Shown: positions 1 to 64,000 of the stretch, in pieces | How the letters are laid out: each line of letters opens with the position of its first letter | Position numbering within the stretch: the first letter of the stretch is position 1 | Source of the DNA: Alphaproteobacteria bacterium SO-S41 | GTDB taxonomy: Bacteria; Pseudomonadota; Alphaproteobacteria; Micropepsales; Micropepsaceae | DNA length: 64,000 nucleotides | Direction: 5' to 3' | Assembly (NCBI GenBank): GCA_019670725.1 | Contig: AP024629.1 | Location: 3,100,001 to 3,164,000, forward strand | The notes under the pieces: model-generated | What the model was told of the DNA's origin: nothing | Seen by the model: the letters and a program-made list of their open reading frames with translations, nothing else | Databases searched by the model: none | Position numbers and translations under genes: made by a program

Positions 1-704
1 GCTCCCGGATCGCAGCACATATGCGCCCCGCGCGTGTCTTCGTATTCGTAGCGTTGCGGCTGAAGCCCCGTCGCCGTGCGACAGACCTGCGTGTCCCTCA
101 GGCGTGCGATGAAACGCGCGTCCTTGCCCACCGCCGCCATCGACCAGACGCCGGGCGAAACCTCTTCCGCACCGGCAGCCACCTCATAGCTCTCTGTCCA
201 GTCGCCCTCGTGCATCTCCTCGTGCTGGAGATGATCGATCTGGATGGCGTGCGGCCCGATCGAATATTTGAGATCGTCGTTCCCCTCCCAGTACTGGCAG
301 GACAGCGGCAGGGTCAGCGCAGCCGGGGCGGGCACATACGGCGCGAGATAGGATTTGAGGACCCAGGGAATCTCGCTCCGGTCCCTGAAGGTCGGCTGAT
401 AGTCCGTCTGCACCCAGACCTCGCCGCCAATCACGACTTCCTGCCCCGTCAGAAAGATCCTGTCGCCAGAGAAGGACCACCCCGTGGGCTGCCCGTCCGT
501 CTCACCCGGCTTCGCCCACAGGCCCATGACGGTGCCCGCGGGAAGCCCGGTCACGACCCGCAGTTGCGCGAGGTCGCCGGGAATGAGCGCGTTGTCGTCA
601 CGCGCGGTGGCGGCGAGCACCAGGCCGCTTGCGGCAAGGAGGACGATCAGGCTGCGAGACACGGCGACGGGCTCCCGAGCGGTCTTAAGCCGCCATACCC
701 GCAT
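1..704 (-). CDS. Exported hypothetical protein, 3' end outside the window
   Basis: An open frame runs leftwards from an ATG at 704 off the window edge, giving at least 234 residues. The N-terminus has a charged stretch (MRVWRLKTAREP) and then a hydrophobic core (LIVLLAASGLVLAA), which looks like a signal peptide; an internal GTG at 662 is a possible alternative start. The mature part is rich in Trp, Tyr and Asp and has several cysteines, including a CC pair near the visible end. I do not recognise a family. It lies 44 bp downstream of the histidine kinase gene on the same strand and could be co-transcribed with it. No clear ribosome binding site precedes 704. Confidence 0.6.
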   Translation of the reverse strand, partial: MRVWRLKTAREPVAVSRSLIVLLAASGLVLAATARDDNALIPGDLAQLRVVTGLPAGTVMGLWAKPGETDGQPTGWSFSGDRIFLTGQEVVIGGEVWVQTDYQPTFRDRSEIPWVLKSYLAPYVPAPAALTLPLSCQYWEGNDDLKYSIGPHAIQIDHLQHEEMHEGDWTESYEVAAGAEEVSPGVWSMAAVGKDARFIARLRDTQVCRTATGLQPQRYEYEDTRGAHMCCDPG

Positions 705-748
705 GACACGGGTAAAACCCAAGGGCGTAAAGCCCTCCGTTTGGAGGG

Positions 749-2119
749 TCAGTCCTTCAGGTGGAAGCGCAGGGTCGCGATCAGGCCGGGCTTGGCGTCG
801 CCGAGGTCGATGCGGGCATCATGCAGGCGCGCCACGGCGGCAACGAGGCTGAGGCCGAGGCCGCTGCCCGGCTCGTTGCGGCTGGCCTCCAGGCGGACGA
901 AGCGGCGCAGCACATGGTCGCGCTCGGCCTGCGGGATGCCGGGGCCGGTGTCGCGCACCTCCAGCACCGCTTCCTCGTCCAGCAGCTTCAGCGAGGCGAT
1001 CACCGCGCCTTCCTCGGGCGTGTACTTGATCGCGTTGTCGATGAGGTTGGCGAGCGCCTGCGAGATGAGACCGCGGTCGCCGTTGATCTCCGCCGGCTTC
1101 AGCGCGACGACCTTCAGCGTGATGCGCTTCGCCTCGGCCAGCGGCTCGTAGAGGTCGGCGATGTCGCTCAGCACGGCGCGGAGGTCCAGCGGCTCGAAAT
1201 TCTCGCGCGCCTCGCCGGTCTCGGCGCGGGCGATCAGCAGCAGCGAGTTGAACGTCGCGATCAGCCCGTCGGATTCCCCGATCGCCCCCTCCAGCGCCTC
1301 GCGATATTCCTGCTCGGTCGCCGGCTTCATCAGCGTGACCTCCAGCCGCGAGCGGAGGCGGTTCAGCGGCGTGCGCAGATCGTGCGCGATATTGTCGGCG
1401 ACCTCGGTCATGCCCGACATGAGCCGCTCGATCTGGTCGAGCATCGAATTGAGGTTCTCGGCGAGTTCGTCGAATTCGTCATTGGCGCCCGACAGGGGCA
1501 CGCGGCGGGCGAGATCGCCTTCGATGATGTCGCGGCTGGTGCGGTTGATGACGTCGAGGCGGCGCGTCACGTTGCGGCTCATGACGAGGCCGCCGATCAG
1601 GCCGAGGCCCAGGGTGATGACGGCGGACCAGAAGAGAGCGCTTTCGATGCGGTCCTCGATCTCGCGGCGCTCATGCACGTCGCGCCCGACCAGCAGGTGA
1701 AACCCGCCGCGCAGTTCGAAGTGGCGCGCCCGCGCCGAGCGCCGCTCGGTCTCGCCCGGGCTGGTGCGGTCATAGGTGAAATAGACCCAGTCGCCCTGCC
1801 CCATCGGCACATCCGGCCAGGCGCTGAGATTGCCTGCAATGCGCGAGAAATCGGCATTGGCGAGAATGTAGAGCCCGGTGCCGCCGCCCGCGCTGCGCTC
1901 GATGATGACCTGGCGGAGGCCCGGCAGGCCTTGCTGGGTGTACTGTTCGCGCAGGCCCAGGATCTCGGCGTTGATCGTCTCATCGGTCTGCGCCGCCATG
2001 AAGCCGGCGGTGTTCCAGTAGATGAAGGCGATCAGCGCGAAGGCCGAAGCGGCGAACAGCAGCAGGTAGACAAGCGCAAGGCGAAACGCCGTGGTGCGAA
2101 AGAGATTAAGAAACCGCAC
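749..2119 (-). CDS. Two-component sensor histidine kinase with HAMP domain
   Basis: This is a membrane sensor kinase that autophosphorylates on histidine and passes phosphate to the adjacent response regulator. It has a transmembrane segment at about residues 12-35, a periplasmic sensor region to about 160, a second membrane segment at about 163-181 and a HAMP linker. The dimerisation H-box (NIAHDLRTPLNRL) has His246. The ATPase domain shows N-box LIDNAIKYTPE, G1 DTGPGIP and G2 GSGLGLSLV. The start overlaps the regulator gene by 14 bp, so the two are translationally coupled. In rhizobia the cycHJKL-degP block is followed by a similar pair (feuP/feuQ); orthology is suggested by position only. 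Confidence 0.93.
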   Translation of the reverse strand: MRFLNLFRTTAFRLALVYLLLFAASAFALIAFIYWNTAGFMAAQTDETINAEILGLREQYTQQGLPGLRQVIIERSAGGGTGLYILANADFSRIAGNLSAWPDVPMGQGDWVYFTYDRTSPGETERRSARARHFELRGGFHLLVGRDVHERREIEDRIESALFWSAVITLGLGLIGGLVMSRNVTRRLDVINRTSRDIIEGDLARRVPLSGANDEFDELAENLNSMLDQIERLMSGMTEVADNIAHDLRTPLNRLRSRLEVTLMKPATEQEYREALEGAIGESDGLIATFNSLLLIARAETGEARENFEPLDLRAVLSDIADLYEPLAEAKRITLKVVALKPAEINGDRGLISQALANLIDNAIKYTPEEGAVIASLKLLDEEAVLEVRDTGPGIPQAERDHVLRRFVRLEASRNEPGSGLGLSLVAAVARLHDARIDLGDAKPGLIATLRFHLKD

Positions 2120-2783
2120 GGAGACAATAGCCGGCGCCGCGCACTGTATGCAGAAGCTGGTCGGCGAAACCCTTGTCGATCTTGGCGCGCAGGCGCGAGA
2201 TGTGGACGTCGATCACGTTGGTCTGCGGGTCGAAGTGATAGTCCCACACATTCTCCAGCAGCATGGTGCGGGTGACCACCTGTCCGGCATGGCGCATGAG
2301 ATATTCGAGCAGCAGGAATTCGCGCGGCTGCAGGTCGATCGCCTGGCCACCCCGCGCCGCCGAGCGCGACAAGAGGTCGAGCTCCAGGTCGCCGACCGCC
2401 AGCTTGGTCTGGATCTGCTCGGGCTGGCGGCGGCGCACCAGCGCGTCCAGCCGGGCCAGCAATTCGACGATGGCATAGGGCTTGGGCAGATAGTCGTCGC
2501 CGCCGGCCTTCAGGCCCTTCACGCGGTCGTCGATGTCGCCGAGGGCGCTGAGGAAGAGGACCGGCACCTGGTTGCCCTCCTCGCGCATCTTCTGCACGAG
2601 GCCGAGCCCGTCGAGCCGGGGCAGCATCCGGTCGACGATCGCAACGTCGTAGCCCTGGGCCCGCGCCAGGGCGAGACCCTCGACCCCGTCGCGCGCGTGA
2701 TCGACCACGTGTCCGCTCTCCTTCAATCCCTTCATGAGATAGGCGGCGGCGTCGCGGTCGTCTTCGACGATCAGTAGGCGCAT
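2106..2783 (-). CDS. OmpR/PhoB-family response regulator
   Basis: A receiver domain is followed by a winged-helix DNA-binding domain. The receiver has acidic residues at Asp8/Asp9, the phosphoacceptor Asp51 (AIVDRMLP), Ser79 and Lys101 (LPKPYA). The C-terminal half carries the usual effector-domain pattern, including LLEYLMRHAGQVVTR and VIDVHISRLRAKID. I chose the ATG at 2783 because the receiver domain begins there; the frame is open upstream to 2813, but those ten extra residues are not domain sequence. The 3' end overlaps the kinase start. It lies downstream of degP on the same strand, so it may control envelope stress or metal-related genes as in the rhizobial FeuP arrangement, but that is inference. 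Confidence 0.93.
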   Translation of the reverse strand: MRLLIVEDDRDAAAYLMKGLKESGHVVDHARDGVEGLALARAQGYDVAIVDRMLPRLDGLGLVQKMREEGNQVPVLFLSALGDIDDRVKGLKAGGDDYLPKPYAIVELLARLDALVRRRQPEQIQTKLAVGDLELDLLSRSAARGGQAIDLQPREFLLLEYLMRHAGQVVTRTMLLENVWDYHFDPQTNVIDVHISRLRAKIDKGFADQLLHTVRGAGYCLRAVS

Positions 2784-2902
2784 GGACGGAGAGGCAACCG
2801 ATTCGAGGAGCACGGGATTACCCGCCCTTCATAGAGACAGAAGGCGCGGCGCTCCAGACCCGTTTGGGGACCCGGATCGCCGCGCCATCGTCATGACCGC
2901 GA

Positions 2903-4477
2903 CTAGCTGAGGCTGATCGCGAGATAGCGCCGGACGCCGTTCTCCTCGACGAGGATCAGAACGGACTTCCGGCCCGCCGTCTTGGCGTCGGCGACGGCCT
3001 TGGTGGCGTCGGCGACGGTCGTGACCTGCTGGTTGCCGACCGCGACGACCAGATCGCCCTTGCTGAGGCCTTTGGTGGCCGCGTCGCTGCCCGACTTCAC
3101 CTCGGTCACCACGACACCCTCGGTGCCCGGGGGCACGTTCATGGCCTGGCGGATTTCCTCGGTGATCGCCGAGAGTTGCACGCCGGGGAAGACCTCGGTC
3201 GCGGCGGGGTTGACGGGATCGGGGGTGCCGCCGACCTGGGCGCGGATCTTGTCGTCGTCGCGGGCCGCAATGGTCGCGGTCAGCGTCTTGGTCGTGCTGT
3301 CGCGCCAGATGTCGAAGGTCGCGGTCTGGCCGGCGGTCAATTCGGCGACCAGACGCGCCAGCGTCCGGTTGTCGATGATCTCGGTGCCGTTCGCCTTCAG
3401 CACGATGTCGCCGGGCTTGAAGCCGGCGGCTTCGGCCGGGCTGCCGGGGGTGACCATCGAGACGAGCGCGCCCTTGGCGTCGCTGAGGCCGACCGCGTCG
3501 GCGGTCTCCTTGTCGACCGGCTGGATCTGGACGCCCAGCCAGCCGCGATTGACCGAGCCGTGGTCGCGCAGCTGCGCGACGATCTTGGTCACCGTGCCGG
3601 CCGGCACGGCGAAGCCGATGCCGACACTGCCGCCGCTCGGCGTGTAAATCGCCGAGTTCACGCCGACGACTTCACCGGCGACGTTGAACGCCGGGCCGCC
3701 CGAGTTGCCGCGATTGATGGGCGCGTCGATCTGCAGATAGTCCGTATACGGTCCGGCGCCGATATTGCGGCCGCGGGCCGAAACGATGCCGGCGGTGACG
3801 GTGCCGCCAAGGCCGAAGGGATTGCCGACCGCGACGACCCAGTCGCCGGGGCGCAGTTTGGTATCATCGCCCAGCACCACGAAGGGCAGCGGCGAGGACG
3901 GCTCAACCTTCAGCAGCGCGATGTCGGTGCCGGGATCGGTGCCGATGAGCTTCGCGTCCAGTTCCTTGCCGTCGTTGAGAATGACGGTGATCTTCTCGGC
4001 CTTGTCGATCACATGGTTGTTGGTGACGATGTAGCCGGCGCCGTCGATGATGAAGCCGGAACCCATCGCTTCGCCGCGCTGCTCGCCGCCGTCGTCCTGG
4101 CCTTGGCCCTGACCGTTCGGACCCTGTTCCCCGAACTGCTCGAAGAAGCGCTTCATCATCTCGTCGGTGCGAGGATCGCCCGAAGCCATCTCGAGCTTCG
4201 CCTCGACGCGGACGCTGACGACGGCGGGCGCGACGCGCTCCACGAGGTCGGCGAAGCTGAAGGGCGCCTGCGCGGGGGCGACGGGGGTGATCGCCTGGCC
4301 GGCGGCGACGGGGGCCGTCTGGGCGATGGCGGGCGAGCTATCGATCAGCCTGGCGCCCACGGCGCCGGCGATGACGAGGGCAAGCGCGGTGGCGCTGCCG
4401 AAAAATGCGCGGCCGCGGTCACGGCGCGGACGGTCCCAAGGCGAACGCGGGGCATCGTTGGACATTGGAGGGGGCAT
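2903..4477 (-). CDS. degP: DegP/HtrA-family periplasmic serine protease
   Basis: This is an envelope quality-control protease and chaperone. A membrane segment or uncleaved signal at about residues 24-45 exports it to the periplasm. The trypsin-like domain carries the full triad: His155 (TNNHVID), Asp185 (GTDIALLK) and Ser259 (GNSGGPAF). Two PDZ domains follow, at about 310-400 and 425-515. A Gln/Gly-rich insertion (about 112-135) lies before the catalytic core, as in the long LA loop of DegP. At 524 residues the length is normal for the family. An alternative ATG exists at 4465. The gene sits between ccmH and the two-component pair on one strand, an arrangement known from other alphaproteobacteria. 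Confidence 0.95.
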   Translation of the reverse strand: MPPPMSNDAPRSPWDRPRRDRGRAFFGSATALALVIAGAVGARLIDSSPAIAQTAPVAAGQAITPVAPAQAPFSFADLVERVAPAVVSVRVEAKLEMASGDPRTDEMMKRFFEQFGEQGPNGQGQGQDDGGEQRGEAMGSGFIIDGAGYIVTNNHVIDKAEKITVILNDGKELDAKLIGTDPGTDIALLKVEPSSPLPFVVLGDDTKLRPGDWVVAVGNPFGLGGTVTAGIVSARGRNIGAGPYTDYLQIDAPINRGNSGGPAFNVAGEVVGVNSAIYTPSGGSVGIGFAVPAGTVTKIVAQLRDHGSVNRGWLGVQIQPVDKETADAVGLSDAKGALVSMVTPGSPAEAAGFKPGDIVLKANGTEIIDNRTLARLVAELTAGQTATFDIWRDSTTKTLTATIAARDDDKIRAQVGGTPDPVNPAATEVFPGVQLSAITEEIRQAMNVPPGTEGVVVTEVKSGSDAATKGLSKGDLVVAVGNQQVTTVADATKAVADAKTAGRKSVLILVEENGVRRYLAISLS

Positions 4478-4604
4478 CCTAAGAAGAGGCCGGGAGATCC
4501 GGCACTAGGGAAAATGGGGCGCTGCGTCTTAATTGACCATGACCCGGCCATGACAATTCGTTTAGCCTAGGCCGTCTGTGACGAATGAAGCGGGCAGAAT
4601 TGCG

Positions 4605-5060
4605 TCAATCGTTCACGATCTCGCGAAGTCGCCGCTCCTCGTCCTCGCTGAGCGCCGTTTCCTGGGGGCCGGCGGAACGCCGCCTGACGTAAACCATAAT
4701 CGCGATTCCCCCGATCAGGACGGCCCCCGGCGGCCCGAACCAGAGCAGCCAGGTGCCGAACTTCACCCGCGGCCGCAGCAGCACATATTCCCCGTAGCGC
4801 GCGACGACATAGTCGATCACCTCCGCGTCGGTATCCCCCGCCAGCAGCCGCTCGCGGACGATGCGGCGCAGGTCGCGGGCGAGCGGCGCGGCCGAGTCGT
4901 CGATCGACTCGTTCTGGCAGACGAGACAGCGCAGCTCCTGGCTGATCGCCCGCGCCCGCGCCTCCAGCGCCGGATCGTCCAGCGCCTCGCCGGGTTCAAG
5001 CGCCGCCGCCATGCCGCCGAGGGACAGCACGAGCGCCAGCATAGCGAGAAGCGCGCGCAC
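4605..5060 (-). CDS. ccmH: Cytochrome c maturation protein CcmH (CycL)
   Basis: This is a periplasmic, membrane-anchored thiol-redox protein of the System I haem lyase complex, which helps keep apocytochrome CxxCH thiols reduced for haem attachment. A signal peptide (residues 1-20) is followed by the signature LRCLVCQ with Cys45 and Cys48, a three-helix bundle, and a transmembrane segment near residues 103-125 (LLWFGPPGAVLIGGIAIMV). The 151-residue length fits the short CcmH form that works with a separate CcmI. It starts 3 bp after ccmF ends, so the two are in one operon. Confidence 0.95.
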   Translation of the reverse strand: MRALLAMLALVLSLGGMAAALEPGEALDDPALEARARAISQELRCLVCQNESIDDSAAPLARDLRRIVRERLLAGDTDAEVIDYVVARYGEYVLLRPRVKFGTWLLWFGPPGAVLIGGIAIMVYVRRRSAGPQETALSEDEERRLREIVND

Positions 5061-5063
5061 GCC

Positions 5064-7046
5064 CTACTCCGCCGCCACGGGCGTCGCCACGATCCGCCGT
5101 GACGGCGCACCCACGCGCAGGCGGCGATCCAGCAGCGACAGCGCGCCGCCGGCCGCCATCAGCAAGGCGCCGAGCCAGATGAACGGCGCGAGCGGGCGGT
5201 AGTGCAGCCGCACCGTCCAGGCCTCGCCGTCCTCCATGCGCTCGCCGAGCGCGGCATAGAGATCGGAGAAGCCGGTCGTGTGGATCGCCGTCTCGGTCGT
5301 CGTCGTGCGGCTGACCGGGAAGAAGCGCCGCTCGGGCGTCATCGTCAGGACCGCCGCACCGCCGCGCTCGACCTTCAACACCGCGCGATCGGCGATGTAG
5401 TTCGCGCCCTGCACCGGCGCCATCTCCACCAGCGTCACGTGATACGGCCCGATATCGGCGATATCGCCGGCCTTCATCGCCTTGATGGATTCCTCCGCCC
5501 AGGCCGTCGCCGCGACGACGCCGAGCACCGTCACCCCTACGCCCGCATGCGCCAGCGCCGAGCCCCAGACCGCGCCGGGCAGGCCCGCCAGCCGCGAGAG
5601 CGAGGTCCCGAACGAGACACGGAACAGCCGTGACCGCTCGGCAAGGTCGCTCAGCGCGCCGCAGATCAGCCAGGCGCCCAAGGCGATGCCGACCGCCGCC
5701 AGCCACGGCCCCTTGGTCTGCAAGGCCAGCACAGCAATCCCGATGACCAACGCCACACCCGCAGCCGCCCAAAGCTGCGTCGCCGCCTGCGCGATCTGCG
5801 CCCGTTTCCACGCGAGGCGCGGTCCGAACGGCACGATGATCAGCAGCGGCAGGAACAGCGCCCCGACCACCAGATTGAAGTAAGGCGGCCCGACCGAGAT
5901 CGCTTCGCCCGACAGCGCATCCACAACCAGCGGATAGAGCGTCCCGATCAGCACCGCGAGCGCCGCCGAGGTCAGCAGCAGATTGTTGAGCGCCAGCGCG
6001 GTCTCGCGGCTGACCGGCGAGAACACCACCGTCGCGCGCAAGCTCGGCGCGCGCCACGCGAACAGCGCGAAGGAAATGCCGACCGTCAAAACCAGGATGG
6101 CGAGAATGAAGACGCCGCGTTCGGGATCGCTGGCGAAGGCATGCACCGAGGTCAGCACGCCCGAGCGCACCAGGAAGGTGCCGAGCAGGCTGAACGAGAA
6201 GGCGAGCAGTGCGAGGAACACCGTCCACGCCTTCATCGCCTCGCGCCGTTCGCAGACGATGGCGCTGTGCAGCAGCGCGGCGCCGGCCAGCCAGGGCAGC
6301 AGCGACGCGTTCTCGACGGGGTCCCAGAACCAGAACCCGCCCCAGCCGAGCTCGTAATAGGCCCACCAGCTCCCCAGCGCGATGCCGAGCGTCAGCGCCA
6401 TCCACGCCGCCAGCGCCCAGGGTCGCACCCAGCGCGCCCACGCGGCGTCGATCTTGCCCTCGATCAGGCCGGCGACGGCGAAGGCAAAGGTGATGGAGAA
6501 GCCGACATAGCCCGCATAGAGCAGCGGCGGATGGAAGGCCAAGCCCGGATCCTGCAGCAGCGGATTGAGCCCGCGCCCATCCAGCGGCGCCGGATCAAGC
6601 CGCGCAAACGGGTTGGAAGTGAAAGCAATGAAGAGCAGGAAGGCGACGCCGATCAGCGCCTGCACGCCCAGCACGCGGGCTTTCAGCGTCGGCGGCAGGC
6701 CCCGTCCGAACACCGCGACCATCGCGCCGAACAAAGCGAGCATCAGCGACCACAGTAGCATCGAGCCTTCGTGGTTCCCCCACGCGCCGGCGATCTTGTA
6801 GAGCAGCGGCTTCGCCGAATGCGAATTGCCGACAACGACGGCGACCGAAAAGTCGGACTGCACATAGACGGCGATCAGCGCGCCGAACGACACCGCCAGC
6901 GCGCCCGCCAGCGCGATCGCCGCCGCGCCCGCCGACTCCATCAGCCGCGGCGCGCGCCGCGCGGCGCCGAAGAACCCTGCCGCCGCTTGGTACAGCGCCA
7001 GCGCGAGCCCGAGCAGCAATGCGAAATGGCCGATCTCGGGAATCAT
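5064..7046 (-). CDS. ccmF: Haem lyase CcmF (CycK)
   Basis: CcmF is the large integral membrane subunit of the System I haem lyase that takes haem from CcmE and joins it to apocytochrome c with CcmH and CcmI. The 660-residue protein has about 15 membrane segments. The conserved WWD haem-handling loop is at about 235-250 (WGGFWFWDPVENASLLPW). Other family patterns are GSMLLW near 94-99 and FHPPLLYAGY at 171-180. The start overlaps the ccmE stop by 4 bp, showing translational coupling. Confidence 0.97.
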   Translation of the reverse strand: MIPEIGHFALLLGLALALYQAAAGFFGAARRAPRLMESAGAAAIALAGALAVSFGALIAVYVQSDFSVAVVVGNSHSAKPLLYKIAGAWGNHEGSMLLWSLMLALFGAMVAVFGRGLPPTLKARVLGVQALIGVAFLLFIAFTSNPFARLDPAPLDGRGLNPLLQDPGLAFHPPLLYAGYVGFSITFAFAVAGLIEGKIDAAWARWVRPWALAAWMALTLGIALGSWWAYYELGWGGFWFWDPVENASLLPWLAGAALLHSAIVCERREAMKAWTVFLALLAFSFSLLGTFLVRSGVLTSVHAFASDPERGVFILAILVLTVGISFALFAWRAPSLRATVVFSPVSRETALALNNLLLTSAALAVLIGTLYPLVVDALSGEAISVGPPYFNLVVGALFLPLLIIVPFGPRLAWKRAQIAQAATQLWAAAGVALVIGIAVLALQTKGPWLAAVGIALGAWLICGALSDLAERSRLFRVSFGTSLSRLAGLPGAVWGSALAHAGVGVTVLGVVAATAWAEESIKAMKAGDIADIGPYHVTLVEMAPVQGANYIADRAVLKVERGGAAVLTMTPERRFFPVSRTTTTETAIHTTGFSDLYAALGERMEDGEAWTVRLHYRPLAPFIWLGALLMAAGGALSLLDRRLRVGAPSRRIVATPVAAE

Positions 7047-7525
7047 GGCGCGCCGCCAGGCGCCGGCGGTCCGCCCGCCTCGCCCTCTTTCCAGCGGCCT
7101 GACTTCTTCAGCGCGTCGGCGACTTCGGGCGGCATGTATTTTTCGTCGTGCTTGGCGAGCACTTCGTCGGCGATGAAGACGCGGTTCTCGCCGAACGTAC
7201 CCTGCGCGACCACGCCCTGCCCTTCGCGGAAGAGATCGGGAAGAATGTCGTTGAACGTCACCTTCACGTTCGACGTGCCGTCCGTGATGACGAAGACGAT
7301 CGGCCCGCCTGCGGGCTTCTCGACGCTGCCGCCTTCGACGAGACCGCCGAGCCGCACGCGCTGGCCTGCGCGCAATTGTCCATCTTCCAGGCGCGCCAGC
7401 GCTTCGCCCGGCCCGTAAAAGAACACAATCGTATCGCGCAGTGCGAACAGCACGAGGGCGGCAGCGATGCCGAGCACGACCAGCCCGCCGGCCAGAAAGG
7501 CAAAACGGCGCTGCTTACGGGTCAC
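7043..7525 (-). CDS. ccmE: Haem chaperone CcmE (CycJ)
   Basis: CcmE is the periplasmic haem chaperone that binds haem covalently and hands it to CcmF. A short cytoplasmic N-terminus (MTRKQRR) and one anchor helix (about 8-28) are followed by the OB-fold domain. The haem-binding histidine is His126 in the motif EVLAKHDEKYMPPE, with the following Tyr130. The C-terminal tail is flexible and Gly/Pro-rich. It is the first gene of a ccmE-ccmF-ccmH run on the minus strand. In rhizobia ccmI (cycH) directly precedes it, but here ccmI is 5.3 kb away. Confidence 0.96.
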   Translation of the reverse strand: MTRKQRRFAFLAGGLVVLGIAAALVLFALRDTIVFFYGPGEALARLEDGQLRAGQRVRLGGLVEGGSVEKPAGGPIVFVITDGTSNVKVTFNDILPDLFREGQGVVAQGTFGENRVFIADEVLAKHDEKYMPPEVADALKKSGRWKEGEAGGPPAPGGAP

Positions 7526-7620
7526 GCTAGGTCCTCGTTAACGACGAAATGCCGCACGCACTTGCCGGCGGCGGGAACCTATAGGAGCACGTGCTGCCGT
7601 GCCAGAGAGGTGTAAAGCCG

Positions 7621-8193
7621 ATGCGCGCCGTTAAACTCACCATTTCCGCCCTGCTGGCCCTGCTGGTCACCGCCTGCATCCCCGAATTCGCCAACCCGCT
7701 GACCGGCGGCAACCCCGCCGATCCCGCGATTATCGGCGCCTGGACCGGTAAGGCCTCCGGCGACAAGGACGATATGCTGGTCGACATCACCGCCGCCGGC
7801 GACGGCGTTTCGGTCGTCGTGCGCGATCCCGAAGGCGCGACCGGCGGCAAGGACCTCACCTTCAAGGGCACGACGGCCGAGGCCGGCGGCGTCCGCTACG
7901 CCAACCTCACGCCGGTCGGCGAAGACCTTGGCGGCGAGGTCGGCTTCATGATTTTCCGCTACGAGTTGAAGGACGGGAAGATCAGCGTCTGGGCGCTCGA
8001 TGCGACGGCGATTGCCGCCGCCATCGACAAGGGCCTGCTGAAGGGCACGACGACCGGCTCGGGCACCGACACCTCGCCGAAGATCACGGCAAGCAGCGAC
8101 GAAATCGCCGCCTTCTTTGCCACGCCCGATGGCCAGGCGGCCTTCGCGAGCGGCACGGGCGACATACTGGTTCTAACGCGGGCGACGCCCTGA
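7621..8193 (+). CDS. Putative lipoprotein of unknown function
   Basis: The 190-residue product begins with a lipoprotein signal (VKLTISALLALLVTAC), the lipobox cysteine being at about residue 18. A GAGAGG-like ribosome binding site lies about 10 bp before the ATG at 7621, which is why I prefer it to the in-frame start at 7591. The mature part is small and rich in Gly, Asp and Thr, without a recognisable motif. It is the first of four plus-strand genes lying between ccmE and ccmI, with the DUF4139 gene 25 bp downstream, so the two are probably co-transcribed. Confidence 0.75.
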   Translation: MRAVKLTISALLALLVTACIPEFANPLTGGNPADPAIIGAWTGKASGDKDDMLVDITAAGDGVSVVVRDPEGATGGKDLTFKGTTAEAGGVRYANLTPVGEDLGGEVGFMIFRYELKDGKISVWALDATAIAAAIDKGLLKGTTTGSGTDTSPKITASSDEIAAFFATPDGQAAFASGTGDILVLTRATP

Positions 8194-8218
8194 GCGTCGT
8201 CGAAAGAGGGAGACTTCC

Positions 8219-10267
8219 ATGCTGAAAACTTTTGGCGCCCGGCTTGCCGCCGGCGTAGCAACCATGTCGTTGATGGTCTTCTCGGCCGAGGCCGCGGACC
8301 TGCAATTGAAGCGGGTGATGCTGTCGTCCGGCGGCGTCGGCTATTTCGAATACCAGGCGCAGGTCGAAGGCTGGGAGACGATCGAGGTCCCCGTCCGGCT
8401 CGACCAGGTCGACGACGTGCTGAAGAGCGCGGTCATTTTCGACGATGAAGGCGGCAGCGGCGTCATCGAGCTGCAGGGCCGCGATTCGCTCGCCGAAATC
8501 TTCCGCACCATGCCGGTCGGCCCCGACGCCTTCTCCTCGCCCGCCAGCCTCTACGGCGCGCTGCAGGGCGAGGAAATTTCGGTGACCGAGCCGGTCGCCG
8601 CGACCGGCCGCATCGTTTCGGTCGTCGAGGAAAGCGCGACCGACAAGAACGGCAATTCGATTGTCCATCACCGCATGTCGATCATGACGACCGACGGCCT
8701 CGTCCAGTTCATCCTGGAAGACGCGCGCGGCATCAAGTTCACCAACGAAGCGCTCGACGCCAAGGTCAACGGCGCGCTCAGCGCCCTCGCCAATAACCGC
8801 CAACGCGAGTCGCGCACGCTGAAGATCACGGCGCGCGGCGAAGGCACGCGCACGTTGACCGTCGGCTTCGTCATCGAAGCGCCGCTGTGGAAGACCTCCT
8901 ACCGGCTGGTCACCGGCCCAGACAACAAGACCCGCATGCAGGGCTGGGCGATCATCGAAAACGCCAGCGGCGCGGACTGGAAGGATGTCGAGCTGACCCT
9001 CGTGTCCGGCAATCCCGTAACCTTCCGCCAGCAACTCTACGACAAGTATTACGTCGCGCGTGAAACCGTGCCGGTCGAAGTGCTCGGCCGCGTCATGCCC
9101 CAGCGCGACGAAGGCGCCATTGGCGGCGTCGACAAGCAGGTTGGCGAGGCTGGTAGTGGCGCCGCCGATCGCGCCGCGCGCTATGAATCCGAAGACGCGT
9201 CGCCTGCCCCGCCGCCGCCTCCGCCGGCTCCCATGGTCGCGGCACCTGCCTCGGCGCCGATGTCGACCGACCCCGCCAATATCGCGGCCAACAGCGCCGA
9301 GACCGCGACCGCGGTTTCGTTCACCCTGCCGAACGCCGTCAGCGCCGGGTCGGGCCAGTCGCTCGCCGTGCCGATCGTCGATCGCGAAGTCCCGGCCGAG
9401 CGCATCTCGCTCTACAATCCCGGCGTCCATGCGGTGAATCCGCTCGCCTCGATCCGCCTCACCAACGATACCGAATCCGGCCTGCCGCCCGGCATCGTGA
9501 CGCTGTTCGACACGACCAACGGCACCACCACCTATGTCGGCGACGCCGTCATGGGAACGCTGCCCCAGGGCGAGAAGCGGATGCTTTCCTTCGCGCTCGA
9601 CCAGAAGACCAAGGTCGATCAGAGCTCGGCGAGCGAGTCGAACCTCACCAGCGCCAAGATCACCAAGGGCATCATCGAGATGCAGTCGCTGACGCGGCTG
9701 ACCTACAGCTACACGGTGAAAGCGCCGAGCAACGAGGACCGCGCGCTGGTCATCGAGTCGCCGCGTCATCAGGACATGGAGCTGAAATCGCCCGATCCCT
9801 CGAGCGTCGAGCTGACGACCAACGCCGTTCGCGTGCCCTTCGCGGTGAAGGCCGGCGAAACCGGCAAGCTCGACGTGGTGTGGGAACGGACCGACTACCA
9901 GTCGCTTGCCCTCGCCGGTCTCGATCTCTCGACCGTCCTCTACTACGCCGGCGACGAGCGCCTGTCGGAACCGCAGCGCGCCGCTTTCAAGCGCGTCGCG
10001 GACCTCAAACAGGAGATCCAGCGCATCGAAGGCGAGATCGCCAATGCCGGCGCCGAGCGCGACCGCCTGTTCGCCGAACAGGAGCGCATCCGCCAGAACC
10101 TCGCGGCGGTGCCGGAAGGCAGCGACCTGCAGCGCCGCTATCTCGCGACGCTGGCCGAACAGGAAGACCGCCTGACCGCCATCGCCCAGCGCCTGACCGA
10201 GCTTCAGGCCGAACTCGACGGCGCGAAGAAGGCGCTCGACGATTATGTCGGCACGGTAACCCTGTAA
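8219..10267 (+). CDS. DUF4139 domain-containing exported protein
   Basis: The 682-residue protein has a signal peptide (about 1-25, ending SAEAA). The central part (about 210-500) has the pattern of the DUF4139 family (EAPLWKTSYRLV, followed by ENASGADWKDVELTLVSG), whose biochemical function is unknown. A low-complexity Pro/Ala stretch (PPPPPPAPM) at about 330-345 separates two parts of that region. The C-terminal 90 residues are a charged coiled coil (about 590-675). A GAGGGAGA ribosome binding site precedes the ATG. A strong hairpin follows the stop codon, so transcription probably ends there. Confidence 0.8.
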   Translation: MLKTFGARLAAGVATMSLMVFSAEAADLQLKRVMLSSGGVGYFEYQAQVEGWETIEVPVRLDQVDDVLKSAVIFDDEGGSGVIELQGRDSLAEIFRTMPVGPDAFSSPASLYGALQGEEISVTEPVAATGRIVSVVEESATDKNGNSIVHHRMSIMTTDGLVQFILEDARGIKFTNEALDAKVNGALSALANNRQRESRTLKITARGEGTRTLTVGFVIEAPLWKTSYRLVTGPDNKTRMQGWAIIENASGADWKDVELTLVSGNPVTFRQQLYDKYYVARETVPVEVLGRVMPQRDEGAIGGVDKQVGEAGSGAADRAARYESEDASPAPPPPPPAPMVAAPASAPMSTDPANIAANSAETATAVSFTLPNAVSAGSGQSLAVPIVDREVPAERISLYNPGVHAVNPLASIRLTNDTESGLPPGIVTLFDTTNGTTTYVGDAVMGTLPQGEKRMLSFALDQKTKVDQSSASESNLTSAKITKGIIEMQSLTRLTYSYTVKAPSNEDRALVIESPRHQDMELKSPDPSSVELTTNAVRVPFAVKAGETGKLDVVWERTDYQSLALAGLDLSTVLYYAGDERLSEPQRAAFKRVADLKQEIQRIEGEIANAGAERDRLFAEQERIRQNLAAVPEGSDLQRRYLATLAEQEDRLTAIAQRLTELQAELDGAKKALDDYVGTVTL

Positions 10268-10276
10268 GCTGTCTCA

Positions 10277-10305
10277 CGGTCCGGCCGGAATATCCGGCCG
10301 GACCG
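10277..10305 (+). terminator. Perfect 13-bp hairpin after the DUF4139 gene
   Basis: Arms 10277-10289 and 10293-10305 are perfectly complementary around a 3-nt loop (ata). No long T-tract follows, so it may be a terminator, or a pause or mRNA stabilising hairpin. Confidence 0.6.
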
Positions 10306-10375
10306 TTCAGGGCTCACAGCCGGATGGCTCGGGCGTATATCTGTTGAGGTCGTCACAAGCCTCGCGGAGCACACC

Positions 10376-11647
10376 ATGACCATCCGGATGCTGAGCCTTT
10401 TTGCTGTCCTGGGTTTTACGGCCGCAGCTCAGGCCGCGGACTGGCCCTGCGCCAACGGCACCTACCGCTCGTCTGACGGCGTCTACGTCACCCTCGCCAA
10501 CCCGTCGGCAGCCTCGGGCAAGACGACCCAGCGCTTCACCTTCCTCGACGGCCGCGTCGGCTTCCTCGGCGAGGACGACGCGCCGGTCTGCATGGACGGC
10601 ACGCTTCAGCAGACGACTCCCAAAGCGCAGATTTTCGAGCGCGTGCCGCTCAAGCTGACGCCGACCCATTTCGACAGCAATGGAACCGACCTCGCCGGAC
10701 TGCTGATCGAACCTGAAACCGCCGACGCGAATACGCCGCTCGTCGTCCTCGTCCACGGCTCGGAAAACACGGGCTCGATCAACAACATCCACTACCCCTA
10801 TACCTTCGCGGGTCAGGGCATCGCCGCCTTCGTCTTCGACAAGCGCGGCACCGGCACCTCCAAGGGCACCTACACGCAGAACTTCGCAACGCTCGCGGCC
10901 GATGTCGTCGCGGCGGGCAACGAGGCGAAGCGCCTCACCAAGGGCCGCTATCATCGCTTCGGTCTTTATGGCGGCAGTCAGGGCGGCTGGGTCGCGCCGC
11001 TCGCCGCGCAGACGCTGCATCCCGATTTCGTCGCGGTCGGCTTCGGCCTGGTGCTGTCGCCGCTGGAGGAGGACGCCGAACAGGTCTTCGACGAGCTGCG
11101 CCGCGCCGGCTGCGGCGAGGACGTCATCAAGGCCGCCCATGAGGTGACCGACGCCACCGGCGCCATCATCGCCTCGCATTTCACCGCGGGCTTCGACACA
11201 CTCGCCGCGGTGAAAGCGCGCTACGGCAAGGAAGCCTGGTTCACGGCGATCAAGGGCGAGTTCACCGGCGAGATCCTTGCTGCCACCGAAGCCGACCTCC
11301 GGGCTCACGGCCCCGAGCGGCTCGACAATCTCGATATCATCTGGCGCTACGATGCGGTCACGGAACTGAAGAAGCTGACCATGCCCCAGCTCTGGGTCAT
11401 GGCGGCCGAGGACACCGCCGCGCCCGGCGCCCTGTCGCGCGACCGTCTCGCCGCGCTGCGCAAGGACGGCGTCCCCATCGAGGTCGTCGTCTTCCCCCAC
11501 ACCGACCACGGCATCTACGAATTCACCACCCTGCCCGACGGCACCCGCAAGACCACCCGCCTCGCTGAGGGCTATCTGCGCCTGCTGACGGAGTGGATGA
11601 AGGGGATCTCCAACCCGCCCTACGGCGACTCGGCCGTCATGCCCTGA
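10376..11647 (+). CDS. Exported alpha/beta hydrolase
   Basis: A signal peptide (about 1-21, ending AAQAA) precedes a divergent N-terminal region of about 85 residues. An alpha/beta hydrolase domain follows: oxyanion region VVLVHGSE (123-130), nucleophile elbow YGGSQGGW with Ser201, and a probable catalytic histidine in PHTDHGIYEF near residue 380. The acid is probably in the segment VMAAEDTAAP. Substrate cannot be deduced; esterase or peptidase activity is possible. An alternative start is Met5. The gene lies in the plus-strand block that separates ccmE from ccmI. Confidence 0.85.
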   Translation: MTIRMLSLFAVLGFTAAAQAADWPCANGTYRSSDGVYVTLANPSAASGKTTQRFTFLDGRVGFLGEDDAPVCMDGTLQQTTPKAQIFERVPLKLTPTHFDSNGTDLAGLLIEPETADANTPLVVLVHGSENTGSINNIHYPYTFAGQGIAAFVFDKRGTGTSKGTYTQNFATLAADVVAAGNEAKRLTKGRYHRFGLYGGSQGGWVAPLAAQTLHPDFVAVGFGLVLSPLEEDAEQVFDELRRAGCGEDVIKAAHEVTDATGAIIASHFTAGFDTLAAVKARYGKEAWFTAIKGEFTGEILAATEADLRAHGPERLDNLDIIWRYDAVTELKKLTMPQLWVMAAEDTAAPGALSRDRLAALRKDGVPIEVVVFPHTDHGIYEFTTLPDGTRKTTRLAEGYLRLLTEWMKGISNPPYGDSAVMP

Positions 11648-11709
11648 CGGTTGCGACGGAACCCGGCGGCGCCCGCGTTCAACCCCTCGCAACGCCTTGA
11701 GGGCATGAC

Positions 11710-12702
11710 ATGAAGTTCGTGATCGCGCTGCTGACGGCGCTTGTGGCGTTGGCCGTTCCCGCCGCCGCCGCGCCCTACAAGGCCGATCCCGGACCCTACA
11801 AGGTCGAGACCGTGCTCGGCGTCTGGCACGACGACAGCCGCGACCGCGACGTCCCCTACAAGATCTACTACGCGCCCGACGCTGCCGGCGCCCGCCCGGT
11901 CGTCGTCTTCAGCCATGGCCTTGGCGGCTCGCGCGAGGGCGCCGCCTATATGGGCGAACATCTCGCCTCCTACGGCTATGTCGCCGTCCACATCCAGCAT
12001 CCCGGTTCCGACGAGGAGGTCTGGAAGGGCCTCACCACCCGCGCCGAGATCATCAAGGCGCTGACCGCGGCGACCAAGGACCTCGCCGTCATCGTCAACC
12101 GCTTCAAGGACGTACCCTTCGCCGTCGATCAGATCACGGCGATGAACGCCGCCGACGGCCCGCTGAAAGGCCGGCTCGATCTCACGCGCCTCGGCATGTC
12201 CGGCCATTCCTTCGGCGCGGTCTCGACCCTCGTCGCGGCGGGCGAAAAGATCGGCCGCCGCGCGCAGTTCCAGTTCAAGGAGCCGCGCTTCAAAGCAGCG
12301 ATCGCCTTCTCGCCGAACAAGCCGCTGGGCTCGACCGACTTCGCCGCGATCTATGCGGACATGCAGATCCCGATCCTGCACTTCACCGGCACCGAGGACA
12401 TGAACCCGCTCGATCCCGACGAGCCCGCGAGCGATCGCCAGATCCCCTTCCAGAACATTCCCGCGAAGGGCCAGTACCTGATCGTCATCCAGGGCGGCGA
12501 CCACATGCTGTTCGGCGCCAAGGACCGCCGCGACGGCACGACGAAGCCGGACGACGATCTCGACCACAAACTCATCCTCGAAGCCGCCACCGCCTTCTGG
12601 GACGCGTATCTCATGGACGACCCCACCGCCCTCGCCTGGCTGCGCGGCGACGGCGCCAAGAGCGAACTCGGGACGAAAGCGACGATCGAGCTGCGGAACT
12701 GA
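11710..12702 (+). CDS. Exported alpha/beta hydrolase (chlorophyllase/dienelactone hydrolase-like)
   Basis: A signal peptide (1-21, ending PAAAAP) leads into a compact alpha/beta hydrolase fold. The oxyanion segment is VVVFSHGLGG (64-73) and the nucleophile elbow is MSGHSFGA with Ser167. The histidine is probably in IQGGDHMLFG (about 261-270), and an acid may lie in HFTGTEDMNP. The pattern fits predicted dienelactone hydrolase-like esterases. It lies 62 bp downstream of another exported hydrolase on the same strand. Confidence 0.85.
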   Translation: MKFVIALLTALVALAVPAAAAPYKADPGPYKVETVLGVWHDDSRDRDVPYKIYYAPDAAGARPVVVFSHGLGGSREGAAYMGEHLASYGYVAVHIQHPGSDEEVWKGLTTRAEIIKALTAATKDLAVIVNRFKDVPFAVDQITAMNAADGPLKGRLDLTRLGMSGHSFGAVSTLVAAGEKIGRRAQFQFKEPRFKAAIAFSPNKPLGSTDFAAIYADMQIPILHFTGTEDMNPLDPDEPASDRQIPFQNIPAKGQYLIVIQGGDHMLFGAKDRRDGTTKPDDDLDHKLILEAATAFWDAYLMDDPTALAWLRGDGAKSELGTKATIELRN

Positions 12703-12724
12703 CCATCGGCCTTCCACTTCTCTC

Positions 12725-12804
12725 GTCATGGCCGGGCTTGACCCGGCCATCCACCAACCGCCGCCGTGTCGGCATGGATGGCCGCCTCAAGGGCGGCCAT
12801 GACG
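12725..12804. repeat. Paired-hairpin intergenic repeat (family C)
   Basis: Two hairpins, 12728-12750 (atggccggg / cccggccat) and 12778-12800 (atggccgcc / ggcggccat), face each other, and the whole block starts gtcatgg and ends ccatgac. A related pair is at 21942-22024. It lies between the convergent ends of the hydrolase gene and ccmI, and may also act as a bidirectional terminator. Confidence 0.75.
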
Positions 12805-12826
12805 AAGTAAGGGGATGGGAAATGCC

Positions 12827-13885
12827 CTACCCCTCCAGCCCCAACTCCCTCGCCTTCGCGGTCAGCGCTTCCAGCGCCGACGCGTCGTCCTTGAACACCG
12901 CGCGCGCCTTGGCGAGCGCCTCGCGCGCCTTGGCCGGCTCTTCCAGCTTCACATAGCTGGTGATGAGCAGCAGCCACCCGTCGAGGTCCTGCGGGTTGGC
13001 TTCCAGTTTCGCGGCGAGACTGTCGACCATGCCGCGCACCGCCGGATTGTCCTTCGCCGCCGGCGTTTCCAGCTCCGCGATCTTGGCCTCGATCAGCGAG
13101 CGCTGCGGCGCATCCGGCGCGGTGTCGGCGAGCAGCGCTTTCAGGTCGGCGACCGCCCCCGGCGTATCCCCATTCTGCGCCTTGTACTCGGCGAGATAGA
13201 AGCGCGCCGGCTCATCCTTGGGATCGCGCTTCAGCGCTTCGTCGAACGCGACCTTCGCGTCTGACGTGACACGCCCGCCTGCCGCCAGCGTCAGTGCCTC
13301 GCCATAGGCGCTGTAGAGGCCCGCCGGCGCCTTCACGCCCAGCAGTTCGATGGCGCGGGCATAGGCGGCGGCGGCCTCGTCGAAGCGGCCGAGCCGCGAA
13401 TAGGTGCGGGCGAGCAGGATCCAGCCGTCGGGATGGCCGGGGTCCATCGCCAGCCGCTCGAAGAGTTTCTCTGCGACCTCTTCCAGCGGCGCCTCCTGCA
13501 TCGCCGCATCCATGTCGCGGTCGGCGAGCGCCTGGCCCGGCAGGTCGGGACTCCCGAGGGTTGCGTAGAGCACCAGCGCTGCAACCGGCACGACGGCGCA
13601 CAGCGCCAGTCCGATCGCGGCCTCCCGCTTCAAGCCGCCGCCGGTCATGCGTTTTTCCGCCGCGTCCGCGCTCAGAAGACGCCGCGCGATCTCGCGCCGC
13701 GCCTCTTCCGCCTCGGTCGCCGCGATCTGCCCCGCTTCGGTTTCCCGCCGCAATTCCGCCAGTTGTGCGCGATAGATCGCCGAAGCCGCGGGTGTCTCAC
13801 CAACCGCCCGGCGGAGCAGGAATGGACGCGCAACCACGAAGGCCGAAAGTGCTGTCAGCGCCGCGAACAGAACCCAAAGCAGCAT
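12827..13885 (-). CDS. ccmI: Cytochrome c maturation protein CcmI (CycH)
   Basis: CcmI is the apocytochrome c chaperone of System I; its TPR domain holds the C-terminal helix of the apoprotein and presents it to CcmF/CcmH. An N-terminal helix (about 2-20) is followed by a cytoplasmic leucine-zipper-like loop (about 35-72), a second membrane segment (about 95-110, AAIGLALCAVVPVAALVLY) and a TPR region (about 125-350) with repeat patterns such as PDGWILLARTYSRLGRFDEAAAAY. At 352 residues it is typical. It lies apart from ccmE-ccmF-ccmH because four plus-strand genes intervene. Confidence 0.92.
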   Translation of the reverse strand: MLLWVLFAALTALSAFVVARPFLLRRAVGETPAASAIYRAQLAELRRETEAGQIAATEAEEARREIARRLLSADAAEKRMTGGGLKREAAIGLALCAVVPVAALVLYATLGSPDLPGQALADRDMDAAMQEAPLEEVAEKLFERLAMDPGHPDGWILLARTYSRLGRFDEAAAAYARAIELLGVKAPAGLYSAYGEALTLAAGGRVTSDAKVAFDEALKRDPKDEPARFYLAEYKAQNGDTPGAVADLKALLADTAPDAPQRSLIEAKIAELETPAAKDNPAVRGMVDSLAAKLEANPQDLDGWLLLITSYVKLEEPAKAREALAKARAVFKDDASALEALTAKARELGLEG

Positions 13886-13968
13886 TCCTGCAACAAGCCT
13901 CGCAATTTCCGGTGAGGGGCATCTCCGCCCCTGATGAATCCGCCAGCGTCTGCGCTATATCACCGCCC

Positions 13969-14502
13969 GTGAAGAAGCGCGCGCGTTCCGTTGGTGCCGG
14001 CCTCATGGCCGCTTTCGCCCTGTCAGGGGCCGCCTTTGCCGTTCTCGCACCCGAATATTACGAGGAGGCGCGCCGCTCGGCGCCGAACCATCTCCAGATC
14101 GTGATCGACGATGTCGGCTCGCCGCGCGGCGGCATGGGCGACTGCATGGTCGAAGGCCGGGTCGTGAAGGTCTTCAAGGGCGATCTCGTGCCCGACGCGA
14201 AACTGAAATTCCCGGTCTCCTGCTACGACTACGGCACGATCCCCTCCGGCCCGACGCTGTGGACCGACTACGACGCTCTCAGCGAAGCGAAATATCTCGA
14301 AGCCTTCATGTCGGGCGACACCGCGCCCCGCATCGCGCTCGATCAGGTCGAGATCATCCTCGAGCCGCGCGACATCCCCTATTGCGACGCCGAGTCGCTC
14401 TATTGCGAATCGACGATCGACGGGTCGGCCAAGGAAGAGAATTGCGGCATCGCGGGCCGCATCTGGGACTGGCTGGGGCTCGGCGCGGAAGAGTGCCACT
14501 AG
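13969..14502 (+). CDS. Exported hypothetical protein, cysteine-containing
   Basis: I chose the GTG at 13969 because it begins a good signal peptide (VKKRARS, then a hydrophobic core to AAFA at about residue 24). The mature part of about 150 residues contains at least seven cysteines, suggesting a disulphide-bonded periplasmic protein. No family is recognised. It is divergent from ccmI with 83 bp between them, so the two promoters may share this short region. A hairpin follows the stop codon. Confidence 0.7.
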   Translation: MKKRARSVGAGLMAAFALSGAAFAVLAPEYYEEARRSAPNHLQIVIDDVGSPRGGMGDCMVEGRVVKVFKGDLVPDAKLKFPVSCYDYGTIPSGPTLWTDYDALSEAKYLEAFMSGDTAPRIALDQVEIILEPRDIPYCDAESLYCESTIDGSAKEENCGIAGRIWDWLGLGAEECH

Positions 14503-14514
14503 CGGAAAATTATG

Positions 14515-14545
14515 GGGGCGGCGCCTCGGGCAAAGGCACCGCCCC
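14515..14545 (+). terminator. Hairpin downstream of the exported protein gene
   Basis: The stem pairs ggggcgg-c-gcc with ggc-a-ccgcccc, having a single internal mismatch, 12 bp after the stop codon. There is no T-tract. Confidence 0.5.
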
Positions 14546-14683
14546 TAGACCGCGGGCGACGAGATGGGGGCAAGTCGTCCCGCGTAACGTCGGCGCTCGG
14601 GGGGCAAGCGCCTTGTCCTCATCCAACGGTGCGCATCTGCATCTCCGTCGCAATCCGCCGTCTTAAATAAAGTTCAGAAAAAA

Positions 14684-14710
14684 GGGCGGCGTCCGGGAAG
14701 GACACCGCCC
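14684..14710. repeat. Second hairpin of the same design
   Basis: The stem pairs gggcgg-c-gtcc with ggac-a-ccgccc around a 5-nt loop. It has the same mismatch position as the hairpin at 14515-14545, so the two appear to be diverged copies of one element. It is preceded by an A-rich run (gaaaaaa). Confidence 0.55.
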
Positions 14711-14870
14711 AAAGACGCGGCGGGTTAGATTGGGGGCTGCCCCGCGCGCGGTTCGCATTCGGGTAGTCAAACGCGCCATCTCCGGCTTTCCGTCGCGGCT
14801 TTGCGTTGCCGTCGCCGCGCCCCCCGACTAAAGCTCTCCGGCAGAAAACCAGGGGGAGACGATCAGGCGC

Positions 14871-16070
14871 ATGACGAAGGTTCTGGCGGGCATCCGCGTT
14901 CTCGATTTCGGCCGCTACATCGCCGGTCCCTATTGCGCCGCTCTGCTGGCGGATCTCGGGGCCGAGGTCATCCGCATCGAGAAGCGCGAGGGCAGCGAGG
15001 ACCGCTGGATGACGCCGATCATGCCGGGCGAGAAGACGACCGAGCGCGAGGGCGCGATGTTCATGCAGATGAACCGCAACAAGCGCGGCATGACGCTCGA
15101 TCCCATGAAGCCCGAAGGCCGCGCCATCGCCGCCAAGCTCATCGCGCAGGCCGACGTCCTCATCGCCAACCTGCCGCCGGAAACGCTGAGCGCGATGGGC
15201 CTCGACTACGCGACGATCTCGGCGATCAACCCGCGCATCGTCCTCACCACCGTCTCCGCCTTCGGCCATGGCGGGCCGTATTCGAACCGCGTCGGCTTCG
15301 ACGCCGTGGCGCAGACCATGTCGGGCATGGCGCACATGACCGGCACGCCGGACCAGCCGATGCGCGCCGCCGCGCCCTGGGTCGATTTCAGCACCGCCTC
15401 CTTCTCAGCCTTCGGCACGCTCGCCGCGCTGATGGCCCGCCAGCAGACCGGCCGCGGCCAGCAGGTCGAAGGCGCCCTGCTCGCGACCGCGATCACCGTC
15501 ATGAACGGTACGCTGATGGAACAGGCCGCGCTCGGCCTCAACCGCGTCGCGACGCTTAATCGCGGCCAGACCGCAGGACCCTCTGATCTCTTCAAATGCA
15601 CCGACGGCTGGATCGTCTGCCTCGTCAACGGCAACCCGCTCTACAAGCGCTGGGCGCGGCTGATGGGCGAGCCGATGTGGCTGGAAGATCCCCGCTTCGC
15701 GACCGACGAATTGCGCGGCGACAATGGCGAAGCGATCTCCGCGCGCATGAACGAATGGACGAAGGACAAGACCGTCGCCGAAGCGCTCGCCACGCTCGAA
15801 AAGGCGCGCGTTCCCGCCAGCCCCGTCTACTCGCCGCAGCAGACGCTCGACGACCCGCATGTCCAGGCGATGCAGTTCCTTCAGCCGCTCGCCTATCCGG
15901 GCCTGCCCGAACCCGCGCCCGTCGCGCGCATGCCCGTCAAGCTCAGCGAGACGCCCGGCGTCATCGAGACGCGCGCGCCGCTGCTCGGCGAGCACACCAA
16001 CGAGATCATGACCGAGCTCGGCTACACCGCGTCCGAGATCGCCGCCTTCCGTGAGTCCGGCGCGATCTGA
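14871..16070 (+). CDS. CaiB/BaiF family III CoA-transferase
   Basis: Family III CoA-transferases move CoA between acids in degradation of carboxylic acids, carnitine or aromatic compounds. The N-terminus (GIRVLDFGRYIAGPYCAALLADLGAEVIRIEK) and the central GFDAVAQTMSGMAHMTG block are characteristic; the aspartate in that block is the likely catalytic nucleophile, forming an acyl-CoA anhydride. At 399 residues it is full length. A GGGGGAG ribosome binding site precedes the ATG. The substrate cannot be told from its neighbours. Its last 49 bp overlap the 3' end of the convergent membrane-protein gene. Confidence 0.93.
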   Translation: MTKVLAGIRVLDFGRYIAGPYCAALLADLGAEVIRIEKREGSEDRWMTPIMPGEKTTEREGAMFMQMNRNKRGMTLDPMKPEGRAIAAKLIAQADVLIANLPPETLSAMGLDYATISAINPRIVLTTVSAFGHGGPYSNRVGFDAVAQTMSGMAHMTGTPDQPMRAAAPWVDFSTASFSAFGTLAALMARQQTGRGQQVEGALLATAITVMNGTLMEQAALGLNRVATLNRGQTAGPSDLFKCTDGWIVCLVNGNPLYKRWARLMGEPMWLEDPRFATDELRGDNGEAISARMNEWTKDKTVAEALATLEKARVPASPVYSPQQTLDDPHVQAMQFLQPLAYPGLPEPAPVARMPVKLSETPGVIETRAPLLGEHTNEIMTELGYTASEIAAFRESGAI

Positions 16071-17317
16071 CGCCGCGCGGCGATGAGGCTGGCGGAGGCG
16101 ATGCCCAGCGCCAGCGGCGCGGTGCGGAAAGTGAAGGCGGTATGCGCCAGCGTGTGCGCCGCCAGCGCTTCGAGCAGCAGCAGCGCGGGCAGGATCGGCG
16201 TCAGCAGCAGCCAGAACGGCCGTACCGGCGCCGCTGATGCGCGCGCGCCGTAGCGCGCCCACATCGCCGACGCCGCGATAATCGCCACCGCCAGCGCGCC
16301 CTTCCACCAGGCGTCGAACATCCGGCCGATCACCGCGAACATCGCTTCAAGCGGGAAGTAACCGGCGTGGCCCGGCCCCCAGCGCGTGAACTCGCCGGTG
16401 CCGAAGACGAAGATTTCGGTGCCGTCCGGATTGAACCCGAACGCGATCGCCCATTTCAACGCCCAGAAGAACCCGTAACCGCCGAGGCTCGCGGCAAAGA
16501 TCGCGAGCCCGCCCAGCGCCCCGCGCGGCGCGTCCGGCGGCCGCACCGCCGCCAACCAGATCCAGGCGTTCAGCATGGCGAAGGCGGCGGGCGAATAGAG
16601 AAAATCGAAATAGTTGAGGAACGCGCCCGCCAGCGCCGCACCGATCAGCGCGACGAAGGGCCGACGCCCGGCGGCGAAGGCGGCGAAGCCGGTGACCGCG
16701 ACGATGAGCGCGGCAAAACCCGTCGCCTGCAGGGGGATGACGGAGACGGCGCGGAGATCGGTCAGCAGCACCAGCGCTGCCGTCACCGCGAGCGCCGGCG
16801 CCCAGCCGACCCGTCGCGCCAGCGCGCCGCCGAACGCGAGCACGGCGAAGATGAGAATGACGGTCGCCGTCGTCTGCAGCGTCGCGTAATCGGCGCGGCT
16901 CAGCACGATCCGGTGCAGCACCAGCGCGCCGTGCCAGTAGCGGGCATAGGTGAACCACAATCCGATATCGCCGCCGTGGAGTTCGGCATGCAGGCGGATG
17001 CACTGGTCGCCGTCGACGGTCGGCAGGATGGCATCGGCGCGGATCGCGGCCTCGTCGGCATGCGCCCAGCGCTCTTCGCGCAGCAGGATCGACGCGCCGG
17101 CGCAGTCGGGGAAATAGCCCTCCTCGAAACCGTTGATGCGGCTGCGGATCTCCGGCACGCCGAGATCGGCCGCGGGCGCCTCGACCAGCGCGGTGCGGAT
17201 CGCGCCGTGGTTCGCCTGTTCGATCGACCAGACCAGCAGGGCGAATCCCGCTGCCGCAAGGACAAGCAGGAGGAAGGCGCTCGCGAACGCGGCCGTGATG
17301 AGTGTTCGAAGGGTCAT
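16022..17317 (-). CDS. Polytopic membrane protein of unknown function
   Basis: The 431-residue protein has an N-terminal membrane segment (about 10-33), a soluble stretch of about 110 residues that would face the periplasm (with a CxG...C pattern and several Trp), and then about nine further hydrophobic segments to the C-terminus. This layout (one helix, outer domain, helical bundle) is seen in glycosyltransferase-like and polymerase-like membrane proteins, but no motif supports either. The 3' end overlaps the CoA-transferase gene by 49 bp in convergent orientation. Confidence 0.75.
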   Translation of the reverse strand: MTLRTLITAAFASAFLLLVLAAAGFALLVWSIEQANHGAIRTALVEAPAADLGVPEIRSRINGFEEGYFPDCAGASILLREERWAHADEAAIRADAILPTVDGDQCIRLHAELHGGDIGLWFTYARYWHGALVLHRIVLSRADYATLQTTATVILIFAVLAFGGALARRVGWAPALAVTAALVLLTDLRAVSVIPLQATGFAALIVAVTGFAAFAAGRRPFVALIGAALAGAFLNYFDFLYSPAAFAMLNAWIWLAAVRPPDAPRGALGGLAIFAASLGGYGFFWALKWAIAFGFNPDGTEIFVFGTGEFTRWGPGHAGYFPLEAMFAVIGRMFDAWWKGALAVAIIAASAMWARYGARASAAPVRPFWLLLTPILPALLLLEALAAHTLAHTAFTFRTAPLALGIASASLIAARRQIAPDSRKAAISDAV

Positions 17318-17340
17318 GCGAGATGCACTCTAGCCGCGCG

Positions 17341-18783
17341 TCAGGCGACGAGGGTAGCGCTCTCTTCGTCGGCCGCTGCTGTTGCCGCGGCGGCACGGCG
17401 GCGGATCAGGTCGCCCTCCTCCGCGCCCAGCAGGAGGCGCGTCAGATCGACGGCATGGCTGACATGGAGTTCGACCTGGGGCCGCTGCTCGGCCGCGATC
17501 CCCTGAATCTGCTCGATCATCTCCGTCGTGAAATGCCGCAGGTGTTCGGTGACGGGTTCCTCGATCTCGGCCAGCATGCCGGCGAACGCACCCGCCATGG
17601 CATGCGGCCGCACCCCGGCGATGATGCTCGCCAGCTCGATGGCGCGCGCCGCCTTGGCGGGATCGACGCGGCGCGTGAAGTCCGGCGCGCGGCCGGTGGC
17701 GCGCAGGCCGAAACCGCCTTTGCGCACCATCGGCAGCGTCGCGATGATGTCCTTGCGCGCGCGGCCCAGCAGCCGCTCCATCTCGTCCGAGATCGCGCCG
17801 CGGGCGGCCATCAGCCGCTTGCCCCACAACCCGTCGCGCTTGATGCCGATCTCGCGCACGATGCCGGTGGACAGATGGGCGAAGGTCTCGACCTGCAGCT
17901 GCACCGTCAGCGGCTCGACCGCATCGGCCCGCATCGGCCGCAATATGGCGACGCAGTCCTCCAGATCGCTCAGCAGCAGGTCGCCGACGAAACCCGCATC
18001 GGTACGGCTGACCACGATATCGTCCGTCTTGCGCGACAGCGCGCCCGCAAGCCGCATGATCTCCCACGGCTTCTCCAGCCGGCCGAGCATCAGGAACACG
18101 ACATAGGAGGCACTGTCGGGATGTTCGGCGACGACGTTCTCCCACACCGCGCGCGTCAGGCTGATGTCGGACTCGCTCAGCGTGTGCATGGGCTTGGGGA
18201 ATTCGCGCTGCAGCCGCAGCAGGTCGGTGCCGATTTCCAGCATCCGCGCCATGTCATAGGCGTCGGTGGCGATATCGATGCCGCCCAGCAATTTCGCTCC
18301 GCCCGCGATCCGCGGATCGGCGGGCTCGCCCGTTGGAATTTCCTTCAGCAAGGCCGCCGCCGCCGCCCGCTGGAACGCCGCGACCTCGGTGTCGGCAAAC
18401 TCCGCGCCGCTGGTCAACAGCTTGTCGCGAATGACGTCGAGCAGTTCCAGCACATCCTTAGGCAGCGTTGCTTCCAGCCACGACCAGACCGGTGCGATGC
18501 TGCTACGCGCAATCCGACCGCGCTGCTTGCGCCGCCGCACGCCGTCGAACAGGACATCCTCGAAAGCGGCACAGACGAGCCGGCGCGGCGAGGCGACGCG
18601 CGACAGGCGGTTCTGCGCATCGCGCAACCGCGGCCGCAGCGCACCCATGATTTCGTCGTGCGGCAAGGCGCCGCCGAGCAACCGGTCCGTCTCGACCGCT
18701 TTGGCCAGGCGGAGCGCGATAGCTGGCGTGACGGTTCCGAGAAAACCGTCCAGACGATGACGCCGCCAGGCTTCGACCGGCAC
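17341..18783 (-). CDS. Conserved hypothetical protein, about 480 residues
   Basis: I do not recognise this protein. It is soluble, mostly helical by composition and has no signal peptide or membrane segment. An AAGGTAG ribosome binding site lies 4 nt before a GTG at 18783, which I prefer; the frame is open to an ATG at 18831 whose product would start with an unusual Cys-rich stretch. It lies 23 bp from the membrane-protein gene on the same strand. The C-terminal 30 residues are Ala-rich and probably disordered. Confidence 0.65.
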   Translation of the reverse strand: MPVEAWRRHRLDGFLGTVTPAIALRLAKAVETDRLLGGALPHDEIMGALRPRLRDAQNRLSRVASPRRLVCAAFEDVLFDGVRRRKQRGRIARSSIAPVWSWLEATLPKDVLELLDVIRDKLLTSGAEFADTEVAAFQRAAAAALLKEIPTGEPADPRIAGGAKLLGGIDIATDAYDMARMLEIGTDLLRLQREFPKPMHTLSESDISLTRAVWENVVAEHPDSASYVVFLMLGRLEKPWEIMRLAGALSRKTDDIVVSRTDAGFVGDLLLSDLEDCVAILRPMRADAVEPLTVQLQVETFAHLSTGIVREIGIKRDGLWGKRLMAARGAISDEMERLLGRARKDIIATLPMVRKGGFGLRATGRAPDFTRRVDPAKAARAIELASIIAGVRPHAMAGAFAGMLAEIEEPVTEHLRHFTTEMIEQIQGIAAEQRPQVELHVSHAVDLTRLLLGAEEGDLIRRRAAAATAAADEESATLVA

Positions 18784-18880
18784 TGAACTACCTTTGGCGT
18801 GTACGGGCGGCGCGCAACACGCGCGACGCAACTATGACGGGTAATTTGCGACAGCGCTGGTTAACGAACGGTCAAGTGAT

Positions 18881-20257
18881 TCAGGCCGCCGGCAGCTCTA
18901 GCCGCGCCGTCAGGCCGCCCAGTTCGGCGGAGCGGGACAGCGCCAGTTTGCCGCCATAGAGATCGGCGATGTCGCGGACGATGCCGAGGCCGAGCCCGCT
19001 GCCCGGCACGCTCTCATCCAGCCGTTCGCGTTTCTCCAGCACACGGACGATCTGCGCCTCGTCCAATCCCGGCCCGTCATCCTCGACCGAAAGGACCAGC
19101 GAGCCGCCCGCGACGACGCCGCTCACCCGCACCAGCGTCCGCGCCCACTTGCAGGCATTGTCGATCAGATTGCCGGCGAGCTCCTCGAAATCCTGCCGCT
19201 CGCCGCGAAAGGCGAGGTCGGCGGGGATGTCGGTTTCGATCTCGATGCCCCGCTGGCCGTGGATCTTCTCCAGCGTCCGCGCGAGATCGCCGATCACCGG
19301 CGCCGCCTCGGTGCGGACGCCCAGCACCTCGGCCGAGGCCGCCGCCCGGGCGCGGGCGAGATAGTGGTCGACCTGGCGGCGCATCACGTCCGCCTGCTTC
19401 ATCACGGCCTCGGCGAGCGGCCCGCTGGTCTTCACGGCCTCGTTGGTCAGCACGCTCAGCGGCGTCTTCAGCCCATGGGCGAGATTGCCGACATGGGTGC
19501 GGGCGCGCTGCACGACCTCGGCGTTGTGCGCCAGCAGCGCGTTCAGCTCCTCCGCCAGCGGCGCGATCTCGGCCGGGAAACTCCCGGTCAGCCGCTGCGC
19601 CTTGCCCGCCCGGATCGCCGCCAGGCGGTCGCGCACCACGCGCAGCGGGCTAAGGCCAACGCGCACCTGGATCAGCGTCGCGAGAATGAGAAACGCGCCC
19701 ATCGCGCCCAGCGCCCACAGCAGCGTCGCATCGAACCGCGCCGCCTCGGCCTGCGAGTTCGAGCGGTCAGCGGCGACGGCGAACTGATAGATCCGCGGCC
19801 GCGCCTCCTTGTTGTTGGCGAGCGCCGCCATGTCGGGAAAGCTGATGCGCCGCACGAGATAGCGCAGCTGCTGGCCCTCCGGCCCGGTCGTATAACCGCG
19901 GCTGAGACTGCCCCCCTCCGCGCTGTCGGGTGCCGAGAGCGTCTTGTCCCAGAGAGAGCGCGAGGTCAGTTGCTGGCCCGCATCGCCCTCGCCCGTCACC
20001 TGCCAGTACCAGCCGGAAAACGCGGTGTCGTAGCGCTGGTCGGCGAAGATGTTCATGACCACCAACTCGCCGTTCGGCGCCGGTTCGGCGGCGGCGATCA
20101 GGTTCTCCATGTCGGCGATCAGGCGATCGTCGAGCTGGCGCTCTACCGACGCGCGGAACACGTTCGACAGCAACAGCCCGCCCGCGATCAGGCCGGCCAG
20201 GCTTACCACCACCGCGGCGGCGATCAGCCGGAAGGCGACCGAGTTAAGTCTCGGCAT
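18881..20257 (-). CDS. PhoQ-like sensor histidine kinase
   Basis: This is a membrane histidine kinase paired with the upstream response regulator. It has membrane segments at about residues 10-34 and 180-201 of the frame that starts at 20266, a periplasmic sensor between them, a HAMP region, and the H-box NLAHGLKTPL (the HGLKTPL form is typical of PhoQ-like kinases). The ATPase motifs are LIDNACKWA, DDGPGLD and GSGLGLGIV. Met4 at 20257 gives a 14-bp overlap with the regulator gene; an ATG at 20266 is the alternative. Together with the PepSY protein it forms a three-gene operon. Confidence 0.92.
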   Translation of the reverse strand: MPRLNSVAFRLIAAAVVVSLAGLIAGGLLLSNVFRASVERQLDDRLIADMENLIAAAEPAPNGELVVMNIFADQRYDTAFSGWYWQVTGEGDAGQQLTSRSLWDKTLSAPDSAEGGSLSRGYTTGPEGQQLRYLVRRISFPDMAALANNKEARPRIYQFAVAADRSNSQAEAARFDATLLWALGAMGAFLILATLIQVRVGLSPLRVVRDRLAAIRAGKAQRLTGSFPAEIAPLAEELNALLAHNAEVVQRARTHVGNLAHGLKTPLSVLTNEAVKTSGPLAEAVMKQADVMRRQVDHYLARARAAASAEVLGVRTEAAPVIGDLARTLEKIHGQRGIEIETDIPADLAFRGERQDFEELAGNLIDNACKWARTLVRVSGVVAGGSLVLSVEDDGPGLDEAQIVRVLEKRERLDESVPGSGLGLGIVRDIADLYGGKLALSRSAELGGLTARLELPAA

Positions 20258-20930
20258 CGCCCGCAATGGCGTCGGGGGGGCTCAACCGATAGCCGAGGCC
20301 GCGCATGGTCTCGATCACGTTGACGCCCAGCTTCTTGCGGATGCGCCCGACAAAGACCTCGATCGTGTTGGAGTCGCGGTCGAAATCCTGGTCGTAGAGA
20401 TGCTCGACCAGTTCAGTGCGCGACACGACCTTGCCCTGGTGGTGCATGAGATAGGCGAGCAGGCGGTATTCCAGCGAGGTCAGCTTCACGACCGCGCCGT
20501 TGACCGTGACCTTCGCCGCGCGCGTATCGATCCTGACCGGACCGCATTCCAGTTCGCTGGACGCATGGCCCGCGGCGCGGCGCAGCAGCGCGCGGATGCG
20601 GGCGAGCACCTCCTCGGTATAGAAGGGCTTGGTCACATAGTCGTCGGCGCCGGCATCGAAGCCCGCGACCTTGTCACTCCAGCGGTCGCGCGCGGTGAGA
20701 ATCAGCACCGGCATCGTCTTGCCGCCCTTGCGCCACTTGGTGAGCACCGTGACCCCGTCCATGGCGGGCAGGCCGAGGTCCAGAATCACTGCGTCATAGG
20801 GTTCGGTCTCGCCCAGGAAATGGCCCTCTTCGCCGTCCTTGGCGGAATCGACGACATAGCCGCCTTCCTTGAGGGCATTCACCAGCAGACGGTTGAGATC
20901 GGGATCGTCCTCGACCACCAGAAGGCGCAT
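20244..20930 (-). CDS. PhoP/OmpR-family response regulator
   Basis: The receiver domain has Asp8/Asp9, phosphoacceptor Asp51 (VILDLGLP) and a KPFY lysine; the winged-helix output domain shows RLLAYLMHHQGKVVSRTEL and the DNA-contacting IEVFVGRIRKKL segment. At 228 residues it is standard length. It starts 3 bp after the PepSY gene ends and overlaps the kinase start. The organisation PepSY protein-regulator-kinase suggests control by a cation or envelope signal, by analogy with PhoP/PhoQ systems; this is inference. Confidence 0.93.
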   Translation of the reverse strand: MRLLVVEDDPDLNRLLVNALKEGGYVVDSAKDGEEGHFLGETEPYDAVILDLGLPAMDGVTVLTKWRKGGKTMPVLILTARDRWSDKVAGFDAGADDYVTKPFYTEEVLARIRALLRRAAGHASSELECGPVRIDTRAAKVTVNGAVVKLTSLEYRLLAYLMHHQGKVVSRTELVEHLYDQDFDRDSNTIEVFVGRIRKKLGVNVIETMRGLGYRLSPPDAIAGDAET

Positions 20931-20933
20931 CGT

Positions 20934-21242
20934 CTACTCCCCTTCGACCGACAGGATGGAGCCGGTCTCGGCATCGGCAACGACGTAAAGTACCGCGCCG
21001 TCCTCGGTCAGCCACTTGATCCGGTAGACATAGCCGCCGTCCTGCGGCACCGGCCCGCTGACACTCAGCTGGTGGCCGGAATACTGGTTCCGCAATTCGG
21101 CCAGAATATCTTCCAGCGGCACAAAATCGCCGCTTTGCGCCATTAAGTAGGGGCCATCCTCAAGCCCGTCCTCACGCGCCACGGCGGCGGCGGGCGCCGC
21201 CAGCGCGATCAGGGACAAAACGAGAATGGCAAAACGTTTCAT
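20934..21242 (-). CDS. PepSY-type periplasmic protein, first gene of the two-component operon
   Basis: This small exported protein has a signal peptide (about 1-22) and one PepSY-like domain: LEDILAELRNQYSGHQLSVSG, then VYRIKWLTEDGAVLYVVADAETGSILSVEG. PepSY domains often sit beside two-component systems and are thought to inhibit proteases or tune sensors. It lies 3 bp upstream of the response regulator and is divergent from another PepSY-like exported protein at 21374, with 131 bp between. Confidence 0.85.
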   Translation of the reverse strand: MKRFAILVLSLIALAAPAAAVAREDGLEDGPYLMAQSGDFVPLEDILAELRNQYSGHQLSVSGPVPQDGGYVYRIKWLTEDGAVLYVVADAETGSILSVEGE

Positions 21243-21373
21243 TACATTCCGCTTAGTTCAACTGGGGTGAACCGTCCATGAATACCCCATTCCGCCCCCG
21301 TTCAGGTGGAACGGATCATTCTCTTGAGCATTGGAACGGATGCCCGTTTCAAGATGTAAAGGAGAAACCGGAT

Positions 21374-21826
21374 ATGCGTACTTTCACGAAACTCGCGGCG
21401 GCCCTGGCAGTAGCGGTTCCGCTGATCGCCGTGTCCGGAACCGCGCAGGCGCGCGATTCGGTCGGCTTCAGCGTCACCATCGGCACGCCGAACTACAACA
21501 GCGGCTATTACGATCAGGTCCGCTATCGCGACCGTGTCCTGCCTCCGGGCGTCATCCGCGCCAATCTGCGCGGCAGCTACCGCGAGGTCTCGCGCCCCGA
21601 ACGCCGTGGCGATGTCTACATCGCCCGCGCCGAGGACCATCGCGGTCGCGACCTGCTTGTCACGGTGAATGCCTATAACGGCCGCGTTCTCGACGTGCGC
21701 TACACCCGCAACGACAACGATCGCCGCGATGACCGTCACGACCGTTGGGACGACCGGAACGATCGTCGCGACGGCGACCGCCGCGACGGCTGGTACGACC
21801 GCGACGGCAACTGGCATCGCCGTTAA
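21374..21826 (+). CDS. Exported PepSY-like protein with Arg/Asp-rich tail
   Basis: An AAAGGAG ribosome binding site precedes the ATG at 21374. A signal peptide ends near residue 26 (TAQA). The middle (about 60-105) resembles a PepSY domain (DVYIARAEDHRGRDLLVTVNAYNG). The last 35 residues are a low-complexity Arg/Asp repeat (RRDDRHDRWDDRNDRRDGDRR). Being divergent from the PepSY-regulator-kinase operon, it is a plausible target of that regulator. Confidence 0.8.
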   Translation: MRTFTKLAAALAVAVPLIAVSGTAQARDSVGFSVTIGTPNYNSGYYDQVRYRDRVLPPGVIRANLRGSYREVSRPERRGDVYIARAEDHRGRDLLVTVNAYNGRVLDVRYTRNDNDRRDDRHDRWDDRNDRRDGDRRDGWYDRDGNWHRR

Positions 21827-21941
21827 AGACAGCGTCCGTCTCGCCGGAGATGGATGAAGGTACGGGCGGAGGGCATGCGCGACATCCCCTCCGCCCGTAT
21901 CGTTTTTGTGGCCAGCTAATCGGCCCTGCCACCAACCTGAT

Positions 21942-22024
21942 GGTCATGGTCCGCGAAGGCGGACCATCCACGACTTACCCATTTTTACTTCTTCGTCATG
22001 GCCGCCCTTGAGGCGGCCATCCAG
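21942..22024. repeat. Paired-hairpin repeat (family C), second copy
   Basis: Hairpin 21946-21967 pairs atggtccgc with gcggaccat; hairpin 21998-22020 pairs atggccgcc with ggcggccat. Layout and sequence match the copy at 12725-12804. Confidence 0.75.
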
Positions 22025-22047
22025 TTCAGAGTGCGCCCCCACTCACC

Positions 22048-22140
22048 GTCATCCTGAGGTGCCCGCGCAGCGGGCCTCGAAGGACGCACACAGCGTCAGC
22101 CTGCGTGGTTCAAGGCCCCGCGCGCCGCACCTCACCATGA
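22048..22140 (-). repeat. Family A dispersed palindromic repeat, reversed copy
   Basis: Begins gtcatcctgagg and ends cctcaccatga, the reverse complement of the family A copies at 30220, 33427 and 36774. This copy is the most diverged and slightly shorter. Confidence 0.75.
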
Positions 22141-22158
22141 TGCAGACGGTGAGAAGCT

Positions 22159-23172
22159 CTACCCCGCCGCCGTCACGATCGGCCAGAACTGCTCCGGCCC
22201 GTAGGCCGCCATGCGCGCACCCAGCCGCGCCGACCAGAAACCTTCCGACCCGAACTCCGTCCGCCAGCTCCACAGCCGGCGCGTGAAATAGTGCAGGCGG
22301 TGTTCGTCGGTGAAGCCGATTGCGCCGTGCGTCTGGTGCGCGATGGAGCAGGCGACGCCCGCCGCCTCGCCCACCCGGATCTTCGCCACCGCCGCCTCGA
22401 ACCCGCTGTCGCCGCCGTCGGCCACCCGGTCGAATGCCGCATCCGCCGCCCGCGACGAGGCCGCCGAATGCCCCGCGAGAATCGCCAGCTGATGCTGGAT
22501 CGCCTGGAACGAGCCGATGGGCTTGCCGAACTGAGAGCGCTCGCGCGCGTACTGCACGGTCATCGCCAGCACCGCCTCGATCGCGCCCGCCATCTGCGCC
22601 GCGCGCATCAGCGCGCCGTACTGGATGACCGCACCGTCGCGCAGCGGCGCCGACGCCACCACAGCGGTCTTGTGGAAATTCAGCGTATCGCGCGGCTCGC
22701 GCCCGATCGCGAGGTCCTCGACCACACCCGCCGCCGCGACCGGCACCAGCACAATACCGCCCTCGACTGGCGCGACGACGTGACCCGCCCAACGCCCCCA
22801 CGCGACCCGCGCGAGGCTGCCCGACACCGCGCCGTCATCATCGACGCTCAGCAGACCGTTCAGCGGCGAAGCGATGGCAACCGCACCCTCCGGCGCTTCA
22901 AGCCCCGCTTCCGCCAGCAAGGCCCCGGCAATCAGCGTCTCGGCCAGCGGCGCCGGCACGACCTGCCGCCCGCACGCTTTCAGCAGCGCGCCCGCATCGC
23001 GCCACGGATCGTCCGAGGCCGCGAAAATCTGCTCCAGCCCCAGCTCGGAAATCCCTTTCCAGATTTCGGCGGGGTACTCGCCCGCCTCCACCCGGCGCAG
23101 GATCGCGGGGTCCTCGAACGCGGCGAAGAGCTTCGCGGCGCTGTCTTCAAGAATGGTGCGCGTCTCGCTCAT
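22159..23172 (-). CDS. Acyl-CoA dehydrogenase-family protein (short subunit)
   Basis: The 337-residue protein shows a reduced acyl-CoA dehydrogenase fold. The C-terminal domain has RSQFGKPIGSFQAIQHQLA and HQTHGAIGFTDEHRLHYFTRRLW, the latter a common ending of this family. It lies 5 bp downstream of a 380-residue partner on the same strand. Such pairs form heteromeric dehydrogenases in steroid or CoA-ester catabolism (the FadE26/FadE27 type), in which only one subunit carries the base. I infer a two-subunit enzyme; the substrate is unknown. Confidence 0.88.
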   Translation of the reverse strand: MSETRTILEDSAAKLFAAFEDPAILRRVEAGEYPAEIWKGISELGLEQIFAASDDPWRDAGALLKACGRQVVPAPLAETLIAGALLAEAGLEAPEGAVAIASPLNGLLSVDDDGAVSGSLARVAWGRWAGHVVAPVEGGIVLVPVAAAGVVEDLAIGREPRDTLNFHKTAVVASAPLRDGAVIQYGALMRAAQMAGAIEAVLAMTVQYARERSQFGKPIGSFQAIQHQLAILAGHSAASSRAADAAFDRVADGGDSGFEAAVAKIRVGEAAGVACSIAHQTHGAIGFTDEHRLHYFTRRLWSWRTEFGSEGFWSARLGARMAAYGPEQFWPIVTAAG

Positions 23173-23177
23173 CGCCG

Positions 23178-24320
23178 CTACCTCAGGCCCAGGCCGCGGG
23201 CGATGATGCCGCGCAGGATTTCGCGCGTCCCGCCGCGCAGCGAGAATGACGGATTGATCATGGTGATCTCGGCCAGCACGCGCTCATAGACGTGCGCCTC
23301 GTCCAGCGAAGGCTCGCTCTCCAGCAGGCCCGTCGCGATGATCGGGATCTCCTGTTCGAAGACCGCGCCGACATCCTTCACGACCGCCGCCTCCAGCGCC
23401 GGGTCTTCCTTCTTCGCCAGCATTCCCGCGACCGACACCGACATGCGGCGCAGCGTCACCAGATGCGCGGTCAGCCGCCCGATCGCCGAGGCCTGCTTCT
23501 CATTGGGAGTGGGCCCGATCGCGCCGATCATCTCGACGATCAGCCGCATCGACGACAGGAACCGCTCCGGTCCGCTGCGCTCGAAGGCGAGCTCCGACGT
23601 CACCTGCGCCCAGCCCTGCCCTTCGCCGCCCAGCACCGCATCGGCGGGCAGCTGAACGTCGGCGAAATTCACCTCGTTGAAATGCGCCTCGCCGGTCAGG
23701 TCGCGGATCGGCCGCACCGTGATGCCCGGCGTCTTCATGTCGATCAGAAACTGGGTCAGCCCGCCATGCTTCGACTCCGTCGAGGTGCGGAAGAGCCCGA
23801 TCATGTAATGCGCGGTCATCGCGCCCGAGGTCCACAGCTTGGTGCCGTTCAGCACCCAGCCATCCGCCGTCTTCTCCGCCCGCGCTCGCGTCGCCGCGAG
23901 ATCGCTGCCCGAATCCGGTTCACTCATGCCGATGCAGAAGAAAACCTCGCCCTTCGCGATGCGCGGCACGATCGCGCGCTTCTGCTCTTCGGTGCCATAG
24001 CGCAGGATGGTCGGCGCGCTCTGCCGGTCGGCGATCCAGTGCGCCCCCACCGGCCCGCCGGCGGCGAGCAGCTCTTCCAGCACGACATAGCGCTCAAGAA
24101 AGCTCCGCTCGTGCCCGCCATAGTCCTTCGACCACGCCATGCCGACCCAGCCGCGCGCGGCAAGCGTGCGGCTAAACTCGGGCTCATAGCGGCTCCACGA
24201 CCCCGCCCGCACATGCGGCGCATAGGCCGGCAGCTCTTCGGCGAGAAAGGCCCGCACTTCAGCGCGCAGGGCTTCCGCCTCGCGCGGTATCGTCACGGCA
24301 TCAAAGCGGAACGCACCCAT
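23178..24320 (-). CDS. Acyl-CoA dehydrogenase
   Basis: This is a flavoprotein that oxidises acyl-CoA to enoyl-CoA. The N-terminal helical domain has RGWVGMAWSKDYGG. The FAD-contacting middle domain has IGMSEPDSGSDLAATRARA and ADGWVLNGTKLWTSGA. The C-terminal signature SLRGGTREILRGIIARGLGL is standard. At 380 residues it is full length. It precedes the shorter family member by 5 bp, so the two are made together. Confidence 0.93.
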   Translation of the reverse strand: MGAFRFDAVTIPREAEALRAEVRAFLAEELPAYAPHVRAGSWSRYEPEFSRTLAARGWVGMAWSKDYGGHERSFLERYVVLEELLAAGGPVGAHWIADRQSAPTILRYGTEEQKRAIVPRIAKGEVFFCIGMSEPDSGSDLAATRARAEKTADGWVLNGTKLWTSGAMTAHYMIGLFRTSTESKHGGLTQFLIDMKTPGITVRPIRDLTGEAHFNEVNFADVQLPADAVLGGEGQGWAQVTSELAFERSGPERFLSSMRLIVEMIGAIGPTPNEKQASAIGRLTAHLVTLRRMSVSVAGMLAKKEDPALEAAVVKDVGAVFEQEIPIIATGLLESEPSLDEAHVYERVLAEITMINPSFSLRGGTREILRGIIARGLGLR

Positions 24321-24397
24321 GCACTCTCCCCACCCGCCTGTTCACGGCGGCGGGGCACACTAGTGGCGGGAGGCAGGGATGCAAGTTGCCGTGAGGG

Positions 24398-24601
24398 TCA
24401 CTGTTTTGAGCGCCTGGCATGCCCCACATTCAGCGCCAGCACTTCCAGCACACGCCTGATGCGACCGATCACCCGGTCATCCTTCCCCGATGGCGTCAGC
24501 GCCGTCACCGCCGAAGCGGCCACCACCACGCTCAGCACCGCATTCACCCAGGCGGGGAATGCATCGAAAAATCCGTTCAGGAACGCCACCATCACTTCCA
24601 T
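24398..24601 (-). CDS. Small holin-like membrane protein
   Basis: The 67-residue product has one or two hydrophobic stretches (about 3-38), then a basic tail (SGKDDRVIGRIRRVLEVLALNVGHARRSK) that resembles small phage holins ending in a charged helix. It directly follows the endolysin gene (9 bp), the usual partner of a holin. Similarity is by pattern only, so the call depends largely on context. Confidence 0.55.
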   Translation of the reverse strand: MEVMVAFLNGFFDAFPAWVNAVLSVVVAASAVTALTPSGKDDRVIGRIRRVLEVLALNVGHARRSKQ

Positions 24602-24610
24602 ATCTCTCTC

Positions 24611-24997
24611 CTATTTCACGGGATAAGCATCGCGCGGCAGTTCGAAATGCGGGCCGTCGCGCATCTTCCAGTCGCCGCCCCAGGTCAGCGGAATGCGCAG
24701 CTCCACCGCCGCGCGTTTCATCGCCGCCGCGATACGGGCATAGAGCGGCCAGTCCCAGCGCACCTTGCCGCCGACCACCGCGCCGAGATCGACCGCGTGC
24801 CCCGTGAGGTGCCGCGAGTTCAGCGTCTTCGACGCGCCCGCCGCGACCAGCTGCTTCTGCCGCGCCAGCGTGCGCATCCCCTCCAGCACGCGGAACTCGG
24901 CATCGCCGGTCGCCGCGGCGCGCTCGACGACTTTCACGAGGTCGGCATGCACGCCGGTCAGCCTGGCGCGCGACGGCGCGCCCAGTTCAAAGGCCAT
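24611..24997 (-). CDS. M15-family peptidase, probable endolysin
   Basis: This is a zinc peptidase of the VanY/L-Ala-D-Glu endopeptidase group that cuts peptidoglycan stem peptides. The zinc ligands are visible as His63 and Asp70 in SRHLTGHAVDL and His117 in DGPHFEL. There is no signal peptide, as expected for a holin-dependent endolysin. At 128 residues the length is normal for phage M15 lysins. It lies between the DUF2793 fibre gene and the holin-like gene at the 3' end of the GTA cluster and probably releases the particles. Confidence 0.85.
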   Translation of the reverse strand: MAFELGAPSRARLTGVHADLVKVVERAAATGDAEFRVLEGMRTLARQKQLVAAGASKTLNSRHLTGHAVDLGAVVGGKVRWDWPLYARIAAAMKRAAVELRIPLTWGGDWKMRDGPHFELPRDAYPVK

Positions 24998-25021
24998 GTC
25001 AGTCTCCGAATGGAATGAGGA

Positions 25022-26155
25022 TCAGTTCAGATTGGTCCACGCGCCGGCGGCATAGCCGCGGAACTTGGCCGTCACGCTGTCGTAGTAGATTTGACCGTTT
25101 TCCGGGTTCGCCGGCGCGGTGCTCACCGGCGTCAGATGGAGCGTGCCGTTGGCGCGGATCTGCGCGACGCTCCGGCGCGTCGTGCTGCCGGCATCCGTCG
25201 TGGCGAAGTCGATGCGCGTGCCGTGCGCCGTGGCGGTGAAGGCCTCCTCCGCCACCGCCTGGATGAGGACCGCGTTCGGACTCCACCCGCCGCCGGCATG
25301 ATAGCCGCTGCCATAGAAGCCAAAGAAGCGATCGCCGCTTGCGATGGCGCTGGGCGCGGTTGGCGTGCCCCGCGCGCGGCGCGCATAGAACGGCACGGGA
25401 TTGTCCGCGTTGTAGATGCCGGTGCCGCACACCACCGCATGACCGGCCGTCGTCATCAATCCGGTCAGCAGCGACGGCGAGACATGGCTGTCGGGCACCG
25501 CGCCGCCCAGGCCCCAATGCCCGGTACTGCGGCTGATCGCCGCCGCCTCGCTCCAGGCCGCGCCGTCCGCGCTGACCTTCAGGCGAAGATCGTCGTCCCC
25601 CGCGAGACCGATTTCCGCGCGTCCCGAAAACCCCGTCTGCAGCAGCAGCGACACCGTATCGCCCACCGTCTCCTTGTTGAGCTTCAACTGCGCATCGCCG
25701 CTGCCGCCGTCCGCGGCATAGACGGCGGTGTGCAGCACAGCCGGCGCGCGGATCGCCAGCCGGTTGGTGGCATCCGCCGCGGTGGCGATGCCGACCCGCG
25801 CGACGTGGTCCAGCGCGCTCTCGGCGAAGAGATCGATCCACCCGCCATCGTAGAACAGCAACCGCCCGCTCGCCCGGTTGAAGGCGACGAAGCCCGGATG
25901 CGGCGCGATGAACGTCCACGCGCCGTCGCGGCGCAGTGCGACGTCGCCTTCATGACTGCTCCACGCACCGCTCGCCCCGGCGCCCACGATATGGCGTTCG
26001 CCGTTCGCGGGCGTGGCCGGCGGCGCGCTCGCGACCGACTCGACCGCGAGATGCACGATGGCATCGAGCAGCCGCAGCGCCTCGTTCACGGTGACATGCT
26101 TCTGCGCCTGCCCCGCTTCCAGCAAAGGCAATTCCAGATGATCTGTTTCAGCCAT
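25022..26155 (-). CDS. DUF2793 tail-fibre-like protein
   Basis: The N-terminal 125 residues match DUF2793 (LPLLEAGQAQKHVTVNEALRLLDAIVH and GRLLFYDGGW), a module of phage and GTA tail fibres. The remaining part is beta-rich with no enzymatic motif and is probably the distal fibre. In R. capsulatus the DUF2793 protein rcc00171 is encoded away from the main GTA cluster; here the gene lies directly downstream of g15 on the same strand. It would mediate cell attachment. Confidence 0.85.
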   Translation of the reverse strand: MAETDHLELPLLEAGQAQKHVTVNEALRLLDAIVHLAVESVASAPPATPANGERHIVGAGASGAWSSHEGDVALRRDGAWTFIAPHPGFVAFNRASGRLLFYDGGWIDLFAESALDHVARVGIATAADATNRLAIRAPAVLHTAVYAADGGSGDAQLKLNKETVGDTVSLLLQTGFSGRAEIGLAGDDDLRLKVSADGAAWSEAAAISRSTGHWGLGGAVPDSHVSPSLLTGLMTTAGHAVVCGTGIYNADNPVPFYARRARGTPTAPSAIASGDRFFGFYGSGYHAGGGWSPNAVLIQAVAEEAFTATAHGTRIDFATTDAGSTTRRSVAQIRANGTLHLTPVSTAPANPENGQIYYDSVTAKFRGYAAGAWTNLN

Positions 26156-26189
26156 GGTGAACCCTCATCGTACGGCTCGTGAACGTGGT

Positions 26190-26302
26190 GTCATCCCGGG
26201 CGATGCCACCGGAGGTGTCCGAGACCCGGGACCCAGGGGCCGCAAGCGCCTGCGCCCAGTCACCTGGGTCCCGGGTCTTCGCTTCGCTGCGCCCGGGATG
26301 AC
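26190..26302. repeat. Palindromic repeat (family D) between g15 and the fibre gene
   Basis: The element starts gtcatcccgggcg and ends cgcccgggatgac, its own reverse complement at the ends; inside is a second inverted pair, gacccgggacccagg and cctgggtcccgggtc. It occupies nearly all of the 174-bp gap. Confidence 0.75.
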
Positions 26303-26329
26303 GGTAGGGGACGGAGTTATGAGTGAGAC

Positions 26330-29300
26330 TCAGAAAATGATGGACGCTTCCCGAGCAATGCCCGGCCCGAACTGCGGACTGACCTGCGCCACGCGCAGCG
26401 TCAGCGGCGGCACGGCCGCGCCACCCCAGTCGGCGGCCTGCATGGCTGACGTGTAAGTGAAGCGCGACACCTCGCAGTCGATACGCCGCACGACATCGCC
26501 GCCGTCGCGCAGGTCGAGCACATAGCGCTCCGCCTCCTCGCCCAGCCCGACCTCAGCCTCGCTCCACCGCCCGGCATCGTCGCGCGCGCGCCGCGCCCAG
26601 GTGATCTCGATGTCGCCGTCGTCGCGCCGCACCGCGCGCAGATCGCAGGGACTCCACGGCCGCCGCCCGCGCGCCTCATACGCCGTGTCGCGAGTCGTCC
26701 ACGCGACATCGTCAAACGGCGCAACGGTCGGTCCCACGCGCAGCCTGAAGCCGCCCGCCCGCTCCGGCCCGATCTCCGTCGCCACGATGGCCCCGTCCAG
26801 AAACACGAACCGCGCCCCGGCGGGCAGCGCATCCGCCATCCCCTCCGCCGTCCCCGCCTGCCCGCGCAGCAGATGCGACAGCCGCCAGGTCTCCGGCGCA
26901 ATCAGCTCCGCCCCGGCGAACTGGATCACCTCCCACACGCCGTCGGCGACCTCGACCGCGGCCCGGTTGGCGCCGTCCAGCACAGCCCGTTCGCTCGCCG
27001 CGCTCAGCGCCCCGCCATAAAGCAGCACATCGACCGCCGTCACCCGGTCCCACACGCCGCACGGCCCGCGCGCCAGCGTCGAAACCGTCTCGCCCATCAC
27101 CGCGCGCCGCGGGATCTCCGCCAGCGCGGCATACGGCCCGTCCGCATCCGCGGCCTGCAGCACCGTCACCCCACCCGGCCACGGCGCCGCAAACGCCGCC
27201 AGCCGAAGCCCGTCCGCGCCGCCCTGAAAGGCGATCGGCGCGAGATCCAGCACGGCCAGCGACGGCGGACCGAAGCTCACCGCCGGCCCGGGCAACCCGC
27301 CGTCCAGCACGGCGACCGGCGCCTCATAGAGATGCCGCACCAGCCGCCCGGCCTCGATCAGGCGCCGCCCGTTCTCCGTCACCTGCGTCAGCCGATACGC
27401 GCGCGCCTGCCCATCGACATTCAAGGTCACGCCGTCGCCAGTCTCCAGCGCCAACCGGCTCGGCGGCAGTGCGAACGACGCACTCTCCCGCGCCGCCCAG
27501 GCCTCATGCAGCGTCCGCGCCGCGATCGCCGCCGCCTCGCTCTTGCTCAGCACCAGCGGCAGCTGGACCTGCGCGACCTTGGCCGACACCCCGCCATTCA
27601 GCCGCGCCTCGACCGCTGCCAGCCCGTAGTCCGCCAGCGCATCGATGAACGACGCCTTCGCCGCGACGGGCAGCGCAACGGTCTCCGCCCGCACGAGCCG
27701 CGGCGCCGCGCTCGCGCCCTCCTCCGTCTCGGCCAGATCGCCCGGCGACAGCATAGTCTCCACGCCATCGCCGCGATGGAAGAAGCGCACGGTCCCGCCG
27801 CTCTCCGCCGCATCGAAGGCAAAGGCGGTCATCAGCGGCGCCAGCGCCTCGCGCGCGCTCATCGTGCGATCCAGCGCATAACCGGCACAGCTCCCACGCA
27901 GTCCGGTGACATCGACTTCGTCCACGCCCGACGCCGCGCAGATCTCCTGCACCAGCGCGCCCAGCGACGCGGCGCCTGCCCGGCCGTTCAGCCAATGCCC
28001 GGTCCGCCACAGCGTCCCGTCCGCCCACACCTCGTCGCGCAACGGCCAATCGGGGAACGGCCGCACGTCCCAGGCCCAGACATGGGCGTGGCCGGCCGCG
28101 ATCATCGCCTCTCCGTACACGGACGAAACCGGGTTGCGCGCGGGATCACGCCAATAGCCGAGCAGCGCCTCCAGCGCGCTCCGCTGCGCCAGGTCGTCCC
28201 GCACGCCGGACGAAAAGTAGGGCAACGCACTTTCGCTCGAGCGCGGATCGTAGAAGACGTTCGGCTGGTTCGCGCCCTTGTCGACGGCGGGAAAACCACA
28301 CTCCGTGAACCGCACCGGTTTGCTCTCCGGCACCCACGCCGTCGCGCCGTCACTCTCCACGCCGCCCGGCCGATCACAGTGCGCGTTCAGCCACCAGCTC
28401 CGAACATCCTTCGCGCGGAACACCCACGGCTTGCCATAGGCGCCATCGCTGATCGGCGTACGCACCTGGTTCGCGCGATCGTCCTCCGATGCGTAGAACC
28501 AGTCGTAGCGCTCGCCGCCTTCAACATTCGCGGCCAAATAGGCGCGGTCATAAATCGACGCCGCCGCGCCTTCATCCAGATGCGCCCCATCGCGCCAATC
28601 CGTCAGCGGCGCGTAGAGATCGATCCCGACGAAATCGATATTCCCGTCCGCCCACAGCGGATCGAGATGAAAGTGAAAATCCCCGCTGCCATCCGCCGCA
28701 TCGTGCCCGAACCACTCCGTCCAGTCGGCGGCGTAAGAGAGCTTCGTTGCGCCGCCAACGATCGCCCGCACGTCAGCCGCCAGCGCGCGCATCTGCGCCA
28801 CCGCCGGATAGGTGCTCAACCCCGACCGCACCGTCGTCACGCCGCGCAGCTCGCTGCCGATCAGAAACGCATCGACCCCGCCCGCCGCCTCCGCCAGTGC
28901 GGCATAGTGCAGGATCATCCGGCGCAAACCCCATGCACCCGCGAAGAACGCGTCGATCTGCGTCGCCGCCGCGGCGGTCTTGTCCGGCGAGCCCGCGCAG
29001 CCCGGCGCGGGCAAACAGGTGATCCGCCCGCGCCAGGGGAACGCGCCCTGCTCAGCCCCGCCGTGCGGATCGGGCAATCCATTTCCCGCGGGCACATCCA
29101 TCAGGATGAAGGGATAGAGCATCACCTCCAGCCCCCGCGCCTTCAAGGCGTGGATCGCCGCGACGACGGCATCATCGTCCGGCGTCCCGCCATAGTTCGG
29201 CCGCCCGTCCGTCGCGCTCACCACATACGCGTCTTCGCGCGCCACGCCCGCAACGCTCCACTGGTCCGGATGCGTGCGCTTCTCGCCCATCTCCACGCCC

Positions 29301-30184
29301 GGCCGGATCTTGCAGACGCCGGCGCGCAGATCGTCGCCAAACCAGCTCACCACCAGCGCCACGCGCTTCACGTTGGGCAGCGCCGCCTGCAACTGGTCGA
29401 GCGACGCCTCGAAATCGGTTTTCCCCGCGCGGTTGTTGACGTTCTCCGCCGCCCACCCACCGCGCCCCGCATCGCGCAGCACCCGCGTCGGCGAGAGCGC
29501 GAACTCGCCCGAGCCGGGGATCAGGCACACCGCCTCCACCACATTCTCCAACCCGGCCGGATCGCCCAGCGCCGGACGCAGCACCTCGAACGAAAGCTGC
29601 GGCACGCGATTGCCGAACGGTTCCAGCGGCAGATCCTCGAACACGACATAGGCGGTGCCGCGATAAGCGGGCACGTCGCCGCCCTCGATCGTCTCGATCA
29701 GCGGATCGGGGGCCTGGTCCTCGCTGCCCAGATGCACGCGCATCGTTACGCCATCGAGCGCAAGCGGCTTGCCGTCCGCCCAGACGCGCCCGATCCCGCC
29801 GATCACGCCCTCGCACAGCGCCACCGCGAAGCTCGCCGTGTAGCTGTAATTCGTCACACGCGGCCCGGCCTTGCCGCCGCCGTGGCGTTCCTCGCTCTCC
29901 TTGAACCGCGCCGCCCAGATCACCTGCCCAGCCAGCCGCATCGCGCCCCACACGCGCGGGATCGGCGCGCCCGGCGTCGAGGCCTGGACCTGCAGCTCTT
30001 TCAGCCGCGGCCCCTCGACCGACGCGCTGCCGCGCAGCAGCGCATCGACCTGCGACCCCGCATACGCCCCGATCGCCCCACCGATCGCCGCCCCGGTGAT
30101 CGTCTGCCCCAGCAGGCTGAACCCCGCCGGCAACAACGCATTGCCCGCCGCCTGCCCGGCCAGGCCGAGTATCAATGTCGCCAT
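26330..30184 (-). CDS. GTA host-specificity/baseplate megatron protein (g15, rcc01698-like)
   Basis: The 1284-residue protein is the large central tail-tip component of gene transfer agents. Its N-terminus has a small hydrophobic stretch with Gly-rich turns (GAAIGGAIGAYAGSQVDALL). The region from about 200 to 750 fits the GTA TIM-barrel-like glycosidase domain and adjoining phage tail domain (e.g. FVGIDLYAPLTDWRDG and VWAWDVRPFPDWP); the C-terminal part (about 1050-1284) fits the rcc01698 C-terminal domain. Length matches the R. capsulatus protein (about 1300). It follows g14, with a family A repeat in the gap. Confidence 0.93.
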   Translation of the reverse strand: MATLILGLAGQAAGNALLPAGFSLLGQTITGAAIGGAIGAYAGSQVDALLRGSASVEGPRLKELQVQASTPGAPIPRVWGAMRLAGQVIWAARFKESEERHGGGKAGPRVTNYSYTASFAVALCEGVIGGIGRVWADGKPLALDGVTMRVHLGSEDQAPDPLIETIEGGDVPAYRGTAYVVFEDLPLEPFGNRVPQLSFEVLRPALGDPAGLENVVEAVCLIPGSGEFALSPTRVLRDAGRGGWAAENVNNRAGKTDFEASLDQLQAALPNVKRVALVVSWFGDDLRAGVCKIRPGVEMGEKRTHPDQWSVAGVAREDAYVVSATDGRPNYGGTPDDDAVVAAIHALKARGLEVMLYPFILMDVPAGNGLPDPHGGAEQGAFPWRGRITCLPAPGCAGSPDKTAAAATQIDAFFAGAWGLRRMILHYAALAEAAGGVDAFLIGSELRGVTTVRSGLSTYPAVAQMRALAADVRAIVGGATKLSYAADWTEWFGHDAADGSGDFHFHLDPLWADGNIDFVGIDLYAPLTDWRDGAHLDEGAAASIYDRAYLAANVEGGERYDWFYASEDDRANQVRTPISDGAYGKPWVFRAKDVRSWWLNAHCDRPGGVESDGATAWVPESKPVRFTECGFPAVDKGANQPNVFYDPRSSESALPYFSSGVRDDLAQRSALEALLGYWRDPARNPVSSVYGEAMIAAGHAHVWAWDVRPFPDWPLRDEVWADGTLWRTGHWLNGRAGAASLGALVQEICAASGVDEVDVTGLRGSCAGYALDRTMSAREALAPLMTAFAFDAAESGGTVRFFHRGDGVETMLSPGDLAETEEGASAAPRLVRAETVALPVAAKASFIDALADYGLAAVEARLNGGVSAKVAQVQLPLVLSKSEAAAIAARTLHEAWAARESASFALPPSRLALETGDGVTLNVDGQARAYRLTQVTENGRRLIEAGRLVRHLYEAPVAVLDGGLPGPAVSFGPPSLAVLDLAPIAFQGGADGLRLAAFAAPWPGGVTVLQAADADGPYAALAEIPRRAVMGETVSTLARGPCGVWDRVTAVDVLLYGGALSAASERAVLDGANRAAVEVADGVWEVIQFAGAELIAPETWRLSHLLRGQAGTAEGMADALPAGARFVFLDGAIVATEIGPERAGGFRLRVGPTVAPFDDVAWTTRDTAYEARGRRPWSPCDLRAVRRDDGDIEITWARRARDDAGRWSEAEVGLGEEAERYVLDLRDGGDVVRRIDCEVSRFTYTSAMQAADWGGAAVPPLTLRVAQVSPQFGPGIAREASIIF

Positions 30185-30219
30185 GTCGCAATCTTTCTGA
30201 ATGCAGCCGCACCCTGCCT

Positions 30220-30328
30220 GTCATGGTGAGGTGCGCAGCGCGGCACGCGCGGAGCCTCGAACCACGCAGGCTGTCGCCGCCATCGTGCGTCCTTCGAGAC
30301 GCGGCCTTCGGCCGCTCCTCAGGATGAC
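30220..30328 (+). repeat. Family A dispersed palindromic repeat
   Basis: About 109 bp beginning gtcatggtgaggtgcgcag and ending ctcctcaggatgac, with internal hairpins gcggccttcggccgc and gcgcggcacgcgc. Nearly the same element is at 33427-33534 and 36774-36879. It overlaps the last codons and stop of g14. Confidence 0.85.
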
Positions 30329-30780
30329 GAAGAGGGACTGGCCGCCAGCTCCCGAAACTGAAACGCATACGCCCTGCGCCGCCGCCACCACGGCCCCAGC
30401 GCGGTCTCCGCAACCGCATGCCCACCATAGGCATGGATCATCCGATCCGGCCCACTCAGCACCGCCGCGTGCTTCGCCGGCGCGCGGGGCGAAAACCGGA
30501 ACAGCACCACGTCCCCCGCCACCGCCGCCTCCACCTCAATCGCCATCAGATGCCGCGCCAGCGCATCGCGCAGCGCCTCGACCCCGCGTTCCTCAGCCCA
30601 CAGTGGCGCATAGGCCGGCACCGGCTCCGGCTCTTCGCCGAACAGCGCCCGCCACACCCCCCGCACCAGGCCCAGGCAATCCGCGCCCGCACCCATGACG
30701 CTCGCCCGATGCCGATAGGGCGTGCCGAGCCACGCGCGTGCCGCCCCGACGACGCGCGCTGCCATCGCCGCATCGCTCAC
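30319..30780 (-). CDS. GTA NlpC/P60-like peptidase (g14, rcc01697-like)
   Basis: This is a tail-associated peptidoglycan peptidase that helps DNA entry. The catalytic Cys35 is in GADCLGLVR, with histidines at His104 (KHAAVL) and His116 (IHAYGG). At 153 residues it is normal for the family. The start overlaps g13 by 4 bp. The last residues (PSSSS and stop) are encoded by the family A repeat, the same ending as the unrelated g10.1 protein, so the original C-terminus has been replaced or extended by the repeat. Confidence 0.92.
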   Translation of the reverse strand: MSDAAMAARVVGAARAWLGTPYRHRASVMGAGADCLGLVRGVWRALFGEEPEPVPAYAPLWAEERGVEALRDALARHLMAIEVEAAVAGDVVLFRFSPRAPAKHAAVLSGPDRMIHAYGGHAVAETALGPWWRRRRAYAFQFRELAASPSSSS

Positions 30781-31655
30781 GCGGTGAGGCTCGCGCCGTC
30801 ATGGACATCCCCAGAAATCGGGTATCCCGCGGCCCAATCATTGCCAGGCATATGCGGAAAGCCGCGATAACGTGCAGAGTTCGCGAATTTCGTGCAACAA
30901 GCTGCAAATCTCTTGTCACAGCCGGCGGTCACGAAAAACGTGTCGCCCTCGGCAATCGCCAGCGGCGCGGCGCGCCACAGCTCGACGATCCCGGCGCCGG
31001 ACCGGCGTACCTCGGCGCGCAATTCGTGATTGGCGCCGCCCGTCCAGTGAATCACGCCGCCGGTAAACCAATCGTCACCAAACCCGCTGAGCCCGCTCAC
31101 GGTCAGCACGCGCCCCTCGGCGCTCGCGACGACAACGCCCGTCCCGCGATAGGCCGGGTCCGCCAGGTCGACGCCGCACCGTGCATCGCCCAGCACGGCA
31201 TCGCAGACGGGTTGGTAGGTTCGCCCCACCGGCACGTTCAGCCGCGCGGCGACGCTGCGCAGCTCCGCCTCGAAGCCATGGCTCCCACGCCTGACCTCGC
31301 CGATCTCGCCGCGCGCCAGCAGCGCGCGCTCGCTCACCGCGGCCCAGTTCACCAGAAAGGTCGAAACTTCGGCGCCGTCATAGGCGCCCGCCTCCAGCGC
31401 CGCGGCATCGATCCCGTCGGCCGACAGCACACCGGCAATTTCCTGATCGCCCACCGCGAGACCCAGCTGCGCGCCGATCGCCGAGCCCACAAACCCCGTC
31501 GCCGCGCGATGCGTCACGCCGTCAAACACGAGATCCCGGTCATGCTCGGTAAAGCCCAGCACCGCGCCATCGGTCAGGACGATCCGCCAGCACTTCGCCA
31601 GCGTCGTCGTGCCCCCATCCAGATGCGCCTGCAGGCCAGGAAGAATGTCACGCAT
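30777..31655 (-). CDS. GTA hub protein, DUF2163 (g13, rcc01696-like)
   Basis: The 292-residue protein fits the DUF2163/phage BR0599-like family, an iron-sulphur-containing tail hub component in RcGTA. The N-terminal part contains WRIVLTDGAVLGFTEHDRDLVFDGV; the C-terminal part carries cysteines in CDAVLGDARCGVDL and AGCDKRFAACCTKF, and the terminal FRGFPHMPGND-type motif appears here as YRGFPHMPGNDW. It overlaps g14 by 4 bp. Upstream a plus-strand gene separates it from g12. Confidence 0.93.
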   Translation of the reverse strand: MRDILPGLQAHLDGGTTTLAKCWRIVLTDGAVLGFTEHDRDLVFDGVTHRAATGFVGSAIGAQLGLAVGDQEIAGVLSADGIDAAALEAGAYDGAEVSTFLVNWAAVSERALLARGEIGEVRRGSHGFEAELRSVAARLNVPVGRTYQPVCDAVLGDARCGVDLADPAYRGTGVVVASAEGRVLTVSGLSGFGDDWFTGGVIHWTGGANHELRAEVRRSGAGIVELWRAAPLAIAEGDTFFVTAGCDKRFAACCTKFANSARYRGFPHMPGNDWAAGYPISGDVHDGASLTA

Positions 31656-31706
31656 TCGAAATCCTTATCCGCCCTCGTGGGCAGCTAGGCGACGTGATAA
31701 GTTCGA

Positions 31707-32213
31707 GTGAAGACGAGTGAAGAATGGATGTCTCGGATATGCGACAACGCGACGGGCAACGCGGCCATGAGCCGGGTTAGCATTTCAAAGACTTTCGCCT
31801 ATTTGATCGGCGCAACGATCACGATGTCCTTGGCAGTCGTCTTCCTCGCGCCGCAATCAGAAACATTGATCTTTCTGCTTTGGCTATGTGCGTCGCTTTG
31901 TTTGACCGCGTTCATGCTGCTCATGCCCTATCCATCCGAAACCGAATGGAAGAAACTGAGCATCTATCCACGAAGCCTGTTTCTGCGTCGGATGCCAAAC
32001 CTATACGCCCAGCAATTCGGATTCTGGAGCGTGTTCGTATGTAACTTGCTCACGACAGTTCTCATTCTCAAGAATCTCGGGATTGGCCCGATAGGTCCAG
32101 AGTCTCTTCCTCCGGTTCTGTGGGCAGCCTCATTCTTCGCGTGCTTTTTCTGCGCGCTGGACCTCTATCGGTTCTACCGCCTCGTTCTGGTAAGCGGACG
32201 CAGCGACATCTAA
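31707..32213 (+). CDS. Four-helix membrane protein inserted in the GTA cluster
   Basis: The 168-residue product has about four transmembrane segments (about residues 28-48, 52-74, 98-122 and 133-155) and no recognised family. It is on the opposite strand to all surrounding GTA genes and its base composition is clearly lower in G+C with ordinary AT-ending codons, which points to recent transfer. Its stop overlaps the g12 stop by 4 bp in convergent orientation. Start choice is uncertain (31707, 31728 or 31767). It could be a cargo gene; no function can be assigned. Confidence 0.7.
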   Translation: MKTSEEWMSRICDNATGNAAMSRVSISKTFAYLIGATITMSLAVVFLAPQSETLIFLLWLCASLCLTAFMLLMPYPSETEWKKLSIYPRSLFLRRMPNLYAQQFGFWSVFVCNLLTTVLILKNLGIGPIGPESLPPVLWAASFFACFFCALDLYRFYRLVLVSGRSDI

Positions 32214-32842
32214 CGCTCCAGCACCTCCACCACCGGAATGTCCGGCACATCGCCGGCGCGGAAGGCGGACAGGCTGACGCTCAGCCGGTCGGTGTCGAAC
32301 CGCACGGGCACGTCGAACTCGAACCCCGCCGTGACGAACGCGCCGTCCGCGACCGCATCCGCGATCGTCACCAAGCCCGTCTCGCCGTTCACCGTGAAAT
32401 CGCCCGGTCCCAGCACAACAGAATTGATCGCAAGCTTCACGGTGCCCGCGACCGGCCGCGTGATCGTCCGCTCATACGAGCCCGCCGCATCCCAATAGGT
32501 CTTCACCAGCTGGAACGACGCGGTCACGCCGTCGCCCTCGCCGATCGCCTGGTCCAGCGCCGTCGTCGCCTGCAGCGGCGGGCACGACTTGAAGTCGAGA
32601 TAGTCCTTCCAGCGGAAGGCGTAGAGCCGCCCGCGCCGCGCCTCGAAGAACGCGATCACGCTGTGCAGATCGTCCAGCGACCTCAAGCCCACGCCGGCGT
32701 CATATCGCCGCCGGCTCATCGCCCAGGGCGTGTTGCGCTCCTCGCGGCCGCTGCCCAGCGTCACGATGTCGGTGCGCCGCTCCGGCCCGCCTGACGAGCC
32801 GAACGAGACCGGTGCGGGAAACCGCACGTCATGAAAGCCCAT
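32210..32842 (-). CDS. GTA distal tail protein, DUF2460 (g12, rcc01695-like)
   Basis: The 210-residue protein matches DUF2460: FHDVRFPAPVSFGSSGGPERRTDIV at the N-terminus and FFEARRGRLYAFRWKDYLDF in the middle. In RcGTA this is the distal tail protein joining tube and hub. It lies 1 bp after g11, in the usual order. Downstream, the convergent plus-strand membrane gene separates it from g13. Confidence 0.93.
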   Translation of the reverse strand: MGFHDVRFPAPVSFGSSGGPERRTDIVTLGSGREERNTPWAMSRRRYDAGVGLRSLDDLHSVIAFFEARRGRLYAFRWKDYLDFKSCPPLQATTALDQAIGEGDGVTASFQLVKTYWDAAGSYERTITRPVAGTVKLAINSVVLGPGDFTVNGETGLVTIADAVADGAFVTAGFEFDVPVRFDTDRLSVSLSAFRAGDVPDIPVVEVLER

Positions 32843-32843
32843 G

Positions 32844-33401
32844 TCACAAATTCCTGTTGCCGCGCATCACGGCGCGGTTGATGAGCGAGGCGATCTGCGC
32901 CTCCGACCGGATGAAGCTCTGCGCATCGCGCGCATGGACGGTGATCGACACAGCCCCACCCCGCCCGCTGCCGCCATTGGGCGCGATCGCGCCATGGCCG
33001 GCCGGCGTGAACAGCTCCGGCCCATGCTCGCCGACCAGATAGCTCCGCCCCGGCGCCACCGGCCCGCCCGTCGCCCGCGCGCCCCCGAAGTCAAACAGGC
33101 CCTTGAAGAATCCCTCCAGCGGCGCAGCGATGAAATTCTGCACGGCGAGCCGCCCAAGATCGGCGATCACCGCATCGACCATCCCGCGAAACGAGAACTC
33201 GCCCGTCCGCGTCGCGCGCAGGATCTGCGTCTCCAGCGTCGTGAAGCTGCGATCGAACGCCCGTTCCAGCAGCGCCGCACTCTCCGCCGCCGGCTTGGCG
33301 AGCCCCGCGAGCTGCGTCTCCACCGCCTCCGCCGCCCGCGACACGGCAGACAGGTCAGCCTCCACGCGCACCGTGCGCGCGTCGTCCTCGAACCAGGTCA
33401 T
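32844..33401 (-). CDS. GTA tape measure protein (g11, rcc01694-like)
   Basis: The 185-residue protein is a short tail tape measure, in keeping with the short GTA tail. It shows helical, Ala-rich sequence with TTLETQILRATRTGEFSFRGMVDAVI and the C-terminal GRSYLVGEHGPELFTPAG box that is shared by many tape measure proteins. It precedes g12 by 1 bp. The preceding gap to g10.1 is filled with a family A repeat. Confidence 0.92.
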   Translation of the reverse strand: MTWFEDDARTVRVEADLSAVSRAAEAVETQLAGLAKPAAESAALLERAFDRSFTTLETQILRATRTGEFSFRGMVDAVIADLGRLAVQNFIAAPLEGFFKGLFDFGGARATGGPVAPGRSYLVGEHGPELFTPAGHGAIAPNGGSGRGGAVSITVHARDAQSFIRSEAQIASLINRAVMRGNRNL

Positions 33402-33426
33402 GGTCTATTTCCGCTTCTCAATGCCC

Positions 33427-33534
33427 GTCATGGTGAGGTGCGCAGCGCCGCAGGCGCGGAGCCTCGACCACGCACGCTGTTGCAACCGCACTGCATCCTT
33501 CGAGACGCGGCCTGCGGCCGCTCCTCAGGATGAC
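33427..33534 (+). repeat. Family A dispersed palindromic repeat
   Basis: Begins gtcatggtgaggtgcgcagc and ends ctcctcaggatgac; differs from the 30220 copy mainly in its centre. It overlaps the end of the g10.1 gene, supplying its last codons and stop. Confidence 0.85.
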
Positions 33535-33731
33535 GAAGAGGGATATGTGCGCCGCCTATCCGGAAACGCCCGCATCAGCGCCGCCATCTCAGCCACGCCC
33601 AGCGCCGTCACCGCCCCCGCATTCAACGCCCGCCACTCGCGCACCGACAGCCGCCAGAACCGCTCCGGCATCAGTCCGAACGCGCGCGCGGCGTGACGCA
33701 GAGCGGCGTCCCACGACGCCGTCCCCGTCAC
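33525..33731 (-). CDS. GTA tail assembly chaperone-like protein (g10.1, rcc01693-like)
   Basis: This 68-residue protein starts with a GTG at 33731 that overlaps the g10 stop by 4 bp. The segment AARAFGLMPERFWRLSVREW fits the small phage proteins of the TIGR02216 type found after g10 in GTA clusters. The C-terminus (YPSSSS and stop) comes from the family A repeat and is the same as in g14. Confidence 0.85.
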   Translation of the reverse strand: MTGTASWDAALRHAARAFGLMPERFWRLSVREWRALNAGAVTALGVAEMAALMRAFPDRRRTYPSSSS

Positions 33732-34024
33732 GCCGCGCCCGCCTCTGCGCTCGCTGCCGTGAAGGCCGCGGCGATGGCCCGCGCGACGTCGGCGGGATCG
33801 AGCGGTAACCGCTCCACCTGCCGCGCCGCCTCCAGCTCGCCGCCGCCCTTCAGCAGCGCGCGCAGGATGGCGACGAGATCGGTGGCCTTCAGCCGCTGCA
33901 TCCGCGTCGCCACATCGCCGCCCAGCGCCGTCTCGATCTCCGCCAGCGCGCCCAGCGTCAGGCACAGCACCAGACGCTGATCGCCGCAGACCAGATCCAC
34001 CTCGCCCCGCTGACCATTCGCCAT
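33728..34024 (-). CDS. GTA tail assembly chaperone (g10, rcc01692-like)
   Basis: The 98-residue protein fits the GTA gp10 family (LTLGALAEIETALGG, LVAILRALLKGGG, DPADVARAIAAAF). Start ATG 34024 shares one base with the g9 stop (TGATG); a GTG directly before it at 34027 is an alternative. It probably binds the tape measure during tail assembly. Confidence 0.88.
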   Translation of the reverse strand: MANGQRGEVDLVCGDQRLVLCLTLGALAEIETALGGDVATRMQRLKATDLVAILRALLKGGGELEAARQVERLPLDPADVARAIAAAFTAASAEAGAA

Positions 34025-34434
34025 CACGCCGCCTCGAAGCTCAGCGGCCCCGCCGAGTTCAGCGTCAGGCTGAACGTCGCCGCGCCGTCATGCGTCCCGG
34101 CATATTCCAGCGCCGCGATATGGAACGGCCCCTCGATCACACCGAAGTCGGGCACGACCACCTGGAACACCGGCGTCGCGCCGTCGAAGAACGCCGCGCG
34201 GATCGCGGCATCGCTGGCCGCATCCTTGAAGACGCCCGCCCCGGTAATCGACGCGGTCTTCACGCCCGCCCCCGCCAGGATCTCGCGCCACGCGCCTTCG
34301 CTGTCGGCATGGGTCGCGTCCGCGCCCGCCGCGCTTAGCTGGATCGCCCGCGCGCGCAACCCCGCGACCGTCGTGAACACACCCGGCGCGCTCTCCACCT
34401 TCAAAAGCAAAGCCCGTCCCTGCTGCGCCCCCAT
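34024..34434 (-). CDS. GTA major tail tube protein (g9, rcc01691-like)
   Basis: The 136-residue protein matches the TP901-1-type major tail family: N-terminal GRALLLKVESAPGVFTTVAGLRARAI and the middle GAWREILAGAGVKTASITG. It forms the tail tube. Length is as in RcGTA. The gap before it holds a perfect 15-bp inverted repeat. Confidence 0.92.
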   Translation of the reverse strand: MGAQQGRALLLKVESAPGVFTTVAGLRARAIQLSAAGADATHADSEGAWREILAGAGVKTASITGAGVFKDAASDAAIRAAFFDGATPVFQVVVPDFGVIEGPFHIAALEYAGTHDGAATFSLTLNSAGPLSFEAA

Positions 34435-34465
34435 GGGTCAGCCCTCCTCTCTAATTTCAAAAAAG

Positions 34466-34513
34466 ACCGTCATCCTCGGGTTCGATGCTGCGCATCGCCC
34501 CGAGGATGACGGT
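34466..34513. repeat. Hairpin between g8 and g9
   Basis: Arms accgtcatcctcggg (34466-34480) and cccgaggatgacggt (34499-34513) are perfect inverted repeats around an 18-nt centre that itself folds (gatg...catc). It may be a degenerate relative of the other dispersed palindromes, or attenuate transcription. Confidence 0.75.
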
Positions 34514-34518
34514 GATGG

Positions 34519-34920
34519 TTAGGTCTGCTCCACCAGCGCCCTGAACCGGCCCATCGCGCGCCAGGTCTGCTTGTCTTTCTCCAGCGCCACCTCGGCGTCT
34601 TGGAAGAACACGCCGACCACGCGCCCGCCTTCGATCGTCAGCGCCGCGCCATCTAGCGCGACGCCACACCGCCCGATCAGGTTCAGCGCCGCCCCACGGC
34701 CGCCCTTGCGCACAAACGCTTGGAGCACGAACACGATCTCCTCGCCGCGTTCGCCGCCGGCATTCCACGCCTTGGCGCGCCACGGGCCGATCGCCAGATA
34801 TGGAAACACGCTCGCCGCCTGCGCCTCCTCCAGCACGCGGCCCGCCACGAGCGCCGCGACATCCGCGTCCGCCTTCAGCGCCGCGATCGCCGCCGCCTGC
34901 AAACCGTCCGACAGGCTCAC
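34519..34920 (-). CDS. GTA tail terminator, DUF3168 (g8, rcc01690-like)
   Basis: The 133-residue protein matches DUF3168: LQAAAIAALKADADVAALV at the start and KQTWRAMGRFRALVEQ at the end. It caps the tail and joins it to the head. Its start overlaps the g6 stop by 4 bp; in R. capsulatus a g7 gene lies between these two, which is not present here. Confidence 0.92.
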   Translation of the reverse strand: MSLSDGLQAAAIAALKADADVAALVAGRVLEEAQAASVFPYLAIGPWRAKAWNAGGERGEEIVFVLQAFVRKGGRGAALNLIGRCGVALDGAALTIEGGRVVGVFFQDAEVALEKDKQTWRAMGRFRALVEQT

Positions 34921-35495
34921 AGCCGCACCTCGCGATAGGGCGCCAGCAGTGCACTCACCCCCGCCGGCGTCGCCGCCTCCGGCGCGCCCAGCGAGTCGCG
35001 CCGCTCATAGGCATGCGCGACCAGCAGCAGAACGGCCGTCTTCAGCGCCTCCGGCACCGCCGCCGCATCCGCGTACCCACACCGCCACACCAGCTCGACC
35101 GGCCGCCACGCCCGCGCGCCCAACAGCGCGCCGCCCAGCCGCAGCCACACCGCGTTGGCGTCGGCATCGACGCGCACATCGTCCAGCGCCAGCGCCGTGC
35201 TGGTGCCGTCCTCCTTCGCCACCCGCGCCTCGACGAACGACAGATACGGCGGCCGGCGCAGCGCGAAGACGCGGAACGCACCGTGCGCCCGTCCCTCCGC
35301 GACATCGGCGCTCATCCGCCAGGTCTGCGGCAACAGCGCCCGCCCGGTCTCGGCCTCCACGCGCTCGCGCGCCGCGCCGATGAGGCGGGCGATCAGCGCG
35401 TCGTCCTCCTCGCCCGCCACGCGCAGGAACGCGCGCGCGTCCGCCACCGCCACCGGCTCCGCGGCCGGTGGCGTCACCCGCTTGAACGCTGCCAT
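34917..35495 (-). CDS. GTA head-tail connector/adaptor (g6, rcc01688-like)
   Basis: The ATG at 35495 gives 192 residues; a longer open frame upstream is out-of-frame capsid sequence. The N-terminal half (ADARAFLRVAGEEDDALIARLIGAARERVEAETGRAL) is the typical helical gp6-like connector; the C-terminal half (VELVWRCGYADAAAVPEALKTAVLLLVAHAYERRD) is the family ending. It lies 2 bp after the capsid gene and overlaps g8 by 4 bp, so there is no room for g7. Confidence 0.92.
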   Translation of the reverse strand: MAAFKRVTPPAAEPVAVADARAFLRVAGEEDDALIARLIGAARERVEAETGRALLPQTWRMSADVAEGRAHGAFRVFALRRPPYLSFVEARVAKEDGTSTALALDDVRVDADANAVWLRLGGALLGARAWRPVELVWRCGYADAAAVPEALKTAVLLLVAHAYERRDSLGAPEAATPAGVSALLAPYREVRL

Positions 35496-35497
35496 GT

Positions 35498-36733
35498 TTA
35501 GCTCGCCGCGAACTTCATCAGCTTGATCGCCTCGAAGTTCTGCACCCCGCCGCCGACGCGCTTGGTCGTGTAGAACATCACATAGGGCTTGTTGGAGTAG
35601 GGATCGCGCAGGATGCGGATGCCCTGGCGGTCGGCGATGAGGTAACCGCGCTTGAAATCGCCGAACGCGATCGAGAACGTGCCCGCGCCGATATCCGGCA
35701 TGTCCTCCGCCTCGACGACGGGATAGCCGAGCAGCGTCGCCGCCTGCCCCGCCGCCGCGCCGGGCTGCCAGATATAGTTGTCGTCGCCGTCCTTCAGCTT
35801 GCGCACCGCGGCTTCCGTCGCGCGATTCATCACCCACGATCCGTTCTGGCGATAGACCTGCTTGGGCGCATAGGCGAGATCGATCAGCGCATCGACGGGA
35901 TCGCCGCTCGCGAACGCACCCGCCGCGCCCGACAGCACGAAGCCGATCTTGTCCCAGGCCCAGCTCGCATCGGCGACCTTGTCGTAGCTGAGGAAGCCCT
36001 TCGGCTTGTTCGAGCCGTCGCCGGAAACGAACGCCGCGCCCTCCTGCGCCGCGAACGCGTGCTGCACCTCGTCGGCGACCCACTGCTCGACATCGATCAA
36101 CGCATCGTCGAGCAGGCTCTGCGTCGCGGCCGGCATGGCATAGAGCTCCATCGCCGGAAACTCGACGAGGGAAAGATCCGCCGTATTGGTCTGCGTCCGC
36201 GCACCCGTCTCGGCGGCCCAGCCGCTCGCGAAGCCGTTGCGGCTGACCGGCAGGCGGAAGCTCTGCCCCGCGATCTGCCGCACCGTCGCGATGCGGCGAA
36301 TGGGCGACACCTCGGCCAGCAGGCTGTCGATCCGGCGCTCGGTCTCCTCGGGCACCAGATAGCCGCCCTCGCTGTCGGTGCCGGCGGAGATCTTGTCCTC
36401 CTTCACCTCCAGCCGCGCGGCGTCGCCCTTCCGCACATAGGCGTCGAACGCTGCGGCCTTCTCATTAAGCGCCACCTCGCGCCCACCACCACCATGCGGC
36501 CGGCGCAGCTCCAACGCCATCCGGTCCAGCGCCGCCTTCTGCTCGGTCAGCGCCCGGTTGATGCGCTCGACCTTGTCGACCGTCACCACATCAGCCGACA
36601 GCTTCGCCTCGATCTGATCGAGGCGTTCATCGTTGGCGTCCTTGAATGCCTCGAACGCCTCCATCAACCCATCGGCCTCACGCCCATAGGCCTTCACCTC
36701 CGGAGCCGCCGGCCCCGAACCCATCTCGCTCAT
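35498..36733 (-). CDS. GTA major capsid protein, HK97 family (g5, rcc01687-like)
   Basis: The 411-residue protein has an N-terminal coiled coil (about 20-85) that serves as the delta/scaffold region cleaved by the protease. The HK97-fold region begins near residue 115 (GGYLVPEETERRIDSLLAEVSPIRRIA) and shows MELYAMPAATQSLLDDALIDVEQWVADEV. The C-terminus is VGGGVQNFEAIKLMKFAAS. Length and order match RcGTA. Confidence 0.95.
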   Translation of the reverse strand: MSEMGSGPAAPEVKAYGREADGLMEAFEAFKDANDERLDQIEAKLSADVVTVDKVERINRALTEQKAALDRMALELRRPHGGGGREVALNEKAAAFDAYVRKGDAARLEVKEDKISAGTDSEGGYLVPEETERRIDSLLAEVSPIRRIATVRQIAGQSFRLPVSRNGFASGWAAETGARTQTNTADLSLVEFPAMELYAMPAATQSLLDDALIDVEQWVADEVQHAFAAQEGAAFVSGDGSNKPKGFLSYDKVADASWAWDKIGFVLSGAAGAFASGDPVDALIDLAYAPKQVYRQNGSWVMNRATEAAVRKLKDGDDNYIWQPGAAAGQAATLLGYPVVEAEDMPDIGAGTFSIAFGDFKRGYLIADRQGIRILRDPYSNKPYVMFYTTKRVGGGVQNFEAIKLMKFAAS

Positions 36734-36773
36734 TCGCTTCTCCTTGGTTTGCCTGAACGCAACTCAGATGGTC

Positions 36774-36879
36774 GTCATGGTGAGGTGCAGAGCGCGGCAC
36801 GCGCGCAGCCTCGAACCACGCACACTGACCCAGCGTGCGTCCTTCGAGACGCGGCCTTGAGGCCGCTCCTCAGGATGAC
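36774..36879 (+). repeat. Family A dispersed palindromic repeat
   Basis: Begins gtcatggtgaggtgcagagc and ends ctcctcaggatgac. It lies in the 247-bp gap upstream of the capsid gene, next to a family B repeat. Confidence 0.85.
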
Positions 36880-36898
36880 GAATACAAGTGCTCATTGG

Positions 36899-36961
36899 TC
36901 CTCCCCCGCTTGCGGGAGAGGGGGACCGCGAAGCGGTGGAGGGGGCGGATGCAGCGCACCG
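36899..36961 (+). repeat. Family B intergenic repeat
   Basis: 63 bp reading tcctcccccgcttgcgggag, then ggggaccgcgaagcggtgga and gggggcggatgcagcgcaccg. It matches 38285-38347 in all but a few positions and contains the hairpin accgcgaagcggt. Confidence 0.8.
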
Positions 36962-36980
36962 CTCCCTCACGCAGTAGCCG

Positions 36981-37505
36981 TCAGCCGGAGACGGTCGTCC
37001 CGATCATGGCAATTTTCACCGCCTCGACATCCACCGTCCCCGCTGCCAGCACATCGGCGAACCGCGCGAACGCCGGCCCGATGTCTGGCGGCCGCAGCCA
37101 GATCGTCGTGCTGCGCACCTCCGCCGCGCTGCCCGGCGCATAGCCGCAATAATGCTCCACCCGATGCACGAACGCCGCCAGGTCGCCCGCCGTCGGATCG
37201 AACACCGGCAAGTCCGGTACCGCTTGTCGGAGTGTCTGCGCGCGTGCCTTCGCGATCACCCTGGCCCTGCGAGCGCTCAGCTGCCGCCAGGTCTCCGCAT
37301 TGGCCGCATCGGTGAACGTCACGACGCTCCCCCGCGGCAGCAGATGCCGGACCGCCTCGACCTGTTCCACGCTCAGCGGCCCGGCGGAAATCACGATCTC
37401 ATAATCCCGCAGGTCTTCGTCATAACGCGCCTGGAACGTCTCCGGCGCCACGCCATAAGGCGACAGCATAGCGCGCCAAGTCCGGTTAAACGTCTCGTCG
37501 TCCAT
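36981..37505 (-). CDS. Unknown protein encoded between GTA g4 and g5
   Basis: The 174-residue product starts at the ATG at 37505, preceded by GGAGG with 5-nt spacing; the frame is open for ten more codons upstream. It contains PLSVEQVEAVRHLLPRGSVV and a helical Arg-rich middle (LSARRARVIAKARAQTL). No family is recognised and it has no counterpart in the R. capsulatus cluster, where g4 is directly followed by g5. It is on the same strand as the GTA genes, with 31 bp to g4. Confidence 0.65.
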   Translation of the reverse strand: MDDETFNRTWRAMLSPYGVAPETFQARYDEDLRDYEIVISAGPLSVEQVEAVRHLLPRGSVVTFTDAANAETWRQLSARRARVIAKARAQTLRQAVPDLPVFDPTAGDLAAFVHRVEHYCGYAPGSAAEVRSTTIWLRPPDIGPAFARFADVLAAGTVDVEAVKIAMIGTTVSG

Positions 37506-37536
37506 CCATCCCTCCAGGCGCTGCCATCGCCTCACT

Positions 37537-38025
37537 CTATCCCACCCGCGTCACCCGCGCCCCGGCCAGCATCGGGAAGGTCACCACCGACACCTCCCAC
37601 AGATCCGCCTCGATGATCGTCCGCCGCCGCGTCTTCGCATCCGTCCGGGCCCGGATCGTCTTGAAGCCGATGCTCAGCCCGTCCAGCGCGCCCTCGCGCA
37701 TCAGCGCCAGCACGTCGCGCCCGCGCGACAGCTCGGTCAGCACGCGCCCGCGCACGAACAACCCCACCGCGTCCTCATACAACTCCGTCCACACGCCCAG
37801 CGGCTCGGCCGCAATGTGCTGGTACAGCAGCTTCACGCCGCGCGGCCCCCGACCTTTCAGCCCGCGCGCGAACGCCCCGCGCGCCACCGTGTCGCCGCCG
37901 GCATCGGCGATGCCGAACAGGCTCGCATAGCCCTCGAACCGTCCGTCGGCACGCGCATCGAGCAGCCCGCCGGCCGCGCCCCGCTTCTCCGAACCGCGCC
38001 GCGTGAACCGCACCACGTCGGCCAT
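37537..38025 (-). CDS. GTA prohead protease, HK97 family (g4, rcc01686-like)
   Basis: The 162-residue serine protease matures the capsid. Family marks are FEGYASLFGIADAGGDTVARGAF near the N-terminus, VKLLYQHIAAEPLGVWTELYED with the catalytic histidine, and ALDGLSIGFKTI with the catalytic serine. The C-terminus is VSVVTFPMLAGARV. Its start shares one base with the g3.5 stop (TGATG). Confidence 0.93.
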   Translation of the reverse strand: MADVVRFTRRGSEKRGAAGGLLDARADGRFEGYASLFGIADAGGDTVARGAFARGLKGRGPRGVKLLYQHIAAEPLGVWTELYEDAVGLFVRGRVLTELSRGRDVLALMREGALDGLSIGFKTIRARTDAKTRRRTIIEADLWEVSVVTFPMLAGARVTRVG

Positions 38026-38267
38026 CACCGCCCTCCCATCTGATCGAGCTTCCCCTCGATGCGCTTCAACTGCTCACGGATCGCGGTCACTTGTTCCTCC
38101 ACGCGCGCCAGGCGCTCGACACCGCCGCTGCGTGCGCTCACCTCGCGCTCGACGCTCGACAGCCGCTCTTCCGCCGCGCCGGCCCACATCAGGGCTGCCC
38201 CGGTCTGCACGACCAGCGTCACCACAACGGCCAGCGGCACGCGGCGCTCCAGTTTGAACTCAGACAT
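38025..38267 (-). CDS. Small membrane/coiled-coil protein (g3.5, rcc01685-like)
   Basis: The 80-residue protein has one transmembrane segment (about 11-30) followed by a heptad-like coiled coil (about 34-78: LSSVEREV, RLARVEEQVTAIREQLKRIEGKL). A GGAGGAC ribosome binding site precedes the ATG at 38267. It is coupled to g4 and so is placed as g3.5; sequence identity to the R. capsulatus protein is not claimed. It is the last GTA gene before the prophage. Confidence 0.75.
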   Translation of the reverse strand: MSEFKLERRVPLAVVVTLVVQTGAALMWAGAAEERLSSVEREVSARSGGVERLARVEEQVTAIREQLKRIEGKLDQMGGR

Positions 38268-38284
38268 ACAATTGTCCTCCTTGA

Positions 38285-38347
38285 TCCTCCCCCGCCCGCG
38301 GGGGAGGGGGACCGCGAAGCGGTGGAGGGGGCGGATGCAGCGCACCG
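38285..38347 (+). repeat. Family B repeat next to the prophage boundary
   Basis: It matches the copy at 36899-36961 up to gcagcgcaccg and then diverges abruptly into the prophage end (attgtagcg instead of ctccctc), which helps to place the boundary. Confidence 0.8.
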
Positions 38348-38349
38348 AT

Positions 38350-38397
38350 TGTAGCGAGGCGTCGAATTCTGGAACTTGAGGCGTCGAATTCTGGAAT
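38350..38397. repeat. Right end of the Mu-like prophage with two tandem 22-bp sites
   Basis: A terminal TG at 38350 is followed by two adjacent 22-bp units (38354-38375 and 38376-38397) that share gaggcgtcgaattctggaa and agree at 19 of 22 positions. Mu has tandem 22-bp transposase-binding sites at its right end, so these are read as R1/R2-type sites. The flanking 5 bp, ccgat, is the expected target duplication. Confidence 0.75.
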
Positions 38398-38427
38398 ACT
38401 TTCCATTTGACGACTCGGGGGAAGTCA

Positions 38428-39309
38428 ATGGTCATAGAAGTCGATCCCAACTACTCGGGACTCGCTGGGCTCCCTTACAAGGTCGTTCGTATTGAGGCTG
38501 GTGTGCCAGGCAATCCTCGTGCTCTTCAGCACGGGACTGGATTTTTCTTCGCGATGGACGTTCTCGGTAGGGAACTTCCTATCATCATCTCGAACAAGCA
38601 CGTTCTCTCAGGAGCGAGCTATCTGTCGTTTGAAATGGCCCGACAGAAGAATAATCGCCGTGAATTCGCGCCCCCTGAAGTCGTCAGATTTCGAGGCGGA
38701 GCGCTCCCGGTTTTCGAGCATCCCGATCCTGAAGTTGATCTGGCTGCAGTTCCACTGGCTCCCATCTGGAATGAGATGCAGAAAAGAGGCGTAGAGCCAT
38801 TTCCGCTCGTCGAATTCATAGGCTCGCTGCCACCACCGTATATTGAGCAGGCGATACACGCCGCCACCCCCGCTTTGATGGTAGGTTTTCCGCAAGGGCT
38901 ACTCGACGAAGTGAACAATTTGCCGCTCGTGAGGCGCGGGATTTTTGCGACGCCCTACTCCGCCAATTACATGGGGAAAGAGGAGTTTGTGGTCGATATT
39001 GCCGCGTTTCCGGGCAGTTCGGGGTCCCCAGTCTACGCGGTCTTCGAGGGGGTGCTGCCTACAGAATGGGGCTTTACACATCTCAATCACCCAGTTGCCT
39101 TCCTCGCGGGCATTCTCTGGGGAGGACCGCAGTTTGCCGCCGAGGGCAAAATGATCCCGATGGCGGTTCCACAGATGGGGCCGATTACTGCGATTCCGGC
39201 CCACTTGGGTTATTGCATAAAGGCGAGGCGGATACTGGAACTAAAGCCCCTGATTGTCCGCCACATCCAACAGCATGCAATCGATCAAATTCCACCAGCG
39301 ACGTCTTAG
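38428..39309 (+). CDS. Trypsin-like serine protease, prophage cargo
   Basis: A GGGGAAG ribosome binding site precedes the ATG at 38428. The 293-residue product has a trypsin-like triad: His58 (SNKHVL), Asp104 (EVDLAAV) and Ser198 (PGSSGSP). There is no signal peptide, so it would act in the cytoplasm, unlike DegP. It is plus-strand, less GC-rich than its surroundings, and is the outermost gene at the right end of the prophage. Cytoplasmic trypsin-like proteases are found in several anti-phage systems, so a defence or exclusion role is possible but unproven. Confidence 0.8.
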   Translation: MVIEVDPNYSGLAGLPYKVVRIEAGVPGNPRALQHGTGFFFAMDVLGRELPIIISNKHVLSGASYLSFEMARQKNNRREFAPPEVVRFRGGALPVFEHPDPEVDLAAVPLAPIWNEMQKRGVEPFPLVEFIGSLPPPYIEQAIHAATPALMVGFPQGLLDEVNNLPLVRRGIFATPYSANYMGKEEFVVDIAAFPGSSGSPVYAVFEGVLPTEWGFTHLNHPVAFLAGILWGGPQFAAEGKMIPMAVPQMGPITAIPAHLGYCIKARRILELKPLIVRHIQQHAIDQIPPATS

Positions 39310-39371
39310 CGTTAGCCCATCCTTAAACCACCGTAAGGGTCCAATAAGGCGCCGCTGAACTGGCCTTCGCC

Positions 39372-40280
39372 CTATATTTTCACGCGCAAGGAAGCCGTGA
39401 GAGTTCGCCACGCATACGCTGCAGCCAGGCTGCAAACCCCGTTACCGGCGCCTCTGGTGCGGTCCAGCCCATCGGCCAGCCCATCATCCAGTCGGTGAAG
39501 GCTGGGTTGTAGGTCAGGGCACGCCGTGAGAGCGCGGTCCCAGGCAGCAAACTCACCTGGACCGGGGGCGAAGAGGGGCAGCTCGCTTGTTCCTTCGAGA
39601 AGCTGGCCCCAGCCGCCTTCATGGTCAGGTAGAGCAGCGTCCAGGCATGGGCCTCCATCATCGGGCTGACCTGCGTGCTGTTCAGCCAGTCGTTGGCCTT
39701 GAAGCGCGCGCCGTCCGGCCGGATGTGCAGCGTCACATGGTTGCCCGAGGCGGACGCAGTCGGCGTGTGCCAGTATGAATAGGCGGTGCCGGATCTGGCG
39801 AGCGCCGACTTCTCGCGCTGAAAACAGGCCTGCTTTGACGCCATAACCCATGCCGCGAAGCTCCGCGGCGACGTCGGCGAATCCCAGCGTGTAGTGCCCC
39901 TCGACGTTTTCGCAGAAGACGAGCGGCGCGCCGGATTCGCGGACGATGCGGGCAACGTCCGGCCATAGGTGTCGAGGGTCGGCCGACCCCTTCCGGTTGC
40001 CCGAGAAGCTGAACGGCTGGCACGGGTAACCGGCAAGGACGAGATCCACCTTGCCGCGCCACGGGCGGCCGTCGAAGGCTCTAAGGTCATCCCAGACAGG
40101 CGCCTGCGCCAGGCTCTCGTCTGCCATCCGCGCCACGAGGGTGGCCGCGGCATGGGCTTCCCGCTCGACGAAACAAACAGTGCGATATCCCGGCTCGGCG
40201 ATGTGCAGGCCGAGGTCGAGCCCGCCGTAACCGGCGCAGAGGGAGATGCCGGCGAGGCGGCCGACGGAAGATAGAGCCAT
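39372..40280 (-). CDS. C5 cytosine DNA methyltransferase
   Basis: The 302-residue enzyme would methylate cytosine at carbon 5 in DNA. It shows motif I (SLCAGYGGLDLG), motif IV with Cys87 (GYPCQPFSFSG), motif VI (CENVEG, 123-128), motif VIII (QIRHR, 162-166) and a motif X-like end (GAGNGVCSLAAAYAWRTL). It lies just downstream of com, at the place where Mu has mom, and probably protects phage DNA from restriction. AAGGA at 40292-40296 overlaps the com stop; it is 11 nt from this ATG but 6 nt from an ATG in another frame at 40285. Confidence 0.88.
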   Translation of the reverse strand: MALSSVGRLAGISLCAGYGGLDLGLHIAEPGYRTVCFVEREAHAAATLVARMADESLAQAPVWDDLRAFDGRPWRGKVDLVLAGYPCQPFSFSGNRKGSADPRHLWPDVARIVRESGAPLVFCENVEGHYTLGFADVAAELRGMGYGVKAGLFSAREVGARQIRHRLFILAHADCVRLGQPCDAAHPAGRRALQGQRLAEQHAGQPDDGGPCLDAALPDHEGGWGQLLEGTSELPLFAPGPGEFAAWDRALTACPDLQPSLHRLDDGLADGLDRTRGAGNGVCSLAAAYAWRTLTASLRVKI

Positions 40281-40285
40281 GTCAT
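39380..40285 (-). CDS. Alternative-frame ORF with a methyltransferase-like C-terminus
   Basis: This frame runs the whole length of the methyltransferase gene, starting 5 nt earlier (ATGACATGG). Its first 165 residues look like shadow sequence (Ser/Ala/Arg-rich). Its last 130 do not: WHTPTASASG, LTYNPAFTDWMMGWPMGWTAP and FAAWLQRMRGELSRL resemble the C-terminal part of other phage cytosine methyltransferase proteins. It may be a true overlapping gene, a frameshift product, or a relic of a fusion. Expression is unknown. Confidence 0.3.
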   Translation of the reverse strand: MTWLYLPSAASPASPSAPVTAGSTSACTSPSRDIALFVSSSGKPMPRPPSWRGWQTRAWRRRLSGMTLEPSTAARGAARWISSLPVTRASRSASRATGRGRPTLDTYGRTLPASSANPARRSSSAKTSRGTTRWDSPTSPRSFAAWVMASKQACFQREKSALARSGTAYSYWHTPTASASGNHVTLHIRPDGARFKANDWLNSTQVSPMMEAHAWTLLYLTMKAAGASFSKEQASCPSSPPVQVSLLPGTALSRRALTYNPAFTDWMMGWPMGWTAPEAPVTGFAAWLQRMRGELSRLPCA

Positions 40286-40290
40286 CAGAG

Positions 40291-40304
40291 GTCCTTCACG
40301 GGAC
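40291..40304 (-). promoter_or_regulatory. Possible Com-controlled hairpin over the methyltransferase RBS
   Basis: In the minus-strand mRNA gtcc (40304-40301) can pair with ggac (40294-40291), leaving cgtgaa as loop, so that the AAGGA ribosome binding site is partly in the stem and the com TGA is in the loop. In Mu, Com melts a comparable stem at the mom start. The stem is only 4 bp, so this is a tentative reading. Confidence 0.35.
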
Positions 40305-40472
40305 GCTCCGGCTGCTCTTGGCGGCTCCGGCGTTGGGTTTTGATACGTCGACGATCCGGTCGCACCTGCGGCACTTGATCTCGACGCGGCCCACGATGGC
40401 GTTGCTTTGTTGACGGAACAATAACGCGCGGCAAAAGGGGCACCGCGCGTCCACTAAGGGACTCGACTCCAT
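40296..40472 (-). CDS. com: Mu-like Com zinc-finger translational regulator
   Basis: This 58-residue gene has two CxxC pairs: Cys11/Cys14 (RCPFC) and Cys34/Cys37 (KCRRC), the zinc knuckle of Mu Com. In Mu, Com binds the mom mRNA and opens its translation start. The next gene here is a C5 methyltransferase instead of mom, starting 10-16 nt after the com stop. Position near the right end also agrees with Mu. Confidence 0.85.
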   Translation of the reverse strand: MESSPLVDARCPFCRALLFRQQSNAIVGRVEIKCRRCDRIVDVSKPNAGAAKSSRSVP

Positions 40473-40568
40473 GAGGTTTCTCGCATCCGCTCCCTCCGCC
40501 GGTCCGGCCGGTGGCGGGATATCTGCCGGGGCGCGCCCCGGCCGGTGTGCGAGTCGTGCGCTCGCGGT

Positions 40569-40590
40569 TCACGGGGCTGCAACCCCGTGA
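40569..40590. terminator. Hairpin upstream of com
   Basis: Arms tcacgggg (40569-40576) and ccccgtga (40583-40590) around a 6-nt loop. It lies between com and the divergent cargo gene; it could be a regulatory stem or terminator. No T-tract follows. Confidence 0.45.
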
Positions 40591-40658
40591 GCCCCCGCCC
40601 TTAGGCGCGGGGAACAGACAAACGACCGCTTGGAAAAAGGCGGCGAGAAAGGCCCGTG

Positions 40659-41408
40659 ATGAGTGCCAAAAACGACCTTGAAGGACCGCGGACGAAGATT
40701 GATCGCGCTAAGGACCACGCGCGTGAGCTGGAGCGGGAAATAGAGGCCTTCCTTCAGCGTGACCCGTACAGGGTGATGTTGCTTACCGACCAACACGGGA
40801 ATCAGACGCTCGCGTGCGACGTTAAAGAGCTGGTGCCCTCGAAGTGGGGCTTGATCGCTGGGGACGCCCTTCACAATGCTAGAGCTTCGCTCGATCTGCT
40901 GGCCAATGTTCTCGTCGAGAGAGACGGCGGCAGATCCGGCGACGCTTCGTTCCCCATCAGCAATACGTCCGACGTGTTCCAGAAGGCGGCTCCGAAGAGC
41001 CTGAGGGGTGCTAGCGACACTACGGTGAGGAAGATCGAGGAGCTTCAGCCGTTCAATACCGGAAACGCCGATCTGCGAACGCTTCATGTCCTGGACATCA
41101 TCGATAAGCACAAAACTGCGATCGTGACGGCGTCGGCGGGGAGTGCGCAGAACATTACGGCCCGCCAGCGGGGGACCGGCGGAACGATGTCACTCGGTTT
41201 CGCCTCCATCGATACCACTAAGCTTGGGGTTTCCCCGATGGGACTAGCCTTCAGCGGGATGATGGGCATGGTCTTTGATCCGGCGTTTCGCCTGCGCAGA
41301 GACGTTCTGCTCATAGATGCCGATCGCCGCCCCATCGGCGACGCAGGCGCCACCGTTCGAAGGCTGATCGGCGCTGCGGAAGCTGTGATCAACACATTCG
41401 ATGTCTGA
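40659..41408 (+). CDS. Conserved hypothetical protein, prophage cargo
   Basis: The 249-residue product is cytoplasmic. It has an N-terminal charged helix (DRAKDHARELEREIEAFL) and the pattern GDALHNARASLDLLANVL, which recalls a widespread uncharacterised family with a 'GD.iHNLRsALDhl' segment. No catalytic site is evident. It is on the plus strand, against the late genes, and has lower G+C. A GTG directly precedes the chosen ATG. Function unknown. Confidence 0.7.
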   Translation: MSAKNDLEGPRTKIDRAKDHARELEREIEAFLQRDPYRVMLLTDQHGNQTLACDVKELVPSKWGLIAGDALHNARASLDLLANVLVERDGGRSGDASFPISNTSDVFQKAAPKSLRGASDTTVRKIEELQPFNTGNADLRTLHVLDIIDKHKTAIVTASAGSAQNITARQRGTGGTMSLGFASIDTTKLGVSPMGLAFSGMMGMVFDPAFRLRRDVLLIDADRRPIGDAGATVRRLIGAAEAVINTFDV

Positions 41409-41431
41409 ACTTGGGACGCTGACACCCCCGC

Positions 41432-41680
41432 CTACTCTTGTGGCGCAGGCGGCTCGTAAGGCGGCGGCGGTGTCGGCGCGGGCGGATTAATCTCCGCATC
41501 GCGGCGCCGCAGGCTCGGCGCCAGATGGTTCACGTTCTTCATGATCGAGCAGATCAGGGCCGCGCTGCGGCTCGTTCGGGCGTCTGCGAGCACCAGGTCG
41601 GTCTCGTGATCATCGACAAAGACTGCGAATACGCGCGCAAATTCCTCGGCCACGAGCGCGAATTCCTCAAAGGTCTGCAT
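41432..41680 (-). CDS. Small hypothetical protein after the tail-tip gene
   Basis: The 82-residue protein has an acidic helical N-terminus (FEEFALVAEEFARVFAVFVDD) and a Pro-rich tail (PPAPTPPPPYEPPAP). It starts 8 bp after the tail-tip gene stops, so it is likely part of the late operon. An AGGAGAG ribosome binding site is visible before the ATG. Confidence 0.6.
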   Translation of the reverse strand: MQTFEEFALVAEEFARVFAVFVDDHETDLVLADARTSRSAALICSIMKNVNHLAPSLRRRDAEINPPAPTPPPPYEPPAPQE

Positions 41681-41688
41681 GGTCTCTC

Positions 41689-44600
41689 CTAGCTGGGGGG
41701 ATAAACTTCGAACATGAACGTGCCGGGCAACGAAGATGGGCTCGACGCGCTCGTCGTCACGTAGGTGACGCCGGAGAAAGCGGTGATCGTGGCGTCGACG
41801 CCGGGGTGAACGCCGAAATGCTTGGAGCCGTCGTTCGCTCCGATGGCGGGCACGTTGTTGACAGCGGCTGTCCAGCCGGTGAACGCCTTGGTCGAAACAC
41901 CCGGGGTCTTTAGGGAGGCTTCAGTCGTGTGGAAGCCGATCGCCTCGGTGCGGATGAACGTGTAACTCCCACCATTCGGGCGGTAATAGAGGGCGGCCTC
42001 GCAATACCAGTCGGTCTCATAGCTGCCGCTCCCCGGGATCTCCTCGACCGATGAGACGCACTTCGCGGTGCCGCTGAAGGTGAAGACGTAGTTGCCGCCA
42101 TCGGCGTCGTCGGTCGTCGGTTTCGAGCAGCGCCAGGCTGGCGTTCCGCCGATATTCGTGCCGGCGTTCGAGGTCTGACCGGTGGGCGTGCCGGGCGTGA
42201 ATTTCTTGCAGTAGGGCGTGAAGCCGGTCGGACCTGCTGCGTCAGCCCGAACCACCCAGGTTTCGGTCCCTGAGACCGCGGGAGGGCTGTTGATCACCGG
42301 CTTGATGTACGGGACGCCGCTGCCATAGCTGCCTGTGAAAGTGACCGGTACACCATCCGACCCCGGCACAAGGTTTGGCCTCACCGCCACGCGGTGCGCG
42401 ATGGTGGCGACGGCCGAGGGGTAGACGCTCAGGTTTCGAATCATAGCGTCGTTCAGCTCGACGCGGCCGCCATTCACCATGAACGCCGGCACGTCCGACG
42501 TTCCGTCGCTGATCTTGAACACGTCGGTCAGCCAGACGACCTCCGACGTGTCGCCATCGTTCACGCTCGTCATGCCGCTGATCTTGCCGCCGACGTTCGT
42601 CTTGAAGCCCTTGATGGCGCTGGCCTTGCCGAGCGCATCGACCGCGACCGAGCCGAAATCCTCCAGATCGGCCGACATGTCGTCGAAATCGGCGGACAGG
42701 ATCGTGAACTGGCTCGCGATCGCCGCTTCCGCGTCGGAGAGCGCGGCGCTGACGGCGGTCACGCTGGCCCGCGTCGCCGTCTCGCGTACGATATCGACGG
42801 CGACCAGCACCGGCCCGCCGGTGAAGCTGGCTTTGAACCGCAGCTGCCAGACCCTGTTGGCATTGTTGGTGATGCCCGTCGGGTTCGTGACGACCCATTC
42901 GAGATCGAGCGTATCTCCGCCGGCGACGATCGCATTGGCCGAGTTGTTGACGCTCGGATCGACCGCCTGGCCGTGCTTCAGGCTGAACCAAGCGACGCCC
43001 GGTAGGTGGAGCACCGGCCAGATCGCGCCGGCGAACGACACGCCTGCATTCCAGCACCGGAAGCGGACCTTGCAGGTTTCGCCCGGATTGACGGGAAAGA
43101 AATCGGTGCTGAAATCATACGTACCGTCGCCAAACTGCAGCCCGCGGCGCTGCTCCCACCACGACGCCAGATCTGTTCCGGTCACGCCGGCCGGCAGGTT
43201 CCAGAAGGACGGGTCGCGGATTTCCGGGTCGGGCAGCAGGCTCTCGCCGCGGCCGGAGAATTTCGCCTCCAGCACCGCGCGGGCGACCGCCTCGGCGCTG
43301 TCGCCGTCGACCCGTGCCGCGTTGATCTCGGTCAGCTTGGCGCTGAGGTCCGCTTCGCCATCGCGCGCCGCCGTCAGCTCAGTCTCGATGGCGGCGAGCG
43401 CGCCGTCCTGGTCGGCGAGCGTCCCGCTATGGGTGGTCAGCGTGGCCTCGGCAATCTCGACCCGGCTATCCATCGCCTCGATCAGGCCGGCCAGCGCCGT
43501 GTCTCCGTCCTCGCGGGCGACCGCGACGGCCGTAACGCTGGCCCGCGTCGCCGTCTCGCGCACGATGTCGAAGGCGATCGCGACATAGGCGCCGGTCCAA
43601 CTGCCCTTGATGCGCAGCTGCCAACGCGCATTGGTATTGTTGGTGACGCCGCTGGGGTTCGTGACGACCCATTCGAGATCGCCGGTGTCGCTCGTCGCGA
43701 CGATCGCGTTCGCAGCGTCCGGCGCATCGTCTATGTCGATGCCTTCGCCGTGCTTCAGGCTGAACCAAGCGACGCTCGGCATGTGGATCAGCGGCTGAAC
43801 GTTGCCGGCGAAACCCGGATTCGCGACGATCCGGGCTGTGATCTTGTAGCTGGCGCCGATCGCCACCGGGAAAAAGTCGCTGCTGAAGTCGTAGGCTCCG
43901 GGCGCCAGAACGATGTAGCGCGGAAACCGCCAGCCGCTCGTATCGCCGAACGTCACGCCGGCCGGCGCGTTCCAGAACGTCGGATCGCGAAGCTGCGGGT
44001 CGGGCAACAGGCTCTCGCCGCGACCGACGATCAGATTGGCCAGCCGCGTCACCGCGGCGTCCTGGTCTGCCACGGCGTCATCGAGCGCATCGGAGAGATC
44101 GCTCACGTCGCCGGCGACATCGGCGATATCGGTGTTCAACAGAACGATATCGGCCTCGGCCGTCGCAAGTTCGGTGAGAAGCTGGGTGACGGTCTTGTCG
44201 CCGACCTTCGTACCGGTGGGCGCGCCGACCGAGCCGACCGGTACGAAGGCCGTGCCGGCGCCGTTCACCTGATACTGGATGCTGCCGTCGAGATAGATCT
44301 TCCCCGGCTGCGCGACGCCCGGTGCCGGCAGCACGCCTGAAACCACCTCGACCCGCTTCGACGCCTCGCCGTCGATCTTGGTCTGCAGCGCCTTCTCGGT
44401 CGCAAGCGCCGCTTCGAACAGGATCTGAAACGCCGCCCCGTCGATGGACGTGACACCGTCCTCATCCCAAGGGACCGGCGTCTGCATGAGGTCCAGGAAG
44501 TCGGCGAGATCATCGATCGCCAGCTCGTGGTTCGTCTTCGTGGTCGTGATGCCCAGCCCCGTCGCACGCGAACTGAGGGCGGGCTGAGCCGCCAGCAAGG

Positions 44601-47490
44601 CTTTGATGAGGGGGTTCCGGGTCTGCTTTTCGGCCGGCGAGTAAGTGTCGTCGTAGGCGGCGTCACCGCCGCCCGTGCCGAGATCGCCCGTCCATTCGAA
44701 CCACGGGCCGTCTTCGAAGCGCCCTTTGGCCTGCACGCGGACGGTGCGATCGGGGCCGGACTTCAGCAGAACGACGAGCGGCGAGACGCGGGAATCGCCC
44801 TTAGGAAGGCCATCGACTTCCACGCGATAGCCGCGCGAGGCGCTGGCGCCGACCACCGTGATCGTGACCTCGATCCAGCCGGTCGAGCCGCCCGGCGACA
44901 CATTAAGACTGTCGATCGTGAGATCTTCAGCGTCCGGCCCGTCAGGATCCGAGACCTCGGCCGGCGGATCGACCTCGTCGGCCGTGTAGACCTCGGGCGC
45001 GTCGTTGACGAGGGCGATACTAGACTTGTCCCAAGACTTCGGCCGCGCCTCGACCACCCGCATATCGAGCGCGAACTGGTCGAGCGATTTGCCGAACACG
45101 AAATGGCTGGGCAGACGCCGGCCGTTGGCGTTGTCGATCGTCAGCAGCGTCATGAGGCTCGGCGCGCCGCCGGGCAGAGGCTTGGCGATCCAGCCGCGTG
45201 CGGGGTTGCCACCTGGATCGCGGAAGATCTCGAAAGGCCCGATCGCGCGGCCGTTCGGCCGCGTGAAGGTCGCGTAATGCGCCAGATCGTCGTCGCGCCA
45301 GTCGAAGGCGATCGCGGCGGTGACGACGAAGCGGTCAGTGACCTCCTGGACAGTCTTCAGCTCCGCGACGCTGCCATAGCGCGGCACATCGTGGCTGAAG
45401 GCGATCTTGCCACCCGGAAACAGTGCCCTGCCTTCCATCTCGCTGTCGATCGAGACGAAGGTGCGGCGCTTGAGATCGGAGGTCGCCTCGTAAATGCCCT
45501 CCCTGAACGCGTGGGCGCGCTGCTGGACGCCGGGAAGCACCAGGCGCTTGGGATAGAGCCCCGGTGAACCCGTGGGCACGCAGAGCACGCTGGCGTCGAT
45601 CTTCCAGGTGCGCTCGTCGGTATAGATCACCTCGACGCAGTCCGTGCCCTGCTCGGACCCGAACAGCGTATCGAGCGCGAAGGATCCTTTGACGGTGTTG
45701 AGCGGCGTGAAGGCACTGGCATAGGCGGCGCGCGGCTCGTCACGGATGAAGCTGACGATGCCGCCCGCGATCAGCGGTCGTGCGCGGCCAGCGCGGGCGA
45801 CGACGCGCAGTTGCTCCCAGGCGGACTTCCGCTGGTCGAAGACGAAGTCGAACTTGTCGCCCCGCGATTCCCAGGTGGCGTGGAGGGTTTCCAGCGTGGC
45901 GACATCGAGCCGGCTGTCCGGCCAGTACCGCCGCACCATGTAGGCAAGGACCGGCGCGATGGCGCGCGTCGGCGCGGGAGCGGCCCAGCCACCGCCGCCG
46001 CGCCACGGCAGCCAGCGGGTCTTGATCGCATAGACCTGGTTGAGCGAATTGCCTTGGACCTGCTCGTTGGCCTTCGCACGCAGCAACAGGACCGATCGTC
46101 CGGGCCAGCCGGTCGATGGCGCGAAATATGCCTTCAGCGAGCCCCAGACCGTCTCATCGATCACTGCCGTCTTGTTCGACCGGCCGCTGGTGACGCGCCC
46201 GCGGACCTCCCAGCGATCATAGGCGTCGCTGAGCGTGCATTTGAAGCTGCAGCGGACCGGCTTGTTGATCTGCCCGCGCGTGATGTTCTCGAAGATGTAG
46301 AGGTGCCAGTCCGCCAGCGGCTCGCCCACCTCGTCGATCGGTCGCGCCCAATAGCCAACCGTGACCGTGATTGGTGCCGCGGTGCCGTCATTGTTCGCCC
46401 AGCCGAGGCCGCGCGGGAAAAGCACGTCGACGCCGAAGCCGATCGCCTTGGTGCCGGCGGCGTTGAGGACGTAGCCGCCGAGCCAGTTGTCATCGTCCGG
46501 CCCATCGGCCGCGACCATGACTGCGCCGCTGACCTCCGGGCTCGCTTTGACGACGTCGGTGAACAGCGTTGGCACGTCGCCGGGATGCACGATCTGGTAC
46601 TGGACGCTGTCGTAAGCGGGGTTTCGAACGCCGTCGCGGACCAGATAGGTGTCCGCGAAGCCGAATTCTTCCCAGGTGAATTTGCCGATACCGGCCGACA
46701 GCGTCTTGTGAACGACGGGATCGTCGTTCTCGTATTCGATGTAGTCCTCGGCCGCGCTGTCGAGCACATGGCGCGTGCAGCCCACCGCCTCCGGCACGGC
46801 CTGGCCGAGGCGCGGGAAATTGCCGCTGCCCGAGATCGAATAGGTCGGGCTCGCCTGTTCCGCATTGCCGAGCTGCGCCTTGGGCGCCGGCATCAGCGCA
46901 TTGACAGCCATGTTGAGGCCGGCCGCGACGACGGCGGTGGAGACCGCGAGCGCGGTTTCGGCGCTTGTGAAAAGCGCCATGCCCTCAGGACCAAGCGCCA
47001 ACGCCAGCTCGGGTGCAACGATCGCCGTCACAACGAGAATGGCGATCGCCGCGAGGATCCGCAGCGCCTGGCTGTTCTTGCCGCCCTGCGGCAACGCCAT
47101 CGCCAGCAGCACGTCGCCATCACGGACCCGTGTCGCTGCCCAATCCGCGCGCGCCACCGGGATCAGGTTGAGCGTGACGAGGATCGGCATGCCGAGATGC
47201 AGATCCGTCGCGTCGAGCGCCGCGGCGATCGTGTCGCCGCTATTGATGACGCGTCGCTCGGCCACCATCTCGGCCGACCAAACCGCTCCGGTCCAGACCA
47301 TATAGGCCTTGCCGTCCGTCGTCGGCGCACCGCCGATGCTGTCGATCGGCACCAGTGAAGTGCCGTCGTACCAATCCCTTGTCGCGGCATTGCGCCTCAG
47401 CATGGCGTTCAGCGCGAACTCGATCTCTTCGTCGGTTGCCTTTCGGGCGGGCGACATGGTGTCGTCCGCATAAGGGATCAGGGCGCTCAT
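41689..47490 (-). CDS. Phage tail-tip/host-specificity protein J
   Basis: The start at 47490 (ATG overlapping the previous stop) gives 1933 residues; the frame is open further but out of the known gene order. A hydrophobic stretch occurs at about 140-190 (ILAAIAILVVTAIVAPELALAL). The centre matches lambda-J-like tip proteins. Two tandem modules of about 255 residues each begin GRGESLLPDP (near nucleotides 44030 and 43256), each a beta domain plus coiled coil. The C-terminal region has ALGKASAIKGFKTNVGGKIS, as in the DUF1983-type end of J. It determines receptor binding. Confidence 0.88.
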   Translation of the reverse strand: MSALIPYADDTMSPARKATDEEIEFALNAMLRRNAATRDWYDGTSLVPIDSIGGAPTTDGKAYMVWTGAVWSAEMVAERRVINSGDTIAAALDATDLHLGMPILVTLNLIPVARADWAATRVRDGDVLLAMALPQGGKNSQALRILAAIAILVVTAIVAPELALALGPEGMALFTSAETALAVSTAVVAAGLNMAVNALMPAPKAQLGNAEQASPTYSISGSGNFPRLGQAVPEAVGCTRHVLDSAAEDYIEYENDDPVVHKTLSAGIGKFTWEEFGFADTYLVRDGVRNPAYDSVQYQIVHPGDVPTLFTDVVKASPEVSGAVMVAADGPDDDNWLGGYVLNAAGTKAIGFGVDVLFPRGLGWANNDGTAAPITVTVGYWARPIDEVGEPLADWHLYIFENITRGQINKPVRCSFKCTLSDAYDRWEVRGRVTSGRSNKTAVIDETVWGSLKAYFAPSTGWPGRSVLLLRAKANEQVQGNSLNQVYAIKTRWLPWRGGGGWAAPAPTRAIAPVLAYMVRRYWPDSRLDVATLETLHATWESRGDKFDFVFDQRKSAWEQLRVVARAGRARPLIAGGIVSFIRDEPRAAYASAFTPLNTVKGSFALDTLFGSEQGTDCVEVIYTDERTWKIDASVLCVPTGSPGLYPKRLVLPGVQQRAHAFREGIYEATSDLKRRTFVSIDSEMEGRALFPGGKIAFSHDVPRYGSVAELKTVQEVTDRFVVTAAIAFDWRDDDLAHYATFTRPNGRAIGPFEIFRDPGGNPARGWIAKPLPGGAPSLMTLLTIDNANGRRLPSHFVFGKSLDQFALDMRVVEARPKSWDKSSIALVNDAPEVYTADEVDPPAEVSDPDGPDAEDLTIDSLNVSPGGSTGWIEVTITVVGASASRGYRVEVDGLPKGDSRVSPLVVLLKSGPDRTVRVQAKGRFEDGPWFEWTGDLGTGGGDAAYDDTYSPAEKQTRNPLIKALLAAQPALSSRATGLGITTTKTNHELAIDDLADFLDLMQTPVPWDEDGVTSIDGAAFQILFEAALATEKALQTKIDGEASKRVEVVSGVLPAPGVAQPGKIYLDGSIQYQVNGAGTAFVPVGSVGAPTGTKVGDKTVTQLLTELATAEADIVLLNTDIADVAGDVSDLSDALDDAVADQDAAVTRLANLIVGRGESLLPDPQLRDPTFWNAPAGVTFGDTSGWRFPRYIVLAPGAYDFSSDFFPVAIGASYKITARIVANPGFAGNVQPLIHMPSVAWFSLKHGEGIDIDDAPDAANAIVATSDTGDLEWVVTNPSGVTNNTNARWQLRIKGSWTGAYVAIAFDIVRETATRASVTAVAVAREDGDTALAGLIEAMDSRVEIAEATLTTHSGTLADQDGALAAIETELTAARDGEADLSAKLTEINAARVDGDSAEAVARAVLEAKFSGRGESLLPDPEIRDPSFWNLPAGVTGTDLASWWEQRRGLQFGDGTYDFSTDFFPVNPGETCKVRFRCWNAGVSFAGAIWPVLHLPGVAWFSLKHGQAVDPSVNNSANAIVAGGDTLDLEWVVTNPTGITNNANRVWQLRFKASFTGGPVLVAVDIVRETATRASVTAVSAALSDAEAAIASQFTILSADFDDMSADLEDFGSVAVDALGKASAIKGFKTNVGGKISGMTSVNDGDTSEVVWLTDVFKISDGTSDVPAFMVNGGRVELNDAMIRNLSVYPSAVATIAHRVAVRPNLVPGSDGVPVTFTGSYGSGVPYIKPVINSPPAVSGTETWVVRADAAGPTGFTPYCKKFTPGTPTGQTSNAGTNIGGTPAWRCSKPTTDDADGGNYVFTFSGTAKCVSSVEEIPGSGSYETDWYCEAALYYRPNGGSYTFIRTEAIGFHTTEASLKTPGVSTKAFTGWTAAVNNVPAIGANDGSKHFGVHPGVDATITAFSGVTYVTTSASSPSSLPGTFMFEVYPPS

Positions 47491-47987
47491 GCCGCCGCCT
47501 CGGCGGCCATCGCCCCACCGCTGGGCGGCTGGTAGACGAGCCAACGCAAGCGTTGGAAGCCCATGACGCGCAGTTCCAGCAGACTCGACGTGATGACGCC
47601 ATTGCCCTCGATGGCGTGCGCGACGATTCCGCCGTCGAGCATGAGGCCGAGACCGACATGATGCGGCAGGTTCGATCGGCCCATGAGGCAGATCGCGAGA
47701 TGGCTCAACCGGTCGCCGGCACGCCAATCTTTCCGGATCGTCCGGCGCGCCAGCGTCGCGACCAGCTCGTGAATGGGCGCGGTCGGCAGGTCGAGCCCGG
47801 CGAGTTCCTTCAGGCCGTGCCGCACCAGGCCCCAGCAGCCGAACTCGTACGGGCCTTCTGCGCCATCGACCCAGGGCCGGCCGATCAGGCCATTCACCCA
47901 GCGCGCCGCGGCCGAGCGCTCCCATGCGCCCGGCTCGATCGTGTATGGGATGTCAGCGCTGTGCGAGGCCACGATAGTCCTCGACAC
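47487..47987 (-). CDS. Phage tail NlpC/P60-like peptidase
   Basis: The 166-residue protein has a cysteine peptidase layout: Cys51 in FGCWGLVRHGL, His110 in PHHVGLGLM and His124 in IVAHAIEG. It would cut peptidoglycan during DNA injection, like lambda K. It overlaps DUF1833 by 35 bp if the ATG at 47987 is used; a GTG at 47972 is possible. It is followed at once by the J gene. Confidence 0.85.
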   Translation of the reverse strand: MSRTIVASHSADIPYTIEPGAWERSAAARWVNGLIGRPWVDGAEGPYEFGCWGLVRHGLKELAGLDLPTAPIHELVATLARRTIRKDWRAGDRLSHLAICLMGRSNLPHHVGLGLMLDGGIVAHAIEGNGVITSSLLELRVMGFQRLRWLVYQPPSGGAMAAEAAA

Positions 47988-48507
47988 GGTAGGTCTCGCT
48001 GGGGAATGCGGCGTTCAGCATGTCGAAAAAGCCGAGCCGCGCCGTGGCGCGCAGGACCGTCGCCCGTGCCCGCTTGGCGCTGAAGCCGTCGATGATGAAC
48101 TCGGGGCCGAAAAAACGGCGCGACGGCAGGAACTCGCGATAGGTGACGAAGATCGGATCGTTGGTGTCGCCGGCGCGCTTGAACTGCGGCATCAGCTCGG
48201 CCGACGCGTTATCGATGCCGATCTCGGCTTCGGGCACGCCGGTGTCCGAATGCTCGGGCAGCTTCACGTCGATCGGCACGCCGCGAAATTCGACCAGGTC
48301 GCCCGGATCGGCCGGCGCATCGGCGTTGAGTTTCAAATCCCAGTCGCGATTGTCGAGCACCAGGCGCACCGCGGTCAGCGGCTCGCCTTCCTCGTCCAGG
48401 AAGGCAGGATGGCGCAGCTCCAGCGTGCCGAGCACCGGCTCCTTGGTCGGGGCCGACGCGTAGGCTTCGAGGATGGCCTCGGAGAATAGATCGTCGAGCG
48501 TGCTCAC
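47953..48507 (-). CDS. DUF1833-family phage tail protein
   Basis: GTG at 48507 overlaps the upstream stop by 4 bp and gives 184 residues. The block RLVLDNRDWDLKLNADAPADPGDLVEFRGVPIDVKLPE fits DUF1833 minor tail proteins, which precede the NlpC and J genes in related phages. It probably belongs to the distal tail. Confidence 0.82.
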   Translation of the reverse strand: MSTLDDLFSEAILEAYASAPTKEPVLGTLELRHPAFLDEEGEPLTAVRLVLDNRDWDLKLNADAPADPGDLVEFRGVPIDVKLPEHSDTGVPEAEIGIDNASAELMPQFKRAGDTNDPIFVTYREFLPSRRFFGPEFIIDGFSAKRARATVLRATARLGFFDMLNAAFPSETYRVEDYRGLAQR

Positions 48508-48926
48508 GGGATCGCCCCTGCCCAGCGCGCGTTCACCTCGGCCTTTGTGAGGACCTTCAGATCTTCGACTTCCAGATTGACGGCGACCGTCCACGTCACG
48601 CCCCGCAGCGTCGCGTCGTAGGGCGAGACGAAGCGGCAGGCGGCGGCGGCATAGCCCTCGCCGTAATAGATCGGCGCGTCGAACCAGTTGGCGCCCTGGT
48701 CGAGCGCATCGGGATCGGCATAGATCGCCTTGAAGAGTTCGAACTGGCCCAGCGAAAGCGGCAACGCGGCGGGATAAGGCCAGAGGCCGTCAGTCCAGCG
48801 CCGCCGCACGCGCGCCTTGGGCGCTTCCATATCCGTGCGGGCCAGCACGTTGGGCGGCGTGATCTTGAGCGCCGACTTCAACGACCAGGGCGGCAGGTAG
48901 GCGGTGGGCCACTGAAAGTTCGCCAT
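48504..48926 (-). CDS. Minor tail protein of unknown family
   Basis: The 140-residue protein has many aromatic residues (FQWPTAYLPPW, RRRWTDGLWPYPAALPLS) and no recognised domain. It starts at the stop of the tape measure gene and overlaps the DUF1833 gene by 4 bp, so it is a distal tail component by position. Confidence 0.75.
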   Translation of the reverse strand: MANFQWPTAYLPPWSLKSALKITPPNVLARTDMEAPKARVRRRWTDGLWPYPAALPLSLGQFELFKAIYADPDALDQGANWFDAPIYYGEGYAAAACRFVSPYDATLRGVTWTVAVNLEVEDLKVLTKAEVNARWAGAIP

Positions 48927-51310
48927 CAGTTGACCGCCCGCTGCGCGTTGAACGCGGTCTGCAAGACCTGGTTGAGTGGGCCGACGCCCTTGGCGACATT
49001 CCCGGCCATGCGGGTTTCCGCTTCGTCGAAGATCGCGTCGAGATTGAGCCCGCCATCCGCGCCCTGGCTCTGCTCAATCCGATCGCCCTTGCCGTCCTTC
49101 ACCAGGCGGACGGTGAGGTTGATCGGGATGCCGGCCATCTGCCACATGCCGCCTGCGCCGCGAGCCATGTCGATGACACTGGAGGATCCAGCGCCGCCCG
49201 TGACGAAGCCGCCTTCGGCATAGCCCTTCAGCGAGCGGTGAAGCCGGTCGAGATTGCCGACGCCGGCGGCGCGCGTGGCCGGCGCGCTGAAGACATATTC
49301 GTTGCCGTGAACGAGGCCGACAGCCGTGCTCGGATGGGCCGGGCCGGTCCAGCCACCGGTGTCGAAGCCGCGGTTGAAAAACCAGTCTCCCGGCGACTTG
49401 AAAGCGCTGCCTGCAATGTCCAGCAGCCACGACGCGCCCTTGTCGAACCCCGGCTGCACGAGGCGCTGCCAACTCATTTTCGCCAGCGTGTCCAGGAAGG
49501 CGCTCAGCAGCTCGTCCAGGCTTGTCTTCCCGGTCGTTACCAACCGCCGCCAGGCGTCCTCGCCGGCCGATGACATGCTCCTGAGGCCGTCCTCGGAGGT
49601 GCGCGCGAAGTCCAAGGAGTCGCGCCGTAGATCCATCAGCCCGCGCTTGAGGCCGGACGCCCAGTCGGTGCGGCGGCGCAGATCCTCCTCGTAGGCGTCG
49701 GCGACCATGCCATTGAAGATCTGATCGATGTCGGCGGCGAACTCGGCATGGCCTTTGCCGGTCGCGTCGAGGGCGGCGATGCTGGCATCGCGCCACTGCT
49801 CCGCCTTTGCGATGCCGCGTTCATAGACCGGCAGCATGTCGGTCAGCCGCTTCTGGATATCCTCGGCCGCGCGCGCCCGTTCGCGCTCCGCCTGCTTGGC
49901 AACACGCTCGGCTTCGCGTTTCGCCCGGTCGGCCTCGCGCTGCGCCGTTGCCGCGGCTTCACGATCGCCGCGGGTGATCGAGTCCTTCAGCTCCTTCTGC
50001 TCGCGCAACAGGCCGTTAAGCGCCGCCTCGGCGCGGGTCCGGTCTTCGCCCGTCACGCCCTTGTCGGCGAGCACACCGCGCACCAGCCCCATCTCATCGG
50101 AGAGCTGCGACATGCGCGTTTCGCGCGGATTGACGCGCCGGTCGATGTCGCCGATCTGCAAGTTCAGGGCTTCGCGTCGGTTGGCGACGCCGGAGAGCAG
50201 GCTCGCCGTGCCTTGCGCGCCGGCCAGCATCGAGATGGCCCAGCCGTCGTTCAGCTGCGAGGCCTGCTTGACGAAACTCGACAAGCCCTCGGGCATCTGG
50301 CCGAGCGCATCCCAGACATTGCTGACGGCGTTGCCGATGCCCTCGATCGCCCAGGCGACGGTGCTTGCTTCCTTCGCGGTGTCGGCGAAGCGCGCATTGA
50401 TGCCTTCCATCAACGTCTGCTGCGCTTCCCACATCTGGCCCGAGCGTTCCATCTGCTCGATCTGGCGGGCTTCGCTCTCGGTGAAGACGCCATAGCTGCG
50501 TGCCAGCTCGCGCGCCGCCTTGCTGGGCGACGCCATCGCCTCCGCCAGCTTCTCCAAGGCGGTCGCGGTATCGGTGCCCGTCGCGATCCCGAAGCCGCGG
50601 GCGGCGCCGGCCGCGAGCTTCATGGCCTCGGTCGACTGACTGCCGGCATTGATCAGCGCGGCGGCCATCGTGCGCCCCTCGCGCGATGAGACGCCGGCAA
50701 GGCTGCTGATGTCGTCCGCAAGATCCCGTGCCGCCTGGCGGCTGATCCCGAGGGTGCGGTTATGCACGTCGGCCGCGACGTCCACTTCGCGGATCGAGGC
50801 CGCATAGGATTCGTGCGCCGCGACGGCGGTCAGCACTGTCGCCGCCGTGGCGCCCAGGGCGAGCCGCCAGGCGCCGATCGTCCCGACCAAACCCTGCAGC
50901 GCCGCCTTGGGGCTTTCGAAGGCCTGTGCGAGCTGGGGGCCTTGCTGCATGGCGATCATCCAGGCCGGCGTCCCCGACGCCGCCGAGGCGAAGACATCGC
51001 TCACCGTGTAGGTGACCGCCTGCGACTGCATCCGCGCCTTGTTGCGCGCTGACCTCTCAGCGGCCTGCTCGGTCCGCTGGATCTCGCGCTGGGCGGCGCG
51101 TTGCTCGCGCGCCAGTTCGGCTGCTGCCTTCGCGGCCTCCCGCTGCTCCTTCGTCAGCTTCTCCGTCCCGGATGCCGCGGGCGCGGCGGCGGACGCGACG
51201 CCCTGTTCCGCGACCTTGACCTGGTCGAGCGCCGCGGCGGCCTCTTTCGAGGCGGCCACCAGCTGCTTCGCTTCCAGCTCGATCCGGCCGCTGACGGTGA
51301 AGTTCGTCAC
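48926..51310 (-). CDS. Phage tail tape measure protein
   Basis: The 794-residue protein sets tail length. The N-terminus is a long coiled coil (about 12-105). It is followed by SAASGTPAWMIAMQQGPQLAQAF and a hydrophobic segment (LALGATAATVLTAVAAHE), typical of the TMP_2 type. A second coiled coil lies at about 440-520. The C-terminal part has WTGPAHPSTAVGLVHGNEYVFSAPA, a common tape measure ending. It overlaps the chaperone gene stop by 4 bp. Confidence 0.92.
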   Translation of the reverse strand: MTNFTVSGRIELEAKQLVAASKEAAAALDQVKVAEQGVASAAAPAASGTEKLTKEQREAAKAAAELAREQRAAQREIQRTEQAAERSARNKARMQSQAVTYTVSDVFASAASGTPAWMIAMQQGPQLAQAFESPKAALQGLVGTIGAWRLALGATAATVLTAVAAHESYAASIREVDVAADVHNRTLGISRQAARDLADDISSLAGVSSREGRTMAAALINAGSQSTEAMKLAAGAARGFGIATGTDTATALEKLAEAMASPSKAARELARSYGVFTESEARQIEQMERSGQMWEAQQTLMEGINARFADTAKEASTVAWAIEGIGNAVSNVWDALGQMPEGLSSFVKQASQLNDGWAISMLAGAQGTASLLSGVANRREALNLQIGDIDRRVNPRETRMSQLSDEMGLVRGVLADKGVTGEDRTRAEAALNGLLREQKELKDSITRGDREAAATAQREADRAKREAERVAKQAERERARAAEDIQKRLTDMLPVYERGIAKAEQWRDASIAALDATGKGHAEFAADIDQIFNGMVADAYEEDLRRRTDWASGLKRGLMDLRRDSLDFARTSEDGLRSMSSAGEDAWRRLVTTGKTSLDELLSAFLDTLAKMSWQRLVQPGFDKGASWLLDIAGSAFKSPGDWFFNRGFDTGGWTGPAHPSTAVGLVHGNEYVFSAPATRAAGVGNLDRLHRSLKGYAEGGFVTGGAGSSSVIDMARGAGGMWQMAGIPINLTVRLVKDGKGDRIEQSQGADGGLNLDAIFDEAETRMAGNVAKGVGPLNQVLQTAFNAQRAVN

Positions 51311-51702
51311 AGCCGTACCGCCTGGGCCATCGCGTGCGCCGCTTCAGCCTCGATTGTCTGCAGCTGGTCGAGCAGATCCGCGTCGAGCGTCAGGCCGAGC
51401 GCGCCGGCAACGACGGGCAACACGGCATAGTCCAGCGCGGTCCGCATCAGGATCGCGCCCTTCGGGTGCGGGAGGACGGCGACGCGCCATTGCGTGCCGG
51501 CAGCGAGGAACAGCCGGACGGCGTCCTCGTTTTCGGCCAGCACTTCGATTGCGTCGTCGTCATCGCTCTCCGCCGTTTCCGCGGTGGCGCCAAGGCGCGC
51601 CGCAGCCTCTGGCGACAGGCCCATGGCCGCCGCCTGCTCCTCGATCGTCTCGGTTGGTCCAGCGTCGCGCGGTTGAGCCCAGGCGCGCGCGACGTCGATC
51701 AG
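51307..51702 (-). CDS. Tail assembly chaperone, -1 frameshift extension (GT-like)
   Basis: This frame has no good start of its own. After slippage on the A AAA AAC heptamer, translation re-reads C51702 as the first base of CTG and continues LIDVARAWAQ for 131 residues to 51307. The acidic stretch SDDDDAIEV lies in the middle. Gene order (tube, chaperone, tape measure) and the overlap design are as for lambda G/GT. Confidence 0.8.
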   Translation of the reverse strand: MIDVARAWAQPRDAGPTETIEEQAAAMGLSPEAAARLGATAETAESDDDDAIEVLAENEDAVRLFLAAGTQWRVAVLPHPKGAILMRTALDYAVLPVVAGALGLTLDADLLDQLQTIEAEAAHAMAQAVRL

Positions 51703-52043
51703 TTTTTTCGGGGTGCCCGGCCGAGGAAGTCGAAATAGGCGCGCGTGAAGCCGTCGCCGACATAGGGGACGCCCGAGATCTCGGCGAAGCGTTCGAACGG
51801 CACGGGCTGGACCGCCTCGTCGGTGCACTCCCAATCGACGACGACATGGGCGAGCAGCGCGGCCTGTCCGATCTTGAGCAGCTCGGAGATCTTCTCGTCC
51901 GTCGCCACGACGAAGCGAGCGCGCAGCGTCTGCGGCTCGACGGTGCCGGCGCCGTCGCTGGCGCTGTTGAGCGGCACGTCGATCGTCACCGGCCACCACA
52001 CGGCCTGGGGCTTCGACAGATCTGGGAAAACGAATTTCGTCAT
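51699..52043 (-). CDS. Tail assembly chaperone (G-like)
   Basis: The 114-residue protein lies between the tail tube and tape measure genes. It begins MTKFVFPDLSKPQAVWWPVTIDV and ends GRAPRKN. The last codons form a slippery heptamer directly before the TGA. By position and design it is the G-type tail chaperone; sequence family is not recognised. Confidence 0.8.
   Translation of the reverse strand: MTKFVFPDLSKPQAVWWPVTIDVPLNSASDGAGTVEPQTLRARFVVATDEKISELLKIGQAALLAHVVVDWECTDEAVQPVPFERFAEISGVPYVGDGFTRAYFDFLGRAPRKN
51702..51708 (-). promoter_or_regulatory. Slippery heptamer A AAA AAC for -1 frameshifting
   Basis: The minus-strand sequence cga aaa aac tga carries A AAA AAC in the reading frame of the chaperone gene, directly followed by its stop. 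A -1 slip enters the open frame of the extension. This is a canonical -1 frameshift site. Confidence 0.8.
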
Positions 52044-52051
52044 GAGGGGCC

Positions 52052-52975
52052 TCAGGTGAACAGGATCGAGATGTCGGGGCCGGACGGATTGCGCCGGGTG
52101 GCGAGGTTGGCCTGCACCAGGCGCAGCTGTCCGTCCGCCGCATAGGTCGGGCTTTCGACCTGCGTCTTGGCGAGCGCGACCGACGCCGAACGTCCGACCG
52201 CCACGGTGTGCGTCAGCGCAACGGCGCGCAGGTTCGGCACGGCCGCGTCGGTGAACAGGTTGGCGCTCGCAAGCGCCGCCTGGTGCACGGAGAGCTGGCC
52301 GCCCGGCGTGCGATCGTCGATGTCAACGCCGGCGTAATTCGGCTTGTCGCGGAACACGACCTGGTTGCCGAGCTGCAGCGTGAGCTGGTGAAGGACGAGC
52401 TGCACGGCGTTGTAGGTGAAGGCCGTCGCCGCCTTGCTGACCGTCACGGGCGCCAGCATGTCAGGGAACGTCGGATCCGGCAGCGCCGTATCGGTCGGCG
52501 TCGCGTAGAGGCCAGTGAACTCGAACTGCAGCTGCGGAAGCTGACCGGGCTGGCATTGCAGCGTGACGGTGCCGCGCGCGCCGGTGAGGACATGCTTCGT
52601 TCCGCCAGCCCATGTGTAGAAGGTGACGCTGTCGATGCTTTCGCTGACCTCGGTGTACTCGACGCTCGTGTCGGCGGTCACCGTCTCGGCGAAGCCGCAC
52701 GCCCGCAGCGCTGCGGCAATATCGGGCGCCGTGCCGGCCGTGGCGGCCGGGCGGAAATCCCAGGAGAAGCTCACGCGCGCACGGCGCTGGCCGGGAAAAC
52801 TCGCATCCTTCGAGAAATCGCCAAGCGCATAGTCCGGCGCGACGGAATCCATCTCCAGCGGCACGATCGTGAGGCCGCTCACCTTGGCGGCGTTCAACGA
52901 CGCGGTCGGCGTCGGATCGGTGCCGTAGCTCGACTCCCGCTTCATCAGCAGGAGCTGCTTCTTCATGCTGCTCAT
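52052..52975 (-). CDS. Phage tail tube (major tail) protein
   Basis: The 307-residue protein begins with KKQLLLMKRESSYGTDPTPTAS, the usual start of tail tube proteins of this phage group, followed by VSFSWDFRPAATAGTAPDIAAALRACGF. No tail-sheath gene accompanies it, so the tail is flexible. The start overlaps the preceding small gene by 4 bp; Met4 (52966) is an alternative start. Confidence 0.85.
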   Translation of the reverse strand: MSSMKKQLLLMKRESSYGTDPTPTASLNAAKVSGLTIVPLEMDSVAPDYALGDFSKDASFPGQRRARVSFSWDFRPAATAGTAPDIAAALRACGFAETVTADTSVEYTEVSESIDSVTFYTWAGGTKHVLTGARGTVTLQCQPGQLPQLQFEFTGLYATPTDTALPDPTFPDMLAPVTVSKAATAFTYNAVQLVLHQLTLQLGNQVVFRDKPNYAGVDIDDRTPGGQLSVHQAALASANLFTDAAVPNLRAVALTHTVAVGRSASVALAKTQVESPTYAADGQLRLVQANLATRRNPSGPDISILFT

Positions 52976-53142
52976 TTCGAGGTCTCCTTGACCGGGGCCG
53001 GCGCCGTTGGCTCTTCGACCTGGCTGAGGCTGCCATCGGCGTTACGCATGAAGCTGCCGCCCGTCTTGGGCCGCGGGCGCGGCGCGGCCTCGGCCGGCGC
53101 GGCGGGGGGAAGGTCGGTGTCGGTCGTTTTGGCCTTGGCCAT
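52972..53142 (-). CDS. Small DUF2635-like phage protein
   Basis: The 56-residue protein has a Pro/Ala-rich middle (LPPAAPAEAAPRPRPKTGGSF) and charged ends. Its place between the gp37-like gene and the tail tube gene corresponds to the small gp38/DUF2635 gene of Mu-like phages. Sequence alone is not diagnostic. Confidence 0.6.
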   Translation of the reverse strand: MAKAKTTDTDLPPAAPAEAAPRPRPKTGGSFMRNADGSLSQVEEPTAPAPVKETSK

Positions 53143-53143
53143 G

Positions 53144-53572
53144 TCAGCCCTCAATGATGCGAGTGAAGGCGAAGGACTGCTGCCACCACAGCGTGCCCTT
53201 CGTGAAGTCGTAGGAGAGGAGCCGGCCGCCGCGATATTCGACGGGCTCGTTGGTGAGCGGGTGCTTCCAGCCGAGCAGCGCATCGCGCGTTTTCTCGCGG
53301 ACCTGGTCGAGGATGGCCGGCGTACCTTTCAGCGTCGCGAGCAGAAAGCCGGTGACGACATCGAAGCGTTCTTCACCCTGCTGGCGCGTGACCATGGTTG
53401 CTGAGCTGAGCCGCCCGGCTGTATCGCCGGTGGGAACGACGAACTGCATGGGACTGGTCGCTAGCTGCGCGTTGAGCGCGGCGATGCCGGCGACGGCTTC
53501 GACGGCGAGCGCGCCGGTCTCGGACTTCGCGGCGACGAGCTGCGCGACGATGGGAGCGACGATGCCCGTCAC
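53144..53572 (-). CDS. gp37-like tail terminator protein
   Basis: GTG at 53572 overlaps the upstream stop by 4 bp and gives 142 residues. It contains VTRQQGEERFDVVTGFLLATL and EPVEYRGGRLLSYDFTKGTLWWQQSFAF, as in the gp37/tail completion proteins of Mu-like siphophages. It follows the virion morphogenesis protein in the usual order. Confidence 0.75.
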   Translation of the reverse strand: MTGIVAPIVAQLVAAKSETGALAVEAVAGIAALNAQLATSPMQFVVPTGDTAGRLSSATMVTRQQGEERFDVVTGFLLATLKGTPAILDQVREKTRDALLGWKHPLTNEPVEYRGGRLLSYDFTKGTLWWQQSFAFTRIIEG

Positions 53573-54087
53573 GGCGCACCGCCTGCAGCGCCCGCGGCGC
53601 GCTGTTCGATAAAGTCCGCGGCGAGCATGACCACAGCCGCGCTGTCCTGGTCCGTGAAGCCGACCATCGGGCGTGCCGGCAGGATGACCTCGCCAGCGAA
53701 GACCAGAGCCCCATGACTGCCCACGAAGGCGAGCGCCTTGGCGTTCTTCGGCCGGATGACGGCGCCGAAATGCAACGGCGCCGCATACGAGACGTTGGTG
53801 CCCCACTCGACGCTGACGGCATCGGCGCGGCTGTCGAAGGACTGTTTCAGGCGGCCGGTGCGCGTCAGCGTCTGCCCGCCTTCATCGCGGGCGCGCCAGC
53901 TCGGCATCCAGGGCGTGCCGTCCGGCTCCGTCTCGGTCTCGAAGCGCTCGACGGTCGAGCCGACCAGGTAGACGCCGATCGCCTCCATGAGAGGCGTCAG
54001 ATCCTCGCCAAGCGCCACCAGCTCGCCAAGCATCGCCTGCGCGTCGGGGATCCCGGTGAGACCGATATGGACGGCGAGGCCGTTCAT
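53569..54087 (-). CDS. Phage virion morphogenesis protein (Mu gpG/P2 S-like)
   Basis: The 172-residue protein has GVYLVGSTVERFETETEPDGTPWMP and TLTRTGRLKQSFDSRADAVSVEWGTNVSYAAPLHFGAVI, the standard marks of the virion morphogenesis family (PF05069). It acts in tail completion. It overlaps DUF1320 by 4 bp. Confidence 0.9.
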   Translation of the reverse strand: MNGLAVHIGLTGIPDAQAMLGELVALGEDLTPLMEAIGVYLVGSTVERFETETEPDGTPWMPSWRARDEGGQTLTRTGRLKQSFDSRADAVSVEWGTNVSYAAPLHFGAVIRPKNAKALAFVGSHGALVFAGEVILPARPMVGFTDQDSAAVVMLAADFIEQRAAGAAGGAP

Positions 54088-54512
54088 GCGAAGCCGCTCA
54101 GACCGCGCGCGTCGAAGACGGGACAGTCGCGCTCGAAGCTGGGGGCGCTGCCAGGCGCACTCGCGCCAGCCGCAGCTGCGGCAGCGCCGGGCAGCACGAC
54201 GGTGCCATCGGCGATGCGTTTCAGGTCGCTGAGGGCATCTTCAAAGCCCTTGCGCACATGCTCGGGCGCGCCGTCTTCCCAGAGGTAGTAGCGCGCGATC
54301 GCCGTGGCGATCTGATTGACCAGGGGCGGCACCGGCGCGAGCGGCGCGGCATAGCGGGCGCTGACATAGCCGTCGATCTTGGCGTCGGCATCGGTCAGGG
54401 CGCGCTCGATGACGGTGTCGTCGATCGTGGTGGCCGCGGCCTTGTCCGTGAGGCGCGCCAGCTCCGTCTCGCCGAAGCGGTCGATCAGGTTCTGCTTGGT
54501 CGCGTAGGTCAC
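54084..54512 (-). CDS. DUF1320-family protein (Mu gp36-like)
   Basis: The 142-residue protein begins YATKQNLIDRFGETELARLTDKA, and has ALTDADAKIDGYVSARYAAPLAPVP, both typical of DUF1320 head-tail connectors in Mu-like phages. The C-terminal 40 residues are Ala/Gly-rich. A terminator-like hairpin lies just upstream. Confidence 0.92.
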   Translation of the reverse strand: MTYATKQNLIDRFGETELARLTDKAAATTIDDTVIERALTDADAKIDGYVSARYAAPLAPVPPLVNQIATAIARYYLWEDGAPEHVRKGFEDALSDLKRIADGTVVLPGAAAAAAGASAPGSAPSFERDCPVFDARGLSGFA

Positions 54513-54536
54513 GGGTGAGGTACGTCCGGAGAAAAG

Positions 54537-54569
54537 AGGGGCGGTGCAGCACGAGTCCGCACCGCCCCT
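54537..54569 (-). terminator. Terminator-like hairpin between the capsid block and DUF1320
   Basis: Arms aggggcggtgc (54537-54547) and gcaccgcccct (54559-54569) form a perfect 11-bp stem. Read on the minus strand it is followed by ctttt, a short T-tract. It may reduce transcription from head into tail genes. Confidence 0.6.
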
Positions 54570-54593
54570 TCAGTTGGGGAGGAAACTCGTCGG

Positions 54594-54794
54594 TTAGGCG
54601 GCGGGCGCCTCGGCCGCCTTGCCCTTGGCGGGCTCGATCACCTTGGCTTCGAGCAGCGCGCCAGCGGCCTCGTCGCTCAGTTCGATGGTGTCCGCGCCCT
54701 TGAGACCGGGGCCGTAGGCCTTGCCGTCATGGCGCAGATTGTCGATCACGCGATACTTGGAGCCCTTGGGCGCCGTTTCGTCTTTCGCAGCCAT
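54594..54794 (-). CDS. Small phage protein downstream of capsid (gp35-like position)
   Basis: The 66-residue protein (KYRVIDNLRHDGKAYGPG, IELSDEAAGALLEAKVIEP) resembles small proteins that follow the major capsid gene in Mu-like phages; function unknown. It is 64 bp downstream of the capsid gene and ends Lys/Ala-rich. Confidence 0.7.
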   Translation of the reverse strand: MAAKDETAPKGSKYRVIDNLRHDGKAYGPGLKGADTIELSDEAAGALLEAKVIEPAKGKAAEAPAA

Positions 54795-54858
54795 TCACGT
54801 CTCCATATCGACGCCGGCGGCGTCGATCATGCTTCGGGATTGAGGGAGAACGCGGCGG

Positions 54859-55794
54859 TTAGGCCGTCGCGTTCTGGATGTAGTAGCCGCAGTCGCCGGA
54901 GACGATCAGCTCCTTCAGGGACTCGCCGACGCGGACGCGCTGGCCACCGCGCAGGCCGATATCTCCATCGGGTGTCGCGCCGGCGATCTTGGTCTTGTAG
55001 GGGACCGTGATGCCGAAGGTGACGCCGTGATCGTTGTCGGCGAGCGGGTCCTGATAGAGGAACGCGGCGTGCTTGCCCCAGGTGCGCGACATGGTGACCG
55101 CCTGGCCGCGCTTCGCCGTGTTGACATAGGCGTTGCCGACGATGACCTCTTCCAGCTCGAAGATCTCGGCGAAGGCTTCCTTGGTCACTAGGCCGGTATC
55201 GCCACTCGTCTTATTCGCGGCCTTCACGATCTTCGGGTGCTTGCGCACGGCCGACCAGGTGAGCTGACCGAAGACCGCCTTACGCGGCCGCATCAGCGGC
55301 GTGTTAATCGCGGCTTCGATCGTGGCGATCGGATCGCTGGTGACGTCGCTCCACTGATCCGAGCCCGAGAGGGTGACGCGGTTAGTGGAGGGATAGCTGG
55401 CGGTATTGAACACGAGGCCGGCCGTACGCACTTCACGGCCCAGCTCGATCAGGCTGGAGTGGAAGGTGACGGACTTATCGACCGGCGATTTCGCGCCCTG
55501 CGAAGCGGCCTGGTCGATGTCGTCCTGAGGAATCGGATCGTCGAGACCGTGATCTTCGACCTCGGCCGTCTGGCGGGTCTCCTCGTAGCTCAGCTGGCGC
55601 GGCGTACCGCGGCGGCCGACGCGATCATCGGGCAGCGTGTAGAGCGTGCCGATCGGATATTGGTTCCAGGCGAAGGTGCGCTTCGAAACCGGCGTCACCC
55701 GCGGCAGAACGCGGTCGGCGATCAGCTCGGGGTTGCGAAACGCGATCGCGATGGCCGTCAGCGCCGGGTCGATCGGAAAGGGAGTGGAAGTCAT
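54859..55794 (-). CDS. Prophage major capsid protein
   Basis: ATG 55794 gives 311 residues. The protein has IADRVLPRVTPVSKRTFAWNQY, GLDDPIPQDDIDQA and GLRGGQRVRVGESLKELIVSGDCGYYIQNA, as in capsid proteins of RcapMu/B3-like transposable phages, and lies downstream of protease and cement genes. It is unrelated in sequence to the GTA capsid at 35498. Confidence 0.85.
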   Translation of the reverse strand: MTSTPFPIDPALTAIAIAFRNPELIADRVLPRVTPVSKRTFAWNQYPIGTLYTLPDDRVGRRGTPRQLSYEETRQTAEVEDHGLDDPIPQDDIDQAASQGAKSPVDKSVTFHSSLIELGREVRTAGLVFNTASYPSTNRVTLSGSDQWSDVTSDPIATIEAAINTPLMRPRKAVFGQLTWSAVRKHPKIVKAANKTSGDTGLVTKEAFAEIFELEEVIVGNAYVNTAKRGQAVTMSRTWGKHAAFLYQDPLADNDHGVTFGITVPYKTKIAGATPDGDIGLRGGQRVRVGESLKELIVSGDCGYYIQNATA

Positions 55795-55819
55795 CGGTGT
55801 TCCTGCTTTCGAGCCGGGC

Positions 55820-56200
55820 TTAGACCGGCGTGGTGACCTGGCTGGGGAAGATGAATGCGGGGCCGATATCGCCATCGGCGGCGGTGAAGAGGGCCTTGCC
55901 GATCGACTGCCCCTTCGCGCCGGCAGCCGGCGAGCAGACCACGGCCTTGCCGTTGGCATCCGCCGTGATGAAGGAGCCGCGCGGCACGGCGCCGCCGTAC
56001 TCGACGTCGGTCTCGCCGAACATCACGACATCGCGCGGCGCGCCGCTGTCGCTGTCCAGCTCGGTCGAAACGCCGATCAAAAGATCAGCCGTTGCCGAGG
56101 CCTGTACGACAGCGCCATCAGCCGAGCCGAACTTGAGGATGCGGCGCTTCGCGACGGCGGCGCCGCCGAGGTAGGTGCGGATAACCCGGTGTTCGCTCAC
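55820..56200 (-). CDS. DUF2190-type capsid cement protein
   Basis: The 126-residue protein has AVVQASATADLLIGVSTELD, YGGAVPRGSFITADANGKAV and the final IFPSQVT, all typical of DUF2190 head decoration proteins. Its start overlaps the protease gene by 4 bp. Confidence 0.85.
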   Translation of the reverse strand: MSEHRVIRTYLGGAAVAKRRILKFGSADGAVVQASATADLLIGVSTELDSDSGAPRDVVMFGETDVEYGGAVPRGSFITADANGKAVVCSPAAGAKGQSIGKALFTAADGDIGPAFIFPSQVTTPV

Positions 56201-57303
56201 GCTGCTGTCCCTTTCTGGACGTGGCGCACGGCGTCTTCCGTGCGCACGGTAATTCCCTTGGAGGCTTGCTCCGTGATGTAGACGGTGGCCGCCGCCGCCA
56301 GGCTGACGGCGTCCTGCGGCGGCGGATCCTCGCCCTGGCCGAACTCACCGAAGGTGATAAGCGGCGCGGCGCCGGAGACGAGGCTCTTGAAGCGGTCGAG
56401 CATCGTGACCTTCAGGGCCTCGCCTTCGCCGAAGGCGATCAGCTCGGAGGCGTCGAGCTGCTCCATGAAGGCGACGAAGTCGGCGCGGCCACCCGGTTTG
56501 AGCCGGCCGCTGGCCGAGAGATTTTCCGCGAAGGCGACCAAGGCCGTCTTCCGCTCGGCGGCGTCACGCGCCGCGATCGCCGCCTCGCGCGCGGCCAAGC
56601 CGGCCTCGCGCGTGTCGAGCAGAATGGCGCGCGCTTCAAGCACCGGGTCGGGCGTCGGCTCGGAGAACGCCGGCATGATGCGCGTGCCGTCCGAGGCCGC
56701 ATTGCGCACGGCCTTGGCGGCATCTTCGAGCGCGACGATGGAGTAGTCGGGATAGATCGCATCGGCGTCTTCGATCGAGGTCTTCTCGATCTGCTTGTCG
56801 CGCATGCGGCGGAACATGGTCGCGATCGACGACAGCGCCCAGGAGAGATCCCACACGGGCGATTCCGCGAACACGAGCGCTTCGTCTTCGCCCTCGGCGA
56901 AGGCCGGCAGCGCCTTGAGGCCCTTGCAGCCCGGCACCTGGGCGCCGAGGAAGCCGAGATGGCGAAGGTAGTACTTGCCAGGCGTCGGGTTGCCCCTGGC
57001 GTCGGGGCCGTAGAAGGCCGGCGAACGCTTGGCGTAGCGGCGGGCGTTCACGGCTTCCGCGAATTCCGGCTCCACGTCCGACAGGGTTGCGTAGAGCGCG
57101 CCGTCGTTGAACGAGAGGCCCTCGACCCAGCCATAGGCGGGATCTTCGGTCTTGGGATGACCGACAACGACCGGCGCTTCATGCACGGCCTTGTCGTAGC
57201 CGGCGGCGATCGCCTGCAGGTCGGCCTCGGAGAAGGTCAGTTCCTGGCCGCTCATCGGGACGTGCGTGCCGGGGCGGAAAATTTCGATGATGAGCGGCTT
57301 CAT
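56197..57303 (-). CDS. Mu gpI-like prohead protease/scaffold
   Basis: The 368-residue protein has EIFRPGTHVPMSGQELTFSEADL and EAPVVVGHPKTEDPAYGWVEGL at the N-terminus, then RSPAFYGPD and YYLRHLGFLGAQVPGCKGL. This is the protease half; a second half (about 200-300) is a charged coiled coil likely to be the scaffold. It follows the gpF gene in Mu order, with a plus-strand insert between. Confidence 0.88.
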   Translation of the reverse strand: MKPLIIEIFRPGTHVPMSGQELTFSEADLQAIAAGYDKAVHEAPVVVGHPKTEDPAYGWVEGLSFNDGALYATLSDVEPEFAEAVNARRYAKRSPAFYGPDARGNPTPGKYYLRHLGFLGAQVPGCKGLKALPAFAEGEDEALVFAESPVWDLSWALSSIATMFRRMRDKQIEKTSIEDADAIYPDYSIVALEDAAKAVRNAASDGTRIMPAFSEPTPDPVLEARAILLDTREAGLAAREAAIAARDAAERKTALVAFAENLSASGRLKPGGRADFVAFMEQLDASELIAFGEGEALKVTMLDRFKSLVSGAAPLITFGEFGQGEDPPPQDAVSLAAAATVYITEQASKGITVRTEDAVRHVQKGTAA

Positions 57304-57339
57304 GACCGCGACCTAAAGGGATCGCGAAGCCCGCCGCGC

Positions 57340-57357
57340 CCCTGAACGCGTTCAGGG
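57340..57357. promoter_or_regulatory. 18-bp perfect palindrome, possible operator of the cargo genes
   Basis: ccctgaacgcgttcaggg is a perfect inverted repeat without a spacer, located 54 bp before the plus-strand gene at 57411 and 37 bp upstream of the protease start. Uninterrupted palindromes of this kind are common repressor sites. Confidence 0.45.
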
Positions 57358-57382
57358 CCGCTAATTCTCTCCGCACCCCCCA

Positions 57383-57403
57383 CGCTCGCTCTGCGAGCGA
57401 GCG
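57383..57403. terminator. Hairpin between the protease gene and the cargo genes
   Basis: Nine-bp arms cgctcgctc / gagcgagcg close a 3-nt loop (tgc). No T-tract follows on either strand. Confidence 0.45.
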
Positions 57404-57410
57404 GAAAACA

Positions 57411-57692
57411 GTGGTGGGACAAAGACCGAAGCTGCGCGGCATAGCACAGGCCCGGCTGGATGCACGTGGCCATGCGATCAAGCGCGCCCGACAGCGTTTC
57501 TCCGTCACCTTGTCTTTCGACCAGGTGAAGGAGATCGAGCGCGAGATCTTGCTTGAAAAATGGTGTCGCCTCGGCCGCCGCGGCGATCGGGGGCTGTACC
57601 TGGTGCGGCGGCAGGCGACCGAAATGCCAGCGATCTATGACTATGAGCTGGGCGCGATCGTTACCTTCCTAGGTGATGTGTCGTGGTGGTAG
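57411..57692 (+). CDS. Small unknown protein, first gene of a plus-strand cargo pair
   Basis: The 93-residue product starts at a GTG. It contains KRARQRFSVTLSFDQVKEIEREIL and a C-terminus AIYDYELGAIVTFL. The helix followed by a beta-rich end of the type 'yD...g.IvTfL' recalls small phage and toxin-like proteins, but I cannot assign a family. It overlaps the possible upstream start of the next gene (57673), so the two are likely expressed together. Confidence 0.6.
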   Translation: MVGQRPKLRGIAQARLDARGHAIKRARQRFSVTLSFDQVKEIEREILLEKWCRLGRRGDRGLYLVRRQATEMPAIYDYELGAIVTFLGDVSWW

Positions 57693-57720
57693 AAATGCTC
57701 TTGGCCGGGGCTACATCGAA

Positions 57721-58566
57721 ATGTCCAATGCACAAATTCTCAACCAGCGCGCGTTGCTGGATGAGCACCTGATCGACGAGTTTTCGAAGGAGCTACTGGA
57801 CGAGGCCATTAGGATCCTTGGAGATCAGTCATACAAATACCGCCTGCATATCTTTGCTACGCTGGTGCGGGAGACGATTACGCACACGCTGCATGAACTT
57901 GCGCCCACGGCCGCCGTTGAAGCGTGTCCTTGGTTCAAACAGGCCGAAGATACGCATGGACCGACGCGCGAACAGCGCCTTCGCTACGCAATGCAGGGTG
58001 GGATGACCGATGACTTCGTGGACGGGTTGCCGACAGACCTCGAAGACGAACGCAGGGACCTGTTGAAGGCATTCAGTTCGCTTAACAAGCACACGCATCT
58101 GCGTCCTGGACGGCTGGTGGAGGACCAGACCGAAATGGACCGCTATGCACAGGACACGTTCAAAGCGCTGCTGGACTTCCTTCTTGCCGCTCGCACTTTC
58201 CGCACAACGCTGAGCGACTATCTCGAGGGCGCTGTAGCTGAGAGCCTGACGCACCACACCTTTGAGAAGCACCTCGATGAGTTGGCGGAAATTTCTGGTG
58301 GGTACGAGGTAAACGGAGTCTGGCCGGATAACCTGGTTGTCGAGGCGATCGGCCCCACGGAAATTGTGATGAAGGTGGAATCCGAGGTCGACGTAACCCT
58401 GCACTATGGCGGGCGTGGCGACTCTACGTCGATGAACGACAGCTATCCGTTCACTGCAACGATACTGGTCCGGGTCGACGATCTTTCGCACATTGATGTT
58501 CGATCTTTCGAGATCGACAACTCGTCCTTCTTTGGGCCGATTGAGGATTCGCCTGAAGAGGAGTAG
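57721..58566 (+). CDS. Cargo protein resembling pPIWI-associated nuclease family
   Basis: The 281-residue product is cytoplasmic. Blocks THTLHELAP, CPWFKQ, PTREQRLRYAMQGGMTDDFV and LNKHTHLRPG recall, from memory, proteins annotated as predicted pPIWI-associating nucleases, which occur beside prokaryotic Argonaute-like defence genes. No such partner is seen here. G+C is lower than in the flanking head genes and the strand is opposite, so it is a cargo insertion between gpF and the protease gene. A start at 57673 is possible. Confidence 0.65.
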   Translation: MSNAQILNQRALLDEHLIDEFSKELLDEAIRILGDQSYKYRLHIFATLVRETITHTLHELAPTAAVEACPWFKQAEDTHGPTREQRLRYAMQGGMTDDFVDGLPTDLEDERRDLLKAFSSLNKHTHLRPGRLVEDQTEMDRYAQDTFKALLDFLLAARTFRTTLSDYLEGAVAESLTHHTFEKHLDELAEISGGYEVNGVWPDNLVVEAIGPTEIVMKVESEVDVTLHYGGRGDSTSMNDSYPFTATILVRVDDLSHIDVRSFEIDNSSFFGPIEDSPEEE

Positions 58567-58659
58567 AACCTCCATTCCGCACGCGCGGTGGCCGTCCCAG
58601 CGTCGGGATCATAAGGCACCGCGTCGGGCCCGGCCGGGCGCTCGGCCTGGCCTAGCGGA

Positions 58660-60024
58660 TTATCCATCCCGCCAGATCATGAAGCCGCGCCGCACCTCGC
58701 GGTCGACATACTCGCGCCGCGCTTCGGCCGACTTGCCGGACTTGACCGGAAACGCTGTGACGCCCGTCCAGCCCTGCTCGCCGACAGCGAAGATGACGAG
58801 GCCAGCCTCATCGTCCGGCCCCAGCTCGTCCGTCTGGAAGCGCAGCACGTAGCGCCGCGCGAGACGGCGCTGCGCATCGATCTCGATCCAGATCTCTTGC
58901 GGCCGCAGGACCGCCTCGGCCAGCAATCGCATTAGCGGCCCGCGCTGGAACTTGCCGACCTTTAGCGCGCCGCTGACCTGCGTGAAGAGCGAGCGGCCGA
59001 CGACCAGCGGCATCCCGACCTTGTCGATATGAATGGCGTCTTTGGCCAGGTCGGCGCCGAACGGCGCGAGAAACGCGTTCGCGTACTCATCGGCCGACAG
59101 GTTGTTCGGCAGCAGCATCGGCGCATCGATCAGGCGCGGTGGTAGAAGCTGCGGCCGGCCGATCGGCGGGAACGGCCCGGTTGCCGGATACGGCGCGTCC
59201 TCGGCGGCGCGCCAGGGCTTCGAGACAAGGCCTTCGGGCGGGGCCGCCATCTGCCGGCGCGGCACCAGCGGGTCGAGCGGCGTGCGCCCCGGATTGTAGC
59301 CGAAGCCGGGATCGATCCCGTTGGGCACGCGGATGCGCTGCCCGGTGCGCGGGTTGCGCCAGATCGAGGTGGCGATCGGCGGCGGCTGTAGATTATCGGG
59401 GTCGAGACCCATGGCGATCACCTGGGCGCGCGTCACGGCGCGTACGGTGCAGCGGCAGTGCCAGCCGTTCGGGGGAAAGTGCGTATCCCACCAGGGATGA
59501 TCGACGGGCAGTACCACGCGCTTGACGCCGGGCGGCCGGATCCCGCCCCACCTCGCGTGCAGCGGCCGGGTCTTGCCGTCGTTGACGGCGGAATAGACCA
59601 GATAGGGCAGCAGCTTCTTGGTGCGCTGGAAGCGTTCCCACTTGCCTGTCGCGTAGGAGACGCGGAGGTTGGTGTCGAAGATCGTGCGCAGCCGGCGCGT
59701 CGAGCCGAGCTGTGCCAGCTGCTTCTCGCCGGTCTGCGGATTGATGACCTCCTTGCGGCCCCACCAGCCCTTCGCTTCGAGCAGCGGGCGCAGATCCTTG
59801 GCGAAGTCCTCGAACGGTCGGCCCTCGCTGATCGCCCGGTTCACGGCGTCGAAGATATCGCCCAGGATGTCGAAGCCGGCCGACTTCGCGACCGTGAAGG
59901 CGCGGCGGTGCTCCTCCTGCCACATATCGGTCCACGACCAGGTCGCGGGCAGCGAAGCCCCCCGTCGACGGAGCGCGGCGATGGCCAGTTCGGGCTGGAC
60001 GTTCCGGATCTCGACGGTGGCCAT
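58660..60024 (-). CDS. Mu gpF-like head morphogenesis protein with C-terminal nuclease-like domain
   Basis: The 454-residue protein has the gpF/SPP1 gp7 region at about 40-230 (FAKDLRPLLEAKGWWG, LRTIFDTNLRVSYATGKWERFQ, HPWWDTHFPPNGWHCRCTVRAV). The C-terminal 140 residues (IDKVGMPLVVGRSLF, IWIEIDAQRRLARRYVLRF, WTGVTAFPVKSG, RRGFMIWRDG) look like the phage PBECR-type RNase-like domain that is often joined to these head proteins. It is next to the portal in Mu order. Confidence 0.88.
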   Translation of the reverse strand: MATVEIRNVQPELAIAALRRRGASLPATWSWTDMWQEEHRRAFTVAKSAGFDILGDIFDAVNRAISEGRPFEDFAKDLRPLLEAKGWWGRKEVINPQTGEKQLAQLGSTRRLRTIFDTNLRVSYATGKWERFQRTKKLLPYLVYSAVNDGKTRPLHARWGGIRPPGVKRVVLPVDHPWWDTHFPPNGWHCRCTVRAVTRAQVIAMGLDPDNLQPPPIATSIWRNPRTGQRIRVPNGIDPGFGYNPGRTPLDPLVPRRQMAAPPEGLVSKPWRAAEDAPYPATGPFPPIGRPQLLPPRLIDAPMLLPNNLSADEYANAFLAPFGADLAKDAIHIDKVGMPLVVGRSLFTQVSGALKVGKFQRGPLMRLLAEAVLRPQEIWIEIDAQRRLARRYVLRFQTDELGPDDEAGLVIFAVGEQGWTGVTAFPVKSGKSAEARREYVDREVRRGFMIWRDG

Positions 60025-60194
60025 TTAGGCCCCCGATCGAGCCGAGGCGGGGAATGCGACCCTCGGCGCTGCCTTCAGACCCCGCTTAAGGGCGAATAAG
60101 GGCTCTAAGGGCGGGGTGAACGCCATTTCAGGCCCCGTTGCAGCCGGACGGGGGGCAAAAGCGGCGTGCGGGCAAAAATCCGGAGCGGGGTCCA

Positions 60195-61739
60195 TCAGGC
60201 ATTTTCGGCGTCGCTTAGAGCGTCCCCGGCAAGGCCTCCGGCCCGTGCCTGGAACCCGGCGCGGGCAAGCGCCTCGGTAAGCGCCGTCACGTCCATGGTC
60301 GGGACCAGGGCGAGCACATTGGCGACGAAGGCGTCATAGCCGTCCGCGCCGGCCGCCGCGGCGTCGAGCTGGCTGGCGATCGGCGCGACCAGCTGCTCCC
60401 ATTCCGACAGCATCGTCGCCGCGCCCTCGTCGATGGCATCGGCATCGACATGCGCCTCGGCGAAGGCTTCGACGGCTGGGCGGCGCAGCGGGACGACCTT
60501 TCCGTCAGGCGCCAGCGGCTGAGGCGTACCGGGCTGGCCTACAAGCGCGGGCGGCGTCTCGGGCGGCGGTTTGCGCGTCCAGTGCTTGCCGTAGGTCTCC
60601 TGGATGTACTCGTCGTCAGGCTCGAAGCCCATGTCCATCAGTTTCTTGTCGCGCTCCACGACCTTGTCGAGATCTTCGGCCTCCTCAAAGTCGCGGTAGA
60701 CGCGCGGTACCGCCGCACCAGGGAAATTCCACTCGGTCAGCCAGCGGGCGGGACCTTCGTTGAACGCCTCGCAGACGAGATCGGCATCGGACTTCGCGAC
60801 CTCCTGCCGGACATCGAAATGCACCTGTCCCTGGGCGCGGCTCGATCCGTCATCCGTCGTCATGGTCTGCGACAGGATGATCTTCGAGATGCTCGCTTCC
60901 TGCTGATCGATGAAGCGCGCCTGGTCGGCGCCGCTCTTGGCGGCCTCGACCAGTTCGGCGGTCATGCCCTCGGGCAGCGCGATCGCCGCCGACTCCTGGA
61001 ACGCCCGCAGCGCCTGCAGCAGTTTCCGGATCTCGGCGTCGCCGACATTGCGCGGATAGGTGCCCTTGACCGTGGGCGCGCCGAAGCGCTCCAGAAACTT
61101 CGCCCAGAACTTCGTCCCGTTGCGCGCGAAGAACACCGGCCAGTACAGCCAATAGCCGAGGCCGCGGCCGTAAGGATCGTCATCGTGCTCGGCGCCGGCA
61201 GTGAAGGTCCAGAACTTCCGGTCCGGCAGCAGCTCGCCCTGCGGGCTGGTCTTGGTAATCAGCCGCAGCTGCAGATCCTTGCCCCACGCGAAGCGACGGG
61301 CGCGGCGCACCTTGATCTTGTCGATCGCGTAGAGGCCGTCGTCGCCGACCTTCCACAGGATCTCGCCGACCGCGAAGCCGTAGAAGACGCCGTAGAGCAT
61401 CTTGACGGTCGCCCGGTCGAAGCCGATGGCCTTCAGCTGCGCCTCCAGATGCTCGGCCGCCAGCTTGTCGATCGGCGCGTCGCCGCCGGCATCGACTTTC
61501 CACTCGCGACTGACGACGGCGAGCTGGCGCTGCTGGAAGCATGACTTCACCTGCGGATCCCGCATCACCTCTTCATAGAGCTTCAGATCGCCGCCGCGCG
61601 CCGCGAGCAGTGGATCCTCGGGCTTCAGGGTTTCGAGCGCGCTGACATAGGCCGCGCCGATATCGGACGCGGTGTTGCCGGCGGTGACTTCGCCCAGCTT
61701 GGGCGGAGGGGTTTTCGCTTTGGGGGTGCGCGGTGCCAT
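60195..61739 (-). CDS. DUF935 portal protein (Mu gp29-like)
   Basis: The 514-residue portal shows DPQVKSCFQQRQLAVVSREWKVDAG, GFAVGEILW, and FLERFGAPTVKGTYPRN, the normal DUF935 blocks, with SKIILSQTMTTDDGSSRAQGQVH in the centre. It forms the dodecameric channel at the capsid vertex. Its start shares a base with the terminase stop. A 170-bp gap follows before gpF. Confidence 0.93.
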   Translation of the reverse strand: MAPRTPKAKTPPPKLGEVTAGNTASDIGAAYVSALETLKPEDPLLAARGGDLKLYEEVMRDPQVKSCFQQRQLAVVSREWKVDAGGDAPIDKLAAEHLEAQLKAIGFDRATVKMLYGVFYGFAVGEILWKVGDDGLYAIDKIKVRRARRFAWGKDLQLRLITKTSPQGELLPDRKFWTFTAGAEHDDDPYGRGLGYWLYWPVFFARNGTKFWAKFLERFGAPTVKGTYPRNVGDAEIRKLLQALRAFQESAAIALPEGMTAELVEAAKSGADQARFIDQQEASISKIILSQTMTTDDGSSRAQGQVHFDVRQEVAKSDADLVCEAFNEGPARWLTEWNFPGAAVPRVYRDFEEAEDLDKVVERDKKLMDMGFEPDDEYIQETYGKHWTRKPPPETPPALVGQPGTPQPLAPDGKVVPLRRPAVEAFAEAHVDADAIDEGAATMLSEWEQLVAPIASQLDAAAAGADGYDAFVANVLALVPTMDVTALTEALARAGFQARAGGLAGDALSDAENA

Positions 61740-63379
61740 CAGTAACCCGTCATGTCGCCCAGCTCGGCAGCGACGATGCCGAAGCCGACATTCTCATTGA
61801 TCGTTCGCGCGTCGCCGCTGAACGCCGTGCCCGCGTCGCGGTCGACGGCGGCGAAGTCGATGAGGATCAGACCCTCCTCGATCGCCAGGATGGCGAGGGC
61901 ATAGGCCCAGAAGCGGTCGCCGTGGCCGCGGTTCGGGCTGGGCGCGCCGTCATCGCCCTTCTTCGCGACCGGCTCGTCGGCGGCGAAGATCGGCGCGCCC
62001 ATGCCTTTGCCGCTCTGCTTGATCGATCGGAGGTCTGCGCGAACAGCGGGATCGTCGGGGATCCAGATCGTACGGTCCTCGAAACGCTTCTTCAAAAGCG
62101 TAGCGAGCGTCAGCTTGACGGCCGAGCTGAACATCACGCCCTGGACGGCATAGACACCGTTGCGCTCCTGCGCTGCTTCCACGACGGCCATGCCAAGGCC
62201 GGTCTGATCGACGCGCGCCGTGCCCTTGTATCTGCGCATCGCTGCATCGAACCGCTTGGCCTGGTCGGCGAAGGTGATGTCCTGCATCTCGATCTGCTCA
62301 CGCAGGACGGCGACGGAGCCGATCTGTTCGAACGGCGCGATAACCGAAAGGTGCGCCCGACGCGCCACGTCCCAACCGATGCCGCAGGCCTTGCCGGTGT
62401 AGAGGTCGGGCTTGCCGGCCTCGGCGCGCGTCGCTTCCATGATCAGCTCGGCGGGGATGAAGGCGCCCTTGCCGGCCGAAGGAATGCAGTCCAGCTCCTC
62501 GTCGCCGCGGCCGACATAGATGCCGCGGATCTTCGCCTCCCAGGCGATCTTGCCCTCTGGCGAACTCGGCTTCCCCTGGACGAGCATGACGCGCTCGTAG
62601 AGCCCGTCGTTCAACGCATCGGCGAAGGTGATACGCAGCCACTTGCCGGCCTGCTCGCCGGTCTTGACGCTTTCGACCAGCAGGTTGAACGGATTGTCCG
62701 CCCCGTTGTGGGTCGAGACGATGATGATCTTGGAGCCCCAGATCGTCAGCGCGAGCGCGGCGGTGATCAACGCTTCGAGGTTATCCACGAAGGCCGCCTC
62801 GTCCAGGATGACCTTGCCCTGTTTGCCACGCAGCGATCGCGGTGCTGAAGAGAGGGCCACGATGGACTTGCCGGAGGCGAAGGAGATCCGGAACGCCTTG
62901 ATCTGCCGCGTCTCGCCGTCCGGCGTCTGATCGTCGAACAGGAATTCGCCGGTCGCGGCCGAGATGCTCATGAAGGCCTTCGCCCACATGGCGCACGCGC
63001 TGATGAATTCGCGCGTCATCTCCTGGCTGTACGAAATGTAGAGGACGTCGTCGCCGCCTTCGGACTTCGGCGCGGCAGCAGTCAGGACGGCGTCGGCGGC
63101 GAGCGCCCAGGTTAGGCCAATGCGCCGGCTCTTCTCGATGACGAGCAGCTCGTGCTCGGGGATCAGAGCCAGCGCCGCTTGCTGGTAGCCGAGCAGCAGG
63201 TTGCCCCGCGGGAGGCCGGCGATGGCGTCATAGCTCCGCTCGACGTTCGCGACGATCGCTTGGTCGGTCAGCGGCTGTTGCGCAATGGCGTCGAGCGCCG
63301 GATCGGCCGCGATAAGCGAGGCGGCAGCAACCATGGTCGCGGCCTTGGCGCGGGAGCGGCGTTTGCGAGGTTCGTTCAC
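61739..63379 (-). CDS. Terminase large subunit (Mu gp28-like)
   Basis: The 546-residue motor protein packages DNA. The Walker A-like segment is EKSRRIGLTW (82-91), the Walker B is VILDEAAFVDN near 190, and the C-terminal nuclease region contains CGIGWDVARRAHLSVIA and GTARVDQTGLGMAVVE. It overlaps the DUF3486 gene by 4 bp and the portal by 1. Confidence 0.94.
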   Translation of the reverse strand: MNEPRKRRSRAKAATMVAAASLIAADPALDAIAQQPLTDQAIVANVERSYDAIAGLPRGNLLLGYQQAALALIPEHELLVIEKSRRIGLTWALAADAVLTAAAPKSEGGDDVLYISYSQEMTREFISACAMWAKAFMSISAATGEFLFDDQTPDGETRQIKAFRISFASGKSIVALSSAPRSLRGKQGKVILDEAAFVDNLEALITAALALTIWGSKIIIVSTHNGADNPFNLLVESVKTGEQAGKWLRITFADALNDGLYERVMLVQGKPSSPEGKIAWEAKIRGIYVGRGDEELDCIPSAGKGAFIPAELIMEATRAEAGKPDLYTGKACGIGWDVARRAHLSVIAPFEQIGSVAVLREQIEMQDITFADQAKRFDAAMRRYKGTARVDQTGLGMAVVEAAQERNGVYAVQGVMFSSAVKLTLATLLKKRFEDRTIWIPDDPAVRADLRSIKQSGKGMGAPIFAADEPVAKKGDDGAPSPNRGHGDRFWAYALAILAIEEGLILIDFAAVDRDAGTAFSGDARTINENVGFGIVAAELGDMTGY

Positions 63380-63945
63380 GGCGCCACGCCCAATACCGCG
63401 GTCCTGATCGCTTCCACGGTCTGTTTGGAGACGCCTTTGCCAACCGCAGCCACGGCTGCCTCGGCAGCTTTGCCGGCAGTCTCTCTGGCCGCGGCTTGCG
63501 CCGCCTGCAGCTTCGCCGCGTTGATGCGCCGGTCCACGTCGAGCTTCTGCGCCGATGCCGCCGCCTGCAGGGCCTTGGCGATCTTGCCCATGTCGCCCGG
63601 CGAAACGTCGGCGTCCGGATCGGTGATCAGCTTCATCATGCCCCGATGGAGGATCACCTGGGCCATCTCGGTCAGCTGCGCATTGGTCGAGCCGTCACCG
63701 TCATCCGGGCCGAGCTGCATGCTGATCGCGTTCGCCATCTCTCGCGACTGGCGGATATTCGCGATGACCTCTTCCTGGCTGAGCACGTAGCGGGCGACAC
63801 CGCTGCGCGAGATATCGTCGTGACCGTTCGCGGCCAGGAACGCCTGCAGCTGATCGATGGATTTGCGGCCATCCGCAATCTGTGCGTCCAGCTCGGCGCG
63901 CAGCTCGGCCGGCACTTCGATCTGGATGCGGTTTTTGCGGCCCAT
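63376..63945 (-). CDS. DUF3486-family protein (Mu gp27-like, small terminase)
   Basis: The 189-residue protein has AELRAELDAQIADGRKSIDQLQAFLAANG and DISRSGVARYVLSQEEV, matching DUF3486 (Mu gp27), which probably serves as the DNA-recognising small terminase. It is followed by a long Ala-rich helix. It overlaps the large subunit gene by 4 bp. Confidence 0.92.
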   Translation of the reverse strand: MGRKNRIQIEVPAELRAELDAQIADGRKSIDQLQAFLAANGHDDISRSGVARYVLSQEEVIANIRQSREMANAISMQLGPDDGDGSTNAQLTEMAQVILHRGMMKLITDPDADVSPGDMGKIAKALQAAASAQKLDVDRRINAAKLQAAQAAARETAGKAAEAAVAAVGKGVSKQTVEAIRTAVLGVAP

Positions 63946-63949
63946 TGCG

Positions 63950-64000
63950 TCAAGCGCCCGGCCGCTGAACGTCCGGATGTCGTGCGCGGCCGGCGGCGAC
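63950..64000 (-). CDS. 3' end of the next upstream phage gene
   Basis: An open frame from the window edge ends with TGA at 63950-63952, 5 bp before the DUF3486 start. Only 16 codons are visible, with no identifiable motif; it is inferred from the close packing of the late genes. Confidence 0.3.
   Translation of the reverse strand, partial: VAAGRARHPDVQRPGA

Follow-up and report, generated by a model that had tools for sequence, protein, structure and literature searches.

What has become of the front half of a gene transfer agent (GTA) cluster that breaks off at g3.5 beside phage genes? This is the question raised by the stretch of Alphaproteobacteria bacterium SO-S41 DNA analysed here, a window of 64,000 nucleotides (G000:C1:3100001-3164000) from a genome of 4.44 Mb in a single contig. 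An earlier note on this DNA saw a Mu-like prophage landed inside the GTA cluster, where it would cut the GTA transcript and may silence gene transfer, and our data support this reading, albeit with the cut transcript and the silenced transfer as parts that we infer. That GTA genes from g3.5 to g15 run up to 38267 is confirmed by Pfam matches and identity to congeners, all of them on the minus strand: g3.5 (38025-38267), which has no Pfam family and was assigned by position and by 56-72% identity to congeneric g3.5 copies adjoining g3; g4, the prohead protease (37537-38028; PF04586, Peptidase_S78, E 5e-30); g5, the major capsid (35498-36733; PF05065, Phage_capsid, E 2e-92); the g6 region, a head-tail connector whose start codon is not settled (34917-35520; PF05135 and a tblastn match in relatives); g8, tail completion (34519-34920; PF11367); g9, the major tail tube (34024-34434; PF06199); g10 (33728-34027; PF11836, GTA-gp10); g11, a short tape measure (32844-33401; PF09718); g12 (32210-32842; PF09343, DUF2460); g13 (30777-31655; PF09931/PF09356); g14, a cell-wall peptidase (30319-30780; PF00877, NLPC_P60); and g15 (26330-30184; PF13547, GTA_TIM, E 9e-145).

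As the earlier note had remarked, g3, g2 and g1 are missing before g3.5, and none of them is present in the window. Once the next 56 kb past 64000 were taken in (extended coordinates, which become genome coordinates on adding 3100000), they were found just past the far end of the prophage, on the GTA strand (minus) and in the expected order, in line with the check that the note had proposed: g3, the portal (extended 79980-81146; PF04860, E 7e-88), g2, the terminase (extended 82085-83398; PF03237) and, beyond g2, a g1-like ORF (extended 83292-83843). In a whole-genome profile search PF04860 has a single match (C1:3180001-3180993, minus) and PF03237 has its best match at C1:3182622-3183224 (minus), the only other PF03237 matches genome-wide being to the prophage's own terminase region. 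That g1 to g3 might sit at another locus is ruled out, since the sole portal match adjoins the prophage. Thus homologues of g2, g3, g4, g5, g9 and g12 to g15 lie on one strand in conserved order and are contiguous apart from the prophage. The cluster shares with the RcGTA-type systems of R. capsulatus (RcGTA) and C. crescentus (CcGTA) the order g1-like, g2, g3, g3.5, g4, g5 to g15 on one strand, a GTA_TIM g15 and a DUF6456 gene, for a putative regulator, that lies apart from the cluster; it differs from them in the prophage that splits g3 from g3.5 and in a TonB-like gene between g2 and g3. The operon is not uninterrupted, but the insertion between g3 and g3.5 bears on the cluster's working and not on its homology to the RcGTA type. 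The TonB C-terminal-domain gene itself (extended 81698-82060, minus; L012:3198-3560) had no detectable counterpart between g2 and g3 in the GTA regions fetched from congeners.

The prophage measures 41,520 bp and runs from 38350 past the window end to extended position 79869 (genome C1:3179869), its in-window part (38350-64000) having the late genes on the minus strand, TGTA...TACA ends, the 5-bp duplication and PHROGs matches. Between its first base and the start codon of g3.5 lie 82 bp, the very distance that had been claimed before. The location of the end near g3.5 stands, but not its label as the left end: 38350 is the right (late-gene) end of the phage, while the MuA/repressor end at 79869 is outside the window. 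Both ends are flanked by a perfect 5-bp target-site duplication, CCGAT (38345-38349 and extended 79870-79874), which agrees with the Mu target motif NYSRN as used in PMC12486242. In window orientation the termini read TGTAGCGAGG... and ...GATGATCACTTACA, that is, TG...CA ends, and the right-end sequence TGTAGCGAGGCGTCGAATTCTGGAAC (38350-38397), in which GGCGTCGAATTCTGGAA occurs twice in direct orientation, agrees at 16/26 positions with the inverted left end TGTAAGTGATCATCCAATTCTGGAGA. Taking the terminal 26-mers as inverted repeats, the next-best boundary pair with a 5-bp duplication reached 13 matching positions, and duplication plus 16/26 match were equalled in 0/100 shuffles of the two boundary regions. 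These ends and their duplication, with g3, g2 and the g1-like ORF on the far side, bear out a Mu-like prophage inside the GTA cluster.

The insertion leaves the GTA coding sequences unbroken. Without the phage the g3/g3.5 spacer would be 187 bp, and the 82 bp on the g3.5 side (38268-38349) contain a G+C-rich repeat of dispersed type, for which the genome has 29 further matches. Copies of this repeat within the GTA cluster, at 38280-38348 and 36882-36961, recall the Caulobacter terGTA repeats, which are GC-rich as well. We rejected a GC-rich spacer hairpin as a GTA terminator, since it folded no better than shuffles did (z -1.24). The g3.5 frame stays open on the minus strand (38025-38450) through the spacer into the phage end, with a TTG at 38450, probably by chance. 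As for the phage ends in viral contigs, a MuA search for relatives there yielded no true one, and a 17-base end motif was dropped, its matches to 3 contigs being about what we estimate chance to give for the size of the collection.

By its gene set the prophage looks complete. On the late-gene strand (minus) we find a tail tip or J-like protein (41689-47925; phrog_469, phrog_31), the tape measure (48926-51310; phrog_24) and the whole Mu-type head and packaging module, namely the major head protein (54859-55959; phrog_1005), the head maturation protease (56197-57303; phrog_976), the gp30/F-like minor head protein (58660-60024; phrog_220), the gp29-like portal (60195-61739; phrog_113), the gp28-like large terminase (61739-63379; phrog_2) and a gp27-like protein (63376-63945; PF11985), whose frame reaches upstream to 64032. 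Further on come the minus-strand early genes MuB (extended 70516-71514; phrog_296, E 7e-66) and MuA, the DDE transposase (extended 71555-73642; phrog_310, E 6e-139), and then, side by side and divergent, PHROGs matches to Ner (extended 76087-76362, minus) and a CI-like repressor (extended 76444-77127, plus). The prophage thus combines a MuA-type transposase and MuB-type ATPase with TG...CA ends and a duplication, the head module and a repressor/Ner pair; further PHROGs matches are to a ParB-like protein, Gam, a DNA methyltransferase and connectors. At the right end an accessory gene for a trypsin-like peptidase (38407-39309; PF13365, phrog_7688) lies on the plus strand, opposite to the late genes, and is followed by the N-terminal part of a C5 cytosine methyltransferase (39372 to about 40280, minus; PF00145, residues 11-172 only). 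A plausible C-terminal continuation of the latter sits in another frame, which suggests that the gene carries a frameshift, mutational or programmed.

Among alphaproteobacterial Mu-like siphophages we compared vB_ThpS-P1, vB_RhkS_P1, Ochrobactrum POA1180, Sinorhizobium Aussie and StopSmel, and RcapMu. MuA, MuB, Gam, Ner, the Mu-type head, siphophage-like tail genes, TG...CA ends and a 5-bp duplication are common to them and the prophage, which in contrast has its own ParB-like gene, two methyltransferases and the trypsin-like gene. Since its MuA is just 35-40% identical to those of vB_ThpS-P1, vB_RhkS_P1, POA1180 and Aussie, we regard it as a new phage. Within our family sample of 96 genomes this MuA is unique to the source genome, consistent with a recent arrival.

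How the site looks without a phage can be seen in relatives, the comparison that the earlier note had called for. In three congeners g3 and g3.5 stand side by side, separated by 8 nt (G004), 8 nt (G003) and 122 nt (G002), so that g3 adjoins g3.5 in relatives rather than lying elsewhere, and GTA genes, not others, are what follows beyond the prophage here. Spacing at larger scale was taken from genomes with g3 and the g15 TIM gene on the same contig: for 25 genomes of the family the distance between them ranges from 4.1 to 14.2 kb and for 20 of the class from 7.5 to 20.1 kb, as against 51.05 kb in the source genome, or 9.5 kb once the phage and one duplication are subtracted. Among 75 named relatives (g3 loci), the g3-g4 gap is <=3.7 kb throughout. 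Neither the 45 genomes (g3-g15) nor the 75 named loci (g3-g4) hold another GTA cluster with a prophage-size insertion, and hence recurrent insertion at the GTA locus of independent genomes was not found in them. A literature search, which left most subscription papers outside its reach, likewise turned up none that names a GTA cluster harbouring a prophage.

Other changes to the cluster were seen along the way. Four loci of the large sister genus g5 (L023, L028, L030, L034) have about 0.6-1.2 kb extra between g3 and g3.5, so the g3/g3.5 junction takes cargo in other lineages too. Two genomes from that genus have a g3 with 82-84% identity to the g3 of R. electricum, which makes it probable that the source genome belongs to the same family as Rhizomicrobium. 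A recognisable g3 is present in just 40/96 family genomes. G063 (L141, G063:C11:48001-66000, 3404-7994) keeps g2 and g5 to g15, while g3, g3.5 and g4 are not recognisable; about 4.5 kb of other sequence at the g3-g4 place implies that g3 to g4 were replaced or lost in another lineage. In G020 (L136 9004-12517; L072 seems to be an identical record) g5 is fused at about residue 238 to g15 at residue 329 by a deletion that removes g6 to g14 and leaves a decayed GTA cluster. The congener G001 shows no g3 either; it was set aside as a possible parallel, since its contig with g15 breaks off within that gene. G018 and G019 have three GTA_TIM genes each, on separate contigs, pointing to additional GTA-like or phage-like clusters.

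To our minds, these data are best explained by a Mu-like phage that transposed into the spacer between g3 and g3.5, with GTA production likely lost through polarity for as long as it is resident. The phage would have entered by MuA-type transposition at this short spacer, duplicating CCGAT and parting the operon into an upstream half (g1-like, g2 and g3) and a downstream half (g3.5 to g15) that now lie 41.5 kb apart. Because a single promoter ahead of g1/g2 drives clusters of this type, an insertion after g3 should deprive g3.5 to g15 of their transcript, and it is this single promoter of RcGTA-type clusters that makes a cut transcript and silenced gene transfer plausible. Consistent with this, transcription of CcGTA starts at one point only, ahead of its first gene (PMC11150451). 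The polar effect would cost the cell its capsid, protease and tail expression, so that the lysogen would make no GTA particles and would be spared death by GTA-linked lysis. Precise phage loss would restore the operon, as would its replacement by an unsplit allele through homologous recombination. If, on the other hand, a promoter in front of g3.5 has escaped notice, the downstream genes could stay on.

A different possibility, to which we give only a small chance, is that the GTA had already ceased to function when the phage came, in which case the insertion was neutral and silences nothing. GTA decay is indeed common in the family, as the scarcity of g3, the g5-g15 fusion of G020 and the g3-to-g4 gap of G063 illustrate. 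Here, however, reading frames are open in the GTA genes either side of the prophage and align full-length or nearly so with congeneric copies, and the DUF6456 gene is intact, all of which speaks against prior decay, even if intact GTA genes alone are no proof that the GTA worked before the insertion.

Similarly improbable, yet worth weighing, is a scenario where the GTA is not silenced because an anti-terminated polymerase of the GafZ-like kind crosses the same-strand prophage, giving weak GTA expression along with transcription of the phage early genes and antisense RNA to the repressor. It turns on the single DUF6456 protein of the source genome, encoded by an intact gene away from the GTA cluster. 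DUF6456 matched Caulobacter only among 14 control genomes, and in the family it tracks the GTA portal (36 genomes with both, 4 with portal only, 8 with DUF6456 only, 48 with neither; Fisher p 4.5e-14). From the Caulobacter match and this co-occurrence we take the protein to be a putative GafZ/GafA-type regulator. DUF6456 without a recognisable g3 occurs in G001, G028, G044, G047, G054, G056, G063 and G078, which suggests that the regulator outlives the portal in these eight genomes or that assembly breaks there. In Caulobacter, GafZ is an anti-terminator that carries RNA polymerase past terminators across the 14-kb CcGTA cluster (PMC11150451), and such a mode of transcription could weaken the silencing claim. 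Moreover, early and late genes of the phage run in the GTA direction, with the repressor opposite, and the MuA-side end beside g3 showed no terminator-like site on the minus strand, which makes it a real alternative that GTA transcription runs on into the early genes of the phage. Near 41640 only a weak site of this kind turned up, so that read-through may occur. Against this, GafZ rescue past one terminator is partial even in Caulobacter, with an 8-fold loss (PMC11150451), and the extra 41.5 kb here go far past the range tested; also, the identity of DUF6456 with GafZ is itself presumptive, and no adjacent GafY-like gene was identified in the source genome. If read-through did hold, the picture drawn before would be reversed, with GTA activation disturbing the phage. 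We think it quite unlikely, though, that this goes as far as a circuit in which the GTA transcript enters at the MuA side, transcribes MuA and MuB and runs antisense to the repressor, so that GTA-on cells release infectious phage and not GTA.

Could the phage instead prefer GTA clusters, or profit from them by blocking suicidal GTA lysis? This we hold to be very doubtful. In its favour, GTA release kills the producer (PMC13236601), so that a GTA-off lysogen escaping the accompanying lysis would favour the phage, and mobile elements recurrently insert in the competence genes comYC, comFA, comK and comM (PMC4774983), where host DNA-exchange machinery is likewise interrupted. The competence-gene elements are, however, integrase-targeted and recurrent, whereas the source genome has just one Mu-type insertion, near-random, which lies in a spacer and not in a coding sequence and which affects a donor-side system. 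In Citromicrobium, too, a Mu-like phage shares its host genome with RcGTA-type genes. Transpositions sampled there during lytic growth included some into GTA-like genes, which proved to be neutral targets (PMC12486242); those hits came from induced phage particles, unlike the stable lysogen here with its insertion fixed in the assembly. Since Mu targets nearly at random, a single insertion is no proof of targeting, and the operon without the phage makes up 0.4% of the genome, which renders one random Mu-type landing there unremarkable, the more so as the genomes and loci surveyed hold no second case. Chance landing suffices for the insertion site; targeting is unlikely, and chance with a possible later benefit more likely. 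An assembly error joining a phage contig to the GTA cluster, conceivable in that the genome is a public assembly, can be dismissed, as a wrong join would not yield a 5-bp direct duplication around TG...CA inverted ends and one contig carries both operon halves in order.

So polar loss of the GTA while the phage is resident is the most likely outcome, and it would probably leave a cell line without gene-exchange particles for the duration of that residence. Mu-like prophages and RcGTA-type clusters are known kinds; it is their combination that is informative, as it would mean that a selfish element has, in nature, knocked out a GTA operon by polarity and left its genes apparently intact. A comparison of strains that carry the phage with strains that lack it would reveal if the GTA pays its host and if the prophage gains from a GTA-incapable one, and the locus offers a concrete idea of how GTA loss, which recurs in the family, may begin.

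Follow-up and report, generated by a model that had tools for sequence, protein, structure and literature searches.

What might explain why, in an alphaproteobacterial prophage, a gene resembling com of phage Mu is followed by a C5 cytosine DNA methyltransferase gene rather than by mom, and could the methyltransferase be under the type of translational control that Com exerts in Mu? The window, by which we mean the whole analyzed stretch of 64,000 nucleotides from Alphaproteobacteria bacterium SO-S41, carries the two genes in tandem on the minus strand, com at 40296..40472 (-) and the methyltransferase gene at 39372..40280 (-), with the start of the second 15 nt after the stop codon of the first. 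The original prediction had recognized a 58-residue CxxC...CxxC protein in the position of Com and a C5 methyltransferase in the position of Mom, and both identifications were borne out. The 58-aa product of the com ORF (40472-40296(-)) is a CCCC zinc ribbon with a CPFC...CRRC four-cysteine pattern; it matches PHROG 6417 'translational regulator' (E 2e-5) and PHROG 13819 'gpCom' (E 4e-4), and aligns with the Coms of its relatives at loci L006 and L072 and with other alphaproteobacterial Coms. Taken alone, the window Com falls below the reporting level of the Pfam family PF10122 (Zn_ribbon_Com), and a tblastn search with it against named phages gave no match; the alphaproteobacterial Com consensus matches PF10122 above the cut-off (E 2.5e-13), and hhalign aligns the alphaproteobacterial and Mu-type Com profiles with a probability of 98.4% (E 7e-15). 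A solved Com structure was looked for and none was found. The 302-aa methyltransferase matches PF00145 (E 3e-28) and PHROG 363, a family of phage C5 methyltransferases, and possesses the motifs LCAGYGGLDLG, GYPCQPFS (with the catalytic PCQ), ENVEG and GNGV. Its identity with other C5 methyltransferases linked to Com is 53-60%, and it keeps all of the invariant motifs, and judged by its sequence the gene is intact. The Mom model PF25680 finds no match in this gene, whereas it does match at loci L017 and L159.

PHROG and Pfam matches place com and the methyltransferase gene as the last genes of the late region of a Mu-type transposable prophage (41689..63945 (-) by PHROG matches), that is, at its right end, where Mu has com-mom. 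The pair is assigned to this end because a Mu-type morphogenetic series lies upstream and because MuA/MuB-type genes and a CI-like repressor are found beyond the window. The late-region genes encode a terminase, a portal protein (PHROG 113), a minor head protein, a protease (PHROG 976), a Mu T-type capsid protein (PHROG 1005), and neck, tape measure and tail fibre J proteins (PHROG matches), and beyond the window there are terminase subunits, a MuA-type transposase (DDE_2, E 1e-45), a MuB-type protein (MuB_C) and the repressor. The early region of the same prophage encodes a ParB-like protein and a second putative DNA methyltransferase (PHROG 359; 6821-7435 (-) of locus L249, near 3166820-3167434 of G000:C1). 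Between the tail-fibre region and com, on the opposite strand, is a 250-aa ORF (40656-41408 (+)) that matches no Pfam family and looks like an inserted cargo gene. The approximately 100 bp upstream of com (40480-40600) are strongly conserved with L006 and L072 and contain the palindrome CCGGGGCGCGCCCCGG (40526..40541), in the block common to these closest relatives, and a CCGCCACCGG...CCGGCGG inverted repeat; this block may be where com has its late promoter. Adjoining the right end of the prophage is an ORF for a trypsin-like peptidase (38407-39309 (+); PF13365, E 9e-10), and next to the Mu-type prophage, but separate from it, is a second, HK97-type set of head genes (34900-38450 (-)) with a prohead protease at 38028-37537 and a capsid gene at 36733-35498, which may be part of a second prophage or of a cluster resembling a gene transfer agent.

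The control element originally proposed for this junction was a small stem covering the methyltransferase ribosome binding site, with the com stop codon in its loop, and such a stem is present in the window. Its core is formed by GTCC (40304-40301) and GGAC (40294-40291) around the loop CGTGAA, which contains the com stop codon TGA (40298-40296), and the GGA of the putative ribosome binding site AAGGA (40292..40296 (-)) sits in the 3' arm. With one bulged C the stem extends to 9 bp (CGGAG.GTCC / GGACCTCTG, 40286..40310 (-)) with a folding energy of -12.1 kcal/mol. That this stem is itself the switch is, in spite of its length and energy, quite unlikely: its stability is not above chance (z -1.1, with 24/200 shuffles folding equally well), and across 48 homologous junctions it is not conserved, 29% of cells being paired, no better than in controls. 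Absence of the stem from homologous phages had been named in advance as the observation that would count against it, and we reject the GTCC/GGAC stem as a conserved switch.

The element that is conserved is a different hairpin, inside the 3' end of com and upstream of the GTCC/GGAC stem, with a C(N)2-4GA loop closed by a C-G pair. Profile searches retrieved 64 genome loci and 80 viral-contig loci with Com, the two collections overlapping in part and the named hosts being mostly Alphaproteobacteria; the retrieval pattern favored Coms with the residues EIKCRRC, and near-identical loci remain in some of the counts. Com is rare, occurring in 3/100 relatives and in 7/385 genomes of the class. Each locus was searched from the zinc finger to the enzyme start for a C-G-closed C(N)2-4GA loop on a stem with 3 or more base pairs. 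This hairpin is found in 122/127 unique Com loci, compared with 12.2 expected from dinucleotide shuffles, and in 40/43 loci after redundancy reduction, and it occurs with every class of downstream enzyme; when 64 loop types were tested, the runner-up reached 13 loci. Most alphaproteobacterial coms encode an LRPxEP or LRPxxSP C-terminus as UGAGGCC-N4-GAGCC or UGAGGCC-N3-GAGCC, which can form GGC-C(N)3-4GA-GCC, and GAGCC is therefore kept in two reading frames. The arginine codon of the motif is AGG in 105/106 coms, compared with 6.4% for the genes downstream and 2% for the zinc-finger arginine of the same coms. Together, the AGG codon bias and the retention of GAGCC in two frames represent a constraint at the RNA level. 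A second hairpin approximately 20 nt further downstream covaries, its outer pair being CG in 17 cases, UA in 9, AU in 8, GC in 2, GU or UG in 6 and unpaired in 7. RNAalifold over the whole junction recovered only the 3-bp core of hairpin 1.

A control set was assembled from the enzyme side, by fetching C5 methyltransferases with their own sequence and without use of Com, and it comprised 60 loci with an anchored start. The hairpin was found in 9/10 genes with Com upstream and in 0/50 without it; eight members of the Com group were recognized by the script pattern, and two whose Coms the pattern had missed (L167 and L168) by eye, of which L167 has the hairpin and L168 has a longer loop that was not counted as one.

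Is the conserved element an RNA operator, or might it be a DNA site? Zinc ribbons can bind DNA, and the arms of the stem form a dyad, so that alphaproteobacterial Com could be imagined as a DNA-binding transcription regulator with the inverted repeat as its site. The CNNNGA loop, however, is asymmetric, always lies on the coding strand, and is located within the com mRNA, ahead of the start of the enzyme gene, and Mu Com binds RNA hairpins of just this form (PMC6483171); we regard a DNA-binding role as highly improbable. In Mu mom RNA the Com site, published as the 19-mer GAAUGCCUGCGAGCAUCCC, is a hairpin with the loop CUGCGA closed by C-G, the SELEX consensus for Com is CC(N)2-3GAG, and RNA binding with translational activation is known for the Coms of Mu and H. 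sputorum (PMC6483171). The loop rule of the conserved hairpin is thus the same as that of the Com site in Mu mom mRNA.

The window itself is one of the few Com loci without a canonical hairpin. At the position homologous to GGC-CAGCGA-GCC of L006 and GGC-CATTGA-GCC of L072 it has a degenerate operator-like hairpin, GCCGC-CAAGA-GCAGC (40311..40325 (-)), with 4 bp, one C.A mismatch, and a C(N)2GA loop (CAAGA) closed by C-G; considered alone this hairpin is not significant, 7% of shuffles being as good. Since it is degenerate, control by Com may be weaker, altered or decaying, and the window could be viewed as a divergent member of the group in which control may have been weakened. A stronger form of this argument is that the window copy is uncontrolled or decaying, a recent swap having put the C5 methyltransferase behind com, with the operator degenerating and translation proceeding without Com. 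The non-canonical hairpin would fit such a history, as would the fact that com ends before the methyltransferase start, and in the com tree the window Com groups at 99% support with L072 and L006, both of which have a D12 methyltransferase and a canonical hairpin (further members of this clade were looked for, and only L006/L008 and L072 were found). Yet the CC(N)2GAG core is kept at the homologous position as CCAAGAG, which conforms to the SELEX consensus, both gene products are intact, and the hairpin over the ribosome binding site starts directly behind the operator-like hairpin, in a layout similar to that of Mu. On this evidence an uncontrolled copy is possible but rather unlikely, and we favor a Com-activated pair with a divergent operator. 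In a test of the inhibitory half of the Mu mechanism, upstream pairing that would occlude the start codon (GUGGC) did not exceed shuffles in the C5 class (p 0.08); pairing of the ribosome binding site region in this class is borderline (p 0.048 vs shuffles). Between the first hairpin and the start of the methyltransferase gene, GAGCC:GGCUC is a candidate inhibition stem that pairs in 91% of cells, without covariation.

The original prediction had suggested that the Com switch was recruited for another DNA modification, and this part of it is supported more widely than was proposed, the hairpin type being shared by C5, N4/N6, D12, ABC-GNAT and Mom loci, while the stem offered as the switch element did not hold. 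We classified the gene after Com in 149 loci, duplicate contigs included, with a Pfam check on representatives. A C5 methyltransferase follows in 62/149; the other loci have a TDPPYSSGG-type N6/N4 methyltransferase (25/149), a second class of N6/N4 enzyme (10/149), a D12/Dam adenine methyltransferase (21/149), a fusion of an ABC-type ATPase with a GNAT domain (20/149), Mom (4/149), or an unclassified or truncated gene (7/149). The combination of Com with a C5 methyltransferase is a frequent variant and not a one-off recruitment, and at least six kinds of putative DNA-modifying enzyme are exchanged behind Com and its hairpin. The ABC-GNAT fusion is found in L003 (3308-4956), L031, L045, L054, L057 and others, and in 14/18 readable loci a formyltransferase-like ORF comes next (PF00551 in L003); the pair is a candidate for an uncharacterized phage DNA modification system.

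Locus pairs with com DNA 92-99% identical have nevertheless different enzymes downstream, and the enzymes behind Com and the hairpin are exchanged as cassettes. In these pairs the identity stops 64-75 nt past the EIKC codons, approximately 10-20 nt behind hairpin 1, which itself ends at +52 or +53 from the same codons. One swap pair is found within a single genome, that of Rhizobium sp. FKY42 (L041 with C5, L045 with ABC-GNAT); L017 (Mom) and L089 (N4/N6) are 96-100% identical for 700 bp upstream, and L107 (D12) and L136 (C5), and L039 (D12) and L042 (C5), form further pairs. Mapped onto the com tree, which has few columns, enzyme class requires at least 39 changes; for C5, at least 7 are unavoidable even when only well-supported branches are counted. 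All of the strong swap pairs break just behind the conserved stretch, which would be expected if that stretch were a homology seam, a recombination site for downstream exchange and no RNA operator at all. Against this, the stems covary and vary with lineage (for Mu AUGC/GCAU, for Moraxella phage Mcat1 AGUC/GACU, for B3 GCGC/GCGC, for KS5 AGGC/GCCU, and also GGC/GCC), and yet the unpaired positions keep the form C(N)GA; this loop, moreover, is the same as the Com site that was mapped biochemically in Mu (PMC6483171). A seam in place of an operator is very unlikely; the stretch may be a seam in addition to being an operator.

The observations made here are the gene pair and its homology, the conserved hairpin, and the exchanges of enzymes. 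From these we consider the locus, with a probability of about 0.7, to be a com-(modification gene) module, belonging to a Mu-type transposable phage, in which a C5 methyltransferase has replaced mom and is activated through Com and the hairpin. Com would be made late from the same mRNA as the downstream enzyme, would bind the hairpin with the C(N)2-4GA loop that lies toward the 3' end of the com coding sequence, and would thereby activate translation of the gene behind com; binding and activation are ascribed to it by analogy with Mu. Late methylation of phage DNA could then allow escape from host restriction, protection being the presumed outcome. Com and the hairpin would constitute the fixed control module, and the enzyme behind them would be the part exchanged between phages. 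It is probable, if less so than the reading of the locus itself, that Com with the C(N)2-4GA hairpin serves Mu-like and related phages generally as a portable module for translational control, with swapped enzymes that include C5 methyltransferases and the ABC-GNAT and formyltransferase pair, which may make a new DNA base modification. If so, Com-mom changes from the curiosity of a single phage to a general rule, in which one short RNA hairpin, readable from sequence, marks phage DNA-modifying genes that are to be kept off until late. It would also provide a route to new phage DNA modifications, with the ABC-GNAT-formyltransferase cassette as a candidate, and the natural swap pairs are test material for the tolerance of a translational activator toward different downstream genes.

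How does this arrangement compare with known systems? Drozdz et al. (2012) reportedly described N6-adenine methyltransferases at the mom position in the FluMu, Pnme1 and H. influenzae biotype aegyptius prophages; mom is reportedly replaced there by another DNA methyltransferase, as in the window, but one that makes m6A and is non-specific, rather than C5. The presence of Com beside other methylases is already known from the annotations of Pseudomonas phage B3, where a Dam methylase adjoins Com, and Burkholderia phage KS5, where an N4/N6 methylase does (PMC3091744); both have the C(N)GA loop, as does Escherichia phage Chuche, with Com, an unspecified DNA methyltransferase and a stem of only 2 bp. 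Unlike in the window, the enzymes of these three phages are adenine, N4/N6 or unspecified ones, annotated as neighbors of Com without description of an operator. In the part of the literature covered by an open-access library, we found no report of Com with a C5 methyltransferase, of a shared operator, or of swapping. The phage C5 methyltransferases of PHROG 363 belong to the same enzyme superfamily as the window enzyme, and among the 60 relatives the hairpin is confined to Com-preceded genes. With Mu com-mom the window shares the zinc-ribbon Com, the right-end position in a transposable phage, a modification gene directly downstream, and a C-G-closed C(N)3GA-loop hairpin type in the 3' end of com. 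It differs in that the Mu enzyme, Mom, has an acyltransferase fold whereas the window has a C5 methyltransferase, in that the Mu inhibition stem, which includes the start codon, is not seen as a conserved feature, and in that the operator of the window is degenerate.
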